A DNA stretch of 64,000 nucleotides from positions 186,001 through 250,000 of the forward strand of contig CADEFU010000003.1 of NCBI GenBank assembly GCA_902826695.1. The letters run 5' to 3'. Shown piece after piece: positions 1 to 64,000 of the stretch. Position 1 is the stretch's first letter; each line of letters starts with the position of its first letter. The DNA is from an uncultured Alphaproteobacteria bacterium. GTDB taxonomy: Bacteria > Pseudomonadota > Alphaproteobacteria > Micropepsales > Micropepsaceae. The translations under genes were made by a program, and so were the position numbers. The notes under the pieces were generated by a model, which was given only the letters and a program-made list of their open reading frames with translations, had not been told where the DNA came from and made no database searches.

Positions 1-2160
1 CGAACGCCGTTCTCGTCCCTGAGATCCTTCGTGCGCAATCTCTTGGGATGCAGTCCCGCGGCGGCTGGGGAGGATCTGCACCGGGCCGCCGCGAGCCACC
101 AGGTCCCGCCGGGACTCCGCGCTGGGCTGGTGGAAACCGCCGGCGCGACAATTGAAGATCGCGATTGGAGCGCCCTCACCGCGCAAGCGCGTCGCGAAAC
201 CATGCTTGCCGCCATCGCCGATCTGGTGGAGCGAACGGCGCGCCACCAGCCGCTTTTGATCCTGGTCGAAGACGTCCACCACCTGGATGCGGAGACCGCC
301 GACCTCTTGGTCGTACTTCACCGCCTGACCGCCCGCCTGCCTGTGTGGCTGTTGCTGACCGCCCGCGCGCCGGCTCGTGAGGAAGCAGCCCGTGCAGCCA
401 ACGAAATCATCGACTTGGCGCCGCTCGCAGTCGAAGAGGCGAAGGAGTTCTGCCGGTTCTTCTCTGCGCCCGGCGCGCCGCGCGACCACGGCCTTGTCGA
501 CAGACTCGTTCAGCGCGCGGCAGGCAACCCATTCTTCCTGCAAGAACTCTTGCGAATGCCTGCGGCCGAACACAAAGACGCGGATGCGACGCCGCTCTCG
601 ATCGGAAGCCTCGTCCAATCGCGGATGGCCGGGCTCTCGCCAGCGGCGCGGCGCGTCATGCTCGGTGCGGGCATCCTCGGTGCGGAGATTGAGCGCCCCA
701 TTTTGGCTGCAACGAGCGAGGTCGAAGAGAGCGAGCTTGATGCGATCTTGGGCGAACTTGAGGCCCAGCATCTGATCGATGCTTCGAGCCGGGACAAAGT
801 CAGGTTTCGCCACGAATTGTTCCGGGGCGGGGCGCTGATGACGTTGCTTCGAGCCGAAGCGGTTGAGATTCACGCCCGCGCCGCAGCCGCCTTCGAAAAG
901 CAAACGAACGCTTCCGCCGCGACGCTCGAACGCCTCGCCTACCATGCCGAACGTTCGGGCCAGATCGAGAAGGCGCTGAAGCAACTCGTGACCGCTTGCC
1001 AGCTCGGTGTCCGCACGTCGTCGCAAAAGACGATCCGCGCCCTCTACGATTGGGCGATGCGCATGAAGCCGTCGCTGCCCGAGCCCGCGAAGGGTCCGTT
1101 GCTCGATCTCGTGATGACGAGCCTTGACGCCCTGCAGCAATCGGGAGATGCCGAAGAGTACGAACGCGCGATGCTGCTCGCGATCGAACTCTGCGAGGCG
1201 CGCGGAGAGCGCCTGCGCGAAGGCATCGTGCGTGCGCACTATTCTGTGTTCAACTGGATTTGGTCGCGCCACGACGTGGCGGGCGTGAACGCGGATATTG
1301 CGCTCAAGGTCGCAAAAGAGACCGGCTTCTTTGCGCTTCGCGACAGCGCGCAGTCGATGACCGCGCACATCTTGCACGGCGTCGGCCGCCTCGATGATGC
1401 GATCGAGACCTACATAGACCTCATCAACCTCTACAGCCCCGAGGACGAGCGCTCGACCTTCGGACGCATGTTCTTCCCGAGCGTGCGCTCCTGCGCGTTC
1501 CTGGCGTCGTTCCTCCTCGATCGCGGCCGCATCGCCGACGCGAAGAGCTACATCGAGCGCGGCGAGCGAATTCTGGGCGATATCGACCAGCCCTATTCTC
1601 GCGTCTTGATCACGAATGCCCATGGCCGCCTCGCGCTGGCCACGGGCGATGCGGAAAAGGCGGTGGCGCTGCTCGAAAAGACGCTCGACGCCTGCATCAA
1701 GGGGCAGATCTATCTGGTCGAACCCTCCGCCGCGGGCGAACTCGCGACCGCACTCGTGCGCGTGGGCCGTCCTGAGCAAGCGCGCGAGATCGCGCGCCCG
1801 ATCATCGAACAAAAGCGCTATCTGCGTTCCGGCCGCTACGCCGCGGTTCGGGTATTCCGCGGTCTCGCCGAGGCGGAGCTGGCGTGCGGCAACGGCGCGG
1901 CGGCCCTGGCCACGATCGACGAGGGCCTGCTGATGGCGATCGAAAACAAAGAACCGATCCACGTCGCGCAAACCCGTTATGTGCGCGGGCTCGCCCTCAT
2001 CGCGACCGGCGACCGCGCCGGGGGCATCGCCGATATCGAGACGGCACTGAAGGCCGCACGCGAATTGCATCTCGACCCGCTCGCCGCCGACTGCCAGGAA
2101 ACGCTGTCGAATGTCACCGGCGCCCGGGGCGCAAGCGCCCCCCGCCTGCGACGCCCGTAG
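1..2160 (+). CDS. ATPase/TPR signalling protein, 5' end outside window
   Basis: The reading frame is open to the left edge, so this is the C-terminal part of a larger protein; a GTG at 31 lies in frame but need not be the start. Visible first is the second half of a STAND/AAA-type P-loop ATPase: a Walker-B-like hydrophobic strand LLILVEDVHHLD followed by a sensor strand WLLLTARAP and the GNPFFLQELL motif usual in MalT/AfsR/adenylate-cyclase-linked ATPases. From about residue 280 to the end the protein is helical, alanine-rich and TPR-like. Such proteins often carry an N-terminal adenylate cyclase, kinase or DNA-binding domain, which cannot be seen here. The effector domain and ligand are therefore unknown. 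It ends 18 bases before the convergent rnhA. Confidence 0.85.
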   Translation, partial: RTPFSSLRSFVRNLLGCSPAAAGEDLHRAAASHQVPPGLRAGLVETAGATIEDRDWSALTAQARRETMLAAIADLVERTARHQPLLILVEDVHHLDAETADLLVVLHRLTARLPVWLLLTARAPAREEAARAANEIIDLAPLAVEEAKEFCRFFSAPGAPRDHGLVDRLVQRAAGNPFFLQELLRMPAAEHKDADATPLSIGSLVQSRMAGLSPAARRVMLGAGILGAEIERPILAATSEVEESELDAILGELEAQHLIDASSRDKVRFRHELFRGGALMTLLRAEAVEIHARAAAAFEKQTNASAATLERLAYHAERSGQIEKALKQLVTACQLGVRTSSQKTIRALYDWAMRMKPSLPEPAKGPLLDLVMTSLDALQQSGDAEEYERAMLLAIELCEARGERLREGIVRAHYSVFNWIWSRHDVAGVNADIALKVAKETGFFALRDSAQSMTAHILHGVGRLDDAIETYIDLINLYSPEDERSTFGRMFFPSVRSCAFLASFLLDRGRIADAKSYIERGERILGDIDQPYSRVLITNAHGRLALATGDAEKAVALLEKTLDACIKGQIYLVEPSAAGELATALVRVGRPEQAREIARPIIEQKRYLRSGRYAAVRVFRGLAEAELACGNGAAALATIDEGLLMAIENKEPIHVAQTRYVRGLALIATGDRAGGIADIETALKAARELHLDPLAADCQETLSNVTGARGASAPRLRRP

Positions 2161-2178
2161 TCGTACCTACCGCGCAAC

Positions 2179-2610
2179 CTAACCGCGCGGCACAGCCGCT
2201 CGCGCGAGCGCATCCGCTTGCTCGTTCAGCTCGTGGTCGTTGTGCCCACGCACCCAGTGCCAACTGACCTTGTGCTTCGCCGCCGCTTCTTCGAGGCGCT
2301 GCCATAGGTCGACGTTCTTCACCGGCTTCTTGTCGGCGGTCTTCCAGCCGTTTTTCTTCCAGCCGTGGATCCATTTCGTGACGCCGTCTTTGAGGTACAT
2401 GCTGTCCGTGTGCAGGTGCACCTCGCACGGGCGCTTCAGCGCTTCGAGCGCGCCGATCGCGGCCATCAGCTCCATGCGGTTGTTCGTCGTCTCGCGCTCG
2501 CCGCCCGACAATTCCTTGCGCGAATCCTTGAACAACAGAATGGCGCCCCAGCCGCCCGGCCCGGGATTTCCCGAGCACGCGCCGTCGGTGTAGATCTCGA
2601 CATGGTTCAT
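2179..2610 (-). CDS. rnhA: Ribonuclease HI
   Basis: A 143-residue ribonuclease HI, which cuts the RNA strand of RNA-DNA hybrids in the cytoplasm. The N-terminal [16 protein letters not shown] motif carries the first catalytic Asp; the Glu in NNRMELMA, the Asp in [10 protein letters not shown] and the late Asp in NEQADALAR complete the DEDD site. The basic [15 protein letters not shown] segment matches the hybrid-binding protrusion of the proteobacterial type. The start at 2610 overlaps the thrB stop in an ATGA arrangement, so the two genes are translationally coupled. A longer reading frame upstream exists but is only thrB read in another frame. Confidence 0.97.
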
Positions 2611-3572
2611 TCGGGCCACCCGTAGGACTGAGGCCCTGCGGCCGATTGATGAAAGCGCAACTTCGTCAGGTACTCGAGCGGATCCTTCGGCCGCACCAGC
2701 GCCGACGGATCGCGGTTGATCCAGTCGTAAAGCCGCGTCAGCAAAAACCGGAACGCTGCACCGCGCGCAAGCACCGGCAGCGCCGCCACCTCCGCGCCGG
2801 TCAACGGCCGCACCGAACGATAGGTCGAGAGCAGTGCGCGCCCCTTCGTGATGTTGAACGCGCCGTCGTGCTCGAAGCACCAGGCATTCAGACAAACCGC
2901 GATGTCGTACGCATAGGCGTCGTTGCAGGCGAAATAGAAGTCGATCAACCCGGAGAGCTTGCCCTCCATGAAGAACACGTTGTCGGGAAACAGGTCCGCG
3001 TGGATCAGTCCTGACGGCAACCCCGAAGGCCAATGCTGCTCAAGCCAGCGTAGCTCGGTGCCGATCGACGTGCTCAAGCCCATATGCACGCCGTTGGCCT
3101 TCACCTCGCACTGTTTGACCAGCGTCTTCCAGCCCTCGACCGACAGCGCATTCGGCCGCGTGAGCTTGTAGTCGGCACCGGCCAGATGCAGCCGCGCCAG
3201 CGCCGCGCCAAGTTCGCCGCACTGCTGCGCGTCCGGCCGCTTCGGCGACAGCCCCGAAAGGAACGTCATCAACGCCGCCGGCCGCCCGGCCAGCATCCGC
3301 CAAGCCTTCCCGTCGTGCGCCCGGACGGGCAGGGGACACTGGATCCCCTTCGCCGAAAGATGCTCAAGCAGCCCGAGAAAGAACGGCAAGTCCTCTTCCC
3401 GCACCCGCTTCTCGTAAAGCGTCAGGATGAACGACCCCCGCTCCGTCCGCAGGAAGAAGTTCGAATTTTCGACCCCCTCCGCAATCCCCTTGAATGCGAG
3501 CACGCCGCCAAGGTCGAACGCGCTCAAGAACGCGGTGAGGTCGGTATCGCTGACATCGGTGTAAACGGCCAT
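2607..3572 (-). CDS. thrB: Homoserine kinase (aminoglycoside-phosphotransferase fold)
   Basis: A protein of 321 residues that phosphorylates homoserine in threonine synthesis, of the kinase type common in Alpha- and Betaproteobacteria and unrelated to the GHMP-family ThrB of enterics. The N-terminus [20 protein letters not shown] is characteristic. The phosphotransferase catalytic loop is [13 protein letters not shown] and the metal-binding motif is [10 protein letters not shown]. The ATG at 3572 gives the conserved N-terminus; 12 further in-frame codons upstream are not needed. It is coupled to rnhA by a 4-base overlap, and the HAD gene ends 45 bases upstream. Confidence 0.96.
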
Positions 3573-3617
3573 GCGCGAGGGTTTAAGGTGAAACGCTGAG
3601 GCCGCCAAGTGGACCGG

Positions 3618-4133
3618 TCACACCGATGCGGGGAAGAACGCAAGCGCTTCTGCCCAACCCACAGCCAATTGCACCCCCGGGGGCGGCGTCTGCGCGGGCA
3701 CGAACGCCGGCGTGGCCGCAAACAAAATCCGCGTCTCGACCGCCGCCAAATGCTGCAGCACGTCGAGCCGGTCGTCGATGAACGCGGTGAGGCCAAGCCG
3801 CTTGGCGATGATCGCCTTCTCCGCGCGCTCTTCGCAGAAATGAACCCGCTCGAGCGGCAAGCCGGTCGCTTCGTGAAAGCGATGGTGCGCCAGCCATTCG
3901 ATCGTCTTGCGTGCGGTTCCCGACTTCGCCTTCGAAACCAGATGCACACGTCCGGGAAACACCTCGCGGTTCAACCGGGCGACCGCATCGAACCCACCCT
4001 CGACCATCGGCGTGTCGAGATAGCCCGACGAAAAGAACGACGTATCGCCGCTGTCGCGCGCAGGTCGGATGAGCACGCCGCCGATATCGACGCCAAGCAC
4101 TGGACCGCCTGGTTCGGTTCGGCGCCGCGCCAC
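3618..4133 (-). CDS. HAD-like phosphatase/hydrolase, small
   Basis: About 171 residues. Motif I of the HAD superfamily appears near the N-terminus as VLGVDIGGVLI, with the second Asp of the usual DxDx(T/V) replaced by Gly. A helix KAIIAKRLGLTAFIDDRLDVLQHL carries the motif IV acidic pair (DD). The missing second Asp argues against a standard phosphatase, which uses it as general acid. The GTG at 4133 is chosen because it lies 2 bases after the stop of the upstream secreted gene; an ATG at 4244 would overlap that gene by about 110 bases. The substrate is unknown. The gene lies just upstream of thrB in the same direction. Confidence 0.7.
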   Translation of the reverse strand: MARRRTEPGGPVLGVDIGGVLIRPARDSGDTSFFSSGYLDTPMVEGGFDAVARLNREVFPGRVHLVSKAKSGTARKTIEWLAHHRFHEATGLPLERVHFCEERAEKAIIAKRLGLTAFIDDRLDVLQHLAAVETRILFAATPAFVPAQTPPPGVQLAVGWAEALAFFPASV

Positions 4134-4135
4134 CG

Positions 4136-5893
4136 CTAGCGAGGCGGAGCCGCGGGCGGCGGCGGGGTCAAACGGCGGAAGCGGTACTCCATGTTGCTGC
4201 CGTCGTGCATCCGGGTGCTCGATGTGTAGGTCGTGGCCGTGCACGTGTAGCGCGTCTCGCCGCTCGTCGGGCCGTTGTTCATGTTCACCGGCACGGTTTT
4301 GCTGATGCCGCGCTTCTGCACCGTCACCGTACCGCTGGCACTCACGCCATTGTCGCAGGCGCGCATGACCCCGTCCTTGGCGGACCAGTAGCCGCTCGAC
4401 GTGCTCGTCCGCGCGCGGGCATCGCCGGTGATCGGGCCGTCACGGTCTGGCGTCGTCGTCTGATAGTCGAGCCCGACCGACTCGCCGTGGAACGTGCCAT
4501 CGTCGTTCATGGTGATCCGCAGCGTCGTGTTGTTGTTGCGCGTGAAGCGCGTGCTGCCCATACGGCGGCTCAGCCACTCCATCGGCCCGCCGCCGGTCAT
4601 TTCCCATTTGCCGACGAGACACGCATCGATGTGAACGTCGCCGGTCAGGCACGACTCACAGGCGAGGTCGCGGTTCGCACGCAGCGAAAGCGCGGCGTTC
4701 GCATCGCCCGTGTGCATCGCCATCACCCGGTAGCGCGCGCGCCGCTCCGTACGGCAGTCGGTGTTTGCAGGCCACGCGCCCCACGTAGTGCCGGGGTCCT
4801 TGCGAACGGCAACGTTCGTGCCGTCGGGCGTGACCGTGTTCCCCCACTTGCCGCACTCGTAGTTGGTCCACCCCGGCATGATGACGAACGGCTTCAACGT
4901 GCGCCGCACCGTTGCCGAGCGGTTGATCGTCCATTGCTCGCCGTCGATCCGTGCGCCGAAACTGAGCACCGGCCCGTTCGGGTATTTGATCTTGCCGTCG
5001 TCGAAGTCTTCCGCAAACGTCAGCAAGTCGGCGTTCGAAATCGCGCCGCGGATCGCCGCGCGCTGTGCGCCGTCGCCGGATCCGCCGGCCATCCGCCGCA
5101 GGAACGGCATCAACGCGCTAAGCCCGTGCTTTTGATAGTGCCAATAGAAGAAGATCGACGCCTCGTAGCTCATCGCATAGAGCGGCCGCTGCGCTTCGAC
5201 GGCGCCGCGGAAATCGGGCGCGTTGTTCCAACGCAGGTTGCGAACATTGTAGCCGGCGAACAATTCGGCCGCACCTTCGCCCCACCAAGCGCCGCCGCTC
5301 GTCATCGTCGCGCGTTGCGCGGGGCTCAACGAGCCGTGCTCCACGCAGTGAAACGTCTCGTGGGCGACGGTGTAGTGGATGTCGTCCTCCGAGTTCCGCC
5401 CGAACAGAAACAGTGTGACCGGGCACTCGCGCCGCGCGCTCCACGCGGGATCGAGCGTCCACGCGGCAGCGCTGCCATCCTTATGCCGTCCGCTTGGGTC
5501 CAATACCTCGCGCGATAGCGGCACACTGCCGATCACCGAGATGAGATACGTCACGTTGTCGATCCGGTAGTCGCCGAGCGCGGCAAGGTTGCCCGCCGCT
5601 CGCCGGGCCCCCGCTTCGACGCGCGCGATGTCCCCGCGCCGCAGCAGCGCCCCCGCATTGATGTCGCCGATCCCGCGGAAGGTTCGCGTGCCACCCGGCG
5701 TCGAGACCGTAAAGCGAAAGTGCTCGACGCACTCCATATCGCCCGGTTCCCAAACCGTGGTCCCGCCTTCGTCGGTGATGGAAAAGCTGCGCAAATAGGC
5801 AGCGTCGCAGCCTGCAGGTTGCGCCGTGGCGTGTGGAGCGATCGCCGCCATCGCGGCGAGAAACAGAACCGTCAAGCGCAAGAATGCCCGCAT
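4136..5893 (-). CDS. Secreted protein with HExxH zinc-peptidase motif
   Basis: 585 residues with a clear Sec signal peptide (MRAF then a hydrophobic core ending ATA-Q near residue 24). At about residue 178 there is HETFH, an HExxH zinc-binding motif, followed 23 residues later by GEGAAELFAG, whose Glu could be the third zinc ligand as in gluzincin peptidases. The preceding region (residues 30-170) and the C-terminal 250 residues have no family I recognise; the C-terminal part is Cys- and Thr-rich and looks like a binding beta-domain. Probably a periplasmic or secreted metallopeptidase; substrate and activity are inferred only from the motif. The stop is 2 bases from the HAD start. Confidence 0.72.
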   Translation of the reverse strand: MRAFLRLTVLFLAAMAAIAPHATAQPAGCDAAYLRSFSITDEGGTTVWEPGDMECVEHFRFTVSTPGGTRTFRGIGDINAGALLRRGDIARVEAGARRAAGNLAALGDYRIDNVTYLISVIGSVPLSREVLDPSGRHKDGSAAAWTLDPAWSARRECPVTLFLFGRNSEDDIHYTVAHETFHCVEHGSLSPAQRATMTSGGAWWGEGAAELFAGYNVRNLRWNNAPDFRGAVEAQRPLYAMSYEASIFFYWHYQKHGLSALMPFLRRMAGGSGDGAQRAAIRGAISNADLLTFAEDFDDGKIKYPNGPVLSFGARIDGEQWTINRSATVRRTLKPFVIMPGWTNYECGKWGNTVTPDGTNVAVRKDPGTTWGAWPANTDCRTERRARYRVMAMHTGDANAALSLRANRDLACESCLTGDVHIDACLVGKWEMTGGGPMEWLSRRMGSTRFTRNNNTTLRITMNDDGTFHGESVGLDYQTTTPDRDGPITGDARARTSTSSGYWSAKDGVMRACDNGVSASGTVTVQKRGISKTVPVNMNNGPTSGETRYTCTATTYTSSTRMHDGSNMEYRFRRLTPPPPAAPPR

Positions 5894-5974
5894 GAGCCAG
5901 CCTCCTCAAAGCATGTTGGCTCAAGTATAGCAGGTGCGCCGGCGTTCCGAAGTGTGACGGTGCCTACAGAGCCG

Positions 5975-6592
5975 CTATCCCTTGCATTTCTTCAGGTCGA
6001 GCCCGAACACGAGCCCGCCCTTGGGCGCGCCGTCCACGGAGTCGAGGGCCATCGTCCCTTCGCGATCATCGCGTTTGGAGACGAGCGTCAACGTCGCGCG
6101 GAAGTTCAGCACGGCTTCTTCGCCGCAGCCCATCCGCCGCAAAACGCCGCCGCGCAGATTCTCGTTGAAGACGAAGTCGCCCGCGAACGTCCCTTTCACG
6201 TGGCGGTGAAAGCGGCGGCCCCGATTGCCGCGCCCGGTGCCGTAGTCCACGGCGAGTTCGGCGCGCTGCTTGTGGCCAAGTTGCGCAAAGCCGCGATAGT
6301 CCATCTGATAGACACCGAGCGAGTAGCCCTCCGGCAGCCGCAGCGGGATCTCGATCGCGCAGGTCATGCGCGCAAAACCGCCGTTCGCTTGCGTCCCGGT
6401 GACGGCGAAGTTGTCGAACAGCACGCTAAGCGCGCCGCCGTCGGGCGCCGTCACAATGGAATAGGAGCCTTCGGGACAGCCTTGTGTTTCGTTGGCGCGC
6501 GCGCCGAACGCTTCGACCCGCGACTTGGCGGACGCAGCCGTAGCTGTGACCGCCGCAAGCAAAGCCAGGGTGGCCAATCGTTGCATGTGCAT
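5975..6592 (-). CDS. Secreted DUF4360-like protein, copy A
   Basis: 205 residues, beginning MHMQRLATLALLAAVTATAASA, a typical signal peptide with an AxA cleavage site. The mature part has the DUF4360 pattern: QGCPEGS near the N-terminus, a strand LSVLFDNFAV, CAIEIPLRLPEGYSL, and the central MDYRGFA block. Conserved Cys residues probably form disulfides. Copy B at 6665-7267 shares the same order of motifs, so the two are tandem paralogues in the same direction. DUF4360 has no established function. An alternative ATG two codons downstream is possible. Confidence 0.78.
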   Translation of the reverse strand: MHMQRLATLALLAAVTATAASAKSRVEAFGARANETQGCPEGSYSIVTAPDGGALSVLFDNFAVTGTQANGGFARMTCAIEIPLRLPEGYSLGVYQMDYRGFAQLGHKQRAELAVDYGTGRGNRGRRFHRHVKGTFAGDFVFNENLRGGVLRRMGCGEEAVLNFRATLTLVSKRDDREGTMALDSVDGAPKGGLVFGLDLKKCKG

Positions 6593-6664
6593 GTGAATTA
6601 CGCCTGATGCTTCACGCCACGATTGGCCGTGGCCCTTGGGGTTTCATTCAGACGGTGCAGCGTT

Positions 6665-7267
6665 TTAAGCGCACCGGCGCATTTTCAGGTGATAGACGAT
6701 CGCCGCGTTGACATCCTGCGAGTCGACGGTCGAGCTCGCTTCGGCGTTGTTGTGCGTCGCAACCCGCATGCTCGAGTTCGTACGCAAGTTCACGTCCGCG
6801 CCGCACGGCGACCAAACGAGGTTCTCGGCCACGAGCTGGTTGTTGATGAAGTAGTCGCTGTCGAGCGAGCCCCAGAACGAGCGGCGGAACGACGGCCCGC
6901 GGCTGCCGGCGAAGAAGTACTCGACGTTGAACTGCGAGGTTGCGCGGTACGGCAAGTGATTGTAGCCGCGATAATCGACCGACAGCACGGCAATGCTGTA
7001 GCCGGCCGGCACGAACACGGGGATCGCCACGTTGCAGGCTTTCCGGTCGAAGGACCGGCCGGTCGAGCCGCCGGCGGACACTTCATATTGGTCGAAGATG
7101 AGCGAGAGCGTCTTCGCATCCGGGCTCAGCGTCGCCGAAACCGAACCGTTCGGACACCCCGAACCGCCGTAACCCGGAATCCCAAGGGCGATGTCGTCGT
7201 TCGCGTTGGCCGGAATAGCGGCGGCCAAGGCACTGAGCGCAACCGCGCCCACAAGAAGAGTCTTCAT
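6665..7267 (-). CDS. Secreted DUF4360-like protein, copy B
   Basis: 200 residues starting MKTLLVGAVALSALAAAIPANA, a signal peptide. The start at 7267 is favoured by an AGGAG ribosome site about 10 bases upstream; an earlier in-frame start at 7297 would put ten polar residues before the signal. The mature protein has GSGCPNGSVSATLSPD, LSLIFDQYEV, CNVAIPVFVPAGYSI and VDYRGYN, matching copy A block by block. The paralogues differ mostly in the last 70 residues. Role unknown; the neighbourhood of several exported proteins suggests a cell-surface or extracellular function. Confidence 0.8.
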   Translation of the reverse strand: MKTLLVGAVALSALAAAIPANANDDIALGIPGYGGSGCPNGSVSATLSPDAKTLSLIFDQYEVSAGGSTGRSFDRKACNVAIPVFVPAGYSIAVLSVDYRGYNHLPYRATSQFNVEYFFAGSRGPSFRRSFWGSLDSDYFINNQLVAENLVWSPCGADVNLRTNSSMRVATHNNAEASSTVDSQDVNAAIVYHLKMRRCA

Positions 7268-7572
7268 GTCGTCGTACTCCTGTTGGTTACCGAACATTGA
7301 ACGCTCGATTGCTGGACGCGCATCGTTTGCGTTCGCCGGTGTGAGTACGGGTGGCGCTTTGAATCCGTTCTGAATGCGAGATTCATCCGCCGTTCAAACT
7401 GCAGCGCCGAAAGCGCAAAACGTCGGCGAAACGCCAAGCCAAGCGCATCGCTGTGCGGCATAAGGAACCGTTCACGAAAAAGCGAACACACGCGCACACA
7501 TCGACGTCGGGGCGCAGCGTTGGCCGCGGCAACGCCTCTTGCTAGACTTGGCACCGGCTGCGGGAGGGGATC

Positions 7573-9012
7573 ATGGTTCGTGCGATGGTGATGGGCGCGA
7601 TCTGCGCGCTGCTTGGGGCTGTTGTGACCGCGCGCGCCGAGCCGGCGCCGGCCGAGTGGACTGCGCTGACGCAGGGCGATGTCGAAGCGGCCTATCGCAT
7701 CTTGAGCGAAGATCATCCCGCACTGTCGGCCGAGATCGACGACCGCGCTTTTCGCGCCCGCCTTGAAGCTGCGCGCACGCTCGCGCTCTCGCGCGCACAG
7801 CAAGTGACGACCGGCGGCGGCTACTTGGCAACGCTGGCAGGACTCGCGGTCGCGGCCGGCGACAAGCATATCTGGTCGCGCGCGCACGAACCGATCGAAA
7901 CGCTCGACTGGGCGGGCATTATAGTGAGCCGTCGCGGTGACCGGTATGTCGTGGTCGACCACGACGCACCGGAAGGGCCCTCGTTAAAGGGGGCGACGCT
8001 GCTCGCTTGCGACGGCACCGGCGTGGACAAGCTCGCCGAAAACCGTCTCGGTGGCTTTCGCGCCGTCTGGTCGATCGAGGCGCAACGCATCCAAAACGCG
8101 CCGGTTCTGCTCGTCGACTTCGCAAACCCGTTCGCGCCGCGCCCAAAAGCGTGCACGTTCGACGCTGGCGGCGCCCGCCGCGACGTGACGCTCGTTTGGC
8201 GGGCGATCAAGCGCGCCGACCTGCGGCCCCGCATCGTGCCGGCCCTCAACCGCGGCACCGCCGGATTCGGCGTGCGCCCGTTCGCCGGCGGCAAGTGGAT
8301 CGCGCTTCAGGCTCTGGACGCGAACGCACCTGCCGTCGTGCAGCAGGTCGAAGCGCAACTCAAGGACCTGCATGACGCGCCGATCGTCGTGCTCGACATG
8401 CGCGGCAACGGCGGAGGCAATAGCGGCTTTGGCGATCAGATCGCGGCCGGCCTTTTCGGCCGCACGCGCTTCGACGCTTTGCAGAGCAATCCCTCCACGC
8501 GCGGCTGCAACACGGTTTGGCGCATTTCGCCCCGCAACCTTGCGACGATGCGGCAGTATGTCGAACGCTTCCAAAAAGACTCACCCGACTTCGCGCGCGA
8601 GATCGAACGCCAACTGAAGGCGGCGGAAGGCCGGACGAGCGGCTTCACCGGCCCGATCGACTGCGGCAGGGGCCTTGGTGCTGCGCCCGCCGGCGAGCTG
8701 CCGCCGCAAGCCGCGAAGGGACGCATTGTGCTGCTCACGGACAACGCGTGTTTCAGCTCGTGCCTGCTGGTGACGGACCGCTTTCGCAAGCTTGGCGCAC
8801 TTCATGTCGGCCAGGCGACGGATGCGGGTACGGCCTATTTCGAAGTGCGCGAAGACCGGCTGCCCTCCGGCCGCTCGTACTTCTCGACGCTCCAGGCCTT
8901 CTCGCCCAGCTCGCCCTACGAGATCGGCCCGTACACGCCGGCGCTAACCTACGACGGCGACATTGCCGACACCGCAGCACTGGAAGCCTGGATCGCGACA
9001 GTCGCGCGCTGA
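7573..9012 (+). CDS. Exported S41-family peptidase-like protein
   Basis: 479 residues. The ATG at 7573 follows a GGGAGGGG ribosome site and opens a signal peptide ending near ARA-E (residue 22). The C-terminal half has the S41 (C-terminal processing/tricorn) layout: IVVLDMRGNGGGN is the typical strand and glycine loop, and IVLLTDNACFSSCLLVTDRFR sits where the catalytic Ser region of S41 enzymes lies. The usual Ser-Ala/Gly-(Ala/Gly)-Glu is altered to SSCL, so activity is uncertain. A PDZ domain is not obvious. Likely periplasmic; target unknown. It converges on the GT2 gene with 17 bases between. Confidence 0.78.
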   Translation: MVRAMVMGAICALLGAVVTARAEPAPAEWTALTQGDVEAAYRILSEDHPALSAEIDDRAFRARLEAARTLALSRAQQVTTGGGYLATLAGLAVAAGDKHIWSRAHEPIETLDWAGIIVSRRGDRYVVVDHDAPEGPSLKGATLLACDGTGVDKLAENRLGGFRAVWSIEAQRIQNAPVLLVDFANPFAPRPKACTFDAGGARRDVTLVWRAIKRADLRPRIVPALNRGTAGFGVRPFAGGKWIALQALDANAPAVVQQVEAQLKDLHDAPIVVLDMRGNGGGNSGFGDQIAAGLFGRTRFDALQSNPSTRGCNTVWRISPRNLATMRQYVERFQKDSPDFAREIERQLKAAEGRTSGFTGPIDCGRGLGAAPAGELPPQAAKGRIVLLTDNACFSSCLLVTDRFRKLGALHVGQATDAGTAYFEVREDRLPSGRSYFSTLQAFSPSSPYEIGPYTPALTYDGDIADTAALEAWIATVAR

Positions 9013-9029
9013 GCGCACGACTGCGGCCG

Positions 9030-10835
9030 TCAGAAGTGGAATCCGAAGCCGAACATCACCGGCTGCACCCCGAAGAGGCCGAGGCCGCCGAGCGGAATGC
9101 CGGCCAGGATCAGAAGGAACGGTACCCAGGCGATGGTGCGGAACGGGCCGTAGTCCCAGCCGGTCACATGCATCACCGGCAGCATGAAGAAGCCGATGGC
9201 GAGCCCAAGCAGCGCAACTTGGAAGCTCATAACGGCGGCGACCAGGAACACCGCGGCAGCGGCGAACTCGAACGCGCGCACGCCGGCAGAGTCCGGATGC
9301 GTTTCGCCGAAGAACTTTGAAACGCCCTGACGCAACGTGCGCGAGGGGCCTGACGCATCCGCGCGGCTCTTATCGCCCGTCACCAGGAATCGCGCCTTGC
9401 CGGTGATGCCATAGCCGATCACCGATATCGCCGAGAGCGGGCTCAGCGACGCGTAGAGTGCCGTCGAGTGCGCGAGGAAGCGCACGAGCGTTGCGGGCTT
9501 GCGCCACAGCTCCGCAATGAAGCAAAGCACCGGCCCAACAAGACAAGCAATGGTTACGAGGTAGAAGTCCCAGGTGAACAGGTGAGTCATCGCCGCCGGG
9601 ATCGTGATCACGGGCAGCAGCAACTCCGTCAGCCCGAGCTCGATCGTCATGATCCGCGTCTCGCCCAACAGCGCGGGCAGCACGATGCTCGCGTTGATCA
9701 TGAACAGGAAGAAGAAGAACGTGAGCGGCAGATTCATCGTCGGAAACAGGATGTCGAGCTTCTCGGTCCAGCTCATCCTGGGCGCCTTCAAGATGCGCCA
9801 TGTCCATTGATGCAGGAACTCGCACGTGCCGCGCGTCCACTTCACGTGGCGCACGCGGAACGCCCGCACCGTCTCGGGAAACTCCTCAAGGCATACGACA
9901 TCTTCGGCGAATGTGCCGAAATAGCCGTGCTCGCGGATCGCGATCGCATAGCCCAGATCTTCGGACACGATTTCCGGGAAGCCGCCGATCTCTTCCCAGC
10001 ACTGGCGCCGCAGCAGCGCACCGTGGCCCAGGAACATCACGAACCCGTAGCGATTGCGCAGAGGCTGATACCAGCGCCAATGCACGTCGATGCCGATGCG
10101 CATGTCGCTCTTGAGCGCGTTCTCGGCGTCGTCCACGCAGCGGTGGTTCGCTTGGATGAAGCCGCACTGCGGATCGGCCAGCATGCGCGGCACCAGCCGC
10201 GAGAGGAAATCGCGCGGCAGAATCTCGTCGGCATCGACCACGGCAAAGAACGGCTCGCGCGCAATGGTCTTGAGCGCGTTGTTCATGTTGCCGGCCTTGA
10301 AGCCTTGCCGGTCGGCGCGCCGCACGACGCGCACGCGGCCCGGATGGCGCGCCGCAAACAGGTCGACGCGCGCCCGGTAGAGCGGATCGGAGCTGTCGTC
10401 GAGCACGTACATCGTATAGTTCGCGTAGGAAAGGCCGATGCACGACTCTGCGCTCGCCTCCACGAAGTCGTTGCACGTCGTGTAGAGCAGGGCCACCTGC
10501 GGTCCCATGCCGATCGGCGCGATGTCGCTCGCGGCTGGCTGCGTGCGCCGGTAGTGCATCGCAAAACCGACAACGGCGATGTTGTAGATCCCATAAAGCC
10601 ACGCGATCAGCGTGAACACGATGAAATAGGAGAGCGAGGCGGCGGACGCCGCCCCTTGCGCCGCCGACAACGTCTCGACGAGCCGCGGCCCCATCAGCAC
10701 GATGAGTGCCGTCCAAACGCCGAACACGGCAAGCTGCAGATGCGGCCGGCGCCGCTTCTCGTTACGCAGCGCCGCTTGCGGAAGCTGCGGCGCCTCAAGG
10801 CGCTCGCGCGCATAAGTGTCGAAACTGTCGAGCAT
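9030..10835 (-). CDS. Membrane glycosyltransferase family 2 (cellulose-synthase-like)
   Basis: 601 residues. Two N-terminal membrane helices (about 33-55 and 66-93) are followed by a cytosolic GT2 domain with DDSS (146-149), DAD (201-203) and ED (292-293). The product-binding motif is RHVKW (329-333) instead of the usual QxxRW. Six or so helices follow. This is the topology of processive polysaccharide synthases that polymerise and extrude a beta-linked chain. No PilZ domain is visible. The start at 10835 is used because it falls 10 bases after the stop of the upstream TPR/porin gene. The pair is probably one operon for synthesis and outer-membrane export of an unknown polymer. Confidence 0.9.
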   Translation of the reverse strand: MLDSFDTYARERLEAPQLPQAALRNEKRRRPHLQLAVFGVWTALIVLMGPRLVETLSAAQGAASAASLSYFIVFTLIAWLYGIYNIAVVGFAMHYRRTQPAASDIAPIGMGPQVALLYTTCNDFVEASAESCIGLSYANYTMYVLDDSSDPLYRARVDLFAARHPGRVRVVRRADRQGFKAGNMNNALKTIAREPFFAVVDADEILPRDFLSRLVPRMLADPQCGFIQANHRCVDDAENALKSDMRIGIDVHWRWYQPLRNRYGFVMFLGHGALLRRQCWEEIGGFPEIVSEDLGYAIAIREHGYFGTFAEDVVCLEEFPETVRAFRVRHVKWTRGTCEFLHQWTWRILKAPRMSWTEKLDILFPTMNLPLTFFFFLFMINASIVLPALLGETRIMTIELGLTELLLPVITIPAAMTHLFTWDFYLVTIACLVGPVLCFIAELWRKPATLVRFLAHSTALYASLSPLSAISVIGYGITGKARFLVTGDKSRADASGPSRTLRQGVSKFFGETHPDSAGVRAFEFAAAAVFLVAAVMSFQVALLGLAIGFFMLPVMHVTGWDYGPFRTIAWVPFLLILAGIPLGGLGLFGVQPVMFGFGFHF

Positions 10836-10845
10836 GGGGCGCGCC

Positions 10846-12111
10846 TCAGTCGCCGAACCGGAACGACACACCCACCATCACGGTGGTGTAGTCGTTGTTC
10901 GGCGCTTCCTCATGGCGCACCATCAGATGCGCCTCGTAGTCGTCCGCGATCGGGATGCTGATGCGGCCGTCGGCCACGAACACGCCGCCGTCGTTGCCGG
11001 GGACGTCGCTATCGATGACGCCGCCGCCGACGCCGGCCGCCGCCGACCAGCCGTCTTCGTCGCGATACTCGACATGCACGATGCCGCGCCATTCGTTGTC
11101 GTCGCTGGCGCCCGTGTTCGCATAGAACAAGGCAGGCTCGATCCGCCAACCTTTCGCGACCTCGAACCCATAGGAGGCGTAGACGAGTTCGTCCGTGTAG
11201 CCGTCGCTGTGCGGACTGATCTGGACCCCAAGCTTGTGCACGTTCGTGCCGTCCAGATGCACCGCCTCGACGCGATAGATCTGCTGATCGTCCCCATCCG
11301 GCAGATCGCGGTAGCCGAACTCGGCGATGCCCTGCCAATGTTCGTTGAACTGATGCAGAACGCTCGCATAGTAGGTTTCCGCATCCGCACCAGTCCGCGC
11401 GAGCGCCGGGTTGTCCAGGCTCAAACTGTTGTCGTAGCGAAGCGCGAGCCGCCAATCGTCTTGCGGCCAGTACGCGGCCTCGACCGAACGCAAACCGGCA
11501 TCGCCGTTCGACGTCGTACCGGCCCAAACATGCAGCTCGCCCCACATGCGCCGCGGCGCGGCTTGCGGCGTTTCTTTCACCGCCGCAACGGGCTGTGCCT
11601 GCGCGAGCGCCGTTTTGATCTCGGCATCGTTCGGCCAGCGCGCGGAAGCGTCCTCGAACACTTTGCGCGCGTCCGCGTGCCGCCCGCTCCAGAGATAAGT
11701 GAAGCCAAGCCCTTTCGTAGCGCCCGCATTGTCCGGCGCCAGCGCGAGTGCCGCTTTGAACGAACGCTCCGCCTCCGCGTACTGCTTGTTCCAGGCGTAC
11801 GAGTAACCGATGCCCGTCAGCGCCTGAAGATTGTTCGGATCGCGCGCGAGTACGGCGCGATAGTCGGACTGAGCCGCATCGTGCTTGCCAGCCCAGGCGC
11901 GCGCCGTCGCGCGACCGTTCAGCGCGCGCGCATCGTCCGGCGTCTTCTTGAGCAGCTTGTCGTAAGCGGCTTCAGCGGCAGCGGCATCGCCACGCGCGGC
12001 TTTCGCGTCGGCGTCATAATAGCGGTCGGCCGCGATGGCCAATGCTGGCAAGCCGACGGAAAAACCAAGAGCAACGCCAAGAGCGGCGTAGCGAGTTGCG
12101 GAAGGAAGCAC
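10846..12111 (-). CDS. TPR plus outer-membrane beta-barrel protein (YaiO/PgaA-like)
   Basis: About 421 residues. The GTG at 12111 gives a proper signal peptide (LPSATRYAAL... ending AIAA-D); a TTG at 12144 would add eleven residues. The mature N-terminus (to about residue 165) contains four TPR-like repeats such as NLQALTGIGYSYAWNKQYAEAE and a paralogous repeat with YLWSGRHADAR. The C-terminal 230 residues alternate aromatic and charged beta strands and end in VGVSFRFGD, close to the terminal-Phe signature of barrels. This combines the roles of a TPR scaffold and an outer-membrane pore in polysaccharide export. It lies immediately upstream of, and is probably co-transcribed with, the GT2 synthase. 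Confidence 0.82.
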   Translation of the reverse strand: MLPSATRYAALGVALGFSVGLPALAIAADRYYDADAKAARGDAAAAEAAYDKLLKKTPDDARALNGRATARAWAGKHDAAQSDYRAVLARDPNNLQALTGIGYSYAWNKQYAEAERSFKAALALAPDNAGATKGLGFTYLWSGRHADARKVFEDASARWPNDAEIKTALAQAQPVAAVKETPQAAPRRMWGELHVWAGTTSNGDAGLRSVEAAYWPQDDWRLALRYDNSLSLDNPALARTGADAETYYASVLHQFNEHWQGIAEFGYRDLPDGDDQQIYRVEAVHLDGTNVHKLGVQISPHSDGYTDELVYASYGFEVAKGWRIEPALFYANTGASDDNEWRGIVHVEYRDEDGWSAAAGVGGGVIDSDVPGNDGGVFVADGRISIPIADDYEAHLMVRHEEAPNNDYTTVMVGVSFRFGD

Positions 12112-12186
12112 GTGGAACCCCAAATAGCTTCCAACAACGCACAAGTGCGCCCCTTTATTCCCGCAAGCTTCGTGTTTCTTTAAGCG

Positions 12187-12208
12187 CGCCTGACGCCTGA
12201 GTCAGGCG
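12187..12208 (-). terminator. Stem-loop after ispH
   Basis: The heptamer CGCCTGA occurs twice in tandem (12187-12193 and 12194-12200) and is followed by its complement TCAGGCG at 12202-12208, so two alternative hairpins can form. It lies just past the ispH stop. There is no clean U-run on either strand, so termination is only a suggestion. Confidence 0.4.
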
Positions 12209-12214
12209 AAAAGG

Positions 12215-13168
12215 TTAAGCCAACGCCCGCGGCAGGCGAAACGTCACGGTCTCGCGCGCGGTCGTCGTCTCTTCGACGGTGACGTCGTACCGTCCTCGAA
12301 ACGCGTCGATCACTTCGGTAATGAGAACATCCGGCGCCGATGCACCGGCGGTGAGGCCGACGACGCGCGCACCTTCGATCATCGACCAGTCGATATCGCC
12401 GGCGCGCTGCACGAGCGCGGCGCGCTTCACACCGGCGCGCGAGGCGACCTCGACGAGCCGCATCGAGTTCGACGAATTCGGCGCACCGATCACGAGCAGC
12501 ACGTCCGAGCGCGACGCGATCGCCTTCACCGCTTCTTGCCGGTTCGTCGTGGCGTAGCAGATGTCTTCCTTGTGCGGCGTCGCGATCAGCGGGAACCGCC
12601 GCCGCAACACGGCGACGATCGCGGCGGTGTCGTCCACCGAAAGCGTCGTCTGCGTGATGTAGGCAAGCCGCGCCGGATCTTCAGCGGCAAACGCTTCCGC
12701 ATCCGCAACGGTCTCGATCAGCTTCACCGCGCCGGGCGGCAATTGCCCCATCGTGCCCACGACCTCCGGATGCCCGGCATGCCCGATCAGCACGATCTCG
12801 CGCCCCGAATCATGGTGGCGCTCGGCCTCCACATGCACCTTGGAAACGAGCGGGCAGGTTGCATCGAGCGCGTTCAACCGCCGCTCCCGCGCATGCGCCG
12901 GCACCGATTTCGGCACGCCGTGCGCGGAAAAGACGACGGGCGCGCCCTCGGGCACCGCGTCGAGCTCCTTCACGAACACCGCGCCCTTTTTCTCAAGTCC
13001 CTCAACGACAAAGCGGTTGTGGACGATTTCGTGCCGCACATAGACCGGCGCGCCAAAGCGCTCCAGCGCGCGCTCCACGATCTGGATTGCGCGGTCCACG
13101 CCCGCGCAAAACCCACGCGGTGCAGCCAGGAGTATAGTCAGCTTCTCTTTTGACAACGTGACGCCCAT
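12215..13168 (-). CDS. ispH: 4-hydroxy-3-methylbut-2-enyl diphosphate reductase
   Basis: 317 residues. The last enzyme of the non-mevalonate isoprenoid pathway, reducing HMBPP to IPP and DMAPP with a [4Fe-4S] cluster. The three cluster Cys are visible in [25 protein letters not shown] and [11 protein letters not shown]. The HEIVHN and GHAGHPEV blocks hold the substrate-binding His residues, TQTTLSVDD the catalytic Thr region, and APNSSNS the diphosphate-binding Ser-x-Asn. The ATG at 13168 is preferred over the adjacent GTG at 13171. Divergent from the CDGSH gene with only 38 bases between them. Confidence 0.97.
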
Positions 13169-13206
13169 CACTTAACGCTCGACCTCAAGAATATAGGGGT
13201 TCGGGG

Positions 13207-13458
13207 ATGGAAGGCCCAGAGAAAGGTACTGTGGCGGGACGCGCGCCCATACCGGTCGAGGTAACGGCCGGAAAGTCCTATTGGTGGTGCGCCTGCGGCC
13301 AGTCGAAGAAACAACCGTTCTGCGACGGCAGCCACAAAGGCTCGGCGTTCACGCCGCTCGAATACAAAGCAACCGAAACGAAGAAAGTCTTCTTCTGCGC
13401 GTGCAAGCAGACGGCAAACGTCCCGCTCTGCGACGGCACGCACAACAAACTTCCGTAA
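13207..13458 (+). CDS. CDGSH iron-sulfur domain protein (two motifs)
   Basis: 83 residues with two CDGSH-type sites: CACGQSKKQPFCDGSHKG and CACKQTANVPLCDGTHN. Each binds a [2Fe-2S] cluster through three Cys and one His, as in mitoNEET-family proteins. The tandem arrangement in a short soluble protein is the common bacterial form. It is likely cytosolic and involved in redox or cluster transfer; no partner is evident. It is divergent from ispH, itself an iron-sulfur enzyme, and followed at once by a small secreted protein. Confidence 0.9.
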   Translation: MEGPEKGTVAGRAPIPVEVTAGKSYWWCACGQSKKQPFCDGSHKGSAFTPLEYKATETKKVFFCACKQTANVPLCDGTHNKLP

Positions 13459-13473
13459 AGGGTGGAGGCGTCA

Positions 13474-13983
13474 GTGGCTCATAAGACAATCGCAGTGGCA
13501 CTCGTGGTGGCGGCAACGGCGAGCATTGCGTTCGCGAAATCGCAAGCGCGCGTGCCCGCTGAACGGTGTCCCTCCATCAGCGTCCTGGGCGACGCGACCC
13601 GCATCACCCAGATGGCGGGCTCCAAGATCGACCTTAAAGCCGAAATCCAGGCCCCTTCGCTCGCTTGCACCGTCGCGGGCGGTACGGCGAACGCGCGGCT
13701 CTCCTTCAACGTGAAGAGCGCGATCGCGCCCACTAGCGACATCGCCCCGCGCAGCGTCCCCTATTTCGTGGCCATCATCGAAGGCGGCGAAGTGATCGCC
13801 AAAGAAGTCTTCGACCTCAAACTGAACTTCACCGCCGACCGCATGCTGAAGGTGAAGGAGTCCGTCGCCAAGATCGACATCCCGATCGCCCCCGGCAAAG
13901 AGGCGCAAGACTACTCGGTCACGATCGGCTTCCAACTCACCGAAGAACAAGCCGAATACAACCGCACCGCCGCCGCGCGGTAG
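13474..13983 (+). CDS. Small exported protein, unknown
   Basis: 169 residues. The GTG at 13474 is preceded by GGAGG with a 6-base gap and opens a signal peptide MAHKTIAVALVVAATASIAFA. The mature part has two Cys (CPSIS and LACTVAGG) likely paired, and is rich in beta-strand sequence, for example ARLSFNVKSAI, VPYFVAIIEGGEVIAKEVF and YSVTIGFQL. It looks like a compact periplasmic beta-sandwich. No family recognised. Only 15 bases separate it from the CDGSH gene, so they may be co-transcribed. Confidence 0.75.
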   Translation: MAHKTIAVALVVAATASIAFAKSQARVPAERCPSISVLGDATRITQMAGSKIDLKAEIQAPSLACTVAGGTANARLSFNVKSAIAPTSDIAPRSVPYFVAIIEGGEVIAKEVFDLKLNFTADRMLKVKESVAKIDIPIAPGKEAQDYSVTIGFQLTEEQAEYNRTAAAR

Positions 13984-13994
13984 GTGCAGCAAAG

Positions 13995-14340
13995 AAAGAA
14001 GATTGAACCACCAAGCACACCAAGGGCACCAAGACGCCTGTGGGCGATAGCGCACGCCGGCGTCGTGGCGACGCTGCAAGAAGATGTCTCACGCGAAGCC
14101 GCGAAGGCATGAAGTAAAGACGCGAAACACGTCCCTTTCTTCGCGCGCCGCAGGCGCGCAATCGATGGCAAGATAGGCGCTTCGCGCCTAAAGCCTGTCC
14201 CGACTTTTCGCGCCTTTACTTCATGCCTTCGCGGCTTCGCGTGAAACCCCCTTTCAGGAGCATCCGCCCAACCAACCTCGGCAAACCGGCCAGAGCCGCT
14301 TGGTGCACTTGGTGTGCTTGGTGGTTCAACCTTCTTACTT
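13995..14340. repeat. Nested imperfect inverted repeat, about 350 bp
   Basis: The non-coding stretch between the secreted protein and argS is built as nested inverted repeats. Outer arms 13995-14031 and 14301-14340 contain ACCACCAAGCACACCAAGG and its complement. Inner arms 14087-14127 and 14206-14245 match over about 40 bases with only a few mismatches (core GAAGCCGCGAAGGCATGAAG). Two short perfect hairpins sit in the middle: 14143-14159 (GCGCGCC, loop GCA) and 14174-14190 (TAGGCGC, loop TTC). No gene fits here. It resembles dispersed intergenic repeats of the CACCAAG / GCGAAG kind. Confidence 0.85.
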
Positions 14341-14390
14341 TCTGCCGCACGTGACAGACCCCGCCGCCCCACGCTAAACCCCGCCCCACC

Positions 14391-16190
14391 ATGGCAACCC
14401 TGACGCAAATCCTCACCACCCTCGCCGCCGACGCCTTCAAGGCGGAGGGGCTCGATCCCGCTTACGGCACGGTCACGACCTCCGACCGCCCGGACCTGGC
14501 GCAGTTTCAATGCAACGGCGCGCTCCCCGCCGCGAAAGCGCAAAAGCAAAACCCGAAGGCGCTCGCCGAAAAAATCGCAGCCCGCCTGAAAGCCGACCCG
14601 CGGCTGGCGAAGGTGGAGATCGCAGGCCCCGGCTTCATCAACATGGACCTCACCGACGAAGCGCTTGCCGCCCACATCGACAAGCTCCGTGACGACCCGC
14701 GCTGCGGCGTCCCCACGCGCGCCACCCCGCAAACCGTGATCATCGACTTCGGCGGCCCGAACATCGCCAAGACCATGCACGCGGGCCACCTGCGCTCGCT
14801 CGTCATCGGCGACGCGCTGCAGCGCCTGCACCGCTTCATGGGCGATAAGGTGATCAGCGACGTCCACTTCGGCGATTGGGGCCTGCAGATGGGCCAGCTG
14901 ATCACGGAGCTGAAACGCGAACAGCCGAACTTGCCCTACTTCGACGAGGCGAACAAAGGCCCGTACCCGAACCAATCCCCCGTCACGATGGAGGATCTGG
15001 AGCGCATCTACCCCAAGGCCAGCGCCGCCTGCAAAGCCGACCCTGAGCGCCTCGACGAAGCGCGCAAAGCGACGGCCGAGCTTCAGGCCGGCCGCCCCGG
15101 CTACCGCGCGCTGTGGGAACACTTTCGCGGCGTCTCCTTCGCAGGCGTGCGCCGCGAGTTCGACGCGCTCGACATCAGCTTCGACTGGTGGAAGGGCGAA
15201 AGCGACGTCGACAAGCTGGTCGCGCCCATGGTGGACGATCTGAAACGCCGCGGCCTGGCGGTCGAAAGCCAAGGCGCGCTCGTCATCCACATCGCGGAGG
15301 AGGGCGACAAACGCGAACTCCCCCCGCTGATCGTGCAAAAGAGCGACGGCGCGGCGCTGTACGAGACGACCGACCTCGCCACGATCGTGGACCGCGTGGC
15401 GAAGGCCGACCCCGACCTCATGCTCTACGTCGTCGGCCAACCCCAACACGACCACTTCGAAAAAGTCTTCCGCGGCGCCAGGAAAGCGGGCCTCGCCGGC
15501 AAAGCGACGCTCGAACACATCGGCTTCGGCACCGTCAACGGCCCCGACGGCAAACCCTTCCGCACAAGAGCGGGCGGCACGGTGAAACTCTTCGACCTGA
15601 TCGAACAAGCGAAACAAGAAGCGAGGAAGGCGCTGAGGGAACTGGCAATCGCGCGCGGCGAAAATCCACCGGAAGAACGCGACATGTCCCCCGAAGCTTT
15701 AGCGGAGGGGGAAGAGATCGCAAGACAAGTCGGCCTCGCCGCAATCAAATTCGCCGACCTGCAAAACCACCGCCTGACGAACTACGTCTTCGACCTAGCA
15801 AGGTTCACAAAATTCGAAGGCGAAACCGGCCCGTACCTCCAATACGCCGCCGTGCGGTGTAAGTCGCTGCAGCTGAAGGCGGTGCAGATGGGACACTGGC
15901 CGGACGCGATATCGCGCATCGAAAGTGACGCCGATCGGAATCTCGCGTTGACGCTCGACCGTTTGCCGGGCGCCATCGACCAAGCCACAGCCAAACGAGC
16001 GCCGAACGTCTTGTGTTCCTACGTATTCGAACTCGCACAAGCATTCAGCCGCTTTTGGGCGGCGCACAACATCGTCAACGAGCGTGACGAGGAACTGCGC
16101 GGCGCACGTCTCAGCCTGTGCGCACTAACCTTTACAGCGTTGACGCGATCACTGTCCCTTCTCGGCATCGAAGTTCCTGAGCGGATGTAG
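14391..16190 (+). CDS. argS: Arginyl-tRNA synthetase
   Basis: 599 residues. Class I aminoacyl-tRNA synthetase charging tRNA-Arg. The N-terminal tRNA-binding domain (1-110) is followed by the HIGH-type motif HAGHLRSLVIGD (130 onward) and by FGDWGLQMGQLI. The KMSKS loop is replaced by FRTRAGGTVKL, as in most ArgRS. The C-terminal helical anticodon domain ends LLGIEVPERM. Codon choice changes over the last 330 bases compared with the body, and a diverged copy of the final 50 codons lies directly downstream (16243-16395). The gene is intact, but its 3' end may have been replaced by recombination. Confidence 0.96.
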   Translation: MATLTQILTTLAADAFKAEGLDPAYGTVTTSDRPDLAQFQCNGALPAAKAQKQNPKALAEKIAARLKADPRLAKVEIAGPGFINMDLTDEALAAHIDKLRDDPRCGVPTRATPQTVIIDFGGPNIAKTMHAGHLRSLVIGDALQRLHRFMGDKVISDVHFGDWGLQMGQLITELKREQPNLPYFDEANKGPYPNQSPVTMEDLERIYPKASAACKADPERLDEARKATAELQAGRPGYRALWEHFRGVSFAGVRREFDALDISFDWWKGESDVDKLVAPMVDDLKRRGLAVESQGALVIHIAEEGDKRELPPLIVQKSDGAALYETTDLATIVDRVAKADPDLMLYVVGQPQHDHFEKVFRGARKAGLAGKATLEHIGFGTVNGPDGKPFRTRAGGTVKLFDLIEQAKQEARKALRELAIARGENPPEERDMSPEALAEGEEIARQVGLAAIKFADLQNHRLTNYVFDLARFTKFEGETGPYLQYAAVRCKSLQLKAVQMGHWPDAISRIESDADRNLALTLDRLPGAIDQATAKRAPNVLCSYVFELAQAFSRFWAAHNIVNERDEELRGARLSLCALTFTALTRSLSLLGIEVPERM

Positions 16191-16210
16191 ACGGACAGCC
16201 AAGCCTCCTG

Positions 16211-16233
16211 TCCTCCGCTTTAGCGAAGGAGGA
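16211..16233. repeat. Hairpin between argS stop and argS relic
   Basis: TCCTCCGCT followed by TT and AGCGAAGGAGGA forms a near-perfect stem. It lies exactly between the intact argS stop and the start of the diverged duplicate 3' end, so it may be an argS terminator or a junction element. Confidence 0.5.
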
Positions 16234-16242
16234 TCGACCTCA

Positions 16243-16395
16243 GCCCAGCGCTTCTCCAGCTTCTACGCCGCCCACCACATCCTAAGCGAAGAAAACGCCC
16301 CCCTCCGCGCCCGCCCAACCCTCTGCCACCTCGCCCTAACCCAACTCCAATCTACATTGACCATTCTCGGCATCGAGCCACCGGAGCGGATGTAG
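16243..16395 (+). pseudogene. Relic of a second argS 3' end
   Basis: Translated in frame with the TAG at 16393-16395, these 50 codons begin AQRFSSFYAAHHIL and end LTILGIEPPERM. They align without large gaps to the last 51 codons of the intact argS (AQAFSRFWAAHNIV ... LSLLGIEVPERM), about half of the residues being identical. The last 12 bases (GAGCGGATGTAG) are identical to the end of argS, and CTCGGCATCGA is shared just before. Upstream of it the homology stops at the hairpin. This is a genuine second argS tail, either the original end displaced by an incoming one or the remnant of an integration at the argS 3' end. Confidence 0.85.
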
Positions 16396-16411
16396 AATCT
16401 TGCGAGGGTCA

Positions 16412-16428
16412 ACACGTATTAATCGTGT
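16412..16428. repeat. Short inverted repeat at the RADAR edge
   Basis: ACACG and CGTGT are separated by the 7-base AT-rich TATTAAT. The site lies between the argS relic and the end of rdrB. It could serve as a weak terminator for rdrB or mark an island boundary. Confidence 0.35.
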
Positions 16429-16449
16429 CCCTATAGCTCGAATCAACTC

Positions 16450-18957
16450 TCACCAGACCGACGGCGGCCAGTATACGCGCTCAAGCCCGTTGCGACGGAT
16501 GCTTTCCAAAATGCCCAGCGCTTCCTCCCGCCCGATGCCTGCGTCGCAAAGTCCAACCAGCACGATCGCGTATTCATTCTCGATTCGTGTACCGAAAACA
16601 CCTGGGTTGTCGGTGTTGATCGTAGCCAGGATCTTACCCTTGTGTCGCGTCAGTAGTGGAATGATTGGAATTTCCTTCGGTTGCGTAGCGCCCGAGATAC
16701 GCCAATTTGAGGAGGGATTGAACTCGAAGAGGATGCCGCGGCTCGATAAAAGATCGACGACCTTCCCTTGCGCCCACCGGACAGCTGGGACTAGAGAATC
16801 GTAAAGCTCTGCTGGCGCGAGACGCTCGGCGCGTGCCGTGAACGTCTTCTCATCGTGCACCTCACGATCGGCGAGTCGCGCCGCGGGCGACTTTGTGTTC
16901 TCACGCCATCTCTCACCGCCTTTGCGCCACACCGGTCCCGCACGGTAGTTGCCGATGTCTTCAAGCATCATCAGGCTTGGCGGCGGTAGTGCCCCCGGAT
17001 AGAGCTCAGCAAACGTTGACCAAAGCCACTCTTCAAGCTGCACGAGTTGCGTGCCGAACTGGCTACTTCCTTCGAGCATCATCTGCGTGTAAAGCCAAAG
17101 CAGTGCGTCGAACTGCTGGCCGGCCTCCGTTACAACATGCGAGAGGCGCTCCCGGTGAAACCGCTCAACATCCACACCAGCCGCAAGGCCGTGTCCGATC
17201 GTGTCGCCTTCCCGCATCTTGAGCCCGTCAGCTGCGCGCACCATCGCATACACACCCTCCAGCGGGTGCGCGAAGTCTTCACCGGCATGGCAGGTGAGGC
17301 CGAGCGGTGGCAGGGCAACTTGGTCGGCGCGGCTCGAATCACCCATCAATTGGAGCCATCGCCCGTATGTGACGGGATCGACATCATCATACTTCAGCGC
17401 CGCCAGGGCATCTTCATCACCGCGCGCGAGGTTGATCGCGAACGCCGCGACATCGGGCGGAACGTCGCGCTCTTGACCGGCAAAATCGATGCGCGCGATG
17501 CGAGAAACAAACCGCCGGTCTTGGGTCACGGCAACCGCGCATCGAAACTCGTGTAACGCCGCCGCTTCGTCGGCAACTCTCCGTCGCAACTCCTGTACGG
17601 CTTGCGGCGTCGCCGCGCGGTTCTTCAAGTCGAGTGACCGCTTGAAATGCACCGCAAAGCGGATGTCGGCTGCTTGAGTGTGGTTGGCGAGATCGAAGTC
17701 GCGCTCAAGCGCGTCCCATGTCTTAAGCTGTTGTAGGAATGAAGAGCCTCGCGTGCCGGGCAGCGGCGCAAAACGCAGTTCCACCCGGCGCAAGGATCCA
17801 CCCTGCAACAAGTAGAGCAAGTGATCGTGCCACCGCGTTCGCACGACAGTGTGATTGACCGGAAGATTCGGAAACTCCCCCGTCCACTTCATTGTATTGA
17901 ACATCTTGCGAAACCTGTTCAAACCTGGGTTTGTGGTCACGCCCTGTGTTCGCAGCCGGATGAACCGGCTCTTTGTGTGGATGTAAACGTCGAGGGCATG
18001 CTCCAGCCAGATCGCGTTGCGCCACTTGTCGGGCTGCTCGCTCTTGAGCAATGCGTTAAGTGTCGTAAACGCGCGTACAAGCATCCTGCGCTCGCAGCGC
18101 AGGCGCTTAAGACTCCGCCAGGGATCTATTGGGTCATTCTCGGAAAGCTCGATCTTTTCGTAAAGGCGGCCAAGCATGGAGGTGGGATCAGCTATATGTT
18201 CGATGACCCAGCGCAATCGATGCCGCTCGATAGCAAGCTCAGGGCCCCGAGATTGGTCTGCTATCGACTCCATGGGCATGTTGTCGAGGTCGATCGCACC
18301 CGAAATGAGACCTTGCCACAGCGCGTGCGCATTGCGGAGTGAACCCTGATGAATGTGAAGGTCGCTGACCCCTTGCCGAGTCAGCCGCTGCAAGTCGCGG
18401 TCAGCGATCCTGGCGACGATCGGCCACTCCGTCATGCGCTCCAATGCGCGCGGCTCATACGATCGGGCGAATGTGAAGCAAAGTAGGCTGTCCGCATCCA
18501 AAAATTCCGTACAGGTTAGCCACCCGCGCAACGAGGCCAGGTCAATGACGGGTTCGTCGGTCTCGAAACGAATCTTGAGCCCGAGGCGGGCGATCAGGAC
18601 CTCAAACCAACCCATTAGCCCGTCGCTGGCGTCGTCGGCGAGCGAATGCAAAATGGTTCCAATGTCCTCACCAGCCCAGCGTCGGTCGGATTCGAGCAAC
18701 CGCTCGGCGATCAAGTTGAGGATCCTCAGCCGCTCCTTCTGATCGAAGCATTGGCCCAAGCCCCGCCACCTAGCCCCGCGCTTTCCTGCGAGCGCCGTCA
18801 GCGGATCGGCCAACGTCTCTGTTTGTGCAAGCTTTATCGCCGCTGCAATGCGCTCCTCAGAGGAAAGCACAGCCAGCGCCAATTGCCCTTGAACATCCGA
18901 CGCAGTCACGCGTTTCAGGTCACTTTGTTGTTTTTCCGGCAGATCTTTGACTGGCAA
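16450..18957 (-). CDS. rdrB: RADAR adenosine deaminase RdrB
   Basis: 835 residues from a TTG at 18957, which overlaps rdrA by 38 bases; a GTG at 18909 is an alternative. Adenosine-deaminase catalytic features are all present but spread widely: HIH at 201-203, HAGE at 557-560 (zinc His and catalytic Glu), GHG at 588-590 and NTDNPG at 781-786 (zinc Asp; the following Asp of classical ADA is Asn). The roughly 350 residues between HxH and HAGE are much longer than in metabolic ADA, as in RdrB of the RADAR system. Paired with a large P-loop ATPase, this is expected to assemble into a defence complex deaminating adenine nucleotides or RNA during phage infection. The assignment rests on motifs and gene pairing. 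Confidence 0.88.
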   Translation of the reverse strand: MPVKDLPEKQQSDLKRVTASDVQGQLALAVLSSEERIAAAIKLAQTETLADPLTALAGKRGARWRGLGQCFDQKERLRILNLIAERLLESDRRWAGEDIGTILHSLADDASDGLMGWFEVLIARLGLKIRFETDEPVIDLASLRGWLTCTEFLDADSLLCFTFARSYEPRALERMTEWPIVARIADRDLQRLTRQGVSDLHIHQGSLRNAHALWQGLISGAIDLDNMPMESIADQSRGPELAIERHRLRWVIEHIADPTSMLGRLYEKIELSENDPIDPWRSLKRLRCERRMLVRAFTTLNALLKSEQPDKWRNAIWLEHALDVYIHTKSRFIRLRTQGVTTNPGLNRFRKMFNTMKWTGEFPNLPVNHTVVRTRWHDHLLYLLQGGSLRRVELRFAPLPGTRGSSFLQQLKTWDALERDFDLANHTQAADIRFAVHFKRSLDLKNRAATPQAVQELRRRVADEAAALHEFRCAVAVTQDRRFVSRIARIDFAGQERDVPPDVAAFAINLARGDEDALAALKYDDVDPVTYGRWLQLMGDSSRADQVALPPLGLTCHAGEDFAHPLEGVYAMVRAADGLKMREGDTIGHGLAAGVDVERFHRERLSHVVTEAGQQFDALLWLYTQMMLEGSSQFGTQLVQLEEWLWSTFAELYPGALPPPSLMMLEDIGNYRAGPVWRKGGERWRENTKSPAARLADREVHDEKTFTARAERLAPAELYDSLVPAVRWAQGKVVDLLSSRGILFEFNPSSNWRISGATQPKEIPIIPLLTRHKGKILATINTDNPGVFGTRIENEYAIVLVGLCDAGIGREEALGILESIRRNGLERVYWPPSVW

Positions 18958-21900
18958 GGCGCTTATGGTGCGCGCCTGCTTTACCTTTGAGAAGGGATAG
19001 AAACTCAGCAGTTCGGATCAGCTTTTCTTCGAAGTCCGCGAACACGCTTTTCAGTTCGCGCCCGGCGCCTTCGCGCGAGTCGAGTTTGCTTACCCTGTCT
19101 TTGAACATTTTACCCCAACCCGGGGGAGCTGGTTCCCCGAGTCGCGCAAGAAAGCCTTGTGCCCCTTCCACTCCCATGGACGTGAACGAAATATCGGGAA
19201 TCATAGAGAACGACACACCGTGCAGCAGCGAAGGGCGTGGTTCCTCTCGTGGCTCTCGCGTCACCTGCGTGATTTCAAGTCGTATCAGCGTAAGTTCCAA
19301 ACTGGCGCGGTATCTGAGATAGTAGCGTGAAATCCAGCGAACAAACTCTTGCCAATTGTCAACGACGTTTGTCAGTTCACGTTTTTCTATCGCAATCCGG
19401 CGCGCCTTGTGGCAAACGGCCCCGTACTCGATGTGCACCAATGCTGGAAGGCACGGCATGAGCGCCCAAAGATAAAGGAACAGGGATTTTGAATATCGAG
19501 CCAAGTCGACATCCTGGTGGCGGCTTGGATCAATTTGCAACAAGGCCCACTTCGTAGGTGTTTTCGCCAAGGACTGGCAGCCTTTGACTGAACTCGGAAA
19601 CGCCGCGTCGAAGACGGAGTCGTCCTCCGGCCATGCTCCGTTCACATCTGGTCCAAGACCTGCAGCGTCAGCAACAAACAAACGCAAGGGCACCTTCTTC
19701 CAGACGTCCCCCGGCTGAACCTCTGTCGGGTTGCTGATCAGCTCTCGTACTACCTCTTCAAGTTTCCCGGGGAGAGGGTCCGCGGTAAGTCGTTCGAACG
19801 CTTCACGTGAGTAACCGTTTTGTTGAATCCAATGGCGCACTGCGTTGAAACTTGGGATGGTGTAGCGATTGCCCTCCCAGAACGTCGCCGTACGCTCAAA
19901 CGGCCATTTCTCACCAGCAGCCTCCCGATCTTGGTCCACCCGTTTCGGCGGCAGTTGGTTTAGCAAGATTCGCGAAGCGTGCCAGGCACGCCGCATGTCG
20001 TTGATCAACGCTTGGTAGGACTCGAAACTATCAGCCAGAACGTCATCTATTTCGCGCTGGGCGCCAGACACTGGTTCTTTAAGATGTAGCGCCTTTGTCA
20101 CAAACTTGTTCCAGCCCTCAACTGTAGTCTTTGCCAAACTGCTTGCTGCAGTCCGCCCAAGTGCCGTTTCGGCAAAGTGATTGTAGTAGTCATAGTGGCG
20201 ACGCAGCGAGTCGATTTCTGCACACTTTTCTGCAAACTCCCTACGCGTTTCGATATCGGCGAGCAGCTCACCATTCTCTACTTTGGTGGCCGGTGGAGTG
20301 AACCGCCCTATTTCGAGGCTACCAAGAGGTAGAACGACTTCCTTCAGGTACGTTGCAAGGAGTTCCTCGCTCGGCCCCGGTTTGACCTCGACTTTGCCTT
20401 TCTCAATGAGATCTGCTTGAGCCTCATGCGCGGTAGCGGCCCGGCCCTCTTTCTTTGCCGCAGTTGTCGCTTCGCCGATGCCCGCCATTGGCTGCGTCCA
20501 CAAGCGGTCCACGTCAAAGAAAAATAGCTCGGGCCATCGATAGATCAGATTTGTATCCCAATCCTTCGAGAAGCGAAGAGGCTCCCCTTGGGACTCGATC
20601 CGAAGCCCAGGCTCGAAAGCAATATCGGGAAGACAATCCAAATCGTGGAAGTAGATACAGTTCGCCGGTAACACTGAATGCTGAATCTGTTTCGCAACGC
20701 CAAACAGTGTCTGCGGTTGCATTTTCGGAAAGAACGGCGTCATACCGATCATGTTCTGTCCTGAAGGCCGCGGCAGCAATCCGATCGGGACGTTGGCGTC
20801 GGGGTCTTCCCGCAAGGGCAGGGCCAGCCCCAGATCCAACCTGAATCCGATGAAGGAATATCCGTATGTACCACGCTGAAGTGTGCGGTCGCCGATGCGG
20901 AAGTATCGCTCACCTCGCCAACAACTGTCGACGCTCTGTTGCTGCAACCATGCCCCGACATTCGTATCCGCGTCAGAGAAGCGATCGATCAAGAGATTGT
21001 TCTCTGGCGCCTCGAATAATATCACGGCCAACCGCTTCGGTCGGCGATGGGGCAAATGGCGGGACACCAAAACCGAGTTTGGCGTCGAACCTGTAAGACC
21101 GACCAGCGCACGCAATTGCCGGATCGACCGTGGCCGTAACTGCTCACCGTACCGGTGCCGGAACAGCCACCACGCAAGAAAGCTCTCCAACTTGTTCTTA
21201 TCGTCCTCCGATGCCAACTCGCGCAGGCGGAGGCGACGGTTTTGAAACGCTGCCACCTTGATGCGAAGGAAGTCGTCACGAAAGTCGGAAAGTCGCTGCC
21301 GACAATATTGATCAAAAGAGAGGCCGCCGACGAGGGTTTCAAAATCATTGAAGAACTCTTTGTCCCGCGCCCATTCCTTGTCTTTGTCACCCTTTTGGCC
21401 ATTGGAGGGGTCGCCAATCTCACTGAAGTCCGCCAACTCATCGACTGGCTCAAACGAAAGAAAAAATCGCAACGGCCGCGGCAGGATTTTTTCGAGATAC
21501 TCTTCAATTTGATGCCGAACGAGGCGACGCCACGTGGTTGGTGTGCCGCCGGTCGGGTCCGCCGAAACCTCGACAGGATCCTTCAGATCGCTCAACTGAC
21601 GCCAGGTCAAGCTTTGCCGCATCGAGCGCAAGTGACCGGCGACGATGGTCACGATGCGCGGGTGGTCCAGAAAAATGCGGATCGTATGCAGAATATCGGC
21701 GGTGGTTTGCGGCGACACATCGGTGTCATCGACAAAGGTCACCAAGAGCTGTGCTTTGAAGTAGTCCAAGTACTCGTTGACGTACGAGCGCCACATTGCA
21801 ACGCGGTTATAGGACTCGGCGCCCGTGCTTCCGAGCTTGGTCAAATAGTTCTCGAGGTTGTAGCTATACGCTCTGATGGCCTCGTCGCGCTCGCTCTTCG

Positions 21901-22675
21901 CGAGGTACCAACCTTTCGCGACTTGATCGTGCAGTTTCTGTACTAGCGCTTCGCCCTGCGTCACCCGCTCGCTATCCGTGTGCGAAGCGCTCTTGCATCG
22001 CATGATCTCGCCCTTCAATTTCGTGATCATGAGGGCAAAGAGAGCCTCCATGACCGATTGGGTTTGTTCAAGATCGGAAGGCACCAGAAGTGGCAAGACG
22101 CATGCCGTGTGTCGCTTTTCGACCCGGGGTTCATGTCCGCGATGAGGTTCCCTGAAGAGACGTTCGACGAGTCCTTTAGTATCTTCGTACGGCCAACTAT
22201 CGAATCTTGTCTTCTCACTCTTGCTTTCTGGGTTGGCTTCTTTAGCGGCATTCAGGTCTTTACGCTTCTTCTCGACTTCCTCGCTAAAGTAAGTGCGCAG
22301 GCCCTTCAGATAATTGGTAACGAAGTTCCATCGACCATCGGCCCACTTGTCCGCATCCCCGAGGCATTTCAAGAACTCTCTGATTGTGAGCAGCATCGAC
22401 GTCTTGCCGGAGCCGCGCGCGCCGTCGATGAAGAACACATGGCGTGGTCTCCGAAATTGTTGATTGTCTACGTATTCGTGGGTCGTCCGCGCCACCACGC
22501 CGAGCTGGGCTTCGCCGTCGGCAATTTCATATACGCGTAACAAGATGTCTCTTAGAACGCGATCCTGCCGCATTGTAAGTTTGTTGGTAGGCAGTACTGA
22601 GGCGCCAGTCCAGTCGATGTCGCCGAGCGGCCCGTGATCGATTGTTGTCAACGAATCCGTCTTGGTAATACCCAT
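18920..22675 (-). CDS. rdrA: RADAR ATPase RdrA
   Basis: 1251 residues. The ATG at 22675 has a GAGGAA ribosome site 6-7 bases upstream, so the longer frame starting at 22753 is not used. The Walker A motif is GARGSGKT at 85-92; Walker B is FVDDTDVSP near 314-322, followed by a sensor-like strand RIVTIVAGHL. The rest is a long, mainly helical C-terminal region with no recognised domain. In RADAR, RdrA is the ring-forming ATPase that works with the RdrB deaminase to restrict phage. The 3' end overlaps rdrB, so the two are co-translated. The protein looks longer than typical RdrA as I recall the family. Codon use is less GC-biased than in neighbouring genes, consistent with acquisition. Confidence 0.87.
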   Translation of the reverse strand: MGITKTDSLTTIDHGPLGDIDWTGASVLPTNKLTMRQDRVLRDILLRVYEIADGEAQLGVVARTTHEYVDNQQFRRPRHVFFIDGARGSGKTSMLLTIREFLKCLGDADKWADGRWNFVTNYLKGLRTYFSEEVEKKRKDLNAAKEANPESKSEKTRFDSWPYEDTKGLVERLFREPHRGHEPRVEKRHTACVLPLLVPSDLEQTQSVMEALFALMITKLKGEIMRCKSASHTDSERVTQGEALVQKLHDQVAKGWYLAKSERDEAIRAYSYNLENYLTKLGSTGAESYNRVAMWRSYVNEYLDYFKAQLLVTFVDDTDVSPQTTADILHTIRIFLDHPRIVTIVAGHLRSMRQSLTWRQLSDLKDPVEVSADPTGGTPTTWRRLVRHQIEEYLEKILPRPLRFFLSFEPVDELADFSEIGDPSNGQKGDKDKEWARDKEFFNDFETLVGGLSFDQYCRQRLSDFRDDFLRIKVAAFQNRRLRLRELASEDDKNKLESFLAWWLFRHRYGEQLRPRSIRQLRALVGLTGSTPNSVLVSRHLPHRRPKRLAVILFEAPENNLLIDRFSDADTNVGAWLQQQSVDSCWRGERYFRIGDRTLQRGTYGYSFIGFRLDLGLALPLREDPDANVPIGLLPRPSGQNMIGMTPFFPKMQPQTLFGVAKQIQHSVLPANCIYFHDLDCLPDIAFEPGLRIESQGEPLRFSKDWDTNLIYRWPELFFFDVDRLWTQPMAGIGEATTAAKKEGRAATAHEAQADLIEKGKVEVKPGPSEELLATYLKEVVLPLGSLEIGRFTPPATKVENGELLADIETRREFAEKCAEIDSLRRHYDYYNHFAETALGRTAASSLAKTTVEGWNKFVTKALHLKEPVSGAQREIDDVLADSFESYQALINDMRRAWHASRILLNQLPPKRVDQDREAAGEKWPFERTATFWEGNRYTIPSFNAVRHWIQQNGYSREAFERLTADPLPGKLEEVVRELISNPTEVQPGDVWKKVPLRLFVADAAGLGPDVNGAWPEDDSVFDAAFPSSVKGCQSLAKTPTKWALLQIDPSRHQDVDLARYSKSLFLYLWALMPCLPALVHIEYGAVCHKARRIAIEKRELTNVVDNWQEFVRWISRYYLRYRASLELTLIRLEITQVTREPREEPRPSLLHGVSFSMIPDISFTSMGVEGAQGFLARLGEPAPPGWGKMFKDRVSKLDSREGAGRELKSVFADFEEKLIRTAEFLSLLKGKAGAHHKRLASQRSAGKTTK

Positions 22676-23008
22676 CGCATTCCTCAATTGACATTTTACA
22701 GGGAACACCCACGCTAGTTGATACGCTATGTTGGCTATACTCAAGAAATTCATTCGCCCAAAGGCAGAACGAGCATTGATGACTTCTCGCGTTGAGTGTC
22801 AGGGAAGAGTTTTGCGCTGCTACATGCTGCTCTAACTTGGAGAACGATAGCTGGCGCACTTGGGAGGCTGTAAGAAGCTGAGAGAACCTTCCGCGTGGAT
22901 GGGCACGCCCGGCCTTAGTAGCGCCGATGCTTAATCCGGCCGATTGGTCAGGCGGTTGACGCTTGATTGTCGATCAAGAGGGCACAAGCATTCTGCGCTC
23001 TTTGACAT
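22676..23008. other. Intergenic region upstream of rdrA
   Basis: About 330 bases without a convincing gene, unusually AT-rich near rdrA. On the minus strand TTGAGT and TATCAA are spaced 15 bases apart some 50 bases upstream of the rdrA start, a weak promoter candidate. A perfect hairpin CTTGAT-TGTCG-ATCAAG lies at 22962-22978, just past the end of the membrane gene, without a U-run. The region may give rdrA its own promoter rather than strict co-transcription with the membrane gene. Confidence 0.4.
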
Positions 23009-23689
23009 TCAGCGGAACGGGCTCTGCGGCGCGGGAAGGTACTGTTGCGCGACAGCCCAAGTCCAATCGATCGCCAAAAAGACCAAAAACACGAAGAGGA
23101 CGCGGACATTTGCACCAGGGTGCCAAAACAAAAGCAAAGCGACCGCCGCTATTATTGCGGCGGCGACTAGCAAATCGCCCGCCTCAGCAACATTGGGCAG
23201 TTCGACCTCGCGCAAGCCTCCGATGCCGATGTTGGACGCAGTCAGAATGTAAACAACCAAAACAGCAAATGCGGCGACGTGCACAGGATAATGCAGCGCA
23301 GTGCGTCTCCAACCGAACTTGCCCGGTGCGTTCACAAAGAATGAGGTTAGACCAAATCGGCGAAAAGAGAACGCGACGACGATCAAGAGTTGAACGGCCA
23401 CTGGGATCAATTGCTCGAACGCTGGCGACAAAGGGAGTGCGATCCACGCGAGCGCCACGACAATGGTCGACTTGATGATCGCCATGACGGGCAACCAATA
23501 GTCCACAACGGTGGCGGCAAGGCCACTAAACGATAGCGCTCTCAGCACAATCGCAAAGCCACTGAGCACCAGAGGTACAGCACCAATTGCAAGAACCGCT
23601 TCCTCGCGGATAAACGCTACCCAGTCTCTCCCAAGGTCGAGAGGCGTCCGCCTCTGCACGCTTTCGTCCGTTACCTGTTTCGTGCTCAC
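23009..23689 (-). CDS. Multi-pass membrane protein next to RADAR
   Basis: 226 residues from a GTG at 23689 with a G-rich ribosome site (GGGGGGAAC). About six membrane helices are visible, for example AVLAIGAVPLVLSGFAIVL, a central pair around residues 65-110 and the C-terminal VLFVFLVFLAIDWTWAV. The N-terminal 30 residues are polar and likely cytosolic. No domain recognised. RADAR loci are known sometimes to carry a third, membrane-protein gene (SLATT or Csx27-type). This one occupies that position and orientation, so an accessory role is likely, but it lies 333 bases from rdrA and homology to either type is not evident by eye. Confidence 0.7.
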   Translation of the reverse strand: MSTKQVTDESVQRRTPLDLGRDWVAFIREEAVLAIGAVPLVLSGFAIVLRALSFSGLAATVVDYWLPVMAIIKSTIVVALAWIALPLSPAFEQLIPVAVQLLIVVAFSFRRFGLTSFFVNAPGKFGWRRTALHYPVHVAAFAVLVVYILTASNIGIGGLREVELPNVAEAGDLLVAAAIIAAVALLLFWHPGANVRVLFVFLVFLAIDWTWAVAQQYLPAPQSPFR

Positions 23690-23741
23690 GTTCCCCCCAA
23701 TTTCCTGCTATCAAACGCGGCGACCTGCATGCGGCAATCTC

Positions 23742-23855
23742 TCAGGAACCGCTGCCCTTCGTTAAGCCGATCAACAAGACCACACGAAGATGAGTGTACT
23801 GGTCCTCAATGCGCGTGCCAAACACGTTTCGGTTGTCTGTATTCGGTGTGGCTCG
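23742..23855 (-). pseudogene. Relic of a second rdrB-type C-terminus
   Basis: Reading the minus strand to the TGA at 23742-23744, the frame contains NTDNRNVFGTRIEDQY then LRVVLLIGL. Intact rdrB has NTDNPGVFGTRIENEY then AIVLVGL at its C-terminus. Twelve of the 16 residues in the first block are identical, and the block includes the zinc-binding Asp. No other part of a deaminase is visible upstream, so this is a fragment left from another rdrB-like gene or a duplication scar. It lies beyond the far end of the RADAR operon, in the same orientation as rdrB. Confidence 0.8.
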
Positions 23856-24319
23856 GGCAGCATCGCGTTCACCGAGCGCAGCGTCCTGCGGCCTTAGGGG
23901 CGATCACCTGAAGACGCGAGGCTAGCGATGACAACCGTCGAGGGAAATCGGGATGCCAAGCTCTCTGACGTGTCGCAGATAAGCGGTCATGCCACTTCGA
24001 CAGGCTTAGAGACGAAGTGTGGGACGAGATGAGATATGGGGACGCGTTACCCACTCCCTCAAGTGAACGCATGTCTTGGCGTTTGGTCTTGGGCCCGAGT
24101 CTTGGCGTTCGGTCTTGCAGATCGGTCTTGGCACTTTGTCTTGGGCTCGCGCTCGGGCGAGACGCGAATTTCGCCTACCAGGCGAGCCCGCTCCGCCCTG
24201 CGACACTTTAGTTCTCTTTTTGTTCTTGAATCTTTCGGCGTTTTCGGCGATATTCGGCGCTGATCTTCCCTATTGGTGGAAATGCGTCTGGCGCCGGTTC
24301 CGGGCGACCGGCCGCAAGC
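23856..24319. other. Non-coding right edge of the RADAR island
   Basis: About 460 bases with no supported gene. It contains the 13-bp tandem repeat described separately and, at 24236-24263, several TTTCGGCG / ATTCGGCG repeats close together. No tRNA, integrase or recognisable attachment site is seen. Confidence 0.5.
24074..24151. repeat. 13-bp tandem repeat, six units
   Basis: Six consecutive 13-base units begin TCTTGG (TCTTGC in the fourth): at 24074, 24087, 24100, 24113, 24126 and 24139. Units 1 and 3 differ by one base (TCTTGGCGTTTGG, TCTTGGCGTTCGG). The first six bases are conserved and the last seven vary. The period is not a multiple of three, so this is not a coding repeat. It has the look of iterons or protein-binding sites. 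Confidence 0.8.
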
Positions 24320-25153
24320 TCACGGCGCCGGCCGCGCCTGCGCCAGCCGCATCATGCGAACCGCAACCTCGGTCCCCGCGTTCTGATTTTGCCCGGTGAC
24401 CAGCCGGCCGTCCTCGACCACATGGTTGGCGAAGATATCGCGAAACGCGGTCGCGGCCGTGAAGACGGCGCCGGCGGCGCGCAGTTCGCGCTCGGGGTGC
24501 ATCGGCGTGATCGTGATGCCCAACTCTTCGACTTGCTTGTTCGTCACCGCCGTCAAGCGGCGGCCCTTGACCAGCGGCGCGCCGCTTTCGTCGGTCGCCT
24601 TCAACAGGCCAAGCGGGCCGTGGCAAACGCCGCCAACCACGCGGCCCGCTTTCCACGCCGCGGAAATCTTCTGGCCCAACACCTCGGATTGCCCAAGGTC
24701 GTACGCCGCGCCCCAACCGCCGGCGAGATAGACGATGTCATAGGCCGCGAAGTCCACGTCGTCGATCTTCAGCGATCGGCTGACCTTCTGGCGGAACGCC
24801 GCGTCGCCGTGAAGCCGCTTGTCGGCGCGCGATTCGACGAACCAAAGGAACGACATCGGATCGATCGGAATCTCGCCGCCGGCGATGCTGGCGACGTCAA
24901 CCTGCATGCCGCCATCCAAAAACACATAGTAAGGCGCCGTCATCTCGGAGGCGAACACACCCGTGCGCGCGGTGCCGGGCGAAAGCTCGCCGTGGCTGGT
25001 GGTGACGATCAACGCCTTGCCGCCCGGCATTTCAACGCGCGGCCCCGCATACTCGGGATGCAGCCCAAGGCCTGAGAACAACGGCGGCAACCCAAACCAC
25101 GCCGCCACCGCCAACGCCGCAACGAACGCAATCAGAAATCCCAAAACTCTCAT
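24320..25153 (-). CDS. DJ-1/PfpI family protein with N-terminal membrane anchor
   Basis: 277 residues from the ATG at 25153 (AAGGGA about 8 bases upstream). A single hydrophobic helix (residues 3-25) is followed by a DJ-1/PfpI domain: KALIVTTSHG, DIVYLAGGWGAAYDL, and the nucleophile elbow GGVCHGPLGLL with its conserved Cys, then LTAVTNKQVEELG. Family members act as glyoxalases, chaperone-like deglycases or cysteine hydrolases. The His next to the Cys supports a catalytic role. Membrane anchoring or export of a PfpI domain is less usual. Isolated gene. Confidence 0.85.
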   Translation of the reverse strand: MRVLGFLIAFVAALAVAAWFGLPPLFSGLGLHPEYAGPRVEMPGGKALIVTTSHGELSPGTARTGVFASEMTAPYYVFLDGGMQVDVASIAGGEIPIDPMSFLWFVESRADKRLHGDAAFRQKVSRSLKIDDVDFAAYDIVYLAGGWGAAYDLGQSEVLGQKISAAWKAGRVVGGVCHGPLGLLKATDESGAPLVKGRRLTAVTNKQVEELGITITPMHPERELRAAGAVFTAATAFRDIFANHVVEDGRLVTGQNQNAGTEVAVRMMRLAQARPAP

Positions 25154-25392
25154 TGGCAACATCCCTTTAGAGCCCCGCCGATGCGGGCCGGACACCACAA
25201 AACCACCCCCGGCCCGCCACGGCTTTGATGCAGGTCAGCTTTGCGTGTGCTGCGAAGATGGACGGATGAGCGATCGGACAAGACGCTCCGCTCGCCCGGC
25301 CATGACGAGTTTTTTTGAGGCGGCAGAGGCCTCGCACGATCGCGAGGCTAGCCGTATTCTACCGGCCACGCCACGGCCGGGAGGACGAACCC

Positions 25393-25977
25393 ATGCCTTT
25401 CTATCACGACGGCCATCGCGCCCTTCAGGCGCGCTTCGGCTCGACCCCGCTGGCCGAACGGCTGGAGCAGGTGACCCACCGCACGCGCCTCACCGGCGAC
25501 GACAAGGCGTTCGTCGAAAGCATGAGCTTCTTCTTTCTCGCAACTGCGGACGCGCAAGGCCGCCCCGACTGCTCCTACAAAGGCGGCGCGCCGGGCTTCG
25601 TGCGGGTGCTCGCCCCGGATCTCATCGTGTTCCCCGATTACGACGGCAACGGCATGTTCCGAAGCCTCGGCAATATCGCGGTCAACGCGGGCGTCGGCCT
25701 GCTGTTCGTCAAAATGGGCGAGGCGCCGAAACGCCTGCGCATCAACGGCCGCGCCACGGTCAGCTTCGACGACCCGCTGCTTGAGAGCGTGCCCGGCGCC
25801 CAAGCGCTCGTGCGCGTCACACCGGAACACGTCTTCCCGAACTGCCCGCGTTACATCCACGATCTGGAACACGCCAAGCCCTCGCCCTACACACCGGCGG
25901 CGGGCGAAACCCCGCGCGAACCCGCCTGGAAATCCTTCGACGTCTTCAAAGACGTGGTCCCGCCGCGAAAGCGCTGA
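25393..25977 (+). CDS. Pyridoxamine-phosphate-oxidase-like flavin-binding protein
   Basis: 194 residues from the ATG at 25393 (GGAGG upstream). The fold is recognised from SFFFLATADAQGRPDCSYKGG, LIVFPDYDGNGMFRSLGNI and the long strand GVGLLFVKMGEAPKRLRINGRATV, typical of the split-barrel FMN-binding family of PNPOx-like general stress proteins. These bind FMN, F420 or haem and reduce or oxidise small molecules; the actual substrate cannot be told. The C-terminus has CPRYIHDLE, common in this subgroup. Confidence 0.85.
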   Translation: MPFYHDGHRALQARFGSTPLAERLEQVTHRTRLTGDDKAFVESMSFFFLATADAQGRPDCSYKGGAPGFVRVLAPDLIVFPDYDGNGMFRSLGNIAVNAGVGLLFVKMGEAPKRLRINGRATVSFDDPLLESVPGAQALVRVTPEHVFPNCPRYIHDLEHAKPSPYTPAAGETPREPAWKSFDVFKDVVPPRKR

Positions 25978-26033
25978 CGGCATCAAGATGGCGCCGTGCT
26001 AAGGTGCAGGCGCAAATGGGGCAGGCTCACGTA

Positions 26034-26618
26034 ATGACGAGACATACGACTCAGCTATTCGCGGCCGCCGTTCTTCTGATCTTGACGGCAAGTGTCGTGT
26101 GGGCCGCGCCACCACTGCCACCACCGCCACCACCGCCGCCGCCACACTACGGTCCGAATTCGCCGCCGCCGCAGCCGGCCTCTGCCTTTCAGGCCTGCCG
26201 CGATCGCAGCACCCTGCGCTTCGAGCGGTCTTTCGCGTTTCAAATTCGGCCATGCACGATCGTGGCGACGACGAAGGGGCGCAAGCTCGAACTCTCCTCG
26301 GTCAGTGGTCCGGCGACCTTCACGGACGCGAAGGGCAAACGGCACTACCCGACCAAAGTGATCTTCAGGAGTTTCGTGCCCCTCATACCGCCCACCTACA
26401 CCCGTTTCGACATGTTCAACATCAAGCAGACCGGTCGAACGCTGAGCGTGCGCCTGCCGCACCGGCTGCCCTCGGTGCTCGACCCTTACGTCGTTTGGCT
26501 GCCACGAAGCATCTGCCGCGCCGACACGTGGCTGGTCAGCATGGCCGTCTCCGACGGCACCGAAACGAAACCCTTCGGCATCATCAACAGCATGTGCGGC
26601 CCCAACGCCCGCCGGTGA
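26034..26618 (+). CDS. Exported protein with polyproline linker
   Basis: 194 residues; the ATG at 26034 opens a signal peptide (MTRHTTQLFAAAVLLILTASVVWA). Right after cleavage comes a run of ten prolines encoded by repeated CCACCG/CCGCCG triplets, then a further PPPQP. The mature domain (about 50-194) contains two or three Cys (FQACRDRS, CTIVATT, SICRADTW) and strands such as TRFDMFNIKQTGRTLSVRL. Function unknown. The proline run may span the peptidoglycan or act as a flexible tether. Confidence 0.72.
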   Translation: MTRHTTQLFAAAVLLILTASVVWAAPPLPPPPPPPPPHYGPNSPPPQPASAFQACRDRSTLRFERSFAFQIRPCTIVATTKGRKLELSSVSGPATFTDAKGKRHYPTKVIFRSFVPLIPPTYTRFDMFNIKQTGRTLSVRLPHRLPSVLDPYVVWLPRSICRADTWLVSMAVSDGTETKPFGIINSMCGPNARR

Positions 26619-26747
26619 CACAACCGGCCCGACCCTTGTGCCACATGTGCCACTTCACGGAAGAGCTCACCCGCCCAAATCCGGGCGCAGTCTCGTACGA
26701 TGCGACGCGACACGCGGCGGCCGACCTGATGTAGAATCGGCCAGATC

Positions 26748-27752
26748 ATGATCAACCGCGACCCGGAAACGAACTTCGAAGCGCTGTGGCAGACGTTCCG
26801 CGACCGCTACCCCTTCTTCGCGCTCAGAAACGTCGACTGGCAAGAGCAGTACGAGACCTTCCGGCCACGCGTCACGCGCGCGACCGGCGACGCGGAGCTC
26901 TTCGATATCCTCTGCCAAATGCTCGAGGCGCTGAACGACGGGCACGTCGAACTCAAAGCCAGAATAGGCGAGGGCGGGACAACGCGATCCTTCACCGCCG
27001 AAAAGCAGCCCCGCTTCTATCGCGAATTCACGGACCGCGAGATCAAAGACCTCTTCAAAACGACCGAGAAAACGCTGGCCGCCCACGGCTTCGCCCGCCC
27101 GGAAGAGACAGAGGCTTGGCTGCTCCGCTACGGCCGCTCGCCAACCATCGGCTACCTGCGCATTCTCGAGCTCGAGGGTGTCGGCAAACAAAAGCTGACC
27201 GCCGCCTTGGACAAGATCGCCCAGGACTTCGCGGACCTCGAAGGCTTCATCATCGACATTCGCGACTGCCCCGGCGGCGATGATCACGTCGCGATCGCGA
27301 TCATCAACCGCTTCTGCGACGCCAAGCGAACCGCCTTCCACCGCAAGACGAAGATCGGCCCGGGCGAAGACGACTTCACACCTTTGAAGACCTGGCACAT
27401 CGAGCCTGAGGGCGACACGCAGTTCACCGGGCCGATCGTCGTCCTCAGCTGCGATTCCGTGTTCAGCGGCGGCGAGGCGTTCGCGCTGGCGATCAAGGAA
27501 CTGCCGCATGTGACGCTGATCGGCGAGCACACGAACGGCATCTTCTCCTACACGCTCGACAAAAAGCTGCCGAACGGCTGGGCGTATTGCCTGTCCTACC
27601 AAGTGTACCTGTCGGCGGACATGGTCTGCTACGAGGGCAAAGGCGTGCCGGTCGACATCGAGCTGCTGAACACGAAAGCCGATATCGAAGCCGGCGTCGA
27701 TCCGCTGATCATCCGCGCGCTCGATGTGCTGCGGTCGCCCGTTGTCTCGTGA
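26748..27752 (+). CDS. Cytosolic S41-family peptidase
   Basis: 334 residues without signal peptide. LNDGHVEL near residue 65 is the usual S41 N-terminal motif; IIDIRDCPGGDDHVAIAI forms the glycine loop; and VFSGGEAFALAIKELP holds the catalytic Ser-Gly-Gly-Glu region, followed by GEHTNGIFSYTLDKKLPNG. No PDZ domain is visible. This is the tricorn/C-terminal-processing fold in a compact version. It is better preserved than the S41 relative at 7573-9012. Substrate unknown. Its 3' end overlaps the convergent phosphopantetheinyl transferase by 44 bases. Confidence 0.86.
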   Translation: MINRDPETNFEALWQTFRDRYPFFALRNVDWQEQYETFRPRVTRATGDAELFDILCQMLEALNDGHVELKARIGEGGTTRSFTAEKQPRFYREFTDREIKDLFKTTEKTLAAHGFARPEETEAWLLRYGRSPTIGYLRILELEGVGKQKLTAALDKIAQDFADLEGFIIDIRDCPGGDDHVAIAIINRFCDAKRTAFHRKTKIGPGEDDFTPLKTWHIEPEGDTQFTGPIVVLSCDSVFSGGEAFALAIKELPHVTLIGEHTNGIFSYTLDKKLPNGWAYCLSYQVYLSADMVCYEGKGVPVDIELLNTKADIEAGVDPLIIRALDVLRSPVVS

Positions 27753-28440
27753 CGAGAGCCGCAGAGGTGTCGGCCTCCTCGATCACGTAAGCGCAAAAGC
27801 GCTGCGGCCCGCCCGGCGCCTGAACGACACGCAGCGTCGGTGTCAGCTCGAACTCGAACGCGTCAAGACCGAACGGCAATCCCTCGCCGATGGATTTCAA
27901 CGCCGCTTCCTTGAGCGTCCAAAACTGGAAGAAGGCCCGCGCATCCGCCGCTTCGATGGCCTTGGCCTCGGCTTCGCAGAAGTAGCGTCGCGCAAGCTCG
28001 CCTGTCGCCGTCGCCCGCGTTCGATCCTCGATATCGACACCGATGTCATGGGTCGAAGACCACGCCCCCAGAAAGCCGAACCGGCAGGAGGAAAAGCTGA
28101 ACGAGGTCCCCGGCACTTGCGGAAGATACGGGCGGCCTTTCTCACTCTCAGCAAAGCCGATCTGCGCCAGCGGCGCCGAAGACCCAAGCGCCAGCGCGCC
28201 GCAATAGCGGCGAAAGGCACGCTGCTGCTTGAACCGCGCCCGACGTTCCTCGGCCAAGAAGCGCTCCGCCTTCGCCAACTCGCCGGCTGACAGTACCGAC
28301 GCGCAACGCCGCGCCACCTCCGCGTCGTGCGAAACCGGCGCGAACACCACGCAAGCCGCATCACGCGCCGGTGCCGGCGTCCAATCCCGCGCGTTGGCCG
28401 CAAACCAGTCTTGAACCCAGGCGCTATCGTCTCGCGTCAT
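27709..28440 (-). CDS. Sfp-type 4'-phosphopantetheinyl transferase
   Basis: 243 residues from the ATG at 28440. Transfers phosphopantetheine from CoA to the Ser of carrier domains. The Mg/CoA motif is GVDIED (134-139) and the second signature is FWTLKEAALKSIGEG (173 onward). Length and the N-terminal pseudo-repeat fit the Sfp/EntD type rather than AcpS. The start overlaps the end of the NRPS gene by 17 bases, so it is co-translated and very likely activates that enzyme's T domain (Ser620). It is the last gene of the diaminopropionate operon. Confidence 0.93.
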   Translation of the reverse strand: MTRDDSAWVQDWFAANARDWTPAPARDAACVVFAPVSHDAEVARRCASVLSAGELAKAERFLAEERRARFKQQRAFRRYCGALALGSSAPLAQIGFAESEKGRPYLPQVPGTSFSFSSCRFGFLGAWSSTHDIGVDIEDRTRATATGELARRYFCEAEAKAIEAADARAFFQFWTLKEAALKSIGEGLPFGLDAFEFELTPTLRVVQAPGGPQRFCAYVIEEADTSAALVTRQRATAAHRARG

Positions 28441-31400
28441 CGACGGGCTCCGCCGGGCTCCCCTCATAGACGGCCCTGGAAAGGCTCATCTCCTTCAGCA
28501 CCATGGCGAGCGGCAGCAGCGTGGTATCCCGCGCGATCGTCGCCCCGCCCATCACGGTCGCGCCGACCGCAACCACGCACCCGTCATGGATATGGGTTCG
28601 CTTCACCTTCAGCGTCATATCCTCAAACGAGTGAAGCTGCAGGAAGCCGTCCACGACGCAATCGCGCCCAAAGCTGACGGCGTTCCAGTCGGAGCACTGC
28701 ATCGGCTCGGTCAGGATCGTCCGCGCGCCGATCCCGCATCCCATCCACCGCAAGATCGGGTTCGCGAGCACGGTCCCGGCGAAGAAACTGATTGGCCCCC
28801 GGCACCAGACGAAAAAGCAATCCTGTGCGAAGAAATAGGCAAAGTGCCGCCACGACCAAAACGGCGTCGTATGATCGGCCCCCCAGTCGCTTCCGACCAG
28901 CGCCTTCTTCACCGCGACGCTCAACGAGATCAACCCAGCCTCCGTAACCAGGAAAGCGGCGAACACGCCCGCAATCGGATCGAAGCCCCAGCGCGTCAGA
29001 CAAATGAAGAGAACCGCGAAGATAAGCCCTTCCGTCGCGCGCAGGATGCCGATGCTGAAGAGGTCGTTCAGGAAAACACGGGTCAGAAACAGGGCAAAGC
29101 CCGGCCGCCTGTGCGTTTCGTTCTCCGCCTCGAACGACGCGCTCGCAAACCGCACTGGCGGATTTCCCGCCGCCGTAATCGGCGCACCGAGCCGCGACCG
29201 CATCTGACGGCGAAACAGGATGTCGTTGCCCGGCGTCGAAACGCCCAGAAGGAAATTGGACGGAAGATTGCCGGACTCCGCCACACAGTTGTTACCGGCG
29301 AAGAAGTTCCGCGGCATGTCGAGCGGGCGCAGGGTCATATGCTCGGCCCCGACGTCGAGCATGTTCGTCAAGCAACCATTCGACCAGAAGATCTGAGAGT
29401 CCGCGCTCGCGGCTTCGGGCACAAGGTTGAACATGAGGTCGCATTCCGAGCCGCCCACGCGCGGGAAATGCATGCCCGCAAGCGCCCGCAAGTACTGCCC
29501 CGTGACAGTCCAGGTCCACAGCGCCTGAATGCCGTTCATCTTCGACACACGGTACAGCAGAAGCGCACCCTTGAGCCCGCGCGAAGGGATGAGCCCCGGC
29601 GACGCGGCCGTCCAGCGAATGAAAAGACAGCCGAGCAAAGACACCACCACGATGGTGAGCCAGTTGGTGATGAACGCGTAGAGCACCAGGTGCCAGACGA
29701 TCTCGGTGAGCGGCGTCGTCGCAAAGTAATCGGCGGGAATGCCGCTGCCACCGGCGACGTTGCCGCCAAGCGCCGCCTCGCCGGCCGGTATCAGGCCGCG
29801 GGCGAACCAGAAGATCGCGGCCGTGGGTACGACGGTGAGAAGGAACGACACGGCGATCTGCATCAGGATGTTGAGCGTCTCAAGCATCCAGATCGGCTGA
29901 GTATACCGGCACGCGTTCGCGGTCCGCCTCAACACCGTGGTTCGGCCGGTCAGACGGGCCGGCGCGCCCTCCCACATCTCGTGAGAGCCCGTGTCGCTGA
30001 GGATGGGCGTGAACGGCGTGATCCAGGTGCCGCGCCCCACGGTCACACTGCTCGAGACGGCCGCCCGCATACCGATCTTGCATCCGCTCTCAAGCCGAAT
30101 GGGGCCCACATGCAGATGGTGCCCCGACCACACCGCCGTTCGGACGTAGGCGCCGGTCTGGATGGCGACATCATCCTCGATCGTGAGGAGGTCGAGCGGA
30201 CCGGCGAGATAAGCATCGCTTGCGCACTGAAGGTTCCGCCCGACGCGCGCGCCCAGTTGACGCAACACGAACGCCATCAGCGGCGCGCTGCGATACATCG
30301 CGCCAAGAGAGAGAAGCACCATGCTCTCAATCCGCCCAATGCACCAAATCCGCAGATGCATGCGGCTCCACTTGGGATACACGCCCGGCGTCACGTTGTT
30401 CCGGGTGAAGTCGCCGCCCAAAAGAACGCGAGCGATCATGGCCATGAGGAGGAGCGCGAACGGCGTCACAAGGCCGAGCAGGTAAAGTGCGAAGCCGACG
30501 ACCACAAACGCCGACAGGCTTGCGGTCGCAAAAAACGTCCCGACATCGACGTAGCTGAAGACGGCGAAAGCGAGCAGAAGGGCAGGGGCGACCGACAGCG
30601 TCGCAAACAGAACCTGCAACGTGGTGAAGTAACCGACGGAGAGAACCTCCGCCGCCGCCTCATCGCGCCCGGCGCCGTTCACATCCGCTTGCCTGGCCCT
30701 CGCCGGCGCTGGGTCGGCAAGCTGAGCCCGCCGCGGCTGGCTCGCCACCTTGCGCGCCGTGTTGCAGTCGCTGAGCAACGCCCGAACCGACACCGCCCAT
30801 CCGGCGGCCTGCAGTCGTTGCGCCAGACGCGCGATCAGAATGGAATGTCCGCCGGCCTCAGTAAATCCATCGTCCAACCCAAGCGGCGTCTCGAACACCT
30901 CCCTGCAGATGCTCAGCACTTCCTCGCATTCTGGGTTCGACTCTGCGTTCCCATCCGTCGCGACGACGCGAACTTGCGCGTCGCGCACGCGTTCCGCGTC
31001 GGCCCCCAAGAGTTGAACGAGATTCGGCAATCGCTTCCGATCGATCTTCCCCGACACCGGACTCATGACGAACTTCTCGACAAGGAAGATGCTTGTCGGA
31101 ACCGACGGCTCCGGAAGCTGTGTCGCAAGGATCGCCGTCACCCGGGCCGCCCACGCCGCCGGGGCGGGTGCAACGACGGAAACATCGCCTTTGGCGATGG
31201 AAGGCGCCGCGACGAAGGCGACCAGGGCCTCGTTCTGATAGTCGAGCACCGCAGCTTCGATCTCGCCGAACTGCGTCTGAAGGATGTCCTCGACGGCCTG
31301 CGTCTCGACGCGATGCCCGCGCACTTTCAGCTGGGCATCGATCCGGCCCAGGAACTCCACGCGCTGCGCCCGAATGTCGATTCGACACCTGTCCCCGGTG

Positions 31401-32701
31401 CGGTAGAGCCGGCCGAACGTCGGATGCACGATAAACTTCTGCGCCGTTTGCTCCGGCAGGTTGCGATACCCGCGCGCCAGGTGGACGCCGCCGATGCAAA
31501 GCTCCCCGGCCTCGCCGTGCGGTAGCGGAGTCAGTTGATCGACCTCGAGGATTACGTAGGTGACGTTGGCGAACGGCGGCCCGATCGTGACGGGCTCACC
31601 CGGGCGCAAACTCTGGCGGCTCGTATCGGTGCTCGCCTCGGTGGGACCGTACGTGTTGATGATCTGGCGTCGGCCGCGCGTCCACGGTTCCACGAGCGTC
31701 GCAGGAAAGGCTTCACCCGCCGGCACGATGTAGCGGCACAGCGGATAGGGCAGATCGATCCCCGGGCTCGGCGTAAGCGTCGTCAGCAGAACCGGCGGAC
31801 AGAAGAGAACCGTGACCTCTGCCTCACGCAAAATCGGCACAAGATCGGGACCGGAGCGAACCTGTTCCTTGGTCAGCATGACGACCGCGCAGCCCGACAC
31901 CCACGCGCTGTACATCTCCGAGATACTGCCGTCGTAACCGAGCGACGAGACGAGCGACGTCGCGTCCATGCCGGGAACAAGATCGAAGTAGTCCGCATAC
32001 GTCAGCGCAAGATTGACGTAACCAGCGTGCGGACACTCCACGCCCTTGGGCAGGCCTGTGGTTCCGCTCGTATAGAAGATGGTCGCGAGCCGTTGCGTCG
32101 GATCGTCGAGCCACGTCGCAGGTTTCCGGCGCGGCATCTCCTTCGGCAGGGCGAGCACATCGAGTGTCGGCAGATCGCGGAACTTTTCCTGCCCTCGCGT
32201 CAGAACGACCACCGGCTTGGCGTCGTTGAGCATGTGGGTGATGAGCGCGTCCGGCAACGTCGTGTCGAGGAACATCACCGTGCCGCCAGCGCGAAGGATG
32301 CCGAGGTGGCAGGCCACGATCTGCCAATTGTCCTGCGACATGGCCACGGCCACCACTTGGTCCGGCCCCGTGAGATACGGAGACACCGCAGCCGCCATCG
32401 CCTCGGCCCGCGCGTCGAGTTCGGCGAAGGTCAGCGACTCGCCGGTGTGAGGAATCTGCAAAGCCGTGAGATCAGCGAACCGCCCCGCCGAACGGCTGAA
32501 GACATCGAAGAGCCATCGGGCACCAGCCTGATGCGGCACCTTGATCAGATGACGCTCGCCGAAGACATCCGTCAGACTGTAAGGGCACGTGTCGATCTTC
32601 TCGTCCGGCCCGCGCTCCGCCGCCCTGAGATAGCGCCGCCATGCCAACACCGTCAGCAGAAGGAAGACCGCAATCGCCATTGCGACGAGCGCTAGCGCCA
32701 C
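28424..32701 (-). CDS. Pls-type membrane NRPS (A-T plus terminal membrane domain)
   Basis: 1425 residues from a GTG at 32701 (GAGGTGA ribosome site). Residues 1-25 form a membrane helix. An adenylation domain follows: FYTSGTTGLPKG (209-220), NTYGPTE (349-355), YRTGDR (433-438), GRIDAQLKVRGHRVE (452-466) and a C-terminal GKIDRK. The T domain has GGHS with Ser620. From about 690 on, groups of membrane helices alternate with soluble segments, including hexapeptide-repeat-like stretches such as CKIGMRAAVSSSVTVGRG. There is no ordinary condensation or thioesterase domain. This is the architecture of epsilon-poly-lysine synthetase, where the terminal domain joins free and carrier-bound amino acids. 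Asp257 is the carboxylate-type Asp235 of A domains, binding the amino group of an alpha-amino acid. Confidence 0.92.
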   Translation of the reverse strand: MALALVAMAIAVFLLLTVLAWRRYLRAAERGPDEKIDTCPYSLTDVFGERHLIKVPHQAGARWLFDVFSRSAGRFADLTALQIPHTGESLTFAELDARAEAMAAAVSPYLTGPDQVVAVAMSQDNWQIVACHLGILRAGGTVMFLDTTLPDALITHMLNDAKPVVVLTRGQEKFRDLPTLDVLALPKEMPRRKPATWLDDPTQRLATIFYTSGTTGLPKGVECPHAGYVNLALTYADYFDLVPGMDATSLVSSLGYDGSISEMYSAWVSGCAVVMLTKEQVRSGPDLVPILREAEVTVLFCPPVLLTTLTPSPGIDLPYPLCRYIVPAGEAFPATLVEPWTRGRRQIINTYGPTEASTDTSRQSLRPGEPVTIGPPFANVTYVILEVDQLTPLPHGEAGELCIGGVHLARGYRNLPEQTAQKFIVHPTFGRLYRTGDRCRIDIRAQRVEFLGRIDAQLKVRGHRVETQAVEDILQTQFGEIEAAVLDYQNEALVAFVAAPSIAKGDVSVVAPAPAAWAARVTAILATQLPEPSVPTSIFLVEKFVMSPVSGKIDRKRLPNLVQLLGADAERVRDAQVRVVATDGNAESNPECEEVLSICREVFETPLGLDDGFTEAGGHSILIARLAQRLQAAGWAVSVRALLSDCNTARKVASQPRRAQLADPAPARARQADVNGAGRDEAAAEVLSVGYFTTLQVLFATLSVAPALLLAFAVFSYVDVGTFFATASLSAFVVVGFALYLLGLVTPFALLLMAMIARVLLGGDFTRNNVTPGVYPKWSRMHLRIWCIGRIESMVLLSLGAMYRSAPLMAFVLRQLGARVGRNLQCASDAYLAGPLDLLTIEDDVAIQTGAYVRTAVWSGHHLHVGPIRLESGCKIGMRAAVSSSVTVGRGTWITPFTPILSDTGSHEMWEGAPARLTGRTTVLRRTANACRYTQPIWMLETLNILMQIAVSFLLTVVPTAAIFWFARGLIPAGEAALGGNVAGGSGIPADYFATTPLTEIVWHLVLYAFITNWLTIVVVSLLGCLFIRWTAASPGLIPSRGLKGALLLYRVSKMNGIQALWTWTVTGQYLRALAGMHFPRVGGSECDLMFNLVPEAASADSQIFWSNGCLTNMLDVGAEHMTLRPLDMPRNFFAGNNCVAESGNLPSNFLLGVSTPGNDILFRRQMRSRLGAPITAAGNPPVRFASASFEAENETHRRPGFALFLTRVFLNDLFSIGILRATEGLIFAVLFICLTRWGFDPIAGVFAAFLVTEAGLISLSVAVKKALVGSDWGADHTTPFWSWRHFAYFFAQDCFFVWCRGPISFFAGTVLANPILRWMGCGIGARTILTEPMQCSDWNAVSFGRDCVVDGFLQLHSFEDMTLKVKRTHIHDGCVVAVGATVMGGATIARDTTLLPLAMVLKEMSLSRAVYEGSPAEPVDDARR

Positions 32702-32737
32702 AGCATCACCTCACTTGCGGGCGGAGCTTATCGCCAC

Positions 32738-33808
32738 TCAATCGAAGTATCTCTCGAGCGTACCCCGCCGGCGAATATCGGTCGTCACGCAGTGGAACCC
32801 GCCGCCCAGCAACTTCGAATGCCGCAGCTTGATGGCGATCACGTCGAGCCCCTCTTTCTCAAGCAGCTTGATGAGCGCCGTCTGGTCTCGATCGACGACG
32901 ACCAGGTTCGGATTGATGCTGAAGGCATTCATGTCGATCCAGTCGCTGCCGATGCACTTCGAGAGGTAATCGGCGTCGTACCGCCCCGTGTTCTCCATGG
33001 GCGGACTATAGATCACCTTCCACTGCTTGAGGATTGGGGGCAGCGTGTCGTCGGTCAGACGGGCGGGATTGCAGAGGATCAGGCCGGGCCGCAGCGCCAC
33101 GAAGGTCGAGTCGATGTGACTGCCGTAGTAGACGTCTTTAAGGAAATGGACGCGGAACTTCGGGCCCAGCATCGTTTGCAGCCATTGGCCGCCCATTTCG
33201 TTTCCGGTGGCGCTCACCAAATAGACCAAGTCGTTGCCGAAGCGCAAAACGTTGGCCGCATCGAAAGCCGGTTCGTCGTTTCGCGGTGTGGGCTTCTCCA
33301 AATCGACGTCGAACAGCGAGTCGAGCAGCATGGGTCTTGGCGCGCTGTACCACTTCGCGCCCGCGTTCATGTACTCGATCAGCAGCTTGCGATAGCTGAA
33401 CGACTCCTGTTGGCGGCTGCGGATGACGTTGGGCGTTTCGATGATCTGGTCGCCGATCACCAGCAAGATGTCACGGGGACAATAGTTGTAATATCCCTCG
33501 GACTCCCAGTTGATGGTCGAGAACTTGGCCTCATGCGGCCACGTCTCCGGCCGCTTGACGGTGACACCTTGTTTCTCGAGGGCACGGATGAACGTCTGCA
33601 GATCCTCTTCCGTCTCCTCGATGATTCGTTGCGGAAAAGGGCCGCGGGGAATTGCCTCCAACGCACGATCGGGAAACTCGGCAAGCTGCGTGCTTCGGTC
33701 GGGCGTTGGAAAGCGCGCGTTCAAGGGATTGCCGACGATCACTTCTTCGAGCGGATCCCATTCGTTCCAGCTCCAAACAGGTCCGGTAGATTTAACCTTG
33801 GCATCCAT
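32738..33808 (-). CDS. AGAT-type amidinotransferase
   Basis: 356 residues; the ATG at 33808 with GAGGAG upstream is chosen over a much longer frame. Family: arginine:glycine amidinotransferase. The catalytic Cys is in LGGGFHCVTTDIRRRG (Cys340), with His231 in GSHIDSTF and Asp183 in AFDAANVLRFG. Such enzymes move the amidino group from arginine to a primary amine, releasing ornithine. Set between diaminopropionate synthesis genes and the NRPS, the likely acceptor is diaminopropionate or a related amine, giving a guanidino amino acid; this is inference. It lies 36 bases upstream of the NRPS. Confidence 0.9.
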   Translation of the reverse strand: MDAKVKSTGPVWSWNEWDPLEEVIVGNPLNARFPTPDRSTQLAEFPDRALEAIPRGPFPQRIIEETEEDLQTFIRALEKQGVTVKRPETWPHEAKFSTINWESEGYYNYCPRDILLVIGDQIIETPNVIRSRQQESFSYRKLLIEYMNAGAKWYSAPRPMLLDSLFDVDLEKPTPRNDEPAFDAANVLRFGNDLVYLVSATGNEMGGQWLQTMLGPKFRVHFLKDVYYGSHIDSTFVALRPGLILCNPARLTDDTLPPILKQWKVIYSPPMENTGRYDADYLSKCIGSDWIDMNAFSINPNLVVVDRDQTALIKLLEKEGLDVIAIKLRHSKLLGGGFHCVTTDIRRRGTLERYFD

Positions 33809-33908
33809 GTCGTGTCGTCTCCTCGGGCACGTCGGTCGAGCCGATACGCGTCCCCTGCGTGCTTTGGGTGGTCGAATTTCTGATCTGTAAGCCGCCCTTG
33901 CGCGGCCG

Positions 33909-34934
33909 TTAGTCCTGCCATCGCGTGGAATTGCTGAAAAAATCCGGCACGGCGATCGCCGCCTTCGAAGCAATTGCCGCCTCGAGCACGAAGCTGGCGA
34001 CCGCGAGATCGAGAACGCCGAGCCCAAACGGCGAGAAGATGCGCGGCCGATTGAAGTCGAGCGCAAACCGCTTCTCCATTGCGTCGACCAGCGTGCCCGA
34101 GATGAAGTTTCGGTTCCCGGTCTCAATCTCGGCCAAGTGTACGGACGTTCGTGCCTTCAAGCAGTGCTCGACATCGTCCACGATGTTTTGCGAGGCCAGA
34201 ATGACGTTGGGAAGTATGTCTCGAAGCGAAAGGTGCAGCACCGTCGGCGACAGACGTCCGAGCAGCATCTCGTCGGCCAGATAGGGCTCCAGCGCCGTCG
34301 TCGCAAAAATGATCAATGACGATCCGGCGACGGCCTCCTCCATGCTGTGACGAACGTGGGCAGGTGCGCCGTATCGCTCGTGCAGCCATTTGCCGAAGCG
34401 TTCGGCCTCGGCCGCGCTCGCGTCATAGAGATTGATTTGGCTGAACTGCCAGTCGCGCGCCTTAAGCCATTCCACCGTCGTGCGCGCGATGACGCCCGTC
34501 CCGATCACGCAAAGCGAAGCCGTGCGGGGGCCTGGCGAGAGGTGCTCGGCCGCCAGCGCCGCCGACGCCGCGGTGCGCGTCGCGCTGATCAGAGAGGCTT
34601 CGATGCAGGCGAGCGGGTAACCCGTCGTCGGATCGTTGAGAATTTGAACCGCGGAGGCTCGCGCCAAGTTTGCGGCCGTGTTCTCGGGAAAGCTCGAGAT
34701 CCACTTGATACCGCTCTTCTGAATCGACCCGCCAAGATGGGCCGGCAGCGCGATGATGCGATTTCTCGGTTGCTCCGGATAGCGAAGAAAATAGCTGTCG
34801 GGGTTTATGGACTTTCCCGCCGCATGAAGCCGGTAGGCCGTCTCGACCGCATTGAAGATCTGATCGGGGTTCTTGCCGACGACGTCCCTGACCGTGGATC
34901 CGGAAACCACATAGAAGGTGGGTGCGGCTGCCAC
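33909..34934 (-). CDS. sbnB: SbnB-like dehydrogenase for diaminopropionate synthesis
   Basis: 341 residues, GTG start at 34934 with AGGGG upstream. Ornithine-cyclodeaminase/mu-crystallin fold: N-terminal substrate domain with NRIIALPAHLGG and SGIKWISSFPEN, NAD-binding glycine motif VIGTGVIART near 145, and C-terminal SPFGLGVLDLAVA. In staphyloferrin B synthesis SbnB oxidises the SbnA product N-(1-amino-1-carboxy-2-ethyl)-glutamate to alpha-ketoglutarate and L-2,3-diaminopropionate. The pairing with an SbnA-like gene 12 bases upstream makes that role much more likely than ornithine cyclodeamination. Confidence 0.88.
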   Translation of the reverse strand: MAAAPTFYVVSGSTVRDVVGKNPDQIFNAVETAYRLHAAGKSINPDSYFLRYPEQPRNRIIALPAHLGGSIQKSGIKWISSFPENTAANLARASAVQILNDPTTGYPLACIEASLISATRTAASAALAAEHLSPGPRTASLCVIGTGVIARTTVEWLKARDWQFSQINLYDASAAEAERFGKWLHERYGAPAHVRHSMEEAVAGSSLIIFATTALEPYLADEMLLGRLSPTVLHLSLRDILPNVILASQNIVDDVEHCLKARTSVHLAEIETGNRNFISGTLVDAMEKRFALDFNRPRIFSPFGLGVLDLAVASFVLEAAIASKAAIAVPDFFSNSTRWQD

Positions 34935-34946
34935 GTGATCGTTCCC

Positions 34947-35915
34947 CTAAACGGTTTCAAGCGTCTTGGCATGCTGCGCAATGACGCTCTCGACCCACGC
35001 GGGGTCGTAAACGGTATCGAGATACTTGTCGCCCAAGTCCGCCGAGATGGCGACGATGGTTTCGCCGGGTTTGAACTCCGAGGCGAGCTGCTGCACGGCG
35101 GCGAGGACCGTTCCGGTGCTTCCCCCGATGAGCAAATGATGGTCTCGAACGAAGGAGAGGCACGTTTCGACCGTCTTCTCCTCCTTTATCGCCACAACCC
35201 TGTCCGGGTTGGCGAGGTCTGCGAGCTTCGGCCTCACGCTTGTGCCGATGCCGGGGATGTTACGCTTGCCTGGTTTACCGCCGAACGTAACCGAGCCTGC
35301 CGGCTCGACGCCGACGATCTTGATATGCGGGAATACGACGCGCAGCCTCTCAGATATGCCCGCAAGCGTACCGGTGGTCCCTGCACCGACAAAGATCCAG
35401 TCGACCTTCTCGAACTCCCGCGCGATCTCGTTCGCGGTCTGCTCGGCGTGAACGTTTTTGTTCGCGATGTTCTCGTACTGGTTGACCCAGATGGAGTTCG
35501 GCACGGTCTGAAGGATGTTGTCGATGGTCTTGAATCTGGTTTGCAGGAACCCGCCATCGGGGTCGCGCACGTCGACGACGATGACTTTCGCCCCGTACAG
35601 CTCCATGCCCCTGATATTCGCGCGGGTTGCGTTCGCATCCGTCACGCAGATGAACTTGTAGCCCTTGATCGCGCACACGAGGCTCAGCGCTATGCCGAGG
35701 TTTCCGGATGAAGATTCGACGATCGTGGTCTCATTGGGCTTGGCGAGGCCGCGGCGTTCCAGGTCCGCAATCAATCCTATCGCGGTCTTCACCTTGATCG
35801 AGCCGGTGACGTTGAACCCTTCCAGCTTCAGGAACACGTCGTGCCCGCGGGCGAAGCCACGGACGCGATAAAAGAGGTCGCGGAAGATGAGGTCTAAAGG
35901 GGACGCAATGATCAT
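34947..35915 (-). CDS. sbnA: SbnA-like PLP enzyme for diaminopropionate synthesis
   Basis: 322 residues. Cysteine-synthase fold. The PLP Lys lies in VTGSIKVKTA (Lys41), the phosphate loop is GAGTTGTLAG, and ESSSGNLGIA is the Asn loop. SbnA uses O-phosphoserine and glutamate to make N-(1-amino-1-carboxy-2-ethyl)-glutamate. The GSIK-VKTA form, instead of the GSIKDR of cysteine synthases, matches the SbnA branch as I know it. First gene of a five-gene operon running to 27709; the ribosome site is GAAGAG. No sulfur-assimilation genes are nearby. Confidence 0.9.
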   Translation of the reverse strand: MIIASPLDLIFRDLFYRVRGFARGHDVFLKLEGFNVTGSIKVKTAIGLIADLERRGLAKPNETTIVESSSGNLGIALSLVCAIKGYKFICVTDANATRANIRGMELYGAKVIVVDVRDPDGGFLQTRFKTIDNILQTVPNSIWVNQYENIANKNVHAEQTANEIAREFEKVDWIFVGAGTTGTLAGISERLRVVFPHIKIVGVEPAGSVTFGGKPGKRNIPGIGTSVRPKLADLANPDRVVAIKEEKTVETCLSFVRDHHLLIGGSTGTVLAAVQQLASEFKPGETIVAISADLGDKYLDTVYDPAWVESVIAQHAKTLETV

Positions 35916-35987
35916 GACGCAATCTCTTCAAGTCGAGATTCTAAAGCACTGTCACCGGCGAATGTCGCGCGAGACGCAGCGACGTAT

Positions 35988-36119
35988 CCCCGGGCCGAAG
36001 CAGCGTGACAAACCGGGGCCGAAGCATGCTTAATGCCCAGCCACTCATTTGCACCCGTCCGCCAAGGTGAGTTTCAACATTTCGAAATGAATACGCGATG
36101 AACGCGCGCACGCGTTCAC
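35988..36119. promoter_or_regulatory. Direct repeats and palindromes upstream of the sbnA operon
   Basis: CGGGCCGAAGCA (35991-36002) recurs as CGGGGCCGAAGCA (36014-36026). Further out are a perfect 12-base palindrome CATTTCGAAATG (36079-36090) and a perfect inverted repeat TGAACGCG-CGCA-CGCGTTCA (36100-36119). No gene covers this stretch. These are candidates for operators of the downstream operon or a terminator of the gene ending at 36206. Confidence 0.45.
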
Positions 36120-36205
36120 CGCCGACACGCAAGGGCCGAGACCGTGCTGTGATCGAACGCACCAATTTGCAGTCGATCCCGTCCCCTCAAACCTGCCGCT
36201 GCTTT

Positions 36206-36541
36206 CTACTCCGGACACTTGTCATCGAGTGCATCGAGCGCCGCGCTCAACCGCTTACCGTCAGCGGAGTCTTCGTCGGTCGCTTCATACGTGTCCCAGG
36301 CCGCCTCGAAATCCGGCCCCAGTTGGTTAATGTAGCCGTCGATCTGCGCTTCGGCTGCGGGGTTCTCGCTATCGCCCATAGCCTCCTCGACATCGGCCAA
36401 CTCGCAGTACGTGTTCAACTTGCCGGAGTCGTTTCCGACCGCTGTGAACACACGCAGAGCGTTATCGACGTCAGGGTTGGCAGCCGATGCCGTGACTGCT
36501 GCAACGCAGATGGCAGCACACGCGAGAAGCGAACGCATCAT
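36206..36541 (-). CDS. Small exported acidic protein
   Basis: 111 residues. AGGAGG sits a few bases before the double ATG at 36541. A signal peptide (MMRSLLACAAICVAAVTASA) precedes an acidic mature part of about 90 residues with two Cys (TYCELADV and the terminal DDKCPE), likely disulfide-bonded. It is rich in Asp/Glu and helical. Family not recognised. It could be a periplasmic binding or buffer protein. Confidence 0.75.
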   Translation of the reverse strand: MMRSLLACAAICVAAVTASAANPDVDNALRVFTAVGNDSGKLNTYCELADVEEAMGDSENPAAEAQIDGYINQLGPDFEAAWDTYEATDEDSADGKRLSAALDALDDKCPE

Positions 36542-36650
36542 CGAATCCTCCTGGTGAGCCCGTTATAAGGTGTCACGAAATGGAGCCAAATCCTCATCAC
36601 AAGTCAATGCCAACTGGCGCACAGTCCAAGCGGATTGCTTGCAGTAAGAT

Positions 36651-37331
36651 CTAGCGGGGCTGCGGTCGCGGAATGTCGCAGAACAAACGCACGGGCACGC
36701 GTCCCGCGCCGCGAACGGCGTCAAGAAGTTCGTACTCTTCTTTCGCGTCCGTGGGTCGGCGCAGACGAGCATGACCGCCATCGGCGAGCGACAGGTGGTA
36801 GTAGTCCGCGCTCTCGCTTTCGTCGTGCACTTGCCATTCTTTGATGTCGCGCCAAACGATAAGCTGCGGCGCAAGGTCCAACGGCATCACACGGCCCGCA
36901 CGCAAAAGCTCACGCACCACGGCGGCACGCCGCCCGCCGTCCATTCCAAGCCACGCGCCAGGTGAAGCCGCGATCCCATCGCTCGTCAGCTGCAACGTAG
37001 CTTTCGCAGCCAACTTGAATTCGCGAGGCAGGTTCACCCGCGCATTTGCCATCGGGGCAAAGCACTTGCCACGCTCGTACTCCTCGCGCAGATGGCTGGG
37101 AAGGCTGCGATAGTTCGTGCGCGTCCGCGCCGACAGCAACACCAGTCCAAGCAGTGCAAGTCCTGCCGTCACGAACGCAGGCGTCCAATTCGAGTCGTCG
37201 ACTTTGCCGTTCACCGTGAACGCAACGAATGGCGAAAAGACCACCGCCATCCAAAGCAGCATCATAAGTCCGGCCGGCGTTTTCGCCTCCGCCGGAAGCG
37301 GAGACCGTCCATAATAGTTCGTCTGCGCCAT
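36651..37331 (-). CDS. Membrane protein of unknown function, two helices
   Basis: 226 residues. Two membrane helices (about 20-41 and 53-67) are followed by a roughly 155-residue soluble C-terminal domain with IVWRDIKEWQVHDE and a C-terminal VPVRLFCDIPRP. The domain alternates strands and may resemble a PH/bacterial PH-like fold attached to membrane helices, but that is a guess. The N-terminus MAQTNYYGRSPLPAEAKTP is probably cytosolic. No operon partner; the next upstream gene, cspA, ends in a terminator. Confidence 0.65.
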   Translation of the reverse strand: MAQTNYYGRSPLPAEAKTPAGLMMLLWMAVVFSPFVAFTVNGKVDDSNWTPAFVTAGLALLGLVLLSARTRTNYRSLPSHLREEYERGKCFAPMANARVNLPREFKLAAKATLQLTSDGIAASPGAWLGMDGGRRAAVVRELLRAGRVMPLDLAPQLIVWRDIKEWQVHDESESADYYHLSLADGGHARLRRPTDAKEEYELLDAVRGAGRVPVRLFCDIPRPQPR

Positions 37332-37450
37332 GAAGGTGCGAACTCCCGTCGGCCAATCTTACGCGGCGACGGTTTCCGGACCCTGAACGCGCTGTAGGCC
37401 GAAGGGGTGCCGCGCCGGCCGCTATCAAGGTAGGCAGGTGCGGTAGGCGC

Positions 37451-37490
37451 AAAAAAAACGGGCGGCCAAGCTTGCGCTTAGGCCGCCCGT
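37451..37490 (-). terminator. Rho-independent terminator of cspA
   Basis: On the minus strand ACGGGCGGCC and GGCCGCCCGT pair in a GC-rich stem, followed immediately by a run of eight T (read as AAAAAAAA at 37451-37458 on the plus strand). It begins 20 bases after the cspA stop. Confidence 0.95.
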
Positions 37491-37509
37491 CCCAATCAGC
37501 TCAACGCGA

Positions 37510-37719
37510 TTACGCAGCGCTGAGGTTGACGGCCTTTGCGCCGCGCGCATCGGCTTCGGTGCTGAAGTTGACGCGCTGACCTTCCGTCAGAGCGCGCATT
37601 CCCGCCTGCTCAACCGCGGTCGCATGGACGAAGACATCCTTGCCGCCGCCGTCCGGCGCAATAAAGCCAAAGCCCTTGGCCGTGTTGAAGAACTTCACAG
37701 TACCCGTATTCGAAGACAT
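37510..37719 (-). CDS. cspA: Cold-shock protein (CspA family)
   Basis: 69 residues forming a single OB-fold. RNP1 is KGFGFI and RNP2 is VFVHAT; the N-terminal GTVKFFN is standard. Acts as an RNA/ssDNA-binding chaperone that prevents mRNA structure. The ribosome site AAGGAAT precedes the ATG. A long leader of about 175 bases upstream suits cold-induced regulation, and the gene is closed by a strong terminator, so it is monocistronic. Confidence 0.96.
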   Translation of the reverse strand: MSSNTGTVKFFNTAKGFGFIAPDGGGKDVFVHATAVEQAGMRALTEGQRVNFSTEADARGAKAVNLSAA

Positions 37720-37902
37720 TCGTTTATTCCTTGTAAGAAAACAGTCTCAGCGCCCGGGCGAAATGCCAAGACGCGATGAAAAGCATGACAAAGGTTTGAG
37801 AGAAGGTTTTCGAACCGGGTCTGCGGCCAAGCGCGTGGTTTCCACTTGCTTCGCCGAAAATCTTGGGCCCGCACTTCACAACCGTGCAGCCGTCACTGTG
37901 GA

Positions 37903-37933
37903 GTTATATGGGCCTTTTCGGACGAAATTGCAA
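37903..37933 (-). promoter_or_regulatory. Candidate cspA promoter with long leader
   Basis: Minus strand TTGCAA (37928-37933) and TATAAC (37903-37908) are spaced 19 bases apart (17 if CATATA is taken as -10). It would give a leader of about 175 bases, as is usual for cold-shock genes. The rest of the 37720-38124 gap shows no gene. Confidence 0.45.
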
Positions 37934-38124
37934 TGAGGGCCAAAAACGCGGGCGCTTGTGCGCATTCAGCGCAGATCACGCTGCAGAGATCCCTATCGCC
38001 GGTTGTTCTCTCTTGCTCAGCCGGTTCAGATTCTAAACTAGGGAACTACAGTTGCTGAACTAGTACGGCGTCGAGCGGTAGTCGATGGTGCAACATTGAG
38101 AATGCGCCACAAGGAGATCATCGC

Positions 38125-38586
38125 GTGCGCTTACCAAACACTATCGCCGTCGTCGTTGCTGGTGCATCGGCCGTACTCGCTACTTCGTGCGGCACCGAAG
38201 AACGCAACAGCGCAAAGGCACTCGCCATCGCCGCCAGCGATCCCTCGCTGAGCTGGAGCGCCTGTCCGCCCGTCTTCCCGGAAGGCTGCACGCTCACCGT
38301 ACTGCACGGCGATCCCGCCAAACCGAACGCTGATGTCTTTCTGCGCGTGCCATCCAAGTACGTGATCCCCGCGCACTGGCATTCGTCGGCCGAGCGGATG
38401 GTGCTCGTCACCGGTCGTCTCAAGGTCGAGTATAAGGGTCAGGCCGCGTCGACGCTGGAGGCTGGAAGCTATGCCTATGGCCCGGCAAAGCAGCCGCACC
38501 AAGCGACTTGCCTAAGCGACGACGCTTGCACGTTGTTCATCGCGTTCGAAGGGCCGGTCGACGCCCATGCCGGCGGCATGGAGTAA
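38125..38586 (+). CDS. Exported cupin-domain protein
   Basis: 153 residues from a GTG at 38125 with AAGGAG 8 bases upstream. The N-terminus is a signal peptide with LATSC near residue 22, a possible but weak lipobox. The cupin domain shows IPAHWHSSAERMVLVTGRLKV (metal-binding HxH and Glu) and AYGPAKQPHQATC (third His). Similar single-cupin proteins are found as extracytoplasmic sensors or small enzymes. Ligand unknown. It is followed by a strong stem-loop. Confidence 0.82.
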   Translation: MRLPNTIAVVVAGASAVLATSCGTEERNSAKALAIAASDPSLSWSACPPVFPEGCTLTVLHGDPAKPNADVFLRVPSKYVIPAHWHSSAERMVLVTGRLKVEYKGQAASTLEAGSYAYGPAKQPHQATCLSDDACTLFIAFEGPVDAHAGGME

Positions 38587-38649
38587 CTCCGTCGAAGCGC
38601 CGGACGCAGGCCCCGTTTCGCAAGGCGGCCAACCGGACGCAGGACAACG

Positions 38650-38688
38650 CAAGCCGGACAGCAAACCCTGTCCGCCATGTCCGGCTTG
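38650..38688 (+). terminator. Stem-loop after the cupin gene
   Basis: CAAGCCGGACA (38650-38660) and TGTCCGGCTTG (38678-38688) are perfectly complementary with a 17-base loop. There is no U-run. It lies about 65 bases after the cupin stop. Related CCGGAC repeats surround it (38600-38640, 38720-38726). Confidence 0.5.
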
Positions 38689-38737
38689 AACCGCACGAAA
38701 ATCGGCCACTTTCCCCATATCCGGCCATCTTGGCGCG

Positions 38738-38766
38738 TTGACTTAAGCGCCGCCGGCGGGTCACAT
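38738..38766 (+). promoter_or_regulatory. Candidate promoter of the gcv operon
   Basis: TTGACT, a 17-base spacer and TCACAT. The -35 is one base from consensus; the -10 is poor. It is positioned to transcribe the glycine riboswitch that starts about 60 bases downstream. Confidence 0.35.
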
Positions 38767-38825
38767 CGCTCCAACGCTGAAGGCCCGCCGTGATGGCGCA
38801 CCTTGGGCGGCCAATCATTCGACCC

Positions 38826-39018
38826 TTTGCGGAAGAGAGTGGGCTGCAAGGCCCGCCGCCGAAGGAGCAACCGCCCTGGAATCTCTCAGGCACCCGGGAC
38901 CGCAAAGGCGATGACAGTCTGGAAAGCGAACGCTCACCTTGGGCGTTCCACCGACGGGGTAGGCGGGCGCTGAATGCGCCGGCGAAATCTCTCAGGTCCT
39001 CATGACAGACAGGGGCGT
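38826..39018 (+). ncRNA. Tandem glycine riboswitch
   Basis: Two glycine aptamers in tandem. Aptamer 1 has the core GCCGAAGGAGCAA (38867-38881 region) followed by ATCTCTCAGGCA and GGGACCGC. Aptamer 2 has CACCGACGGGGTAGGC then GCGAAATCTCTCAGGT and GACAGACAGGGG. These are the conserved bulge and closing-helix sequences of the class. Glycine binding normally turns on glycine cleavage genes, and gcvT starts 66 bases downstream. The second aptamer departs slightly from consensus (CCGACGGGG rather than CCGAAGGGG). Confidence 0.93.
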
Positions 39019-39084
39019 TAGTCCTGCGAAGCCACTTGGCGAAGCAGGATGCGACCTTGAACGTTAGAGAGAGACCGAACCCTC

Positions 39085-40233
39085 ATGGCCGAACCGGCCC
39101 AAACCGATCTGAAACGAACCCCGCTCTTCGCGCTCAACGCGGAACTCGGCGGAAAGATGGTGCCGTTCGCCGGCTACGAAATGCCGGTGCAGTTCCCGGC
39201 CGGCATTTTGAAAGAACACCTGCACACGCGCGCCGCCGCCGGCCTCTTCGACGTCTCGCATATGGGCCAGGCGTGGCTGCACCTCGAAGGCAAGGGCACC
39301 CACGACGATATCGCGGCGCTGCTCGAAACACTCACGCCCGGCGACATCAAAGCGCTCAAGCCCGGCCAGATCCGCTACACGCTGCTCTTGAACGACGAAG
39401 GCGGCATCCGCGACGACTTCATGGTCAGCCGCCCGCTTAGCGCTGAGAAGGCCGGCACTCTGTTCCTCGTCGTCAACGCCGCAACCAAGGACGCCGACTT
39501 CGCGCACATCGCGGCCAAGCTGAAGGGCAAAGCGAAACTCGAACGCCTCGAAGACCGCGCGCTCATCGCGCTTCAGGGCCCGAAGGCCGCCGCCGTTCTG
39601 GAACGCATCGTCCCGGGCGTTGCCGCCATGACATTCATGACGATCGCGACCTTCACCTGGGAACGCGCGGAGCTCTTCGTCTCCCGCTCCGGCTACACCG
39701 GCGAGGACGGCTACGAAATCTCTGTGCCGGGTGCGATCGCGACCGCCTTCGCCCGCGTGCTGCTGGCGCAAGCGGAAGTCGCACCCATCGGCCTCGGCGC
39801 GCGCGACAGCCTGCGCCTCGAAGCGGGCCTCTGCCTCTACGGCCACGACATCGATGAGCAAACGACGCCTGTCGAAGCAAACCTGACCTGGGCCATCGGC
39901 AAGCGCCGTAAGCTGGAAAAAGGCTTCCCCGGCGCCGACAAGATCATGGACCAGCTGTTCAACGGCGCGAAACGCGTGCGTGTCGGTATTAAACCCGAAG
40001 GCCGCGCTCCGGCCCGCGAAGGCGCCGAGATTGTCGACGCGAACGGCGCTCCCGCCGGTCGCATCACCTCCGGCGGCTTCGGCCCCTCGGTGAACGGTCC
40101 GATCGCCATGGGCTATGTCCGCGCAGATCTTGCGAACGATGGGACCGCCTTAAGCCTCATTGTCCGCGGCCAAAAACTCGCCGCACGCGTCGTACCGATG
40201 CCCTTCGTTCAAAAACGCTTCCACAAACCTTGA
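39085..40233 (+). CDS. gcvT: Glycine cleavage system T protein (aminomethyltransferase)
   Basis: 382 residues. Transfers the methylene group from the aminomethyl-lipoyl H protein to tetrahydrofolate, releasing ammonia. N-terminal [26 protein letters not shown] and DVSHMGQ are diagnostic; [13 protein letters not shown] and [16 protein letters not shown] carry folate and catalytic residues (the Asp in DSLRLE region). First gene of gcvT-H-PA-PB, under a tandem glycine riboswitch; ribosome site GAGAGAG upstream. Confidence 0.98.
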
Positions 40234-40243
40234 GACGAGACCG

Positions 40244-40615
40244 ATGACCACGAAATACACCAAAGACCACGAATGGGTTCGCGTTGAAGGTAACGTCGCG
40301 ACCGTCGGCATCACCGCCTACGCCGCCGAACAGCTGGGCGACGTCGTCTTCGTCGAGCTCCCCGCCATCGGCAAAGCGGTCGAGAAGGGCGGCGACGCCG
40401 CCGTCGTCGAAAGCGTGAAAGCCGCATCCGAAGTCTACGCGCCGATCTCCGGCGAAGTCGTCGAGGTGAACAGCGCGCTTGTCGACGAGCCGGCAAAGGT
40501 CAACGCCGAACCGACGGGTGCCGGCTGGTTCATGAAGCTCAAGGTCAAGAGCGCCGGCGAACTCAACGGCCTCATGAGCGAGGCCGAATACAACGACTAC
40601 GTAAAGGGGCTCTGA
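40244..40615 (+). CDS. gcvH: Glycine cleavage system H protein
   Basis: 123 residues from the ATG at 40244, which gives the standard N-terminus [13 protein letters not shown]; a longer frame is only the 3' end of gcvT out of frame. The lipoyl-accepting Lys is Lys59 in [15 protein letters not shown]. Carries the aminomethyl group between P and T proteins. The stop overlaps the gcvPA start by one base. Confidence 0.98.
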
Positions 40616-41934
40616 TGCGTTACCTGCCGCTCACCACTGCCGACCGCAAAGCGATGCTGAGCGTCGTCGGCGCGAAGTCGATCGACGAGCTCTACCGCGA
40701 CGTACCGCGTGAGGCCTATCTGACGACGCTCGTCGACCTGCCGATGCACGCGGGCGAACTCGAAGTCGAACGCCAGATGGGCAAGCTCGCCGCACGCAAC
40801 GTGTCGGCCGGCAGCGTACCGTTCTTCTGCGGCGCCGGCGCGTACCGTCACCACGTTCCCGCAACGGTCGATCACCTGATCCAGCGCTCCGAGTTCCTGA
40901 CCTCCTACACGCCGTATCAGCCCGAAATCGCGCAAGGCACGCTGCAATACCTGTTCGAGTTCCAAACCCAGGTCGCGATGCTGACCGGAATGGACGTCGC
41001 GAACGCCAGCATGTACGACGGCTCGACCGCGACCGCCGAAGCCGTGCTGATGTCCGCGCGTGTGACGAACCGCAAGCGCATCGTCCTGTCGCCAAACCTG
41101 CATCCGCATTACGCGGAAACGGTTCGCACGACCGCGGAGGCCGCAGGCCTCTCGATCATCGAAGGCAATGAAACCGCGCTCGACGACAAGACCGCCTGCT
41201 TCGTCGTCCAGAACCCGGACTTCACCGGCGCAATCCACGACATCACCCCGCTGTCGGATGCAGCCCACGCGAAGGGCGCGCTGCTCGTCGCCGTGGTGAC
41301 CGAGATCGTCTCGCTTGGCGCGATCACGCCACCCGGCGAAATGGGCGCCGACATCGTCGTGGCCGAAGGCCAGTCGATCGGCAACCCGCTGAACTTCGGC
41401 GGCCCCTATGTCGGCCTCTTCGCCACGCGCCAAAAATTCGTCCGCCAAATGCCGGGCCGCCTCTGCGGTGAAACGGTCGACGCGCAAGGTAACCGCGGCT
41501 TTGTGCTGACGCTCTCGACCCGCGAGCAGCACATCCGCCGCGAAAAGGCGACGTCGAACATCTGCACGAACTCAGGCCTGTGCTGCCTCGCCTTCACGAT
41601 CCACATGGCGCTCTTGGGCGAAGACGGCTTCCGCAAACTCGCGGCGCTGAACCATGACCGCGCCGTCCAAGCCGCCGACAAGCTCGCGAAGGTCAAAGGC
41701 GTCGAACTGATGACGCCGACGTTCTTCAACGAGTTCACGCTGAAGCTCGCCAAGCCGGCCGCGCCCGTCGTCGATCAGCTGGCGAAGAACGGCATCATCG
41801 CCGGCGTCCCCGTTTCGCGCCTGAAGCCGCATGACAAGGCGGCCCAGAACCTTCTCCTCGTCGCCGTCACCGAAACGACCACACCCGCCGACATCGACGC
41901 GCTCGTCGCGGGCCTCTCGAAGGTGCTCTCATGA
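40615..41934 (+). CDS. gcvPA: Glycine dehydrogenase subunit 1
   Basis: 439 residues. N-terminal half of the P protein in organisms with a split glycine decarboxylase. Starts [15 protein letters not shown] with the family blocks [34 protein letters not shown] and [12 protein letters not shown]. It has no PLP Lys; the active site is formed with subunit 2. It begins in the gcvH stop codon and overlaps gcvPB by 4 bases, so expression is coupled. Confidence 0.97.
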
Positions 41935-43505
41935 TGAACAAGCAAGGCCGCCCGACGACGGGCACAGCAACGAATGGCGGCGAGCTCGCCACGATCTCCG
42001 GTCACCGCGGCCTCGACCGCGAAGTGAAGCTGATCTTCGAAACCGGCCGCCCCGGCGCTTGTGGCGTCGATCTGCCGGAGCCTGAACTGAAGCACGACCG
42101 CCTGGGTGGCCTGCGCCGCCGCGGCGCGATCGGTCTGCCGGGTCTTTCCGAACCCGAAGTCGTCCGCCACTTCGTGCGCCTGTCGCGCAAGAACTACGCG
42201 ATCGACTACGGCCTCTATCCGCTGGGCTCGTGCACGATGAAGCACAACCCGCGCCTGAACGAGAAGATGGCGCGGCTACCGGGCTTCGCCGACATACATC
42301 CGCTGCAGCCGGTCTCGACGATCCAAGGCGCGCTCAGCCTCATCGACCACCTCGCGCATTGGCTGAAGCTGCTCACCAACATGCCCGCCGTCGCGATGAG
42401 CCCGAAGGCCGGCGCCCACGGCGAAACTTGCGGCTTGATGACGATCCGCGCCGCGCACCACGCGAAGGGTGAAGCGCACCGCACGGTCGTGCTGGTGCCC
42501 GAGTCCGCGCACGGCACGAACCCGGCGACCGCCGCCCTCGTCGGTTACACGGTCGAAGAGGTTCCGGCGAACGAACGCGGCCGCGTCGATGTTGCTGCCT
42601 TGAAAGCGAAGCTTGGGCCAAACGTCGCCGCGATCATGCTCACGAACCCGAACACCTGCGGGCTGTTCGAAAACGACATGATCGAAATCGCCGACGCCGT
42701 GCACAAGGCGGGCGCCTACTTCTACTGCGACGGCGCGAACTTCAACGCGATCGTCGGACGCGTGCGCCCCGGCGACCTCGGCATCGATGCGATGCACATC
42801 AACCTGCACAAGACGTTCTCGACGCCGCACGGCGGCGGCGGCCCTGGTGCCGGCCCGGTGGTGCTGTCGGCGGCGCTCGCGCCCTTCGCGCCCGTGCCGC
42901 TCATCCTTCACGGAGCGAACGGCTTCGAGTTGATCGAAGACGACGCCGCCGCAAAGTCACACGACGCGAAACCGTTCGGCCGCATGACCGCGTTCCACGG
43001 TCAAATGGGCATGTTCACCCGTGCCATGGCCTACATGCTCAGCCATGGCGCCGACGGCCTCGCGCAGGTTGCCGGTGATGCGGTGCTGAACGCGAACTAC
43101 ATCCTCGCCTCGCTCAAAGATGTGATGTCCGCACCGTTCGCGCACTCGGGTCCGTGCATGCACGAAGCTTTGTTCGACGACAGCTTCCTGAAGGATACCG
43201 GCGTCACCACGCTCGATATCTCAAAGGCGCTGATCGACGAGGGCTACCACCCGATGACGATGTACTTCCCGCTCGTCGTGCACGGCGCCATGCTGATCGA
43301 ACCGACCGAGACGGAATCGAAGCACGCCCTCGACGAGTTCATCCACGTGCTGGGGACGCTCGCCAAGGAAGCAAAGGGCAACGACAAGCGCCGCTTCGAA
43401 GGCGCCCCGCACTTCGCGCCGCGCCGCCGCCTCGATGAAACGGCCGCCGCCCGCAAACCGGTGCTCCGCTGGACACCGCCGGCAAAAGCGCAAGCGGCGG
43501 AGTAG
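41931..43505 (+). CDS. gcvPB: Glycine dehydrogenase subunit 2
   Basis: 524 residues. PLP-binding half of the split P protein, decarboxylating glycine. The PLP Lys is Lys294 in [26 protein letters not shown] and [12 protein letters not shown] are also typical. ATGA overlap with gcvPA. The C-terminal end is followed after 5 bases by an unrelated membrane gene, so the glycine-responsive transcript may run further. Confidence 0.98.
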
Positions 43506-43510
43506 GGCGC

Positions 43511-44248
43511 ATGACGGTGGACGCTCAAGCAGGCAAGAGCCGCTTCCAATCGGAATCGCGTTTCTTTCTGATCATGTCGATCGTGTCGGTCGCGATACTG
43601 TTCCTCGGGTTCGCGCCGTCGTTCTATCTGAAGCCGATTATCCAAGCGCCCGTACCGCCGCTCTCGACGCTGTCGGCGGCGCATGGCGTCGTCGGCACGC
43701 TCTGGATGGCGCTGTTCGTGGCGCAGGCAGCCTTCATTTCGAACGGGAAGCCGGCGTTGCACCGTCAGTTGGGCATGATGGGCGCCTTGCTTTTCGGCAT
43801 CATGGCGATGCTCGGCTATTGGACGGCGATCACGGCGGGCCAACTCGGCCACGCCCCGCCTGAATCGCCGCCGCCGCTCGCCTTTATGGCGCTGCCGCTG
43901 ATCGGCATGACGGCCTCGCTGCTGCTGGTCGCGATGGCGCTCTGGAACCGCAGCCACAGCGATTGGCACAAGCGCCTGATGCTTGCAGCCATGTTCTCGC
44001 TGACCGGACCAGGCTCCGGTCGCATCGTGGTTCCGCTTGGGCTCGCGTCCTGGAATGTCCAAGTGTCGCTGATCGTGACCGAGATCCTTCTGATCGTCGC
44101 CATGGCCTACGACCAATCTCGCTCGAAGCGCATCCACCCGGCTTACTGGTATGCGGCGGCAATCCTCCTCGTGACCCATCTCGCCGTCACCTGGGCCATG
44201 ACGAGCCCGACCTGGCTGGCCTTCGCGCAGTTCCTGACGCAACAGTGA
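43511..44248 (+). CDS. Membrane protein, about seven helices
   Basis: 245 residues, mostly membrane helices (roughly 18-38, 58-78, 88-110, 123-143, 155-175, 180-200, 215-235). Conserved-looking His residues appear at helix ends: SAAHGVVGTLW, ALHRQLGMMG, DWHKRLML and LLVTHLAVT. The repeated His at the membrane surface suggests haem or metal binding, as in cytochrome-b-like or haem-oxidase-type proteins, but no family is certain. It follows gcvPB by 5 bases and overlaps the next gene. Confidence 0.75.
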   Translation: MTVDAQAGKSRFQSESRFFLIMSIVSVAILFLGFAPSFYLKPIIQAPVPPLSTLSAAHGVVGTLWMALFVAQAAFISNGKPALHRQLGMMGALLFGIMAMLGYWTAITAGQLGHAPPESPPPLAFMALPLIGMTASLLLVAMALWNRSHSDWHKRLMLAAMFSLTGPGSGRIVVPLGLASWNVQVSLIVTEILLIVAMAYDQSRSKRIHPAYWYAAAILLVTHLAVTWAMTSPTWLAFAQFLTQQ

Positions 44249-44835
44249 TTGAACGGACGCCGCGAGAGGCCGAGTTCCGTCGCGTCGTCGAAAACGATCC
44301 CGCCATCGCCGCACTGCTTGCGGCGATGCGGACCTTCGAGGCACCGGACCTTTGGCTCGTCAGCGGCGTGCTCTTCCAATCCGTGTGGAATGTCCTCGAA
44401 GGCAAGCCGCGCGGCCACGGCATCCTGGATTACGACCTTTTCTATTTCGACCCCGACACGTCTGAGGAGGCGGAGGACCGCTGGATCCAGCGCGCGGCCC
44501 AGCACTTCGCGTTCGCCGATCGCGAGGTGCAGCTGCGCAACCAAGCGCGCGTTCACCTGTGGTATCCAAAGAAGTTCGACCTGCCGTATCCGCAACTCCA
44601 CTGCTCTTGCGACGGCATCAAGCAGTTCCTGATGCCCGCATGCATGGTCGGTATCCGCCCCAGATGCACTGGCATCGAAGTCTTCGCCCCGCTTGGCCTC
44701 GACGACATCTTCGACCGCGTCATCCGCCCGAACCCGTTCTGGCAGGGTCCGCCCCGCTCCCAATATCTGGTCAAGGCAAAGCGCTACATGCAAGACTGGC
44801 CGTCCGTTCGTTTCGCACCCGAGGATGCCGCATGA
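44245..44835 (+). CDS. Nucleotidyltransferase-like protein (DUF925 type)
   Basis: 196 residues from a GTG at 44245 overlapping the upstream TGA (GTGA). The middle has LWLVSGVLFQSVWNVLEGK and HGILDYDLFYFDPD, the latter a DxD metal site of the nucleotidyltransferase fold, and PCxVGIRP-like residues further on. This matches a bacterial nucleotidyltransferase-like family without known substrate. A longer upstream frame is the preceding gene out of frame. ATGA overlap with the next gene. Confidence 0.85.
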   Translation: MIERTPREAEFRRVVENDPAIAALLAAMRTFEAPDLWLVSGVLFQSVWNVLEGKPRGHGILDYDLFYFDPDTSEEAEDRWIQRAAQHFAFADREVQLRNQARVHLWYPKKFDLPYPQLHCSCDGIKQFLMPACMVGIRPRCTGIEVFAPLGLDDIFDRVIRPNPFWQGPPRSQYLVKAKRYMQDWPSVRFAPEDAA

Positions 44836-45527
44836 TCGTCCGTTGGTTGAGCATTGCTTTGCTCGCGCTCGTAGCCGCCGCACAGGCAGCCGAGCCGCCT
44901 GCGCCCACGCGCCTCGCGCCCGTGGACGAAGCAGCGAGAGACCAATCGTTCATCCAGTTCCGCAACGAGTTGAAGGCGGTGGTAGCCCGCAAGGACGCGG
45001 CGAAGCTGTTCCCCTACCTCGCCTCCGATATCCATCTGAGTTTCGGCGGCGACTACGGCGGCCCAGCGTTCCACAAAATGTGGAAACCGTTCGACAAAGA
45101 CACGAAGGTCTGGAAGGCGCTCGCGCTCGTGATCGACAATGGCGGCAAGTCCCCGGCGCCGGGTGCCTTCGTGGCACCCTACGTCTACGCGACGTTTCCG
45201 GAGGAGGTGGATGCCTTCACCCATGTAGTCGTCACGAACAAACAGGCAGTTGTGCGCGATCAACCCAACGCGAACGCCCGCATACTGCGGAAATTGGACC
45301 ACGATATCCTTACGGCTCTTAGTGTCGCCGATCACGATCTCGTCTTGGGTTGGAGTGGCCTCTTTCAGCACGAGGCAAATCCAAACCGCTGGGTGTTGAC
45401 GAAAGACTCCGCGGGCCGCATGGGTTGGGTATTGGCCGGAGACTTGCGCAGTCCGGTCGACTACCGCGCGATCTTTGAACAGCGCAAAGGCAAATGGGTA
45501 ATCCAAACCTTCCTCGCCGGAGACTAG
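44832..45527 (+). CDS. Exported protein with SH3-like domain
   Basis: 231 residues. Signal peptide MIVRWLSIALLALVAAAQAA. The region 135-225 has NKQAVVRDQPNANARILRKL and GWVLAGDLRSPVDYRAIFEQ, the pattern of a bacterial SH3 domain that binds peptidoglycan or surface ligands. The N-terminal half (DQSFIQFRNELKAVVARKD and LSFGGDYGGPAFHKMW) is of unknown fold. Translationally coupled to the nucleotidyltransferase gene. Confidence 0.78.
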   Translation: MIVRWLSIALLALVAAAQAAEPPAPTRLAPVDEAARDQSFIQFRNELKAVVARKDAAKLFPYLASDIHLSFGGDYGGPAFHKMWKPFDKDTKVWKALALVIDNGGKSPAPGAFVAPYVYATFPEEVDAFTHVVVTNKQAVVRDQPNANARILRKLDHDILTALSVADHDLVLGWSGLFQHEANPNRWVLTKDSAGRMGWVLAGDLRSPVDYRAIFEQRKGKWVIQTFLAGD

Positions 45528-46369
45528 CCCCCGTCACGCTGAACCTTCCGTACGAACCACCGTACGACTGGTCCGCGCTGCTGAGGTTCTTCGCGGCCAG
45601 GGCCATTCCGGGCGTCGATCAGGTCGAAGGCGATACCTATCGGCGAACGTTCGTGCTCGGCCGAAATCAGGGCCGGCTTTCGATCGCCCCGGGAACCGGT
45701 GCGCTGATCGCCGAGTTCGGTGAGAGCAAGAAAGCGGACGTCGTTGCCGCCAAACTCCGTCGCCTGTTCGACCTAGATGCACGCGGCAAACACATCGCAG
45801 CTCACCTCCGCGGCGATGACACCCTCAAACACGCACTGAAGAAGCGCCCCGGCCTGCGCGTACCAGGCGTGTGGGACCCGTTCGAACTCGGCGTCCGCGC
45901 GATCCTGGGCCAACAGGTCAGCGTCGCCGCCGCGTCCACGCTCGCCGGCCGCATCGCGACCAAATTCGGGAAGACCGCCGCAAAGGGCCACGCCACACTG
46001 ACCCGCCTGTTCCCAACCCCCGAAGATTTGGCGGAGGCAAACTTGGACGGCATTGGCCTCACTACCCGCCGCGCAGCGACGGTCACAAACTTCGCTCGCG
46101 CGGTCAGGGACCACGCGACATTGCTCGACGCCGATCAACCGCTGGACACGTTTGTCGAACGCATTGCCGACCTGCCGGGTCTGGGCCCCTGGACCGCGCA
46201 CTACATGGCGATGCGGATGGGCTATGCCGATGCGTTCCCCGCCTCCGATCTCGGTGTGCGCAAGGCACTCAACACGACCAGCGACAAGGAGGTGCTGCGC
46301 ATCGCCGAGCGCTGGCGCCCCTACCGCGCCTACGCCACGATGCATTTGTGGGCGAGTCTCTCGGACTGA
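45494..46369 (+). CDS. alkA: AlkA-type 3-methyladenine DNA glycosylase
   Basis: 291 residues. Base-excision repair glycosylase for alkylated purines. The HhH motif is DLPGLGPWTAHYMAMR and the catalytic Asp is Asp252 in DAFPASDLGVRKAL; the N-terminal domain has LPYEPPYDWSALLRFFAARAI, standard for AlkA. It overlaps the SH3-domain gene by 34 bases and is followed by ogt, forming an alkylation-repair pair. Confidence 0.93.
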   Translation: MGNPNLPRRRLAPVTLNLPYEPPYDWSALLRFFAARAIPGVDQVEGDTYRRTFVLGRNQGRLSIAPGTGALIAEFGESKKADVVAAKLRRLFDLDARGKHIAAHLRGDDTLKHALKKRPGLRVPGVWDPFELGVRAILGQQVSVAAASTLAGRIATKFGKTAAKGHATLTRLFPTPEDLAEANLDGIGLTTRRAATVTNFARAVRDHATLLDADQPLDTFVERIADLPGLGPWTAHYMAMRMGYADAFPASDLGVRKALNTTSDKEVLRIAERWRPYRAYATMHLWASLSD

Positions 46370-46370
46370 C

Positions 46371-46883
46371 ATGCAGCTTTTCGTCGAACGCATCAAAACG
46401 CCGATCGGATCGCTTCTCATCACCCATGACGGTAAGCGCCTGGCGAATATCGCCTTCGCGGATCGCGAAGACCGCCGTGCCCGCGAACTCGCGCGCGACT
46501 TTCCGAACGCGCAGGTAGAGCGTGCATCCAAACCCACGCTCTTCGCCGGCGCCCTTAAGCGCTACTTCGACGGTGACATCCGCGCCATCGATAAGCTTCC
46601 CGTTCTCGACTTTGGCACGGACTTCCAGAAGCAATGCTGGAAAGCACTCCGCCGCGTAGCGCCCGGGACGACCCGCAGCTATGGCGAACACGCCAACATC
46701 ATCGGCCGCCCGAGCGCGTCCCGCGCCGTCGGCGCGGCAAACGGTTTCAACCCGATATCGATCGTCGTTCCCTGCCACCGCCTTATTGGCACGAACGGAA
46801 GCCTCGTCCAATACGGCGGTGGTCTTGAGCGAAAGCGCTGGTTGATCGATCATGAGGCAAGCCACGCGAGCACGCGCCGATGA
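46371..46883 (+). CDS. ogt: O6-methylguanine-DNA methyltransferase
   Basis: 170 residues from the ATG at 46371, one base after the alkA stop. Transfers the methyl group from O6-methylguanine to its own Cys (Cys135 in IVVPCHRLIGTNGSL). The helix-turn-helix-like part with FQKQCWKALRRVAPGTTRSYG is standard. It pairs with AlkA for alkylation repair and overlaps the GNAT gene in an ATGA manner. Confidence 0.96.
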   Translation: MQLFVERIKTPIGSLLITHDGKRLANIAFADREDRRARELARDFPNAQVERASKPTLFAGALKRYFDGDIRAIDKLPVLDFGTDFQKQCWKALRRVAPGTTRSYGEHANIIGRPSASRAVGAANGFNPISIVVPCHRLIGTNGSLVQYGGGLERKRWLIDHEASHASTRR

Positions 46884-47446
46884 CCGAATCCGTAAGAATC
46901 CTGAAGCCGTCGGCCGGCATGCTGCCGGCCTACATCGAAGCGCTCGAGCGCGGCTGGAACCCGGACAACGTGCGCGGCCGTGCCGGCGCGGCCGACCACT
47001 TGAGCCGCATCAGTGAGGACGCCGCCGCCTTCCTCGCGACCCTCGACGACGAGGACGCGAAGGGACCAGACTACAAGATGCCGGACGGCACGATGTCGAA
47101 GCGGCTGCCGGGCTTCGTCCGCTGGATCTGGGACGGCACATTCTGCGGCATGATCGGGTTCCGTTGGCAGAAAGGCACATCGGAGCTACCGCCGCACGTA
47201 CTCGGCCATATCGGTTACACGGTCGTGGAGTGGAAGCGGGGCAGGGGCTACGCGACCGAAGCGCTACGCCTTCTTCTGCCGGAAGCCCGCGCGCGTGGCC
47301 TAACCTACGTCGAACTGACGACCGACCCCGACAACATCCCGTCGCAAAAGGTGATCACGTCGAACGGCGGCAAGCTGCTCCGGCGCGAGCAGAAGCCCGC
47401 AGCCTATGGCGGCGGCGACACGATCCGTTGGCGGATCGATCTGTAA
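46880..47446 (+). CDS. GNAT-family acetyltransferase
   Basis: 188 residues. GNAT fold with motif A at HIGYTVVEWKRGRGYATEALRLL (Q/RxxGxG/A as KRGRGY) and motif B near LTYVELTTDPDNIPSQKVITSNGG. The acceptor is unknown. It ends the run of coupled genes from gcvT. The convergent atp operon ends 64 bases away. Confidence 0.86.
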   Translation: MTESVRILKPSAGMLPAYIEALERGWNPDNVRGRAGAADHLSRISEDAAAFLATLDDEDAKGPDYKMPDGTMSKRLPGFVRWIWDGTFCGMIGFRWQKGTSELPPHVLGHIGYTVVEWKRGRGYATEALRLLLPEARARGLTYVELTTDPDNIPSQKVITSNGGKLLRREQKPAAYGGGDTIRWRIDL

Positions 47447-47452
47447 CCGCTC

Positions 47453-47484
47453 AAACGAAAATGGCCGGGGCGAGCCACGGCCAT
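47453..47484 (-). terminator. Terminator of the F0 operon
   Basis: On the minus strand ATGGCCGTGG, a CTCG loop and CCCCGGCCAT pair with one mismatch, followed by TTTCGTTT. It lies 25 bases after the atpF stop and also sits between the convergent gene ends. Confidence 0.8.
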
Positions 47485-47509
47485 CAACAATCCCACAGAA
47501 CGAATTGAA

Positions 47510-48004
47510 CTAGTGCAGCTTCGCGCGCAAATCGCGGATCGCGCCATCGATCAGCGTGTCGCCCTTGGCTTCCGTCATCTGCTTGCCGATCACCGCACCT
47601 GCTGCAGCCGTCGCAACCGATGTCGCGGCGGCGCGAACCTCGGCGATCGCTTCGGCCTCAGCCTGGGCGATCTTCTGCTCGGCCATTTTGGCCCGACGCT
47701 CGATCTGCACCGCAAGCTGCGCACGCGCATCCGTTGCCATGCGTTCGGCGGACACCTTCGCCGCATCCACAATCGCCTGCGCTTCCTGCGCCGCGTTTGC
47801 GGTCTTCGCCTTGTACTCTTTCAACAGCGTCTCGGCTTCCGCGCGCAGGCGGGTGGCTTCGTCGAGTTCGTTTTTGATCGCGGCTGCCCGGTCGTCGAGC
47901 ATCTTGGCCACCATCTTCGGCACGCCCTGCCAAACGACGAGCGCAATGAAGAGCACCGTGCCCACGGCGACCCAGAAGGTCGGATCTCCCAACAAACCGG
48001 TCAT
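47510..48004 (-). CDS. atpF: ATP synthase F0 subunit b
   Basis: 164 residues. One N-terminal membrane helix (FWVAVGTVLFIALVVWQGVP) and a long charged coiled coil that forms the peripheral stalk. Last gene of the F0 operon, 10 bases after b'. The two b-type genes b' and b form a heterodimer, as in phototrophic and other Alphaproteobacteria. Confidence 0.95.
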   Translation of the reverse strand: MTGLLGDPTFWVAVGTVLFIALVVWQGVPKMVAKMLDDRAAAIKNELDEATRLRAEAETLLKEYKAKTANAAQEAQAIVDAAKVSAERMATDARAQLAVQIERRAKMAEQKIAQAEAEAIAEVRAAATSVATAAAGAVIGKQMTEAKGDTLIDGAIRDLRAKLH

Positions 48005-48014
48005 CGCTTCTCTC

Positions 48015-48665
48015 CTAACCCCGCTTCAGCGCGGCCGAAACCGCCGCTTCCAAGTCGGCCGGGTTTGCAGCCTGACCGGTAAGTTTCGAGACGACTTCAG
48101 CCGCCGTCTCTTTGGCGACATCGCCCACGCGCGCCATGGCACTCTTGCGCATCTCGCCGATACGCGCTTCCGCCTTCGCCGTGTCCGCCGCCAGCTGCTT
48201 CGAAGCTGCGTCGTTCTTGGCATTGATTTCGGCTTGCACGGCGTTGCGCATCTCGTCGCTCGACTTCAGCGCTTTGGCCCGTGCGTCGGCGAGCGCCTTG
48301 TCGTAGCCCGCCATCGCCGCTTCGCTGTCGCGCTTGGCCTGCGCGGCCGTATCGAGATCGGTTTTGATGCGGTTCGCGCGATCGGCGATCACGCCGCCGA
48401 TCTTCGGCGCCGCGATCCGCGAGATCACGAAGTAAAGAACGGCGAACGAGATGACCAGCCAGAACAACTGGCTCGCAAACGTCGTCGTGTCGAGCTGCGG
48501 AAGGCCCGGCTTCGCGCCGTGACCGTCGGCCTCTGTCGACGTGTGCAGTTCATCCATGACCAACGGCTCAGCCGTGGGATCCCCGTGCTCAGCCGCCGGA
48601 TCCCCGTGCTCGGGTTCCGGCGCCACGTCGGCCACTTGAAACGCGTTTGCGGTTGAGCCCGCCAT
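48015..48665 (-). CDS. atpG: ATP synthase F0 subunit b'
   Basis: 216 residues. Peripheral-stalk subunit with an N-terminal extension of about 60 residues before the membrane helix (SQLFWLVISFAVLYFVISRIAA) and a coiled coil after it. The extension contains the tandem repeat EHGDPAAE / EHGDPTAE, acidic and His-containing, absent from b. Overall it is longer than usual for b'. The start of the protein MAGSTANAFQVADV is plausible; the gene follows atpE by 25 bases. Confidence 0.93.
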   Translation of the reverse strand: MAGSTANAFQVADVAPEPEHGDPAAEHGDPTAEPLVMDELHTSTEADGHGAKPGLPQLDTTTFASQLFWLVISFAVLYFVISRIAAPKIGGVIADRANRIKTDLDTAAQAKRDSEAAMAGYDKALADARAKALKSSDEMRNAVQAEINAKNDAASKQLAADTAKAEARIGEMRKSAMARVGDVAKETAAEVVSKLTGQAANPADLEAAVSAALKRG

Positions 48666-48690
48666 CGCTCGAAGTCCTTAAGTTGGCTGA

Positions 48691-48918
48691 TTAGAAGCCG
48701 AACATCAGAATGAACGCGACGACGAGGCCGAACAGGCCCGTCGCTTCGCAAAGCGCGAAGCCGAGGAGCAGGTTCGTCTGCTGGCCGGCCGCGGCCGACG
48801 GATTGCGCAGCGCGCCCTGCAGATAGCTGCCGAACACGTTGCCGACGCCGATACCGGCGCCGATGAGGGCCATGGCCGCGAGACCCGCGCCGATGAGCTT
48901 TGCTGCTGCGACTTCCAT
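48691..48918 (-). CDS. atpE: ATP synthase F0 subunit c
   Basis: 75 residues forming a two-helix hairpin. The proton-binding Glu is Glu58 in [12 protein letters not shown]; the polar loop is RNP at 38-40. The Gly-rich N-terminal helix ([17 protein letters not shown]) is standard. There is no Na+-binding signature (no Gln/Glu pair plus Ser/Thr), so proton coupling is expected. Confidence 0.98.
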
Positions 48919-48967
48919 AGTGAGAACTCCTCGTTGAATGGATTAAGCGTTGAAACCAGTGAATTCT

Positions 48968-49729
48968 TTAGTGCTCGTGCAGGTGAACGGCTTCGTTCAG
49001 ATAGATGCACGTCAAAAGCGCGAACACCCAGGCCTGAATAGCCGCAACCAAAACTTCAAGTGCGGTCACCAAAACGCCCGCAATCAGCGGCGCGATCGAG
49101 AGCACCGAAAGGATGCCGCCTGCGCCAAGCATGGTGACCACAAAGCCCGCGAACACTTTCAGCATCGTGTGGCCGGCCAGCATGTTCGCTGCAAGACGGA
49201 CGGAGAGGCTGATCGGCCGCGACAAGAACGAGATGATCTCGATCGGCACAAGCAGCGGCATGATCCACGCCGGCGCGCCCGACGGCACGAACAGGCTGAA
49301 GAAGTGCAGTCCGTGTGTCCAGAAGCCGACCACGAGCACCGTCGCGAACACCATCAACGCCATCGCGAACGTGACGATGATGTGGCTCGTGACCGTGAAC
49401 GAGTAGGGGATCAGCCCCAGGAAATTCGTGAAGAAGATGAAAATGAAGAGCGAGAAGATGAACGGGAAGAACTTCTTCCCCGATTCGCCCATGACGTTGC
49501 CGACGGTCTGACGCTCGATGAAGTCGTACATCAGTTCGACGACCGACTGCGTGCGGCCCGGCACGATGCCATCGCGCTTCACGCCCAGCGTCAGCAGCGC
49601 ACATCCGGCGCCGACGGCAAGCAGCATCCAAAGGCTGGCGTTCGTGAAGGAAAGGTCGTAGCCGGCGATCTCGATCGGGATCAACGGCTTGATCGCGAAC
49701 TGCTCCATCGGGCTGTGGCCGGCGGCCAT
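48968..49729 (-). CDS. atpB: ATP synthase F0 subunit a
   Basis: 253 residues. Channel-forming subunit with the essential Arg in SLSVRLAANMLAGH; GANMLAGHT follows in the usual helix. Multiple membrane helices. Four bases from the atpI stop and 49 upstream of atpE. Confidence 0.97.
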   Translation of the reverse strand: MAAGHSPMEQFAIKPLIPIEIAGYDLSFTNASLWMLLAVGAGCALLTLGVKRDGIVPGRTQSVVELMYDFIERQTVGNVMGESGKKFFPFIFSLFIFIFFTNFLGLIPYSFTVTSHIIVTFAMALMVFATVLVVGFWTHGLHFFSLFVPSGAPAWIMPLLVPIEIISFLSRPISLSVRLAANMLAGHTMLKVFAGFVVTMLGAGGILSVLSIAPLIAGVLVTALEVLVAAIQAWVFALLTCIYLNEAVHLHEH

Positions 49730-49732
49730 GCG

Positions 49733-50104
49733 CTAATCCTTTTTTTCTTGCTCGGCGGAAAGTTGCCGAGCGGCGCGAAACACGTTGTAGAAAGCCGCCC
49801 CGATGCCCAGCATCGAGAAAACGACGATCCCGATGGGCTTCCACCCGGTCAGCGCGTCAAACCCCCAGCCAAGCGCCAGGCCGACGAAGACCGCGGCGAC
49901 GAACTCGGTGGAAAGCCGGTAAACGACGTTGAGACGACCGGATGAGGCAGGCCTGGGCTTCGGCTGTTGCTCGCGTACGGCCTCGATCTTCCGGCCCAGG
50001 TCGTCGAGACGCCTCTGGTCGGGATCGTCATCTGGACCTGATTGGGTGGTCGCCAAAGGCCCTCGGGGCCGCACAAAACCCCCTCCGAAATCCGCGCGGA
50101 ACAT
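49733..50104 (-). CDS. atpI: ATP synthase assembly protein AtpI
   Basis: About 123 residues from the ATG at 50104; a TTG at 50128 is another possibility. AtpI helps c-ring assembly. Two membrane helices, FVAAVFVGLALGWGFD and GIVVFSMLGIGAAFYNVFR, with the conserved GWGFD and a basic/acidic N-terminal tail (DDDPDQRRLDDLGRKI). First gene of the F0 operon. Confidence 0.9.
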   Translation of the reverse strand: MFRADFGGGFVRPRGPLATTQSGPDDDPDQRRLDDLGRKIEAVREQQPKPRPASSGRLNVVYRLSTEFVAAVFVGLALGWGFDALTGWKPIGIVVFSMLGIGAAFYNVFRAARQLSAEQEKKD

Positions 50105-50287
50105 ATGAGCCGCCACCCCGAGGGTCAAGCCGATTGCTGCATCGCAAACTGGTGAAAAAGGCAGGAATCCTGCGCCTCTCCAGGCGGTCTCTCCAGACGT
50201 AAAGTCGCAGCCGCATTAACGAGGCTCAAAGCCTCCGCTTGCCCTACGTCATGGCCGCCGCAATGTGTGTCTGAGAGGCTTCAGGCC

Positions 50288-51028
50288 ATGTCGAATGATC
50301 CCACCACACACATGATGCCAGCAGGCGCGCCAGCCTTCCGCGCGCGCGGCCTGACCAAGGTTTACGGGATGGGCGAGGGCGCAGTGCATGCGCTGCGGGG
50401 CGTGGACATCGACCTGCACGAGGGCGACTTCATTGTGCTCTTGGGTCCCTCAGGCAGCGGCAAGTCCACGTTGCTAAACATTGTGGGCGGTCTCGACCGT
50501 CCGACCGCGGGCACGCTGCACTACCGCGATACGGAACTGACGGCCAGCAGCGATCGCGATCTCACCGCGTTCCGCCGCCAGCACGTCGGCTTCATATTCC
50601 AATTCTACAATCTGATCCCGAGCCTGACCGCGCGCGAGAACGTGGCGCTGGTGACGGAGCTCGTTGAAAAGCCGATGGCGCCCGACGAAGCGCTTCGTCT
50701 CGTGGGTCTTGGCGACCGCATGAATCATTTTCCGGCGCAACTTTCGGGCGGCGAACAGCAGCGCGTTGCGGTCGCGCGCGCTGTCGCTAAGCGGCCGGAA
50801 GTTTTGCTCTGCGACGAACCGACCGGCGCGCTCGATAGCGCGACTGGCGTGCGCGTTCTCGAAGCCTTGGCCGACGTCAACCGAACGCTGGGCACCACCA
50901 CCGTCGTCATCACGCACAACGCGACGATAGCGGGCATGGCCGACCATGTCGTGCACTTCGGCGATGGCCGCGTCGTCTCGATCGAGACGAATACGACGAA
51001 GCGCCGACCGTCGGAACTCACCTGGTGA
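50288..51028 (+). CDS. ABC transporter ATPase (MacB/LolD type)
   Basis: 246 residues from the ATG at 50288 (GAGAGG upstream). Walker [10 protein letters not shown] (53-61), Q-loop [16 protein letters not shown], signature [10 protein letters not shown], Walker [13 protein letters not shown] and switch His VITHN. The subfamily drives FtsX-like permeases for lipoprotein, peptide or macrolide export. It overlaps the permease gene by 4 bases (GTGA), and a membrane fusion protein follows. Confidence 0.94.
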
Positions 51029-53397
51029 GCCCGCTCGCCGCCATCGACCTAAAGCTTGCACGCGACATGTGGCATCGCCGCGGCCAGGTGTTGGCGATCG
51101 CGCTTGTGATTGCGTCCGCAGTGGCGACGCTCGTGATGGCGCTGAGCGCGCTGCGCTCGCTGTCCGACGCACGCGAAGCCTACTACGACCGCCAGCGCTT
51201 CGCCCAAGTCTTCGTCAGCCTGAAGCGCGCACCCGAATCGGCGGCGGCGCGCCTGCGCGACATCCCAGGCGTAGCCCAAGTCGAAACGCGAGTCGCACGC
51301 TTCGTCACGATCGAAATTGAAGGCAATGCCGAACCGCTGCGCGGCTTGGCACTCTCGCTGTCGGAGAGCAACGACACGGCGCTGAACGCCCTCGTCCTAC
51401 GCAGCGGCCGGTTCCCCGATCCCGACCGCGCCTCAGAAGTACTGCTGCATGAGTCATTCGCGGCAGCGAACGGCTTCGGCCCGGGCTCGACGTTTGCGGC
51501 AGTGATGAACGGCCGCAAGCAGCGCCTCGTCGTCACCGGCGTCGCCCTCTCTCCGGAGCACATTTACGTCATTGGTCCGGGCGACATCGTACCGGATAAC
51601 CGCCGCTACGGCGTCTTCTGGATGCACCGCAAGCAGTTGGCCGCAATCCTGAACTACGAGGGCGCATTCAACGACATGTCGCTTCGTCTGCTGCGCGGCG
51701 CGAATACCGCGACCGTCGTGGCCGCCGTCGATCACATACTGGGGCCCTACGGAGCCGCCGGCGCGTTCGACCGCAAGGAACAGTCGTCGCACGCCTTCCT
51801 CGACAGCGAGTTCGGGCAGTTGTCGGCGATGGCGAGCGTCATCCCACCGATCTTCCTCATCGTGTCGGCGTTCCTGCTCTACACCGTCATCTCGCGCCAG
51901 ATCGAAACGCAGCGCCACGAAATCGGTTTACTGAAGGCATTCGGCTACTCGGACTCGACGGTTGCGTGGCATTTCGTGAAGTTCGCGCTCACCATCAGCG
52001 TGATAGGTCTTGTCATCGGTTGGCTTGCCGGCGCCTGGCTCGGCTATCAGATCACGGAACTCTATCGCGAGTATTTCCGTTTTCCCGCGCTCGCCTTCGC
52101 GGTCGCGCCCGACATTCTCTTCACCTCGGCCGGTGTCGCGCTAACCGTATCATGTGGTGGCGCCTTGATCGCGACACGCCAGGCGATGAGGCTCACCCCC
52201 GCCGTCGCGATGTCCCCGCCAAGCCCTGCGACCTACCGGCCGAGCTTCATGGAGCGTGTCGGTCTGCTGCGCGACTTGAGCACGACGGGCTACATGATCG
52301 TCCGCCACGTGACGCGCTTTCCGATGCGCTCCGGCATGACTGTGACCGGCATCGCGCTCTCGCTCGGTCTCTTGATCGCAACCGTGCAATTCATGGACTC
52401 AGTCACGCTGATGATCGATTCGTTCTTCTTCCGCGCTCAGCGCCAAGATGTGACGCTCCGCTTCGTCGAACCGCGCGCCGACGCCGTCCGCGGCGAGATT
52501 GAGCGATTGCCGGGCGTCCTGCGTGCTGAACTCCGGCGCACGGTCGGCGTGAAACTGACGCACGGACCGCGCAGCAAGCGCGTCGCGATCCTAGGCATCG
52601 ATCCCGGCTCCGAACTTTCCCAGCAGGTCGACGCCGACGGCCGCACCATCGATCTCCCGCCGACCGGCCTCCTGCTTACACGCCGCCTGGCCGAGTATCT
52701 CGGTGTGACGCCCGGCGACGACGTCGAAGTCGCCGTCCTCGAAGGCCGTCGCGCCCGCACGAAAGCGCAGGTCACCCGCGTGATCGACGAGTATGTCGGC
52801 CTTGCTGTCTATATGCAGCGCGCGGCACTTAACCGTCTGACCGGCGACGGGGAAGTCGCCGACAGCGCTTGGCTCAAGATCGATGCGGCGCACGACGCCG
52901 CTCTGTTCGCCGAAGTCAAACAGACGCCGGGCCTTTTCACGATCCAACTGCAACGCCGCGCCTATCAGATGTTCCGCGCTCTTTTGGATCAAAATATGAT
53001 GACGATGGTGTGGTTCTATGTCGGCTTCGCGTCGGTGATCGCCTTTGGCGTTGCCTACAATGCGAGCCGCATCACGCTGTCGGAGCGTGCGCACGAACTC
53101 GCAACCCTGCGGGTGCTCGGCTACCACAAGCGCGAGGTGGCGCTGATTCTTGTCGGCGAACTCGCGCTTCTGACGTTTATCGCCTTGCCGATCGGCTGCG
53201 TGCTCGGCTACGGCATGGCATCGCTGATGATGGAACTGTTCGAGACCGACCTCTATCAGATCCCGCTGGGGCTTGCGCCCGCGACCTATGGCTGGTCGGC
53301 GCTCGTCATCATCGCAGCGACGGCGGTCAGCGCCGCCGTTGTTGTGCGTCGCATTCAAACTCTCGACCTGGTACGCGTCTTGAAGGGACGGGATTGA
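51025..53397 (+). CDS. FtsX/MacB-like ABC permease with two FtsX domains
   Basis: 790 residues; GTG start inside the ATPase stop. N-terminal helix 18-42, a large periplasmic domain (about 45-260) and FtsX-type helices around 265-390. A second set starts around 430 and ends with helices from about 660. Two copies of the FtsX pattern (for example [21 protein letters not shown] and [19 protein letters not shown]) show an internal duplication, so one chain may act as the whole dimer. Probably mechanotransmission-type export of a lipophilic compound or lipoprotein. Confidence 0.9.
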
Positions 53398-53400
53398 CCT

Positions 53401-54606
53401 ATGAACGCACTAAAACCTTGGGCTTGGCCCATCGGCCTCGGCGCCGTGCTCCTCACCGGCCTCCTCTTCGCGTTGTGGCCGCGCGCGGTCGCCGTGGACA
53501 TCGCGACGCTGAGCGAAGGCCCGATGGCGGTCGCGATCGAGGACGACGGCGTGACGCGCGTGCGCGAGGTCTACGTTGTGTCCGCCCCGATCGCCGGTCG
53601 TATGCTTCGTATAGAAGCGCACGCGGGCGATGCGATTGAAGCCCAGAAGACGGTCATCGCCACCATGGAGCCCGCCGATCCCGCGTTTCGCGATGCGCGC
53701 GCACAGCGCGAACTGGAGTTCACCGTGTCCGCCGCCCGAGCCGCGCAAGACCTTGCTGCCGCAAATGTCCGCGGGCGCGAAGCCGATCTAAAGCTCGCCC
53801 GCCAAGAGCACGAACGCGCGCGCCAGTTGTTCGCCAAGGGGATTGTGGCCAAGGCGCGCCTCGACAACGCGGAAGCCGGTGTCGTGTCCCTGGAAGCAGC
53901 GCTCGCGACCGCTCAAGCCGCGCTCCGCCAGCGCACGTTCGAAGTCAAGACCGCCGAGGCCTCGCTGGTTGTTCCGTCGGACCGCGGAAGCGCCAAAGCC
54001 GACAAACACTGTTGCTTCACGATCCGCGCGCCCGTCGATGGCCAGATTTTGCGAGTAATGCAGGAGAACGAAGCCGTCGTGCCAATTGGGGCGCCGCTCG
54101 TCGAAGTCGGCGATCCCGCCAACCTCGAAATCGTCGTCGATCTACTGTCGACGGATGCGGTGAAAGTGTCGGAGGGTGACGCTGTACTGATCACGCGCTG
54201 GGGTGGGGAGGGGGCCTTGAACGCGCGCGTGCGCCGCGTCGAACCGTTTGGGTTCATGAAAGTCTCCTCGCTCGGTATCGAGGAGCAACGCGTCAATGTC
54301 ATCGTCGAGCTGACCGACCCGCATGACCGCTGGCGCCGCCTCGGCCACGGGTATCAGATCGACGCCGCCATCCTGCGCTGGCAGTCGGACAAGGTTCTGC
54401 AAGTGCCGATCGGCGCGTTGTTCCGCCAAGGCGCCGACTGGGCAGTCTTCCGCGTGGACAACGGCCAAGCACGTCTCACGTCCGTGAAGATCGGTCAAAT
54501 GAACGACCGCACCGGCCAGGTGCTCGAAGGCTTGAAGGCTGGCGACCGCGTGGTTTCCCATCCAGGCGAGCGGGTGAGCGACGGCACGTCGGTCACTGGT
54601 CGATAG
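53401..54606 (+). CDS. Periplasmic membrane fusion protein (HlyD/RND type)
   Basis: 401 residues. N-terminal membrane helix (residues 9-27), then a lipoyl-like barrel half, a coiled-coil hairpin (about 95-185) with RELEFTVSAARAAQDLAAANV and ARQEHERARQLFAKGI, then CFTIRAPVDGQILRV and beta-barrel and membrane-proximal domains. It begins 3 bases after the permease stop. Completes a tripartite export system with the ATPase and permease; no outer-membrane channel gene is nearby. Two adjacent Cys (HCCF) are unusual. Confidence 0.9.
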   Translation: MNALKPWAWPIGLGAVLLTGLLFALWPRAVAVDIATLSEGPMAVAIEDDGVTRVREVYVVSAPIAGRMLRIEAHAGDAIEAQKTVIATMEPADPAFRDARAQRELEFTVSAARAAQDLAAANVRGREADLKLARQEHERARQLFAKGIVAKARLDNAEAGVVSLEAALATAQAALRQRTFEVKTAEASLVVPSDRGSAKADKHCCFTIRAPVDGQILRVMQENEAVVPIGAPLVEVGDPANLEIVVDLLSTDAVKVSEGDAVLITRWGGEGALNARVRRVEPFGFMKVSSLGIEEQRVNVIVELTDPHDRWRRLGHGYQIDAAILRWQSDKVLQVPIGALFRQGADWAVFRVDNGQARLTSVKIGQMNDRTGQVLEGLKAGDRVVSHPGERVSDGTSVTGR

Positions 54607-54612
54607 GACCGA

Positions 54613-57600
54613 TTACTCCGCTGCCGCGGCCGCAAGAACCCGCTCGGCGCCCGCCAAATCCACCGCCACCAGCTGGCTGACGCCGCGCTCTTGCATGGTC
54701 ACGCCGACGAGCCGGTCCATGCGCGACATGGTCAGCGCGTGGTGGGTGATCACCAGGAATCGCGTCTCTGTCATCCGCGTCATCTCGTCGAGCAGATTGC
54801 AGAAGCGCTCGACGTTCGCGTCGTCGAGCGGTGCGTCGACCTCGTCCAGCACGCAGACCGGCGCCGGATTGCAGAGGAACACGGCGAAGATCATCGCCAT
54901 GGCGGTCAGTGCCTGCTCGCCGCCCGAAAGCAGCGACATGGTCTGCAGCTTCTTGCCCGGCGGTCGCGCCAGAATCTCAAGGCCGGCTTCCAACGGGTCG
55001 TCCGACTCGGTCAGCGTCAATCGCGCCTCGCCGCCGCCGAACAGCGACGTGAACAGCTTTTGGAAGTTTGCGTTCACGCGGTCGAACGCCTCCAGCAACC
55101 GCTCGCGGCCTTCCTTGTTCAGCGAACCGATCCCGTGCCGCAGCCGGTTGATCGCCTCCTCAAGGTCGCCCTTCTCCGTCTGGAGATTGGTGAGGCGGGT
55201 TTCGCACTCTTCCGCTTCTTCGTCGGCGCGCAGGTTCACGCCGCCAAGCTGCTCGCGCTCGCGCTTCAGCTTTTCCACCCGTTGCTCGGCCGCATCGAGC
55301 GCGGGCAACGCATCGCCCGTCTGATGCTCGGCCTTCGCTGCGAGTTCTTCGGGCGCGCAATCGAGCGTATCCCGCGCGCGCGTCACCGACTCGGCCAAGC
55401 GCTCTTGCTGAGATGCCAGTACCGCCTCGCAGCGCGCGCGTTCTTCGCGCGCGTTCGCCAACGCGTGGTCGGCCATCCGCGCCGCAGATTGCGCCGCCTT
55501 CAACCCGTTCTCGGCCAGCGCGAGTGAATCGGTGGCGACCTTGCGCGCCTCTTCAGCTTCCGCCAGCACTTCGAACAGCTTTGTCCGCTTCTCGGCGATC
55601 TGCGCCGGAATCTGCTCGAGCGTCGTTAGTTCCGCGCGCGCTTCTGCTTCGCGCGCCTGCAGCGCTTCAATCTGCCCGCTCGCCGCAGCAATGCGCGACT
55701 CCCAAGCTTCGTGATCGTTCGCGATCGCAGCCAACCGCTGCTGCCGCGCCCGCGCCTCGCGCTCGACGCCATCATGCCGCGCCTTCGCGTTCGAGAACAC
55801 GCCGCGCGCTTCGTTTAAGCTTTCACGCGCGCTCTGCAGCCGCGTCTCGAACTCGCCAAGCGCCGCCAGCGCACCAAGCTCCTCGGCCATTTGCGTGGCC
55901 AAGCTCTGAGCCTCGCTCTCGTCCGCCGCCAGGCTCTGGTGCCGTTCGTTCAGCGACTGCGTCCGCGCCGCCGTTTGCGCATGCTGCTTCTCGGCATCGG
56001 CTTGTGCCGTACGCGCCGCGCCTGCTTCCGTCTCAGCCTTGCGCCACTGATCGCGCACGGCACGCTCGGACGCTTCGGCCGCCTCGCGTGCCGCACGCGC
56101 CTCGTCATAAACGCTCTTCAACTCGCTGACATGCTCGGCCGACGCTTTGATCGTGCCCTGCAGATCGGCCAACCGATTGCGCTGGCGCAACCGCACGGCT
56201 GCCGGCGTCGGTGCCTCGGCCGTGACGGTGAAGCCGTCCCAGCGCCACAGGTCCCCCTCGCGGCTGACCAAACACTGACCAGGCTGCAGCTGCGTTTGCA
56301 GTTCCGCGCCTTCCGCGCGTTCGACCACACCGATTTGCGAAAGCCGCCGCGCGAGTGCCTCGGGCGCCTGAACAAGATGCGCCAGCGCCTGGGCCCCCTC
56401 GGGCAGCCCCGGCATCGTCCGCGGCGCACCCAGCGAGCGCCAATGGATCGGCGCCTTGCCATCAAGCGGCACGTTCAAGTCTTCGCCGAGCGCCGCGCCA
56501 AGCGCGCCTTCGAATCCCGGCGTCACATGCACGAGGTCGATCACCGGCGTGAAGCCTTCGCTGACGAGCGATGCCAGCATTTCGCTCAATGCCCGCGCCT
56601 CAGCCCGCAGCCGCTCGATCTCGCGCTCGGCCTCTTCATAAGCTCGCTTCGTCGTGGTCTCGGTGTCGCGCGTTGCGCGTAAGGCTTCCTCCGCCTCGGC
56701 GTGCGTACCCTTCGATGCCTCCGCCGAAGCGACCGCAGCTTGAACGCGCTGCGCGGCCTCTTCGACGAGCGGCGCCGTCGCAGCCTCGCGTCCCAAGCGC
56801 TCGATCTCGGCGACGATGTTCTGAAGCTCGCTGTGCAGGCGGCCGGCAGCGCGCTTGCCGTCTTCCGCACGTCGCTCCAGCGCCGCGCGCTTCGCCTTCG
56901 CCTCAGCGAGTTCGGCCGTCGCTCTATCGCTTGCCCGCTCAGCCTCGCGCATCGCCTCTTCGGCAACGCGCAACGCCTCGGCCGCTTGCGCCTTCACGTC
57001 GTCTTCGCCCGCCGATGCGATCTCCAACGGCCCGCGTTCTTCGGCCAGTTTCGCGACCATGCCGCGCGCATCGTCCACGCGGGCGCTTTCGCGCTTGTGG
57101 TCCTCGCCGATCTGCGCAATCCGTGCGCTGAGCCGGTCCGCCGCTTCCTTGGCGCGCGTTTCTTCGCCGTCAAGCGCCATGCGCTCGGCCGTGAGCCGTT
57201 GTAGTGCAGCGCTACGCTCCGCCGCCGCCGTCCGCAAAGGCGGCAACTTCTCGTCCGCTTCAAGCGCCGCGTTCGACGCCTGCGCCGCCTTCAGCGTCGC
57301 TTCTTCGACTTGCCCGCGAATACGGCCCAGTTCTTCTTCCGCCGCCGCCGTCGCCGTGGACGCCATCTGCCAACGAACGAACAGCGCCAACGCCTCCGCG
57401 CGCTGAATATGCCCGGACAGATTGCGGTACCGCGAAGCCTGCCGCGCCTGACGCTTCAGGTTCGCAAGCTGCGTCTCAATCTCTTGAATAACGTCTGCGA
57501 CCCGCGAGAGGTTCGTTTGCGCCGCATTCAGTTTCAGCTCCGCCTCATGCCGCCGCGCATGCAAGCCGGAGATACCGGCCGCTTCTTCCAAGATCGCGCG

Positions 57601-58080
57601 CCGCGCAATCGGCTTCGCGTTGATCAGTTGGCCGATCTGCCCTTGCTTGACGAGCGCCGGCGAATGCGCGCCCGACGACACGTCGGCGAAGAAGATTTGC
57701 ACGTCGCGTGCGCGCACATCGCGCCCGTTGATCCGGTAGATCGAGCCCATCTCGCGCTCGATCCGGCGGCTGATCTCGATCGACTCGCCGTCGTTGTAGG
57801 CCGATGGTGCCGACCGCTGCATATTGTCGATGACAAGCTGCACTTCCGCGGTGTTGCGCGACGGCCGGTTGTTCGTTCCCGCAAAGATGACGTCATCCAT
57901 GCCCGAGCCGCGCATCGACTTGGCGGAGTTTTCACCCATCACCCAGCGCAACGCTTCGAGCAAGTTCGACTTGCCGCAGCCATTGGGTCCGACAATGCCG
58001 GTCAAGCCTTGCTCGATCGGCAGTTCGGTGGTTTCGACAAACGATTTGAATCCGGACAGTCGAAGTCTTGAGAACTTCAC
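54613..58080 (-). CDS. smc: Chromosome segregation ATPase SMC
   Basis: 1155 residues. Walker A GPNGCGKSN (31-39), two long coiled coils (about 170-480 and 660-1000), hinge near 490-640 (EGFTPVIDLVHVTPGFEGALG), signature LLSGGEQALTAMA and Walker B VCVLDEVDAPLDDANV. With ScpA/ScpB it compacts DNA. It follows the dsbA-like gene by 54 bases and convergently meets the membrane fusion protein with 6 bases between. Confidence 0.98.
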   Translation of the reverse strand: MKFSRLRLSGFKSFVETTELPIEQGLTGIVGPNGCGKSNLLEALRWVMGENSAKSMRGSGMDDVIFAGTNNRPSRNTAEVQLVIDNMQRSAPSAYNDGESIEISRRIEREMGSIYRINGRDVRARDVQIFFADVSSGAHSPALVKQGQIGQLINAKPIARRAILEEAAGISGLHARRHEAELKLNAAQTNLSRVADVIQEIETQLANLKRQARQASRYRNLSGHIQRAEALALFVRWQMASTATAAAEEELGRIRGQVEEATLKAAQASNAALEADEKLPPLRTAAAERSAALQRLTAERMALDGEETRAKEAADRLSARIAQIGEDHKRESARVDDARGMVAKLAEERGPLEIASAGEDDVKAQAAEALRVAEEAMREAERASDRATAELAEAKAKRAALERRAEDGKRAAGRLHSELQNIVAEIERLGREAATAPLVEEAAQRVQAAVASAEASKGTHAEAEEALRATRDTETTTKRAYEEAEREIERLRAEARALSEMLASLVSEGFTPVIDLVHVTPGFEGALGAALGEDLNVPLDGKAPIHWRSLGAPRTMPGLPEGAQALAHLVQAPEALARRLSQIGVVERAEGAELQTQLQPGQCLVSREGDLWRWDGFTVTAEAPTPAAVRLRQRNRLADLQGTIKASAEHVSELKSVYDEARAAREAAEASERAVRDQWRKAETEAGAARTAQADAEKQHAQTAARTQSLNERHQSLAADESEAQSLATQMAEELGALAALGEFETRLQSARESLNEARGVFSNAKARHDGVEREARARQQRLAAIANDHEAWESRIAAASGQIEALQAREAEARAELTTLEQIPAQIAEKRTKLFEVLAEAEEARKVATDSLALAENGLKAAQSAARMADHALANAREERARCEAVLASQQERLAESVTRARDTLDCAPEELAAKAEHQTGDALPALDAAEQRVEKLKREREQLGGVNLRADEEAEECETRLTNLQTEKGDLEEAINRLRHGIGSLNKEGRERLLEAFDRVNANFQKLFTSLFGGGEARLTLTESDDPLEAGLEILARPPGKKLQTMSLLSGGEQALTAMAMIFAVFLCNPAPVCVLDEVDAPLDDANVERFCNLLDEMTRMTETRFLVITHHALTMSRMDRLVGVTMQERGVSQLVAVDLAGAERVLAAAAAE

Positions 58081-58134
58081 GGGGGCATTCCTAAATTGTC
58101 GTGGCCGGGGGGAGCCGCCTGAAGCGGAACGTCG

Positions 58135-58959
58135 CTAGGGCGCTGGGGGCGCTGTTGCGGGTTCTGCAGGCGTTGCCGTTCCCTCGGCAGGCGTTGATGC
58201 CGCACCATCGGCAGCCGGAGCTGCCGTACCTTCGGCGGGTGCTGTAGCCGCACCTTCTGCCGGAGCAGGCGTCGATGCTGGAACATCAACGCCCTTTGCT
58301 TTCAAAGCTTCGCGGAGCTTCGTTTCCAGCTCCTCGTATTCGACTTCGCGCGCAACGAAGAACTTACCGTCAACGAAGAAGCTGGGCGTGCCGCCGACGC
58401 AGTGATCTTTCTGCGCCTTTTCCAGCCCTGCGATGATCTTCTTCGCGTCGTCTTCGGTGGAGAGACACTTCTCGAATTCGTCGCCGGACATTCCAGCGCG
58501 CCGTGCCATTTCCTTGATCGCAGCGCGCGGGTCTTCAGAGCGGCCCCACGTCTCAAGTTCGTGGTACATCACTTCAACAAAGGGAATATACGCATCCTTC
58601 GGCAGGCAGCGCCCGACGACCGAAACGGTCAGCGCCACGCGGTCGATGGGAAATTCGCGGAACACATAACGGACGTGGCCCTTATCGACGAAGTTCTCTT
58701 TGAACTTCGGATAGACGTCGCGGGTAAAGCGCGCGCAGTGCGGGCACGTCATCGACGCGTACTCGACCATCGTAACCGGCGCGTCGGCTTTGCCCACGGA
58801 GAAGTCGGCGTCGGTCGCCACGACAGGCTTTGCTATGCATTCGCCGGAGGCGGTCGTGGTGGATGTGGCCTCTCGTGTCGAGAGCCAATAGCCAAGACCG
58901 CCCAATAGAACGGCTGCCGCAACGCCGCCACCGATCAACGTATTCCTGTCGAGATTCAC
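58135..58959 (-). CDS. DsbA-family thioredoxin-like exported protein
   Basis: 274 residues from a GTG at 58959 (AGGGG 6 bases upstream). Signal-anchor helix (7-25), then a DsbA-like domain with CPHC (72-75) and cis-Pro loop GGTPSFFVDG. The C-terminal 45 residues are a low-complexity Ala/Pro/Thr tail of repeated PAEG(T/A)A(T/A)APA units, probably a cell-wall or periplasmic linker. Oxidises or isomerises disulfides of secreted proteins. Located between smc and DUF721, its usual place in Alphaproteobacteria. Confidence 0.9.
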   Translation of the reverse strand: MNLDRNTLIGGGVAAAVLLGGLGYWLSTREATSTTTASGECIAKPVVATDADFSVGKADAPVTMVEYASMTCPHCARFTRDVYPKFKENFVDKGHVRYVFREFPIDRVALTVSVVGRCLPKDAYIPFVEVMYHELETWGRSEDPRAAIKEMARRAGMSGDEFEKCLSTEDDAKKIIAGLEKAQKDHCVGGTPSFFVDGKFFVAREVEYEELETKLREALKAKGVDVPASTPAPAEGAATAPAEGTAAPAADGAASTPAEGTATPAEPATAPPAP

Positions 58960-59020
58960 CGCAAAACCCCTGCGAAGCACCAAACGTGGGCTGAACTATA
59001 GGGCGTACGTGCGCGTGACC

Positions 59021-59542
59021 TCAACGCTTGTAAACAAGTGGTTTACGGCTTTCGGAAAGGGCGTGGCGCCCGAGACGCTCCAGTGCGGCCCGTAATTCCG
59101 GGCTTTCCACGGCGGCAAGCCGTTCATTCAGCGCCGCAGCCTCCTCCGCCGAGAGGGGACGTTTTGCCGCGCGATTCGACGAACGCTTCGGAACGTCCCC
59201 GGCCACGACCTTGATTTTGCTGACAGCTTTCTTGCCGAAGTATGTGTTGATCTTGTCGATCAGTTTAGGTGTCTGGTGTTGCAGCTCCAGCGCCGCGCGA
59301 TCGTCCGCCACCAGCGTCAAGGTGGCCCCGCCGGCGGCTGCGCTCGAAAGACGATAGGGAAAGCAATGCTCCGCCAAACTCTGACCGGCAATTTCCGCCC
59401 ATCGTGTCACGAGTTCGATCTGCTGAAAGCCGCGCCCGTTCAGATGATTCCTGAGCAGCCTGGTCGCATCGCCTGCAAACGCCTGCGGCCCGCGCCTGCC
59501 GGAGCGTTGATTCTGACCGTCGTTGCCGCCGCTTGCTGACAT
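59021..59542 (-). CDS. DUF721 protein
   Basis: 173 residues. Conserved N-terminal core RLLRNHLNGRGFQQIELVTRWAEIAGQSLAEH, then GGATLTLVADDRAALELQHQTPKLIDKINTYFG, the DciA-like fold. DciA proteins of this family load the replicative helicase DnaB; whether this member does so is inference. The ATG at 59542 overlaps the mutY ATG on the opposite strand (sequence CATG at 59540-59543). Confidence 0.85.
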   Translation of the reverse strand: MSASGGNDGQNQRSGRRGPQAFAGDATRLLRNHLNGRGFQQIELVTRWAEIAGQSLAEHCFPYRLSSAAAGGATLTLVADDRAALELQHQTPKLIDKINTYFGKKAVSKIKVVAGDVPKRSSNRAAKRPLSAEEAAALNERLAAVESPELRAALERLGRHALSESRKPLVYKR

Positions 59543-60719
59543 GCCCGTCTCGAAATCCGCCAAGCACAATAGCGCCCTTGAGCTCTCGCCGCAAAAGCGA
59601 ACGGCGCTCGCGGCGCGGCTCCTTGCCTGGTACGACCGCCACCGCCGCCGACTGCCTTGGCGCGCCTTACCCGGCGAAGCGGCGGACCCGTATCGCGTCT
59701 GGCTCTCGGAGATCATGTTGCAGCAGACGACGGTTGCGACCGTCGGTCCTTATTTCCACAGCTTCCTCAAGCGTTGGCCCACGCTGAAATCGCTCGCGGC
59801 GGCGCCGGTCGAAGAGGTGATGTCCGCCTGGGCGGGCCTCGGCTACTACAGCCGCGCGCGCAACCTGCATGCCTGCGCGATGCAAGTCGCCCAGCGTCAC
59901 GGCGGCAAACTCCCCGACACCGAAGACGAGCTGCGAGCGCTCCCCGGCATCGGCCCCTACACGGCCGCAGCCATCGCGGCGATCGCCTTCGACCGAAAGG
60001 CTGCGCCCGTGGACGGCAACATCGAGCGCGTCCTCGCCCGCCTCTTCGCGATAAAAGCGCCGCTGCCCGCATCAAAGCCGGAGCTGCGCGCCATCGCCGA
60101 AGCATTGGCCCCCGCGAAGCGCGCCGGCGACTTCGCCCAAGCGATGATGGACCTGGGCGCCACGATCTGCACGCCCAAAACCCCGGCCTGCAAAAATTGT
60201 CCGTGGTCGGACGATTGCCTAGCACACGCGATGGACATCGCCGCGACGCTGCCGGCCCGCGAAGCAAAACCCGACCGTCCGCTGAAGCGAGGCGCAGCGT
60301 TCGTACTGATCTCCGCAAGTGATGAGATATTGCTTCGCCGCCGCCCACCCAAGGGCCTGCTCGGCGGCATGCATGAGCCTCCGATGAGCCCCTGGGAAAA
60401 GGACTTCCCGTCCGAGCCACTGGCGAACGCACCGCTGAAAGCCAAGTACCGAAAGCTTCCCGGCCTCGTCCGCCACGGCTTCACGCATTTCGAACTCGAG
60501 CTGGAGGTCTTTCGCGCCGAAGACATCGACCGCGCGAAGGCAAACGGGGCAGGAGAGTGGGCGCCGGTCACCGACCTCGCCCGTTTCGCCCTGCCCAGCG
60601 TTATGCGCAAAGTAATCGACCACGCGCTCGCCGACCGCGACGCGGGGCCGTTATTCAGCGGGCAGCCAAGAACGCCGCGAGCTCGCGCTCGAACGCCTCG
60701 GGCTGGTCGATCTGGATGA
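59541..60719 (+). CDS. mutY: Adenine DNA glycosylase
   Basis: 392 residues. Removes adenine opposite 8-oxoguanine. The catalytic Glu is Glu57 in LSEIMLQQT, the HhH is ALPGIGPYTAAAIAAIA, Asp158 lies in VDGNIERV, and the [4Fe-4S] Cys are in CTPKTPACKNCPWSDDC. A NUDIX-like C-terminal domain recognises 8-oxoG (RRRPPKGLLGGMHEPP). The C-terminal 25 residues are unusually basic (PRARARTPRAGRSG). The 3' end overlaps the convergent hydrolase gene by 65 bases. Confidence 0.97.
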   Translation: MPVSKSAKHNSALELSPQKRTALAARLLAWYDRHRRRLPWRALPGEAADPYRVWLSEIMLQQTTVATVGPYFHSFLKRWPTLKSLAAAPVEEVMSAWAGLGYYSRARNLHACAMQVAQRHGGKLPDTEDELRALPGIGPYTAAAIAAIAFDRKAAPVDGNIERVLARLFAIKAPLPASKPELRAIAEALAPAKRAGDFAQAMMDLGATICTPKTPACKNCPWSDDCLAHAMDIAATLPAREAKPDRPLKRGAAFVLISASDEILLRRRPPKGLLGGMHEPPMSPWEKDFPSEPLANAPLKAKYRKLPGLVRHGFTHFELELEVFRAEDIDRAKANGAGEWAPVTDLARFALPSVMRKVIDHALADRDAGPLFSGQPRTPRARARTPRAGRSG

Positions 60720-61563
60720 AGTGATACGAGCCGTCGATCCGCACGAGTTTCTTCGTGGGCATCGCCGCGTAGGCCGATTGATAGAGACCATCGACAGCTG
60801 CTTGGGGCATCCCCATCGTCGCATCGAAGGCGTAAAGCACCAGCGTCGGCGTCGAGATTGCGGCGAGCCGTGGCCGCATATCGGTGATGAAGTCCTCATA
60901 CATCGCCTGCGCAACGACCTCTCGGTCCGATGTCTGCGAAGCCTTCGTCGCCGCGTCGGTGGCAGTCCCTTTCGATTTGGCGAGGGTCGTCATGGTCTTC
61001 GCCTGACCGGCCGCAAAGTCTGCGGTGGTCATAGCCTTGATACGATCGCGCATTTGCGCTGCGCTGGGCGTTACGCTTTCCACGGTTGCGGTAGGTCCCA
61101 TCAGCATGCCGAAGAACGGCAGCGCATCGACGATCACCAATTTGCCCGCAACATCGCCGGCCACGTCCGCCATCATCAGCGCGAGCAGACCACCCAGTGA
61201 ATGCCCGACGATCGCAGGCCGGTTGAGCCGGTTCGCGCGGATGTAGGCGACAATCTCGTCGCGCAGGGGCAACAACACCGGCCCAGACGCGTTTGCTCGA
61301 GCGGGCGCCCCGGCAAATCCGGACACCTGGATCAGATGCACCCGATAACGCGCCTTCAGTTTTTCGACCGCCGGCCGCCAAACATCCGCCGAGGAAGCAA
61401 GGCCCGGGATCATGATCACGTCGGGGCCTTGGCCCTCGACCGTGACGGTAAAGCGTGTCGGCTGAAACGAGTCGGCACGCCCGTAGAGAGTTGAGAAAAT
61501 CATCATCGGCACCATGACGGCGAGCGCGAGCGCGCTGCGCCAGACGAATGTCTGGTTCAACAT
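60655..61563 (-). CDS. Exported alpha/beta hydrolase
   Basis: 302 residues. N-terminal helix that could be a signal or anchor (residues 8-28). The oxyanion region is IMIPGLASSADVW, the nucleophile elbow is VGHSLGGLLAL (Ser in GHSLGG), the acid follows in VLYAFDATMG and the His is in GSYHFIQIDQPE. An unspecific esterase/lipase; natural substrate unknown. It ends inside the mutY 3' end and lies 11 bases... upstream of nothing obvious; the XRE gene precedes it by 18 bases. Confidence 0.86.
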   Translation of the reverse strand: MLNQTFVWRSALALAVMVPMMIFSTLYGRADSFQPTRFTVTVEGQGPDVIMIPGLASSADVWRPAVEKLKARYRVHLIQVSGFAGAPARANASGPVLLPLRDEIVAYIRANRLNRPAIVGHSLGGLLALMMADVAGDVAGKLVIVDALPFFGMLMGPTATVESVTPSAAQMRDRIKAMTTADFAAGQAKTMTTLAKSKGTATDAATKASQTSDREVVAQAMYEDFITDMRPRLAAISTPTLVLYAFDATMGMPQAAVDGLYQSAYAAMPTKKLVRIDGSYHFIQIDQPEAFERELAAFLAAR

Positions 61564-61581
61564 GTCAGAGACTCCTTGTGG

Positions 61582-61773
61582 CTAGACTTCTGAGAAAACT
61601 TGCTCGATCGGCAGCTCAAACAGCCGCGCGATCTTGAACGCGAGTGGTAATGACGGGTCGTATTTCTCGGTTTCGATGGCGTTGATGCTCTGCCGGGAGA
61701 CTTGCAAGCGGTTGGCAAGATCCGCCTGACTCCAGCCGCGTTCGGCGCGCAGAACGCGCAAGCGGTTCTTCAT
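61582..61773 (-). CDS. XRE-family transcriptional regulator
   Basis: 63 residues, only a helix-turn-helix: MKNRLRVLRAERGWSQADLA then NRLQVSRQSINAIETEKYDPS, the canonical Cro/C1 pattern for a short plasmid/phage-like or stress regulator. It lies in an ATGA overlap with the membrane gene upstream, so both are made together. The pattern of a small XRE protein plus a membrane protein is common for a membrane-linked sensor pair. Confidence 0.9.
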   Translation of the reverse strand: MKNRLRVLRAERGWSQADLANRLQVSRQSINAIETEKYDPSLPLAFKIARLFELPIEQVFSEV

Positions 61774-62159
61774 CGATACCACCATGCGGTGATGCCGTTG
61801 CCGAGCCCCATCGCGCCGAAGAAAATCCAAACCGCGTGAAAGATGCCGACCTTCGGCACATCGACATAGAACTCGAGAAAGCCCCACGTGGCGCAGAAGG
61901 ACAAAGTAAGGGCGATTGCTATGAGAAGCCCGGTGACGTGGCGCATCCGAATGAATTCGTCGGTCTCTTCGGCAAGATAGCGCCCGAGAATGGCGATCAC
62001 GCCCAACACCGGAAACGCCGGAAGCAGAGCGATCGCATACGACACCGGCGCTGCCGGCGGATGATTGGTGAACATCCAGGTCACGCCGAGGACGGCGACG
62101 ACGTAAGCGAGCATCGTTGGGATGAACCAAGCGATGTAACGTCTTCTGGCGGTGTTCAT
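61770..62159 (-). CDS. Small four-helix membrane protein paired with XRE regulator
   Basis: 129 residues from the ATG at 62159 (AAGGAAG upstream). Four membrane helices, e.g. WFIPTMLAYVVAVLGVTWMF and VGIFHAVWIFFGAMGLGNGI, with an acidic cytosolic loop YLAEETDEFIRMRHV between helices 2 and 3. Unknown function; the tight coupling to the XRE gene suggests it modulates that regulator. The 62160-62270 stretch upstream is AT-rich. Confidence 0.76.
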   Translation of the reverse strand: MNTARRRYIAWFIPTMLAYVVAVLGVTWMFTNHPPAAPVSYAIALLPAFPVLGVIAILGRYLAEETDEFIRMRHVTGLLIAIALTLSFCATWGFLEFYVDVPKVGIFHAVWIFFGAMGLGNGITAWWYR

Positions 62160-62275
62160 GACAAGCTTCCTTGCTGTTATGACAAGGAACATTGACATCT
62201 TGAGGTGCGATGTCAAGCAACCTTTACAAAAAATTGGCTTGATGAGTTTTTGATGATAATATCGCATATATATAC

Positions 62276-62304
62276 TTGACAAACAGACCGGCTAGCCCTA
62301 GATA
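62276..62304 (+). promoter_or_regulatory. Near-consensus sigma-70 promoter of the transposase
   Basis: TTGACA (62276-62281), a 17-base spacer and TAGATA (62299-62304). The -35 is perfect and the -10 matches four of six. The region is AT-rich compared with the rest of the window. It would start transcription about 20 bases before the transposase ATG at 62329. Confidence 0.72.
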
Positions 62305-62305
62305 A

Positions 62306-62323
62306 GGTCTCAGAAACGAGACC
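62306..62323 (+). repeat. Hairpin in the transposase leader
   Basis: GGTCTC and GAGACC are separated by AGAAAC, a perfect six-pair stem. It lies between the promoter and ATG and may limit transposase translation. Confidence 0.6.
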
Positions 62324-62328
62324 TGGCC

Positions 62329-63267
62329 ATGAGCATCCTAGACGCCCCCTATTTCCGCGACGATGAAGCGGCCTACGCCAAGCTCGAATCGGTCATGTGG
62401 CCGTCCGGCCCAGAGTGCCCGCACTGCGGCGTCATCAATGATGCCCGCAAGATTGCGGCAAATCCGGCGAAGAAAGTCCGCCTCGGCCTCTACCGCTGCA
62501 ACGGCTGCAAAGCCCAATTCACGGTGACGGTCGGGACGGTTTTCGAGCGCAGCCATATCCCGCTGCACAAGTGGCTGCAAGCCGCCTACCTGATTTGCTC
62601 GTCCAAGAAAGGCATCAGCGCCAAGCAGATCGAGCGCACGGTGCAGGTCACCTACAAGTCCGCTTGGTTCATGATGCACCGCATCCGCGTGGCGATGGAC
62701 CCGATCATCAAGACACCCGGCGAGCCTATCGGCGGCGCGGGCAAGATCGTCGAAGCGGACGAAACCTACATTGGGCGCAAGAAAGGCATGGAGAAGAAGC
62801 GCGGCGGGTTCGACCATAAGCACGCGGTGCTCGGGCTTGTAGAGCGCGGCGGCGACGTCCGCACGTTTCATATCGACCGCGCGACGAAGGGTCTTGTGAA
62901 GTCCATCGTTGACCAGCACGTCCGCCCGGAGACGCGTCACTACACGGACGGCGCGGCGATCTACGAAAACAACGCTATGGGCCTCCAAGGCGGCCACGAT
63001 TGGGTTGACCACGGTCGAGACGAATACGTTCGCGGCGACGTTCACACCAACACGATTGAAGGCTACTTCTCGATCTTCAAGCGCGGCATGAAGGGCATCT
63101 ACCAGCATTGCAGCGAGAAGCACCTTGTGAAGTACCTCGCTGAATTCGACTTCCGCTACAACAACCGTGAGGCGATGGGCGTTAACGACAGTAAACGCAC
63201 GGACCATGCGCTAAAGGGCGCGCGCGGGAAGCGTCTCACTTATCGGCGGATTGACACACGGGTCTGA
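62329..63267 (+). mobile_element. IS1595-family transposase (ISXO2-like)
   Basis: 312 residues, intact. N-terminal zinc ribbon CPHC...CNGC (about 32-63), helix-turn-helix region, then the DDE-type catalytic domain with EADETYIGRKK, HYTDGAAIY and HTNTIEGYFSIFKRGMKG, ending with EFDFRYNNREAMG. This is the pattern of the IS1595/ISXO2-like family. Terminal inverted repeats could not be fixed by eye. The gene is under the strong promoter at 62276-62304, not in line with neighbouring GC usage. Confidence 0.92.
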
Positions 63268-63398
63268 CTCAAAACGCCGCATACGAAAACGCGACTTGAG
63301 CCGCTGACTCTGCTGTGCGAGTCTTGGTTGGGCATGCGGAACAACCTCGGCCGGGAGGCCCTGGCATCTGACGGGACGGTCGCCACCCTTGAGGCGGC

Positions 63399-64000
63399 CT
63401 AGAAAGCCCTAGGAGCAGACGAGGCCGGTGCCCACCATTGCTTCGGATAGCCATAGAACTTGAAGATTTCTTGTTGTTCCGCCGTGAGCTTTGCCGCTTT
63501 GAATCCTGGAAGCAGTTTGACGCCGTAGCCTGAAATTTGTCCGCCGACTTTGTCGGGCGCGCGTGCCATTCGATCATGCAATAGTTTGGCATACGACGCA
63601 TCACACGGGCCGCTTTCAGCGCAGTCTGCCGCTTGGAAGAACGCTCCGGCGACCACATCCGCGAGCTTTAACCCCGCTCGGCTTTGATGCGGATACACCT
63701 CAAGCAAGTGCGAATGCAGCGTGTCCCACTCGATGTCGCCCGCCGTCAAGAACATGTTATCCGCGCGGCTTTTCGGTCTGATCCATTCATAGTAGGCCCT
63801 CATCTGCGCGTATCTTAGACCACCTCGCTCGCTGTACTCGACTTTGAGACGCTTAACCTCGCCGTATTTTGCGCGCGAGTGAGCCGCCACGAAGTGGGTC
63901 ATTCTCTCAAGCAGGACGCGAGTCAGCCAGCAGTAGAACCAATTGTCCGAGGGAACCTTGGCGGCGTTTTGGTTGTTGTAGCCCTCCATGTTCTTCTTGT
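63399..64000 (-). CDS. DUF3800-like protein, 5' end outside window
   Basis: The visible frame runs from the right edge to 63399. The ATG at 63989 is probably internal, because three more codons open to the window end without a stop and the start of the family (an YIDESG-type motif) is missing. Visible features are a basic helix region, RADNMFLTAGDIEWDTLH and LKLADVVAGAFFQAADC, typical of the C-terminal part of DUF3800 proteins, which have an RNase-H-like fold and are often found near mobile elements. Function unknown. Confidence 0.65.
   Translation of the reverse strand, partial: KKNMEGYNNQNAAKVPSDNWFYCWLTRVLLERMTHFVAAHSRAKYGEVKRLKVEYSERGGLRYAQMRAYYEWIRPKSRADNMFLTAGDIEWDTLHSHLLEVYPHQSRAGLKLADVVAGAFFQAADCAESGPCDASYAKLLHDRMARAPDKVGGQISGYGVKLLPGFKAAKLTAEQQEIFKFYGYPKQWWAPASSAPRAF

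Follow-up and report, generated by a model that had tools for sequence, protein, structure and literature searches.

The argS gene and its second 3' end

The DNA analyzed here, a stretch of 64,000 nucleotides called the window, carries an intact argS gene at 14391-16190 (+ strand). It encodes a 599-aa ArgS in which Arg_tRNA_synt_N, tRNA-synt_1d, and DALR_1 were each found above cut-off in a Pfam profile search. The gene body (14391..15857, + strand), with the N-terminal and catalytic domains, is vertically inherited according to the body tree, and the identity between relatives falls sharply directly past the stretch TGPYLQYAAVR. The remaining codons, approximately 110 (15858..16190, + strand), form the tail in use; they code for the DALR anticodon-binding domain and appear to be xenologous, as judged from dN/dS, amino acid identity, and GC3. 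Upstream of argS, nested inverted repeats lie at 13999-14335, with arms at approximately 14000-14030 / 14300-14335 and 14090-14125 / 14215-14250.

The argS gene is followed by a 43-bp spacer (16191..16233, + strand) that ends in a palindrome, TCCTCCG-CTTTAGCG-AAGGAGGA, at 16211-16233, where a hairpin is predicted, but a weak one. A second argS 3' end begins exactly where the palindrome ends (16234..16395, + strand; codon-aligned 16243-16395). This relic lies downstream of the intact gene in the same orientation and is truncated at its 5' side, and alignments and dN/dS mark it as the displaced native end of argS. It holds no + strand open frame of its own of at least 40 aa. The codon-aligned part matches ArgS residues 548/549-599 with one codon missing. 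E-values were 1.3e-7 and 7.5e-9 genome-wide and 4e-12 in a local tblastn, a spread that depends on the search space; the similarity to the argS end is therefore far beyond chance.

The preliminary description of this DNA had aligned the 50 codons at 16243-16395 to the last 51 codons of argS, and this was confirmed (55% aa identity, E 1e-7 to 4e-12). It had also drawn attention to 12 final bases shared by both copies and to a codon style that differs between the body and the tail. The bases GAGCGGATGTAG do end both argS (16179) and the relic (16384), but alone they are weak evidence because they encode ERM*, a common ArgS ending, and because argS of other family genera (loci L046, L047, and L048) ends in the same 12 bases. 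The difference in codon style was reproduced, GC3 falling from 0.83 in the body to 0.70 in the tail. GC3 was lower in the tail than in the body in all 6 readable members of the genus; elsewhere in the family this is not the rule.

The genome of the window is referred to as G000; the genomes closely related to it in GTDB are MAGs from environmental samples with the label Alphaproteobacteria. The double tail was present in 3 of the 6 genus members with a readable argS tail, namely G000, its 93% sister G007, and G002 (2 of the 5 readable relatives of G000). Since the same tail-spacer-relic structure is found in three independent assemblies, an assembly artefact is excluded. G001, G003, and G008 have a single argS tail. 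Outside the genus, a tail match was obtained in 82 genomes of the family, and 81 of these likewise have one tail. In the remaining genome, G100, a second partial tail was rejected as a relic; it lies at a contig end in a MAG with 8% contamination. No second argS gene was found in the genus, there being one per genome except in four fragmented MAGs where it is missing (G004, G005, G006, and G010, of 11 genus MAGs, one of the four being 92% complete). In G009 the contig terminates inside argS. The variable region next to argS, described below, may have disrupted assembly or binning in these five genomes. The argS of G008 (L035, last 870 bases) has an in-frame insertion of approximately 30-40 codons just inside the tail, which is another repeat (GGPSRSDGGG...GDHRAAMVEG).

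The spacer palindrome is the same in G000, G007, and G002, with G007 and G002 identical at 25 of 26 positions and G000 shorter by 3 bp, and in all three genomes the right junction with the relic lies at its end. Relatives without a relic also lack the spacer. The palindrome belongs to a dispersed family, with 21 hits in the genus and 0 in a reversed control, and its stems covary (TCCTCC/GGAGGA, TCCGCC/GGCGGA, and TCCCCC/GGGGGA). Several copies are intergenic or just past gene ends, including two at the same place past a cinA-like gene in G000 and G007, and the spacer palindrome may therefore simply be the 3' flank of the donor's argS. Another copy lies in frame inside argS (15687..15712, + strand), where it codes for approximately SPEALAEG and adds about ten codons (DMSPEALAEG) to the catalytic domain. 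This copy occurs in G000 and G007 only and is absent from the argS of G001, G002, G003, and G008. Two of the approximately five copies of the repeat in the genome are thus in or beside argS.

Divergence of body, tail, and relic

Body, tail, and relic were compared between genomes for divergence at nonsynonymous and synonymous sites. Between G000 and G002 the argS body had dN 0.10 and dS 0.44, and relic codons 1-34 had dN 0.10 and dS 0.41, indistinguishable from the body (p = 1). Between G007 and G002 the values (dN/dS) were 0.13/0.51 for relic codons 1-34 compared to 0.11/0.48 for the body. The dN and dS values of the relic are rough because its alignment covers only 51 codons. If the relic had been dead since the split of G000 and G002, approximately 24 nonsynonymous changes would be expected, and 7 were observed; neutral drift of codons 1-34 since the split was rejected (P 5e-6). 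Since these codons diverged like the body, the data indicate that the relic is the native argS tail, vertically inherited and used until late in both lineages.

In contrast, the tail in use was approximately three-fold more diverged than the body between G000 and G002, with dN 0.31 and dS 1.19 (synonymous p 1e-5, nonsynonymous p 3e-10). Amino acid identity of the tail was 55.7 +/- 1.7% in pairs within the genus that have 80-85% body identity, and 74.1 +/- 4.2% (minimum 65%) in pairs from other genera. These comparisons indicate that the tail in use is foreign, or far more diverged, and was not inherited together with the body, which is itself vertically inherited. The genus-wide divergence of the tail, the drop in GC3, and the fall in identity past TGPYLQYAAVR suggest that the argS tail has probably been replaced repeatedly in the genus, both where a relic is present and where it is not.

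A separate phylogeny of the tail had been proposed in the preliminary description as a way to show whether it is foreign. The body tree groups G000 and G007, with G002 next, and the tail tree has the same topology (G002 sister to G000 and G007, support 98/93). The foreignness therefore rests on the deeper branches of the tail and on the native relic, not on a misplaced branch. Nothing closer than 63% aa to the tail was found as a donor in 96 genomes of the family, and an order-wide search gave the same set.

The last part of the relic behaved differently from its first part. Between G000 and G002, relic identity was 85% for codons 1-34 compared to 48% for codons 35-51 (36% without the final conserved block); the two parts differed significantly for G000 and G002 (p 8e-7) and for G007 and G002 (3e-5). 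Between G000 and G007, codons 35-51 had eight synonymous changes in 12.5 sites compared to four in 25 for codons 1-34 (p 0.006). The swapped ends are still proper ArgS endings, that of G002 being TRTRVLSLLGLDVPERM. These data indicate that the last 17 or so codons of the relic were swapped again, differently in each genome. The DNA adjoining each cassette at the relic therefore includes a different argS end, which is the best hint that the cassettes arrive with an argS end attached.

Cassettes between argS and gcvT

In most members of the family, gcvT, gcvH, and gcvP lie within approximately 0.4-2 kb of argS. In the window, gcvT, the usual gene after argS by family gene order and the right edge of the variable interval, is at 39085..40233 (+ strand). 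The argS-gcvT gap is 22.9 kb in G000 and 23.9 kb in G002, with mostly unrelated contents, and approximately 1 kb in G001 and G003; the double tail is absent where the gap is 1 kb. The interval thus combines variable content, no integrase found, and a flanking core gene that is itself diverse.

The relic in the window is followed by a putative defence-like cassette. An RdrB-like adenosine deaminase (16450..18957, - strand) matched PADLOC RdrB (E 6e-19), and an RdrA-like KAP NTPase (18920..22753, - strand) matched Pfam KAP_NTPase and PADLOC RdrA (E 1.5e-8). The PADLOC matches are significant, but the scores against the curated NCBIfam equivalogs for RdrB (NF041744, 97.9 bits, cut-off 800) and RdrA (NF041743, 41.7 bits, cut-off 600) are far below cut-off, and we therefore call the operon RADAR-like only. 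Upstream in the operon, a hydrophobic 226-aa protein (23009..23689, - strand), identified from its sequence, had no match in Pfam, PADLOC, or NCBIfam family searches and is possibly an RdrD-like membrane protein. No RdrB was found at E 1e-20 in 384 other alphaproteobacterial genomes.

Three unrelated AT-rich operons lie 3' of the relic in G000, G007, and G002, pointing towards argS, with 40-55 bp between the end of the last cassette gene and the relic stop in each. In the window, the RdrB-like gene is convergent with argS, and its stop is 55 bp from the relic stop. The G007 cassette (L032 1491-5907) encodes a 488-aa protein, a PRTase-like 591-aa protein, and a nucleoside-phosphorylase effector-like 393-aa protein (PADLOC 'effector, PN superfamily', E 8e-25), and this three-gene operon is a candidate defence system. 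The G002 cassette consists of a NUDIX gene and genes for two membrane proteins. Cassette GC was 53-57% compared to 63% for the window. BLAST homology between G000 and G007 ends exactly at the relic stop codon (16395); these two genomes have the same spacer and type of tail but different cassettes. The same relic followed by different cassettes in relatives marks the argS end as a site where incoming DNA has landed repeatedly. The preliminary description had pointed to a comparison of relatives with and without the RADAR-like locus; relatives with a 1-kb gap indeed lack the double tail, but G007 and G002 carry it with other cassettes at the same place, so the double tail is separable from the RADAR-like cassette.

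A 99-bp match to G007 at 24199-24297 was considered as the right flank of the cassette and rejected. It is a dispersed repeat of 60-100 bp with GTTC-N7-GTTC, resembling the alphaproteobacterial LexA box, and has several copies in most genomes of the genus. Between the RADAR-like operon and gcvT, approximately 14 kb (24300-38600) have host-like GC and encode an NRPS-like 1425-aa protein, a phosphopantetheinyl transferase-like protein, an amidinotransferase/ADI-like protein, an S41 peptidase, DJ-1/PfpI, and PNPOx. This region is almost wholly missing from other genomes of the genus.

Proposed displacement of the argS end and comparison with known systems

We consider it reasonably probable that the locus arose by repeated one-sided recombination anchored in argS, that is, C-terminal displacement, at the edge of an argS/gcvT defence hotspot. 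The argS 3' end would be the left rim of a variable hotspot that reaches to gcvT. Incoming DNA from related bacteria would pair with the conserved TGPYLQYAAVR stretch before the anticodon-binding domain, and the donor's argS tail and flank would replace everything downstream of this anchor. The join at the other end would form without long homology, in this locus exactly where a palindromic repeat borne by the donor ends. The old tail, 5'-truncated, would be left as a relic just past the new stop codon, with native codons 495 to 541/547 deleted in the exchange. Because argS is essential, events that restore a full ArgS would be selected, and the gene in the window does encode a full-length ArgS with a foreign tail and DALR_1 over cut-off. 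In smaller events of this kind, the adjacent cassette and, with it, the last 17 or so relic codons would have been replaced, leaving three relatives with three operons and three relic ends at one point.

Such a route would explain the anchor, the foreign tail and hairpin, the codon deletion, and the truncated native end, and the locus does have a conserved 5' anchor followed by a sharply diverged 3' part. It would also predict a non-homologous or microhomology join at the other end; the right join sits at the end of the palindrome in all three genomes. The shared hairpin spacer would equally fit a single ancestral event and a later re-replacement of the tail. The one-sided route is inferred, as are the order of events, the travel of cassettes with argS ends, and separate displacements in the G002 line and in the G000/G007 line.

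Other explanations were weighed against this one. In the preliminary description, an incoming element seemed to have replaced or duplicated the argS end, in the manner of islands that integrate at the 3' ends of essential genes. Replacement and restoration of the gene agree with our data, and the relic is native. An integrase-bearing island or prophage with its own argS end could have integrated and afterwards shed both the integrase and the greater part of its body, with later elements reusing the site. Phages that integrate in protein genes are known to replace long gene ends, argS is restored, and the site was reused by different cargo. However, this classical model predicts an integrase and a displaced end on the far side. 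Between argS and gcvT, neither G000 nor G002 has a tyrosine recombinase match (PF00589 profile), and none was found on the G000 contig C3, within 300 kb of the G002 locus (C10), or on C72 of G007. When tails and relics were aligned locally with the cargo of the three genomes, no second argS end appeared on the far side, and no core repeat was found at the right side of any cargo; the displaced end adjoins the tail directly, not beyond the RADAR-like genes as expected of an island. The foreign sequence begins approximately 50 codons before the relic does, and the junctions therefore lack a common core. Searches of viral, phage, and plasmid collections yielded distant argS matches only and no tail-only attP-like copy; the three phage/viral loci examined contain near-complete argS genes. 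Papers on argS as a site of integration were sought, but nothing relevant was returned, the term mostly matching 'ARGs'. The island model is thus not supported, and we regard it as unlikely.

Double homologous recombination alone, by which the whole argS-gcvT interval with a ready-made tail-hairpin-relic would be exchanged after one ancestral displacement, seems quite unlikely as well. It agrees with the core-gene flanks of raised diversity and lack of integrases described for such hotspots (PMC5635113) and with the hairpin spacer common to G000, G007, and G002. Yet relic codons 1-34 were under argS-like constraint through most of the divergence of G000/G007 and G002 and were therefore still a working tail then, and divergence between G000 and G002 is far greater in the tail than in body or relic. 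Tandem duplication of the native end, with one copy decaying and the other evolving fast, is highly improbable. The copies do lie side by side and read in one direction, but it is the relic, not the tail, whose divergence is that expected of a native end; synonymous sites of the tail are also more diverged, and the relic begins exactly at the palindrome closing a spacer that relatives without a relic lack.

Defence cassettes of the genus might, tentatively, travel as units of an argS end plus a cassette, with the 3' end of argS serving as a homology arm that moves along. Recombinants could then be filtered by selection for a functional ArgS, and stacked ends might record successive immunity swaps made without a recombinase; we consider this less likely than not. 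It is still an open question by what route defence islands lacking recombinases are exchanged. In argS, each exchange would leave a scar, from which single swaps could be counted, placed in order, and dated. A model of one-sided recombination with its anchor in a flanking core gene can be tested by sequence alone and in any transformable strain. These data also serve as a warning for phylogenetic work, since a housekeeping marker gene can have a chimeric last part.

Phage 21/e14 integrates in icd, and the incoming DNA supplies the replaced end of the gene. As with such 3'-end islands and phages, the argS end would be supplied by incoming DNA; unlike them, the argS locus has no integrase found and no att repeats, and its displaced end is on the near side.

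Integrase-free hotspots with recombining, diverse core-gene flanks have been described (PMC5635113). Likewise, the interval from argS to gcvT varies, lacks integrases, and is flanked by an unusually diverse core gene, but the argS locus keeps a physical scar, the displaced gene end, that would record individual events. Core defence hotspots of Pseudomonas aeruginosa have fixed core-gene flanks and interchangeable defence systems, as argS-gcvT has interchangeable cassettes between fixed core-gene flanks, and transfer by flank homology has been proposed for them (PMC10250203). Their flanks are other genes, and the passages of that paper on these hotspots describe no displaced flank ends.

C-terminal displacement is known from rhs genes (Jackson 2009, PMC2935791), and effector displacement from Vibrio T6SS clusters (Kirchberger 2017, PMC5361080); homology-facilitated illegitimate recombination was proposed for both. 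As in argS, the 5' part is conserved, the 3' part is replaced, and the old 3' end lies downstream in the same orientation. The rhs and T6SS loci are polymorphic toxins in which diversity is the product, whereas argS is an essential tRNA synthetase that needs its function restored, and its payload would be the neighbouring cassette. Taken together, our best reading is that the C-terminal displacement known from rhs and T6SS loci has here affected an essential gene, one that borders a defence hotspot.

What the first reader, a model, noticed from the sequence alone, without database searches (positions are those of the whole stretch)
16400..23689. RADAR-type anti-phage operon directly downstream of argS
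A deaminase-like protein with HIH, HAGE, GHG and NTDN motifs spread over 835 residues overlaps a 1251-residue P-loop ATPase (GARGSGKT, FVDDTDVSP). That pairing is diagnostic of RADAR, an established anti-phage system. Seen here are an enlarged ATPase, altered metal-site residues (NTDN instead of NTDD) and an unrecognised membrane gene, so it may be a divergent subtype.
Basis: partly seen in the sequence, partly recalled or inferred. Interest (0 to 1): 0.85.

Follow-up and report, generated by a model that had tools for sequence, protein, structure and literature searches.

The report
Divergent RADAR anti-phage defence operon
This is a distant but recognisable version of RADAR, a bacterial defence against viruses that spoils the cell's ATP, and its ATP-spoiling enzyme carries an unusual set of changes in conserved residues.

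Summary
Two overlapping minus-strand genes, a deaminase (16450-18957) and a P-loop ATPase (18920-22675), form a RADAR rdrB/rdrA pair by sequence profiles, gene order and predicted structure. The deaminase model matches E. coli RdrB over nearly its whole length (Z 31.7, 667 residues); other deaminases match only the core (Z at most 26.2). The ATPase domain matches RdrA (Z 20.8-25.3), then nothing above 12.2. The pair falls in a small, strongly supported proteobacterial clade that scores far below NCBIfam naming cut-offs, as do three RADAR comparators outside the clade.

Correction: the metal site is intact. The N of NTDN replaces the residue after the metal ligand; ATP-deaminating Cad1 enzymes have the same N. 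Two relatives share it, together with three more changes at near-invariant positions (G489R, R570Y, R586T/S/G) that the sister lineage lacks. This suggests a rebuilt substrate pocket.

The operon is convergent with argS, beside a duplicated argS tail, in a region that varies between sister genomes. The membrane gene is an orphan and its membership is unproven. New variant of a known kind.

The parts
16450..18957 (-). rdrB-like adenosine-deaminase-fold gene, 835 aa (TTG start, overlaps rdrA)
   Evidence: PADLOC RdrB 6.3e-19; NCBIfam RdrB 5.7e-28, 97.9 of 800 bits; AF2 model matches RdrB at Z 31.7 over 667 residues
18920..22675 (-). rdrA-like AAA+ ATPase gene, 1251 aa from the ATG with a ribosome-binding site (open frame reaches 22753, 1277 aa)
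   Evidence: PADLOC RdrA 1.5e-08; NCBIfam RdrA 5.3e-11, 41.7 of 600 bits; ATPase domain of the model matches RdrA at Z 20.8-25.3
18349..18357 (-). zinc ligands HIH, RdrB residues 201-203
   Evidence: H in 87 of 89 rows, gaps in the other 2
17275..17289 (-). HAGED, RdrB 557-561 (zinc ligand H557, catalytic E560)
   Evidence: H557 and E560 in 89 of 89 rows
17191..17196 (-). GH, RdrB 588-589 (zinc ligand H589)
   Evidence: H589 in 89 of 89 rows
16606..16617 (-). NTDN, RdrB 781-784: metal ligand D783 kept, D784 replaced by N
   Evidence: D783 in 88 of 88 rows with a residue; position 784 is D 83, N 4, E 1 of 88
17491..17493 (-). R489, G in 81 of 83 rows outside the clade
17248..17250 (-). Y570, R in 82 of 83 rows outside the clade
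17200..17202 (-). T586, R in 83 of 83 rows outside the clade; three residues before zinc ligand H589
22400..22423 (-). Walker A GARGSGKT, RdrA 85-92
   Evidence: G85, G88, G90 and K91 in 38 of 38 aligned rows with a residue
21710..21736 (-). Walker B region FVDDTDVSP, RdrA 314-322
   Evidence: D316, D317, D319 in 39 of 39 rows
21632..21634 (-). sensor-1 position: H348, where E. coli RdrA has D253
   Evidence: D in 26 of 39 rows, N in L015; E. coli D253 from PMC9994260
23009..23689 (-). orphan membrane-protein ORF, 226 aa, 333 nt upstream of the rdrA ATG; membership unproven
   Evidence: no family hit, no trusted relative, no similarity to hydrophobic ORFs near other RADAR pairs
16243..16395 (+). 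degenerate second argS 3' end, a mark of insertion or exchange at the argS end
   Evidence: tblastn 55% over 51 residues; shared by sister genomes G007 and G002

Best explanation
A horizontally acquired, probably working RADAR system of a divergent proteobacterial lineage. RdrA is a AAA+ ATPase (in known RADAR a seven-membered ring) that is thought to sense infection and docks on RdrB. RdrB is a deaminase (in known RADAR a hollow twelve-membered shell) that turns ATP and dATP into ITP and dITP, which limits phage replication. Shown here: homology, gene pairing, intact frames, conserved catalytic residues, shared fold including the RdrB parts outside the deaminase core, clade placement, and the co-occurring changes. 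Inferred from studied RADAR systems: assembly, ATP/dATP deamination, phage defence. Inferred with less certainty: D784N with G489R, R570Y and R586T reshapes the substrate pocket without killing the enzyme.
For: Profiles; tandem pair with overlap as in 7 of 7 plasmid relatives; RdrB model Z 31.7 to RdrB over 667 residues against at most 26.2 over 307-379 residues for all other deaminases listed; RdrA model Z 20.8-25.3 to RdrA, next 12.2, and the first 20 Foldseek hits all RdrA; zinc and catalytic residues kept; RdrB clade support 100 with RdrA of L015 the nearest ATPase too; low-GC stretch in a variable interval after argS; ATP/dATP deamination in E. coli RADAR (PMC9994260); N at the 784 position in ATP-deaminating Cad1 (PMC12669630; 9c67 sequence).
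Against: Scores are far below NCBIfam cut-offs and identity to other RADAR proteins is about 15-23%. D296N severely impairs mouse ADA (cited in PMC12669630). RdrA's sensor-1 Asp is His and its C-terminal part could not be modelled. No test of activity or defence was possible.
Confidence: 0.8

Rival explanations
1. A RADAR-derived pair whose deaminase has lost catalysis (D784N) and now only binds nucleotides or signals.
For: The mouse ADA D296N mutant is severely impaired (Sideraki 1996, as cited in PMC12669630); three further near-invariant residues changed.
Against: All zinc ligands, the catalytic Glu and the metal Asp are kept; Cad1 enzymes with the same N convert ATP to ITP; the trio keeps intact frames at about 30% identity, which argues for selection on function.
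Confidence: 0.12
2. The membrane ORF is a third, essential RADAR component (an effector or anchor), making this a three-gene subtype.
For: Same strand and inside the same low-GC stretch. RADAR subtypes with Csx27 or SLATT partners are described (PMC7699616). A crude screen finds a hydrophobic ORF within 900 nt of 17 of 75 RADAR pairs.
Against: No similarity to any of those ORFs (best E 0.1), no family hit, 333 nt gap to the rdrA ATG. The screen found none near clade members L015 or L017, and none is seen beside rdrAB in L163 from G726. Several of the 17 are plainly unrelated genes.
Confidence: 0.2
3. A metabolic adenosine deaminase next to an unrelated ATPase.
For: Pfam A_deaminase matches residues 732-799 (35.1 bits, cut-off 27).
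Against: RdrB outscores adenosine deaminase models (97.9 against 34.7 bits, which is far under that model's 216.55 cut-off); structure and gene pairing.
Confidence: 0.01

Closest known systems
RADAR rdrAB of E. coli, C. rodentium and S. suis (PMC9994260; PDB 8fnv, 8fnw, 8fnt, 8fnu, 8hr7, 8hr8)
   Same: Tandem rdrA-rdrB; four zinc His, catalytic Glu and metal Asp; RdrB fold nearly full length; RdrA ATPase domain with Walker A and B.
   Different: N for D at 784 with G489R, R570Y, R586T; larger RdrA (1251 aa against 947 aa for E. coli RdrA); H at the sensor-1 position; scores far under NCBIfam cut-offs.
Cad1 / CARF-fused adenosine deaminase of type III CRISPR systems (PMC11645235, PMC12669630; PDB 9c67, 9mmw, 8z3k)
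   Same: ADA-fold ATP-to-ITP deaminase in antiviral defence; N at the same place (NTDN in 9c67); Gly at the mouse-ADA D19 position, as our G205.
   Different: Cad1 has a CARF domain, is activated by cyclic oligoadenylate and forms hexamers; ours has no CARF hit and is paired with RdrA. G205 is common in RdrB (23 of 89), so it is no special link.
RADAR with Csx27 (rdrABC) or SLATT (rdrABCD) partners (PMC7699616)
   Same: A membrane-protein gene lies next to rdrAB.
   Different: Our membrane protein matches no model and no neighbour of other RADAR pairs.

Membership tests
RADAR (rdrAB) | rdrA and rdrB encoded in tandem | tested here: met
   rdrA ends at 18920 inside the start of rdrB at 18957; same order in 7 of 7 plasmid relatives
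RADAR (rdrAB) | RdrB: zinc His tetrad and catalytic Glu | tested here: met
   H201, H203, H557, H589, E560 aligned with the family
RADAR (rdrAB) | RdrB: RADAR-specific parts outside the deaminase core | tested here: met
   667-670 residues aligned with RdrB at Z 31.6-31.7; other deaminases 307-379 residues. Individual interface residues were not checked
RADAR (rdrAB) | RdrA: AAA+ domain of the RdrA type with Walker A and Walker B | tested here: met
RADAR (rdrAB) | RdrA: sensor-1 Asp | tested here: not met
   H348 here; but only 26 of 39 aligned RdrAs have D, so it does not define the family
RADAR (rdrAB) | RdrA: helical C-terminal lobe | tested here: inconclusive
   mostly helical but low-confidence model
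RADAR (rdrAB) | ATP/dATP deamination, supramolecular complex, phage defence | not testable with these tools
   needs experiment
NCBIfam RdrB (NF041744) and RdrA (NF041743) equivalogs | score above the curated cut-off | tested here: not met
   97.9 of 800 and 41.7 of 600 bits; three RADAR comparators outside the clade also fail for RdrB (161-170 bits), so this limits the name, not RADAR membership
Cad1 (CARF-ADA) | N-terminal CARF domain | tested here: not met
   PADLOC CARF_ADA matches only its deaminase part (735-818 to 488-573 of 605); Pfam finds A_deaminase only
Metabolic adenosine deaminase | score above the aden_deam cut-off; deaminase core without RADAR parts | tested here: not met
   34.7 of 216.55 bits; 835 aa aligned nearly full length with RdrB
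RADAR with Csx27 or SLATT partner | Csx27- or SLATT-type membrane gene | tested here: inconclusive
   no PADLOC, Pfam or NCBIfam hit for the membrane ORF; a divergent relative is not excluded

The most novel reading that the evidence does not exclude
The three-member subclade (this locus, Rhodovulum sp. PH10 and a Thiotrichales MAG) is a biochemically distinct RADAR type. Two conserved arginines and the aspartate next to the metal ligand were lost together and one arginine gained, so its RdrB may prefer another adenine nucleotide, or ATP over dATP, and its large RdrA with an altered sensor 1 may be triggered or timed differently. The D-to-N step would be convergent with Cad1.
Probability: 0.3. 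Interest if true: 0.6.

Novelty: new variant of a known kind. Interest (0 to 1): 0.42.

Why it matters
It extends RADAR into a clade that standard models score weakly, and suggests that the deaminase pocket can be rebuilt while the catalytic residues stay. A clean sister group (L016, L017, L019) keeps the usual residues, so swapping four residues between the two groups would test directly what sets RdrB's substrate choice. The neighbouring argS-to-gcvT interval looks like a place where defence-type genes turn over.

Tried and rejected
Metabolic ADA plus unrelated ATPase: rejected. QatA: only weak (E 0.0016, 0.013), and no Qat hit among the other neighbours scanned. An ATP-specificity story built on TaqCad1 alone was weakened: E. 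coli RdrB already acts on ATP and dATP with no significant activity on AMP or adenosine (PMC9994260), and its sequence has D at that place (alignment); TaqCad1's double reversion raised but did not restore adenosine deamination. G205 looked Cad1-like but is common (23 of 89). An apparent shared right flank in G007 is an interspersed repeat (5 matches in the own genome), so no orthologous right border is claimed. Viral-contig scans with RdrB, the membrane protein and the clade alignment gave no confirmed relative. The membrane ORF: no match in plasmids; in 398 genomes of the phylum only itself and one 50-residue match through stop codons at E 7.9e-4. Megablast of 16191-24319 against plasmids: none. 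Promoter and terminator scans were at or below chance. Distances in the RdrB model could not be measured, as no coordinates reach the script box; that R489, Y570 and T586 lie near the active site rests on position relative to motifs only. The RdrA model beyond the ATPase domain was too poor to use.

Rows left out: the tree used 85 of 89 RdrBs (L004, L032, L042, L057 dropped as partial or suspected near-duplicates); the tree used 28 of 89 and removed 9 columns; A3 used 48 RdrBs and A4 39 RdrAs, without plasmid records. The co-occurring changes were picked after the fact by scanning all positions conserved in 85% or more of the other rows; positions 574, 616, 618 and 829 also differ in the trio but less cleanly, and 199, 440 and 492 differ in all six clade members.

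Full report
WHAT IS THERE. Two long minus-strand frames overlap by 38 nt: an 835-aa deaminase (16450-18957) and an ATPase (18920-22753, or from the ATG at 22675 with the better ribosome-binding site, 1251 aa). argS (14391-16190) runs toward them, so the pair is convergent with argS. In 1-kb windows the stretch 16-24 kb has 53-60% GC against 61-67% on either side.

IDENTITY BY SEQUENCE. The deaminase's best matches are RdrB in PADLOC (6.3e-19) and NCBIfam (5.7e-28, 97.9 bits); the ATPase's are RdrA (1.5e-08; 5.3e-11, 41.7 bits). Both lie far below NCBIfam's cut-offs of 800 and 600 bits. That alone does not exclude them: the RdrBs of comparators L007, L010 and L040 score 161-170 bits and those of the other five clade members 102-147. 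A tblastn of plasmids found 7 records, all with an ATPase gene directly before the deaminase gene; aligned with ours they keep Walker A and B and the deaminase residues. A profile of 48 RdrBs finds solved RdrB at 2e-103, and one of 39 RdrAs finds solved RdrA at 7e-45.

IDENTITY BY STRUCTURE. The RdrB model (pLDDT 81.5, pTM 0.89) aligns with E. coli RdrB and the RdrA-RdrB complex at Z 31.6-31.7, rmsd 3.2-3.5, over 667-670 residues; the Cad1, ADA2, ADA and AMP-deaminase rows reach Z 21.8-26.2 over 307-379 residues. So the parts of RdrB outside the deaminase core are shared. The RdrA model (residues 1-1200 of 1251) is good only in its ATPase domain (mean pLDDT 53.3); there the first 20 Foldseek hits are all RdrA (E 5.8e-7 or better; next 0.055), and VIA-align gives Z 20.8-25.3 for seven RdrA entries against 12.2 for the next, BrxC.

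RELATIVES. Five stand apart by near full-length matches at 4e-47 to 5e-80: L014 Thiotrichales, L015 Rhodovulum sp. PH10, L016 Magnetococcales, L017 Rhodospirillaceae, L019 Chromatiaceae; the next best is 2e-28. With the window they form one clade (SH-aLRT 100 with 85 rows; 100/100 with 28 rows and the changed columns removed). Window, L015 and L014 group at 98 and 97/94. One search warns that the long branches of L015 and the window meet; flags no long branch and keeps the join. For RdrA, L015 is by far the nearest (34.6% over 651 residues, E 4e-95), then L016 and L017; the rdrA of L014 and most of that of L019 lie beyond their contig ends. A profile of the six RdrBs found, in 398 genomes of the phylum, at full length only the window, G547 (near-identical coordinates to L016, so probably the same genome) and one further member, G726 (E 2e-158); in 385 genomes of the class, the window alone at that level, the rest being weaker RdrB-like or ADA matches. 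Viral contigs gave none. The lineage looks rare and scattered.

THE NTDN MOTIF. It is not: the zinc histidines H201, H203, H557, H589, the catalytic E560 and the metal ligand D783 are invariant in all rows with a residue there. The changed residue is the next one, 784, equivalent to mouse ADA D296. N occurs there in 4 of 88 rows: window, L014, L015, and separately L018. D296N severely impairs mouse ADA (Sideraki 1996, as cited in PMC12669630; section 8 and passages read). Yet TaqCad1 has this N, contacts ATP there and converts ATP to ITP, and the Cad1 of 9c67 reads NTDN as well (passages of PMC11645235 read). So N is compatible with ATP deamination. E. coli RdrB, with D, is also triphosphate-selective (PMC9994260 section 13 read), so the change need not create ATP selectivity.

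CO-OCCURRING CHANGES. Scanning positions conserved in 85% or more of the 83 rows outside the clade, three others change in the same trio and not in L016, L017, L019: G489 to R (81 of 83 G outside), R570 to Y (82 of 83 R), R586 to T, S or G (83 of 83 R). G726 keeps R570, R586 and D784; its position 489 was not checked. R586 sits three residues before the zinc ligand H589 and R570 follows the HAGED motif, so a shared effect on the pocket is plausible but was not measured. In RdrA the sensor-1 Asp of E. coli (D253) is H348 here and N in L015; it is D in 26 of 39. Large RdrAs occur in the window (1251) and L015 (1396) but not in L017 (855), and elsewhere in L061 (1298) and L072 (1186), so size is not a clade mark.

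MECHANISM. Shown in studied RADAR (PMC9994260, sections read): RdrA heptamers dock over RdrB dodecamers; RdrB deaminates ATP and dATP; inosine nucleotides accumulate on infection, limiting phage replication. I infer the same here. How infection is sensed is not known.

THE MEMBRANE GENE. The 226-aa ORF at 23009-23689 has seven hydrophobic stretches by a crude rule and no relative that I could trust. RADAR subtypes with Csx27 or SLATT partners are described (PMC7699616, passages read). A crude screen finds a hydrophobic ORF near 17 of 75 pairs, some plainly unrelated, none similar to this one. Membership is open.

SURROUNDINGS. Directly after argS lies a second, degenerate argS 3' end (55% identical over 51 residues). 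Sister genome G007 (ArgS 93% identical) has the same tail, then a different cassette: a weakly phosphoribosyltransferase-like gene and a phosphorylase-superfamily gene that PADLOC files as an effector (8e-25). G002 also has a tail, then a NUDIX gene and two membrane-type genes. gcvT lies 0.4-1.4 kb after argS in G001, G003, G011 and G014, but 22.9 kb away here and 23.9 kb in G002; in G007 it is on another contig. So RADAR sits in an insertion-prone interval of this subgroup. I did not search for an integrase.

LITERATURE. Searches with RADAR+rdrA+rdrB (4 papers), with SLATT (2), with subtype (3) and with hotspot and argS (10 of 150 listed) show no paper whose title or opening abstract describes this lineage or its NTDN signature; of the listed reviews only passages of PMC7699616 were read. 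The held library lacks most subscription journals and all bioRxiv preprints, so this is weak evidence of absence.

VERDICT. RADAR confirmed; a divergent lineage with an unusual, clade-specific signature at conserved deaminase positions; ordinary in principle, worth one biochemical comparison.

Noticed in passing
27709-35915: Possible gene cluster for a diaminopropionate-containing product: SbnA (372.3 of 349.95 bits) and SbnB (386.1 of 326.9) both above NCBIfam cut-offs, a 1425-aa AMP-binding/carrier protein with a Pls/PosA-type terminal region (145 of 423.1 bits, below cut-off), a phosphopantetheinyl transferase and a weakly arginine-deiminase-like gene, all on the minus strand. The architecture recalls poly-amino-acid synthetases such as epsilon-poly-lysine synthetase (recalled, not tested).
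   Followed up: partly
16191-39084: The interval between argS and gcvT is 22.9 kb here and 23.9 kb in G002 but only 0.4-1.4 kb in four other genomes of the family; it holds RADAR and the cluster above.
   Followed up: partly
L116:1491-5907 (G007): In sister genome G007 a different cassette follows the same argS tail: a phosphoribosyltransferase-like gene and a phosphorylase-superfamily gene that PADLOC files as an effector (8e-25). It could be an undescribed defence system.
   Followed up: partly
24199-24297: Interspersed repeat near the right end of the low-GC stretch; matches in G000 (5), G007 (7), G002 (12) and G008 (5), none in G001 or G003.
   Followed up: partly
13986-14345: About 360-bp imperfect palindrome (71.7% self-match on the opposite strand) just before argS.
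   Followed up: no
24073-24143: Four copies of a 19-nt repeat (GTCTTGGCGTTTGGTCTTG type), spaced 26, 13 and 13 nt, in the low-GC stretch.
   Followed up: no
L018:7954-10707: A Vallitalea RdrB outside the clade reads SDNP, an independent D-to-N change, but keeps the arginine before the last zinc histidine.
   Followed up: no

Follow-up and report, generated by a model that had tools for sequence, protein, structure and literature searches.

The window analysed here (the whole stretch of 64,000 nucleotides) carries between argS and gcvT an operon-like row of three minus-strand genes, gene X followed by the genes of an RdrA-like ATPase and an RdrB-like adenosine deaminase. A short relic of an RdrB-type gene lies just upstream of X, and a second 3' end of argS lies next to argS itself. 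The coordinates of all features are collected in Table 1.

Table 1. Features of the argS-gcvT region, with positions numbered from the first letter of the window.
Feature	Coordinates	Strand	Remarks
argS	14391..16190	plus	Left border of the variable site
Second, apparently older, argS 3'-end remnant	16235..16396	plus	AQRFSSFYAAHHILSEE...PPERM; common to two congeners
RdrB-like adenosine deaminase	16450..18957	minus	835 aa, apparently intact; HxH 201/203, HAGED 557, GHG 588, NTDN block 781
RdrA-like P-loop ATPase	18920..22753	minus	1277 aa, KAP-type NTPase, apparently intact; Walker A GARGSGKT at 111
Gene X	23009..23689	minus	Hydrophobic 226-aa protein, probably membrane; between relic and rdrA; without family match
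RdrB-type relic	23763..23855	minus	Extent of homology, about 30 codons of deaminase core; frame closed by a stop just 3'
Dispersed repeat copy (genomes of this genus)	24073..24297		Outer side of the relic
gcvT	39085..40233	plus	Right border of the variable site, near argS in relatives

The rdrA-like and rdrB-like ORFs overlap. As in RADAR, a gene of an ATPase with a Walker A motif and a gene of an adenosine deaminase are adjacent. The RdrB-like protein has the motifs HxH (within DLHIH at 199), HAGE and GHG in this order. The histidine tetrad and the glutamate of RADAR, given for E. coli RdrB as H152, H154, H498, E501 and H530 (PMC9994260), all have counterparts in it, with the 32-residue H-H spacing and the H-to-E spacing of the E. 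coli protein. PADLOC matches were obtained for RdrA (1.5e-8) as well as for RdrB (6.3e-19). On the other hand, the NCBIfam equivalog cut-offs were far from being reached (97.9 of 800 bits for RdrB and 41.7 of 600 for RdrA), and we therefore use the name RADAR-like for the operon. The length of the RdrA-like protein and the unmatched gene X upstream are further differences from RADAR. The identity of the RdrB-like protein to other RdrBs was mostly about 20-30% over the aligned parts. RADAR is further characterised by heptamer/dodecamer assembly and by ATP-to-ITP conversion in infected cells. The surviving operon looks intact, with the deaminase and Walker A motifs kept, and by analogy with RADAR (PMC9994260) its predicted ATPase and deaminase should turn adenine nucleotides into inosine nucleotides, ATP into ITP, during infection.

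The first-pass annotation had placed at 23742-23855 a relic of a second RdrB C-terminus, in which a block close to the active-site block of rdrB is followed by a similar hydrophobic strand and a premature end. Minus-strand positions 23852-23763 translate as ATPNTDNRNVFGTRIEDQYTHLRVVLLIGL. The relic peptide of this interval, ATPNTDNRNVFGTRIEDQY-thlr-VVLLIGL (or, with an extra R in front, [R]ATPNTDNRNVFGTRIEDQY-thlr-VVLLIGL over 23763..23855), pairs with ATINTDNPGVFGTRIENEY----AIVLVGL of the RdrB-like protein. We found the 12 of 16 identities to NTDNPGVFGTRIENEY as described, the hydrophobic stretch aligned past a four-codon insertion, and the stop came after TKGSGS. The interval proved right as to the relic itself, but its left end was about 20 bases generous, as the homology ends near 23763. 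No homology was detectable beyond about 23855 on the upstream side or beyond about 23763 on the downstream side, a frameshift-tolerant alignment gave no extension on either side, and RdrB similarity sought in all frames of the 3' tail stayed at the background level. What remains is similar to the C-terminal deaminase block of RdrB, and its roughly 30 codons fall short of a full-length gene with the zinc-binding histidine tetrad and the catalytic glutamate; it is a remnant rather than a working member of RdrB.

A promoter-like match, in terms of consensus alone, was observed inside the relic at 23821-23793 of the minus strand (9 of 12 positions; 0.1 such matches expected). It is directed at gene X, and the relic DNA could now be serving the operon as a promoter.

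The similarity between the relic and RdrB far exceeded chance expectation. The local alignment score was 79, while 300 shuffled spacers gave a mean of 39.5 and a maximum of 57, and among 175 real 630-nt tiles taken from the rest of the window the highest score was 58. When the entire 4.3-Mb genome was searched in six frames, the relic matched, besides itself, only the block of rdrB that is co-linear with it (E=3.2e-4); for the further genomes searched, the best matches of the relic peptide had E-values of at least 0.22. A_deaminase was the only Pfam family matched at E<=10, and this weak match fell where it was expected in the profile (positions 266-292; E=0.039; 13.5 bits, under the curated cut-off of 27). 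We also ranked 1453 frames of the window with HMMs made from other RdrBs, the RdrB-like protein of the window being left out. With the HMM of three RdrBs of the same subfamily, the relic frame had E=4.1e-5 and was second, directly after rdrB, with the next frame at 4.4. With the HMM of a wider set it was second again, at E=0.012 compared to 4.9 for the next frame.

The pattern of nucleotide divergence is informative about the origin of the relic. Relic and rdrB differ at 16 of 48 nucleotides, of which 11 are at third codon positions, and eight codons differ synonymously; the third-position excess had P=0.004 against uniform decay in a test resting on these 48 nucleotides. Since the changes are mostly at third positions, the two sequences appear to have diverged as working genes before the relic broke, and the relic would therefore be what is left of a separate rdrB-type gene and not a decayed recent duplicate. 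This bears directly on the reading of the relic as a decayed local tandem duplicate of the neighbouring rdrB 3' end. The same strand, the same locus and the best match to the neighbouring rdrB are all in line with such a duplication. Neutral decay, however, spreads changes evenly and gives neither the third-position concentration nor the synonymous changes. Moreover, the same block is present in an RdrB from Thiotrichales that is only about 30% identical overall to the RdrB-like protein of the window, so that similarity within the block does not imply a recent common origin. We consider a tandem duplicate unlikely.

The Thiotrichales protein came from a set of 51 RdrB-relative loci of named genomes, found with an alignment query; an earlier scan of genome contigs with a single protein had found none. 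No RdrB relatives were found in phage records or in viral contigs. The Thiotrichales RdrB and the RdrB-like protein of the window have NTDNPGVFGTRIENEY in common, letter for letter. The relic shares 14 of 20 residues with each of these two and at most 10 of 20 with every other RdrB compared, which places all three in the same subfamily. The earlier assignment of the relic to a second RdrB-type gene is supported. At the positions where the subfamily has P-G the relic has R-N, a replacement that would fit relaxed constraint.

The fragment is short, and both Pfam and PADLOC tie the C-termini of RdrB to other adenosine deaminases; one could thus think of a different deaminase with a similar active-site block, such as a stand-alone or CARF-type adenosine deaminase, as the source of the relic. 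The motif VFGTRIE, which the relic shares with the RdrB subfamily of the window, and the much lower residue counts for the other RdrBs speak against such a source, and no other A_deaminase was found in this genome; we regard it as improbable. A coincidental match in a non-coding spacer, conceivable for a short block picked by eye from 64 kb, is hardly credible, with the shuffles, Pfam, the genome search and the profiles, including the test without the window's own rdrB, all far outside the null.

The interval between the two border genes varies greatly in the family. Among the family genomes in which both genes could be read, the distance between argS and gcvT was about 0.35-2 kb in most (about 1 kb in congeners G001 and G003) and 6.5 kb in genome G020, compared to 23 kb in the window genome and about 24 kb in congener G002. 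In congener G007 the two genes are on different contigs. Comparison of the locus in related genomes, proposed as a check in the first-pass annotation, did reveal other cargo. In G007, argS is immediately followed by a three-gene STAS-like/PRTase/PNP operon (L027:1491-5907) with a PADLOC PNP effector match at 8e-25, a candidate conflict system. The site holds a NUDIX gene and two ORFs without matches in G002, MazE/MazF-like (MazEF) pairs in G003 and G035, and a TIR-TPR protein (L137:5580-8210) with TIR_2 and ThsB_TIR matches in G020. PAS_5 and further non-defence genes occupy the site in other genomes.

Within the window, positions 24320-38640 are mainly metabolic (DJ-1/PfpI, PNPOx, S41 peptidase, PPTase, NRPS-like, OCD/mu-crystallin, PALP and cupin genes). 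This cluster, inserted beside the RADAR-like operon, includes an SbnA/SbnB-like pair. Conserved borders with cargo differing among relatives are features of variable defence-gene sites; differences from such sites are the largely metabolic cargo of the window, with its NRPS/diaminopropionate-type cluster, and the lack of an integrase among the genes searched, which included part of the small ORFs. These observations support the view that the argS-gcvT interval is a variable site whose cargo is frequently, though not exclusively, defence-like. Defence genes would have come and gone there, given the relic next to an apparently intact operon and the other cargo that relatives carry at the site. 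The earlier designation as a defence hot spot thus holds as to the different cargo in relatives, but most of the 23 kb is metabolic.

The argS remnant, also reported in the first-pass annotation, is real. In the window genome, in G007 and in G002, a second argS 3' end follows argS after about 45-60 nt, with a hairpin in between that is conserved at this locus in all three (16191-16396 region in the window). The possibility that the hairpin was a dispersed repeat was rejected, since a scan of the genus allowing up to one mismatch matched only this locus, in G007 and G002. The family-typical FYAAHHILSE is kept in the remnant and lost from the working argS of both the window genome and G007, which suggests that the remnant is the older end and that the working genes were altered. 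Only the window genome, of these three, has RADAR-like genes there. Because the other two carry other cargo, the remnant predates the RADAR-like operon and is independent of it; the idea that argS and rdrB relics tell one story of RADAR modules is not supported. No further argS remnant was found near the relic, near gcvT or elsewhere in the window. As both argS copies are on the argS side, they are not an att pair flanking the operon; of the features of an integrative element at argS, neither attachment repeats at both ends nor, among the genes searched, an integrase was seen.

We think it quite probable (about 0.75) that the relic preserves the core of the 3' portion of a second rdrB-type gene, which belonged to an older RADAR-like module lost by deletion and decay from the cargo site that argS and gcvT enclose. 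The earlier module would have directly adjoined the present X-rdrA-rdrB operon on its upstream side, in the same orientation, with its rdrB, a distinct diverged gene of the same subfamily, ending just upstream of X; deletion and decay would later have removed this gene. The homology, the subfamily, the divergence pattern and the varying occupancy of the site are observed; that a whole module and not a gene fragment was once present, as well as the order of events, we infer. Remnants of a second rdrA or of a second X were not found.

Serial modules have a precedent in Oceanirhabdus sp. W0125-5 (L089; 1-11644). The order there is rdrB, an opposite-strand gene, an rdrA-like gene, whose product PADLOC does not recognise, and rdrB. 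As proposed for the window, two rdrB genes follow one another on the same strand, and the second comes directly after the rdrA-like gene. Both copies are open in Oceanirhabdus, whereas one is a fragment in the window. Two intact modules at the argS-gcvT site were not found in any relative, and the 'repeated' in the proposal of repeated insertion and loss of RADAR-like modules rests on a single fossil.

An intact gene in place of the relic would run to 23676, where X starts (23689), and in Aureibacter rdrB abuts or overlaps its SLATT gene. Going by this geometry, X may have been part of the lost module. A more extensive reading, with the interval as a defence-turnover site in which a series of RADAR-like modules, all from one divergent RdrB subfamily, built up and eroded, and with X as a part of the lost rdrB unit, is put forward tentatively and is rather doubtful.

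RADAR is rare, being present in 270 of about 38,000 genomes (PMC9994260). The relic, lying beside a divergent RADAR-like operon, is well supported as a gene fossil; as the fossil of a second, diverged RdrB next to a living operon, it would be direct evidence of RADAR turnover at one place. For the Micropepsaceae, the argS-gcvT interval is a place to seek new defence genes.

Follow-up and report, generated by a model that had tools for sequence, protein, structure and literature searches.

The cationic homopolymer synthetases Pls, which makes ε-poly-lysine, and PosA, which makes δ-poly-ornithine, share a common build, in which a single A-T module is followed by six transmembrane (TM) helices and three beta-helix domains (PMC10522769). 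In the A domains of these synthetases, the Asp at position 1 and the Glu at position 3 of the specificity code are conserved, of which the Glu serves to bind the side-chain amine; synthetases of the Dap/Dab type additionally have Phe at position 2 (PMC10522769). In Streptomyces albulus PD-1, poly-Dap is made by a pathway that combines an SbnA/SbnB-type supply of L-2,3-diaminopropionate (Dap) with a single-module A-T NRPS, PDAPs, that carries C-terminal TM and C1-C3 domains (PMC4668381). Its A domain has Phe at position 2 and Glu at position 3, and no amidinotransferase has been described in the pathway. The bacterial homopoly(amino acid)s listed in PMC9606270 carry amines, carboxylates or, as in cyanophycin, arginine as side branches only; none of them is a guanidino homopolymer.

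The two-enzyme module for Dap is also found in the Dap gene pairs of staphyloferrin B, viomycin, capreomycin and zwittermicin. Dap and guanidino groups occur together within one molecule in TAN-1057 and edeine, which are assembled differently from what is proposed here and are likened to it by product, not by gene cluster. The presence of Dap in TAN-1057 has been described (PMC9248904). In S. aureus, SbnA and SbnB are both required for staphyloferrin B, and feeding of L-Dap substitutes for them (PMC3179956).

The window, i.e., the whole stretch of 64,000 nucleotides that was analysed, contains a cluster of five packed minus-strand genes at 27709-35915. All five genes of the original prediction are confirmed, and the set, which recurs in dozens of genomes, is more than a chance neighbourhood. 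From SbnA to the phosphopantetheinyl transferase (PPTase), the genes are separated by gaps of 12, 100 and 36 bp, the final two overlapping by 44 bp. The cluster and the gene facing it are as follows.

34947-35915, minus strand: SbnA-like PLP enzyme, predicted first step of Dap synthesis (TIGR03945; PDB 5d87/5d84)
33909-34934, minus strand: SbnB-like dehydrogenase, predicted second step of Dap synthesis (TIGR03944; PDB 4m54)
32738-33808, minus strand (ATG at 33808, end at 32738): amidinotransferase with the AGAT/StrB1 fold (PDB 1bwd; catalytic residues)
28424-32701, minus strand: single-module membrane NRPS of 1425 aa (AMP-binding, PP-binding and Hexapep domains; TIGR02353 below cut-off)
27709-28467, minus strand: 4′-phosphopantetheinyl transferase, predicted to prime the T domain (PF01648)
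26748-27752, plus strand: S41 (tricorn-like) peptidase, convergent accessory gene (PF03572, PF14684)

The PPTase scores 61 bits against PF01648, above the gathering score of 25, and its homologues adjoin the NRPS at other loci, with 65% identity in L047, for example. The host is Gram-negative, as had been stated, judging by its LptD gene, which scores above the cut-off. A second strong Pls-type protein was not found in the host, and a sigma-70-like promoter site was looked for and not found.

The predicted Dap supply agrees with both curated Dap models: SbnA scores 372.3 bits against TIGR03945 (cut-off 349.95) and SbnB 386.1 bits against TIGR03944 (cut-off 326.9). In the PDB, the nearest protein to SbnA is S. 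aureus SbnA (5d87/5d84), followed by CmnB, and SbnB matches the OCD-family protein 4m54 (E 1.5e-33). The equivalents of the SbnA residues K47 (the PLP lysine), R132 and Y152 are retained in the window protein; R132 is replaced by Lys in three cluster relatives. Compared to the Dap pairs mentioned above, the module here would feed an amidinotransferase and a single-module NRPS, and the equivalent of S185 is Gly in the window protein as well as in most relatives. S185 helps to select O-phosphoserine in SbnA (PMC12414870); with Gly at this place, the serine ester used by the window enzyme may differ.

The amidinotransferase is AGAT-like, as originally predicted. Its closest match in the PDB is StrB1 (1bwd, 361 bits), followed by SxtG, AGAT and HsvA. 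The fold and all catalytic residues are shared with StrB1, AGAT, AmtA and HsvA, and the catalytic or arginine-binding positions D114, D184, H232, D234, R251 and C341 (alignment numbering) are invariant in 59 orthologues. Unlike these described enzymes, the window family forms one separate clade (SH-aLRT 100) whose genes lie beside those for a membrane NRPS and Dap synthesis, and phyla are intermingled within this clade. The enzyme is predicted to shift the amidino group of arginine onto the β-amine of Dap. Against this prediction, StrB1, the closest characterised enzyme, has an aminocyclitol as acceptor, and the related AmtA is narrow, accepting small amino acids only and rejecting Dap (PMC4887976).

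The acceptor could alternatively be glycine, a polyamine or a sugar amine, in which case the NRPS would couple the guanidine compound to Dap or to, e.g., serine. This is considered rather unlikely. It is favored by the nearest clade without NRPS (Robbsia L040 and Streptomyces hygroscopicus L105), where the amidinotransferase gene adjoins those of other enzymes, and by some loci in which no Dap genes are visible; what argues against it is that three divergent Dap gene pairs are repeatedly found with the cassette, and that no alternative acceptor-making gene is common to the loci. The first of the three lineages consists of SbnA/SbnB orthologues (64-80% and 62-70% identity, respectively) that lie upstream of the amidinotransferase gene in one locus group. 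The second has about 36% and 43% identity, respectively, occupies the same position in L060, L061, L062, L065 and L068, and scores over both cut-offs (374 and 384 bits). The third, with about 32% and 34% identity, is found in marine Halieaceae, downstream and on the opposite strand; its SbnB passes at 373 bits and its SbnA, at 276 of 350 bits, stays below the cut-off. That these three lineages recur next to one amidinotransferase-NRPS pair speaks most strongly for Dap as the precursor. An SbnB over the cut-off is missing elsewhere in the genome in 25 of 30 genomes, nearly all of them picked for loci without SbnB and most of them draft bins, so Dap supply is not always visible.

Another amino-acid pathway was sought upstream in the clusters that have no SbnA/SbnB, and the tested genes were unrelated (a sensor kinase, GlnE, AsmA and an outer-membrane protein). 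The sister amidinotransferase without NRPS (about 63% identity) is encoded on plasmid p3 of Robbsia andropogonis (L040 6696-16041) and in S. hygroscopicus (L105 9917-12608). In Robbsia its neighbours are a PGM1-like peptide ligase, an aldehyde dehydrogenase and an EctB-type aminotransferase, and this locus perhaps belongs to another guanidino pathway.

To describe the distribution of the cassette, 84,980 genomes were scanned with an alignment of four amidinotransferases as query. This yielded 80 loci, including about 60 close amidinotransferase relatives at 63-87% identity. The NRPS gene starts less than 400 bp downstream on the same strand in 47 of 59 amidinotransferase loci; most of the others end at a contig edge or have an NRPS orthologue elsewhere in the genome (L052, L063, L067 and L101), and a few genomes have the amidinotransferase without the NRPS. 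Amidinotransferase and NRPS distances are correlated across 44 loci (r=0.88, reached in 0 of 2000 permutations), a figure that shared ancestry makes generous. The pair occurs in Pseudomonadota, Acidobacteriota, Thermodesulfobacteriota, Verrucomicrobiota and Planctomycetota, many of these loci being metagenome bins in which misplaced contigs are possible; records not labelled as bins that contain the pair are NaphS2, HTCC2080, HTCC2148 and Zhengella mangrovi. No close relatives turned up when the family, order and phylum of the host were searched: the amidinotransferase is missing from the other genomes of the family save for one homologue of 40% identity, and only remote relatives of the NRPS were found. 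Searches of plasmids returned remote Pls-type enzymes and the Robbsia amidinotransferase.

A Gemmatimonadota single-contig chromosome (MAG) encodes an amidinotransferase with 87% identity to that of the window (L073 9824-11041) and no NRPS orthologue in the genome; either the cluster was lost or the amidinotransferase is used otherwise. The wide spread of the cassette and the accessory genes were missed in the original prediction.

The positions of the A-domain code were located through a motif alignment with the ten classical positions of PheA. The code of the window NRPS is DGSFVATTDK, and DGSF(V/I)ATTDK is found in all 45 complete orthologues. As a control of the alignment, DLEDIGTVVK was read from the Rhizobium enzyme L046 and DSECYGGVTK from L015, L016 and L043, both of which are published codes for this kind of enzyme (PMC10522769). 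At position 1, Asp235, the reader of the α-amine, is retained in the window family, so the α-amine should be free. Position 2 is Gly in all 45 codes, while L044 has the Phe-Glu pair, and position 3 is Ser in all 45 versus Glu in 9/9 Pls-type references in the same alignment. As positions 2 and 3 are Gly and Ser, a plain ammonium group is improbable for the side chain. Compared to Pls and PosA, the NRPS lacks the Glu for the side-chain amine and is linked to Dap and amidinotransferase genes.

Position 9 of the code is Asp331, which also occurs in specificities other than Arg, e.g., Ser; therefore the code alone does not fix the substrate, and the occurrence of Asp331 in other codes speaks for the reading with another acceptor. 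Asp331 is present in part of the Arg-activating domains (PMC12283262). Altogether, an amidinated side chain is the simplest reading of the code.

An A domain that takes Dap like the Streptomyces enzyme, as originally predicted, fits poorly with a code in which both hallmark residues are absent (PMC10522769). An ordinary Dap A domain, with Phe at position 2 and Glu at position 3, was set aside, and free Dap is probably not taken. The same two residues bear on an alternative in which poly-Dap is first assembled (or Dap is joined) by the NRPS, and the chain, or its end, is only later guanidinylated by the amidinotransferase. Poly-Dap synthesis in S. albulus is indeed composed of SbnA, SbnB and a Pls-type NRPS (PMC4668381). 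However, besides the code without either Dap-type residue (PMC10522769), such late amidination is at odds with AmtA, the only related enzyme tested in detail, which takes small amino acids only (PMC4887976), and it is regarded as improbable.

Pls-type synthetases with the code DSECYGGVTK (L015, L016 and L043) are found in the host's phylum and on a Streptomyces plasmid. A Bdellovibrionales enzyme with this code shows modest arginine activation (PMC10522769).

The NRPS consists of an N-terminal TM helix, the A domain, a T domain (Ser620) and a C-terminal membrane domain with three TM pairs and three beta-helix domains, the second of these with low model confidence. Apart from the N-terminal helix, which is kept in the orthologues and missing from the Pls-type references compared, this is the A-T, six-helix and three-beta-helix layout of Pls and PosA. 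All three TM pairs are conserved and flank three soluble parts as in Pls, and the C-terminal domain retains 36 columns common to at least seven of nine Pls-type references. An AlphaFold model (AF2; 30 sequences, pLDDT 74, pTM 0.78) contains the helix pairs and beta-helix strands in soluble parts 1 and 3, the second part being poorly predicted. The ‘Pls-type’ label of the original prediction thus stands for the architecture and is lost for strict membership, as the NRPS scores 145 bits against TIGR02353 (cut-off 423.1) while aligning over 22-695 of 695 (674 positions). The membrane domain has about 23-29% identity to sampled Pls-type proteins. A PDB profile search with this domain matched hexapeptide-repeat enzymes only, and Foldseek gave partial beta-helix matches, none below E 0.001 and none to a solved structure related over the entire domain. 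In its workings the system resembles a cationic homopolymer pathway, but it falls outside the Pls/PosA family on three counts, namely the TIGR02353 cut-off, the Glu at position 3 and the Phe at position 2.

From the gene families, their linkage and conservation and the A-domain code, which are observed, we infer an amidinated substrate, a bond type and a chain. SbnA and SbnB would make Dap, and the amidinotransferase would transfer the amidino group of arginine to its β-amine, giving L-β-guanidinoalanine. After priming of the T domain by the PPTase, the A domain would activate and load β-guanidinoalanine, and the Pls-like membrane domain would make α-amide bonds and release oligo(β-guanidinoalanine) at or across the inner membrane. 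The product may then be modified or degraded by membrane acyltransferases, encoded as accessories at other loci, and by the peptidase encoded at this one. As a whole, the route through Dap, β-amidination, β-guanidinoalanine activation and amide bonds made by the membrane domain is given slightly less than an even chance. Pls joins its monomers via side-chain amines, whereas guanidines are weak nucleophiles at neutral pH; for this reason an α-amide backbone is proposed instead of the Pls-type isopeptide. It is tentatively suggested, and held to be somewhat more doubtful than the route itself, that this is a horizontally spread pathway of at least five phyla in which divergent Pls-like synthetases α-link the amidinated monomer to oligo- or poly(L-β-guanidinoalanine).

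The same monomer may end up in a small product, either as one or two joined units or, after attack of the guanidine on the thioester, as 5-amino-2-iminotetrahydropyrimidin-4-one, the ring type of TAN-1057. The NRPS module is without a thioesterase (Pfam domains), a β-guanidino thioester can, on chemical grounds, form a six-membered ring, and a membrane domain so far from Pls (about 23-29% identity) need not polymerise. Nevertheless, the whole Pls-like membrane domain is conserved, which exceeds the needs of release by cyclisation, and a small product is considered unlikely, if still a serious candidate. The cyclised monomer and the polymer unit share a mass of 128.07, and a mass ladder distinguishes them. 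The 128 Da repeat given in the original prediction is the right mass to seek for oligo(β-guanidinoalanine), and the 86 Da repeat is less likely.

If true, the chain would be a type of guanidino homopolymer that nature is not yet known to make, and a natural equivalent of arginine-rich cell-penetrating peptides. The conserved A-domain code would offer a clear test case for the recognition of a short guanidino amino acid by an A domain, and the divergent membrane domain a natural variant for studying bond formation by this NRPS domain. As the cassette is present in the marine gammaproteobacterial isolates HTCC2080 and HTCC2148, the product might occur in culturable bacteria. No earlier description of this gene set was found in the open-access literature, in line with the novelty originally claimed. 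SbnA/SbnB were not found named together with an amidinotransferase in this literature, earlier cataloguing being possible, and the combination of Dap with an amidinotransferase is covered there only by work on AmtA, a code survey and two clinical papers.

Accessory genes accompany the cassette. The S41 peptidase gene, outside the range originally noted, has homologues of 60-74% identity in 10 other cluster loci, and a role in product processing or degradation is predicted. In L047, L066 and L072 the NRPS ends in a fused TraX-like membrane protein, for which L052, L057, L059, L062, L064 and L071 have a separate gene; in the host, the search for such a gene gave a 23% partial match only. According to its family description, TraX acetylates F-pilin; by analogy, the product may plausibly be acylated at the membrane. 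A DUF418 membrane protein is encoded in 28 loci. A small protein of about 126-132 aa with a signal-peptide-like start and no Pfam match (family F2) occurs in 33 loci (L055, L060, L091 and 30 others), chiefly where the cluster has its gammaproteobacterial form.

Elsewhere in the window, a minus-strand stretch at 16450-23689 has a low GC content (0.55-0.59 versus about 0.65). It encodes an RdrB-like protein of 835 aa (PADLOC, 65.8 bits; A_deaminase), an RdrA-like protein of 1277 aa (31.5 bits; KAP_NTPase) and a hydrophobic protein of 226 aa without a match, and is likely a divergent RADAR anti-phage system, judging by these similarities. On the plus strand, 39085-43505 holds a glycine cleavage operon with gcvT, gcvH and both gcvP halves.
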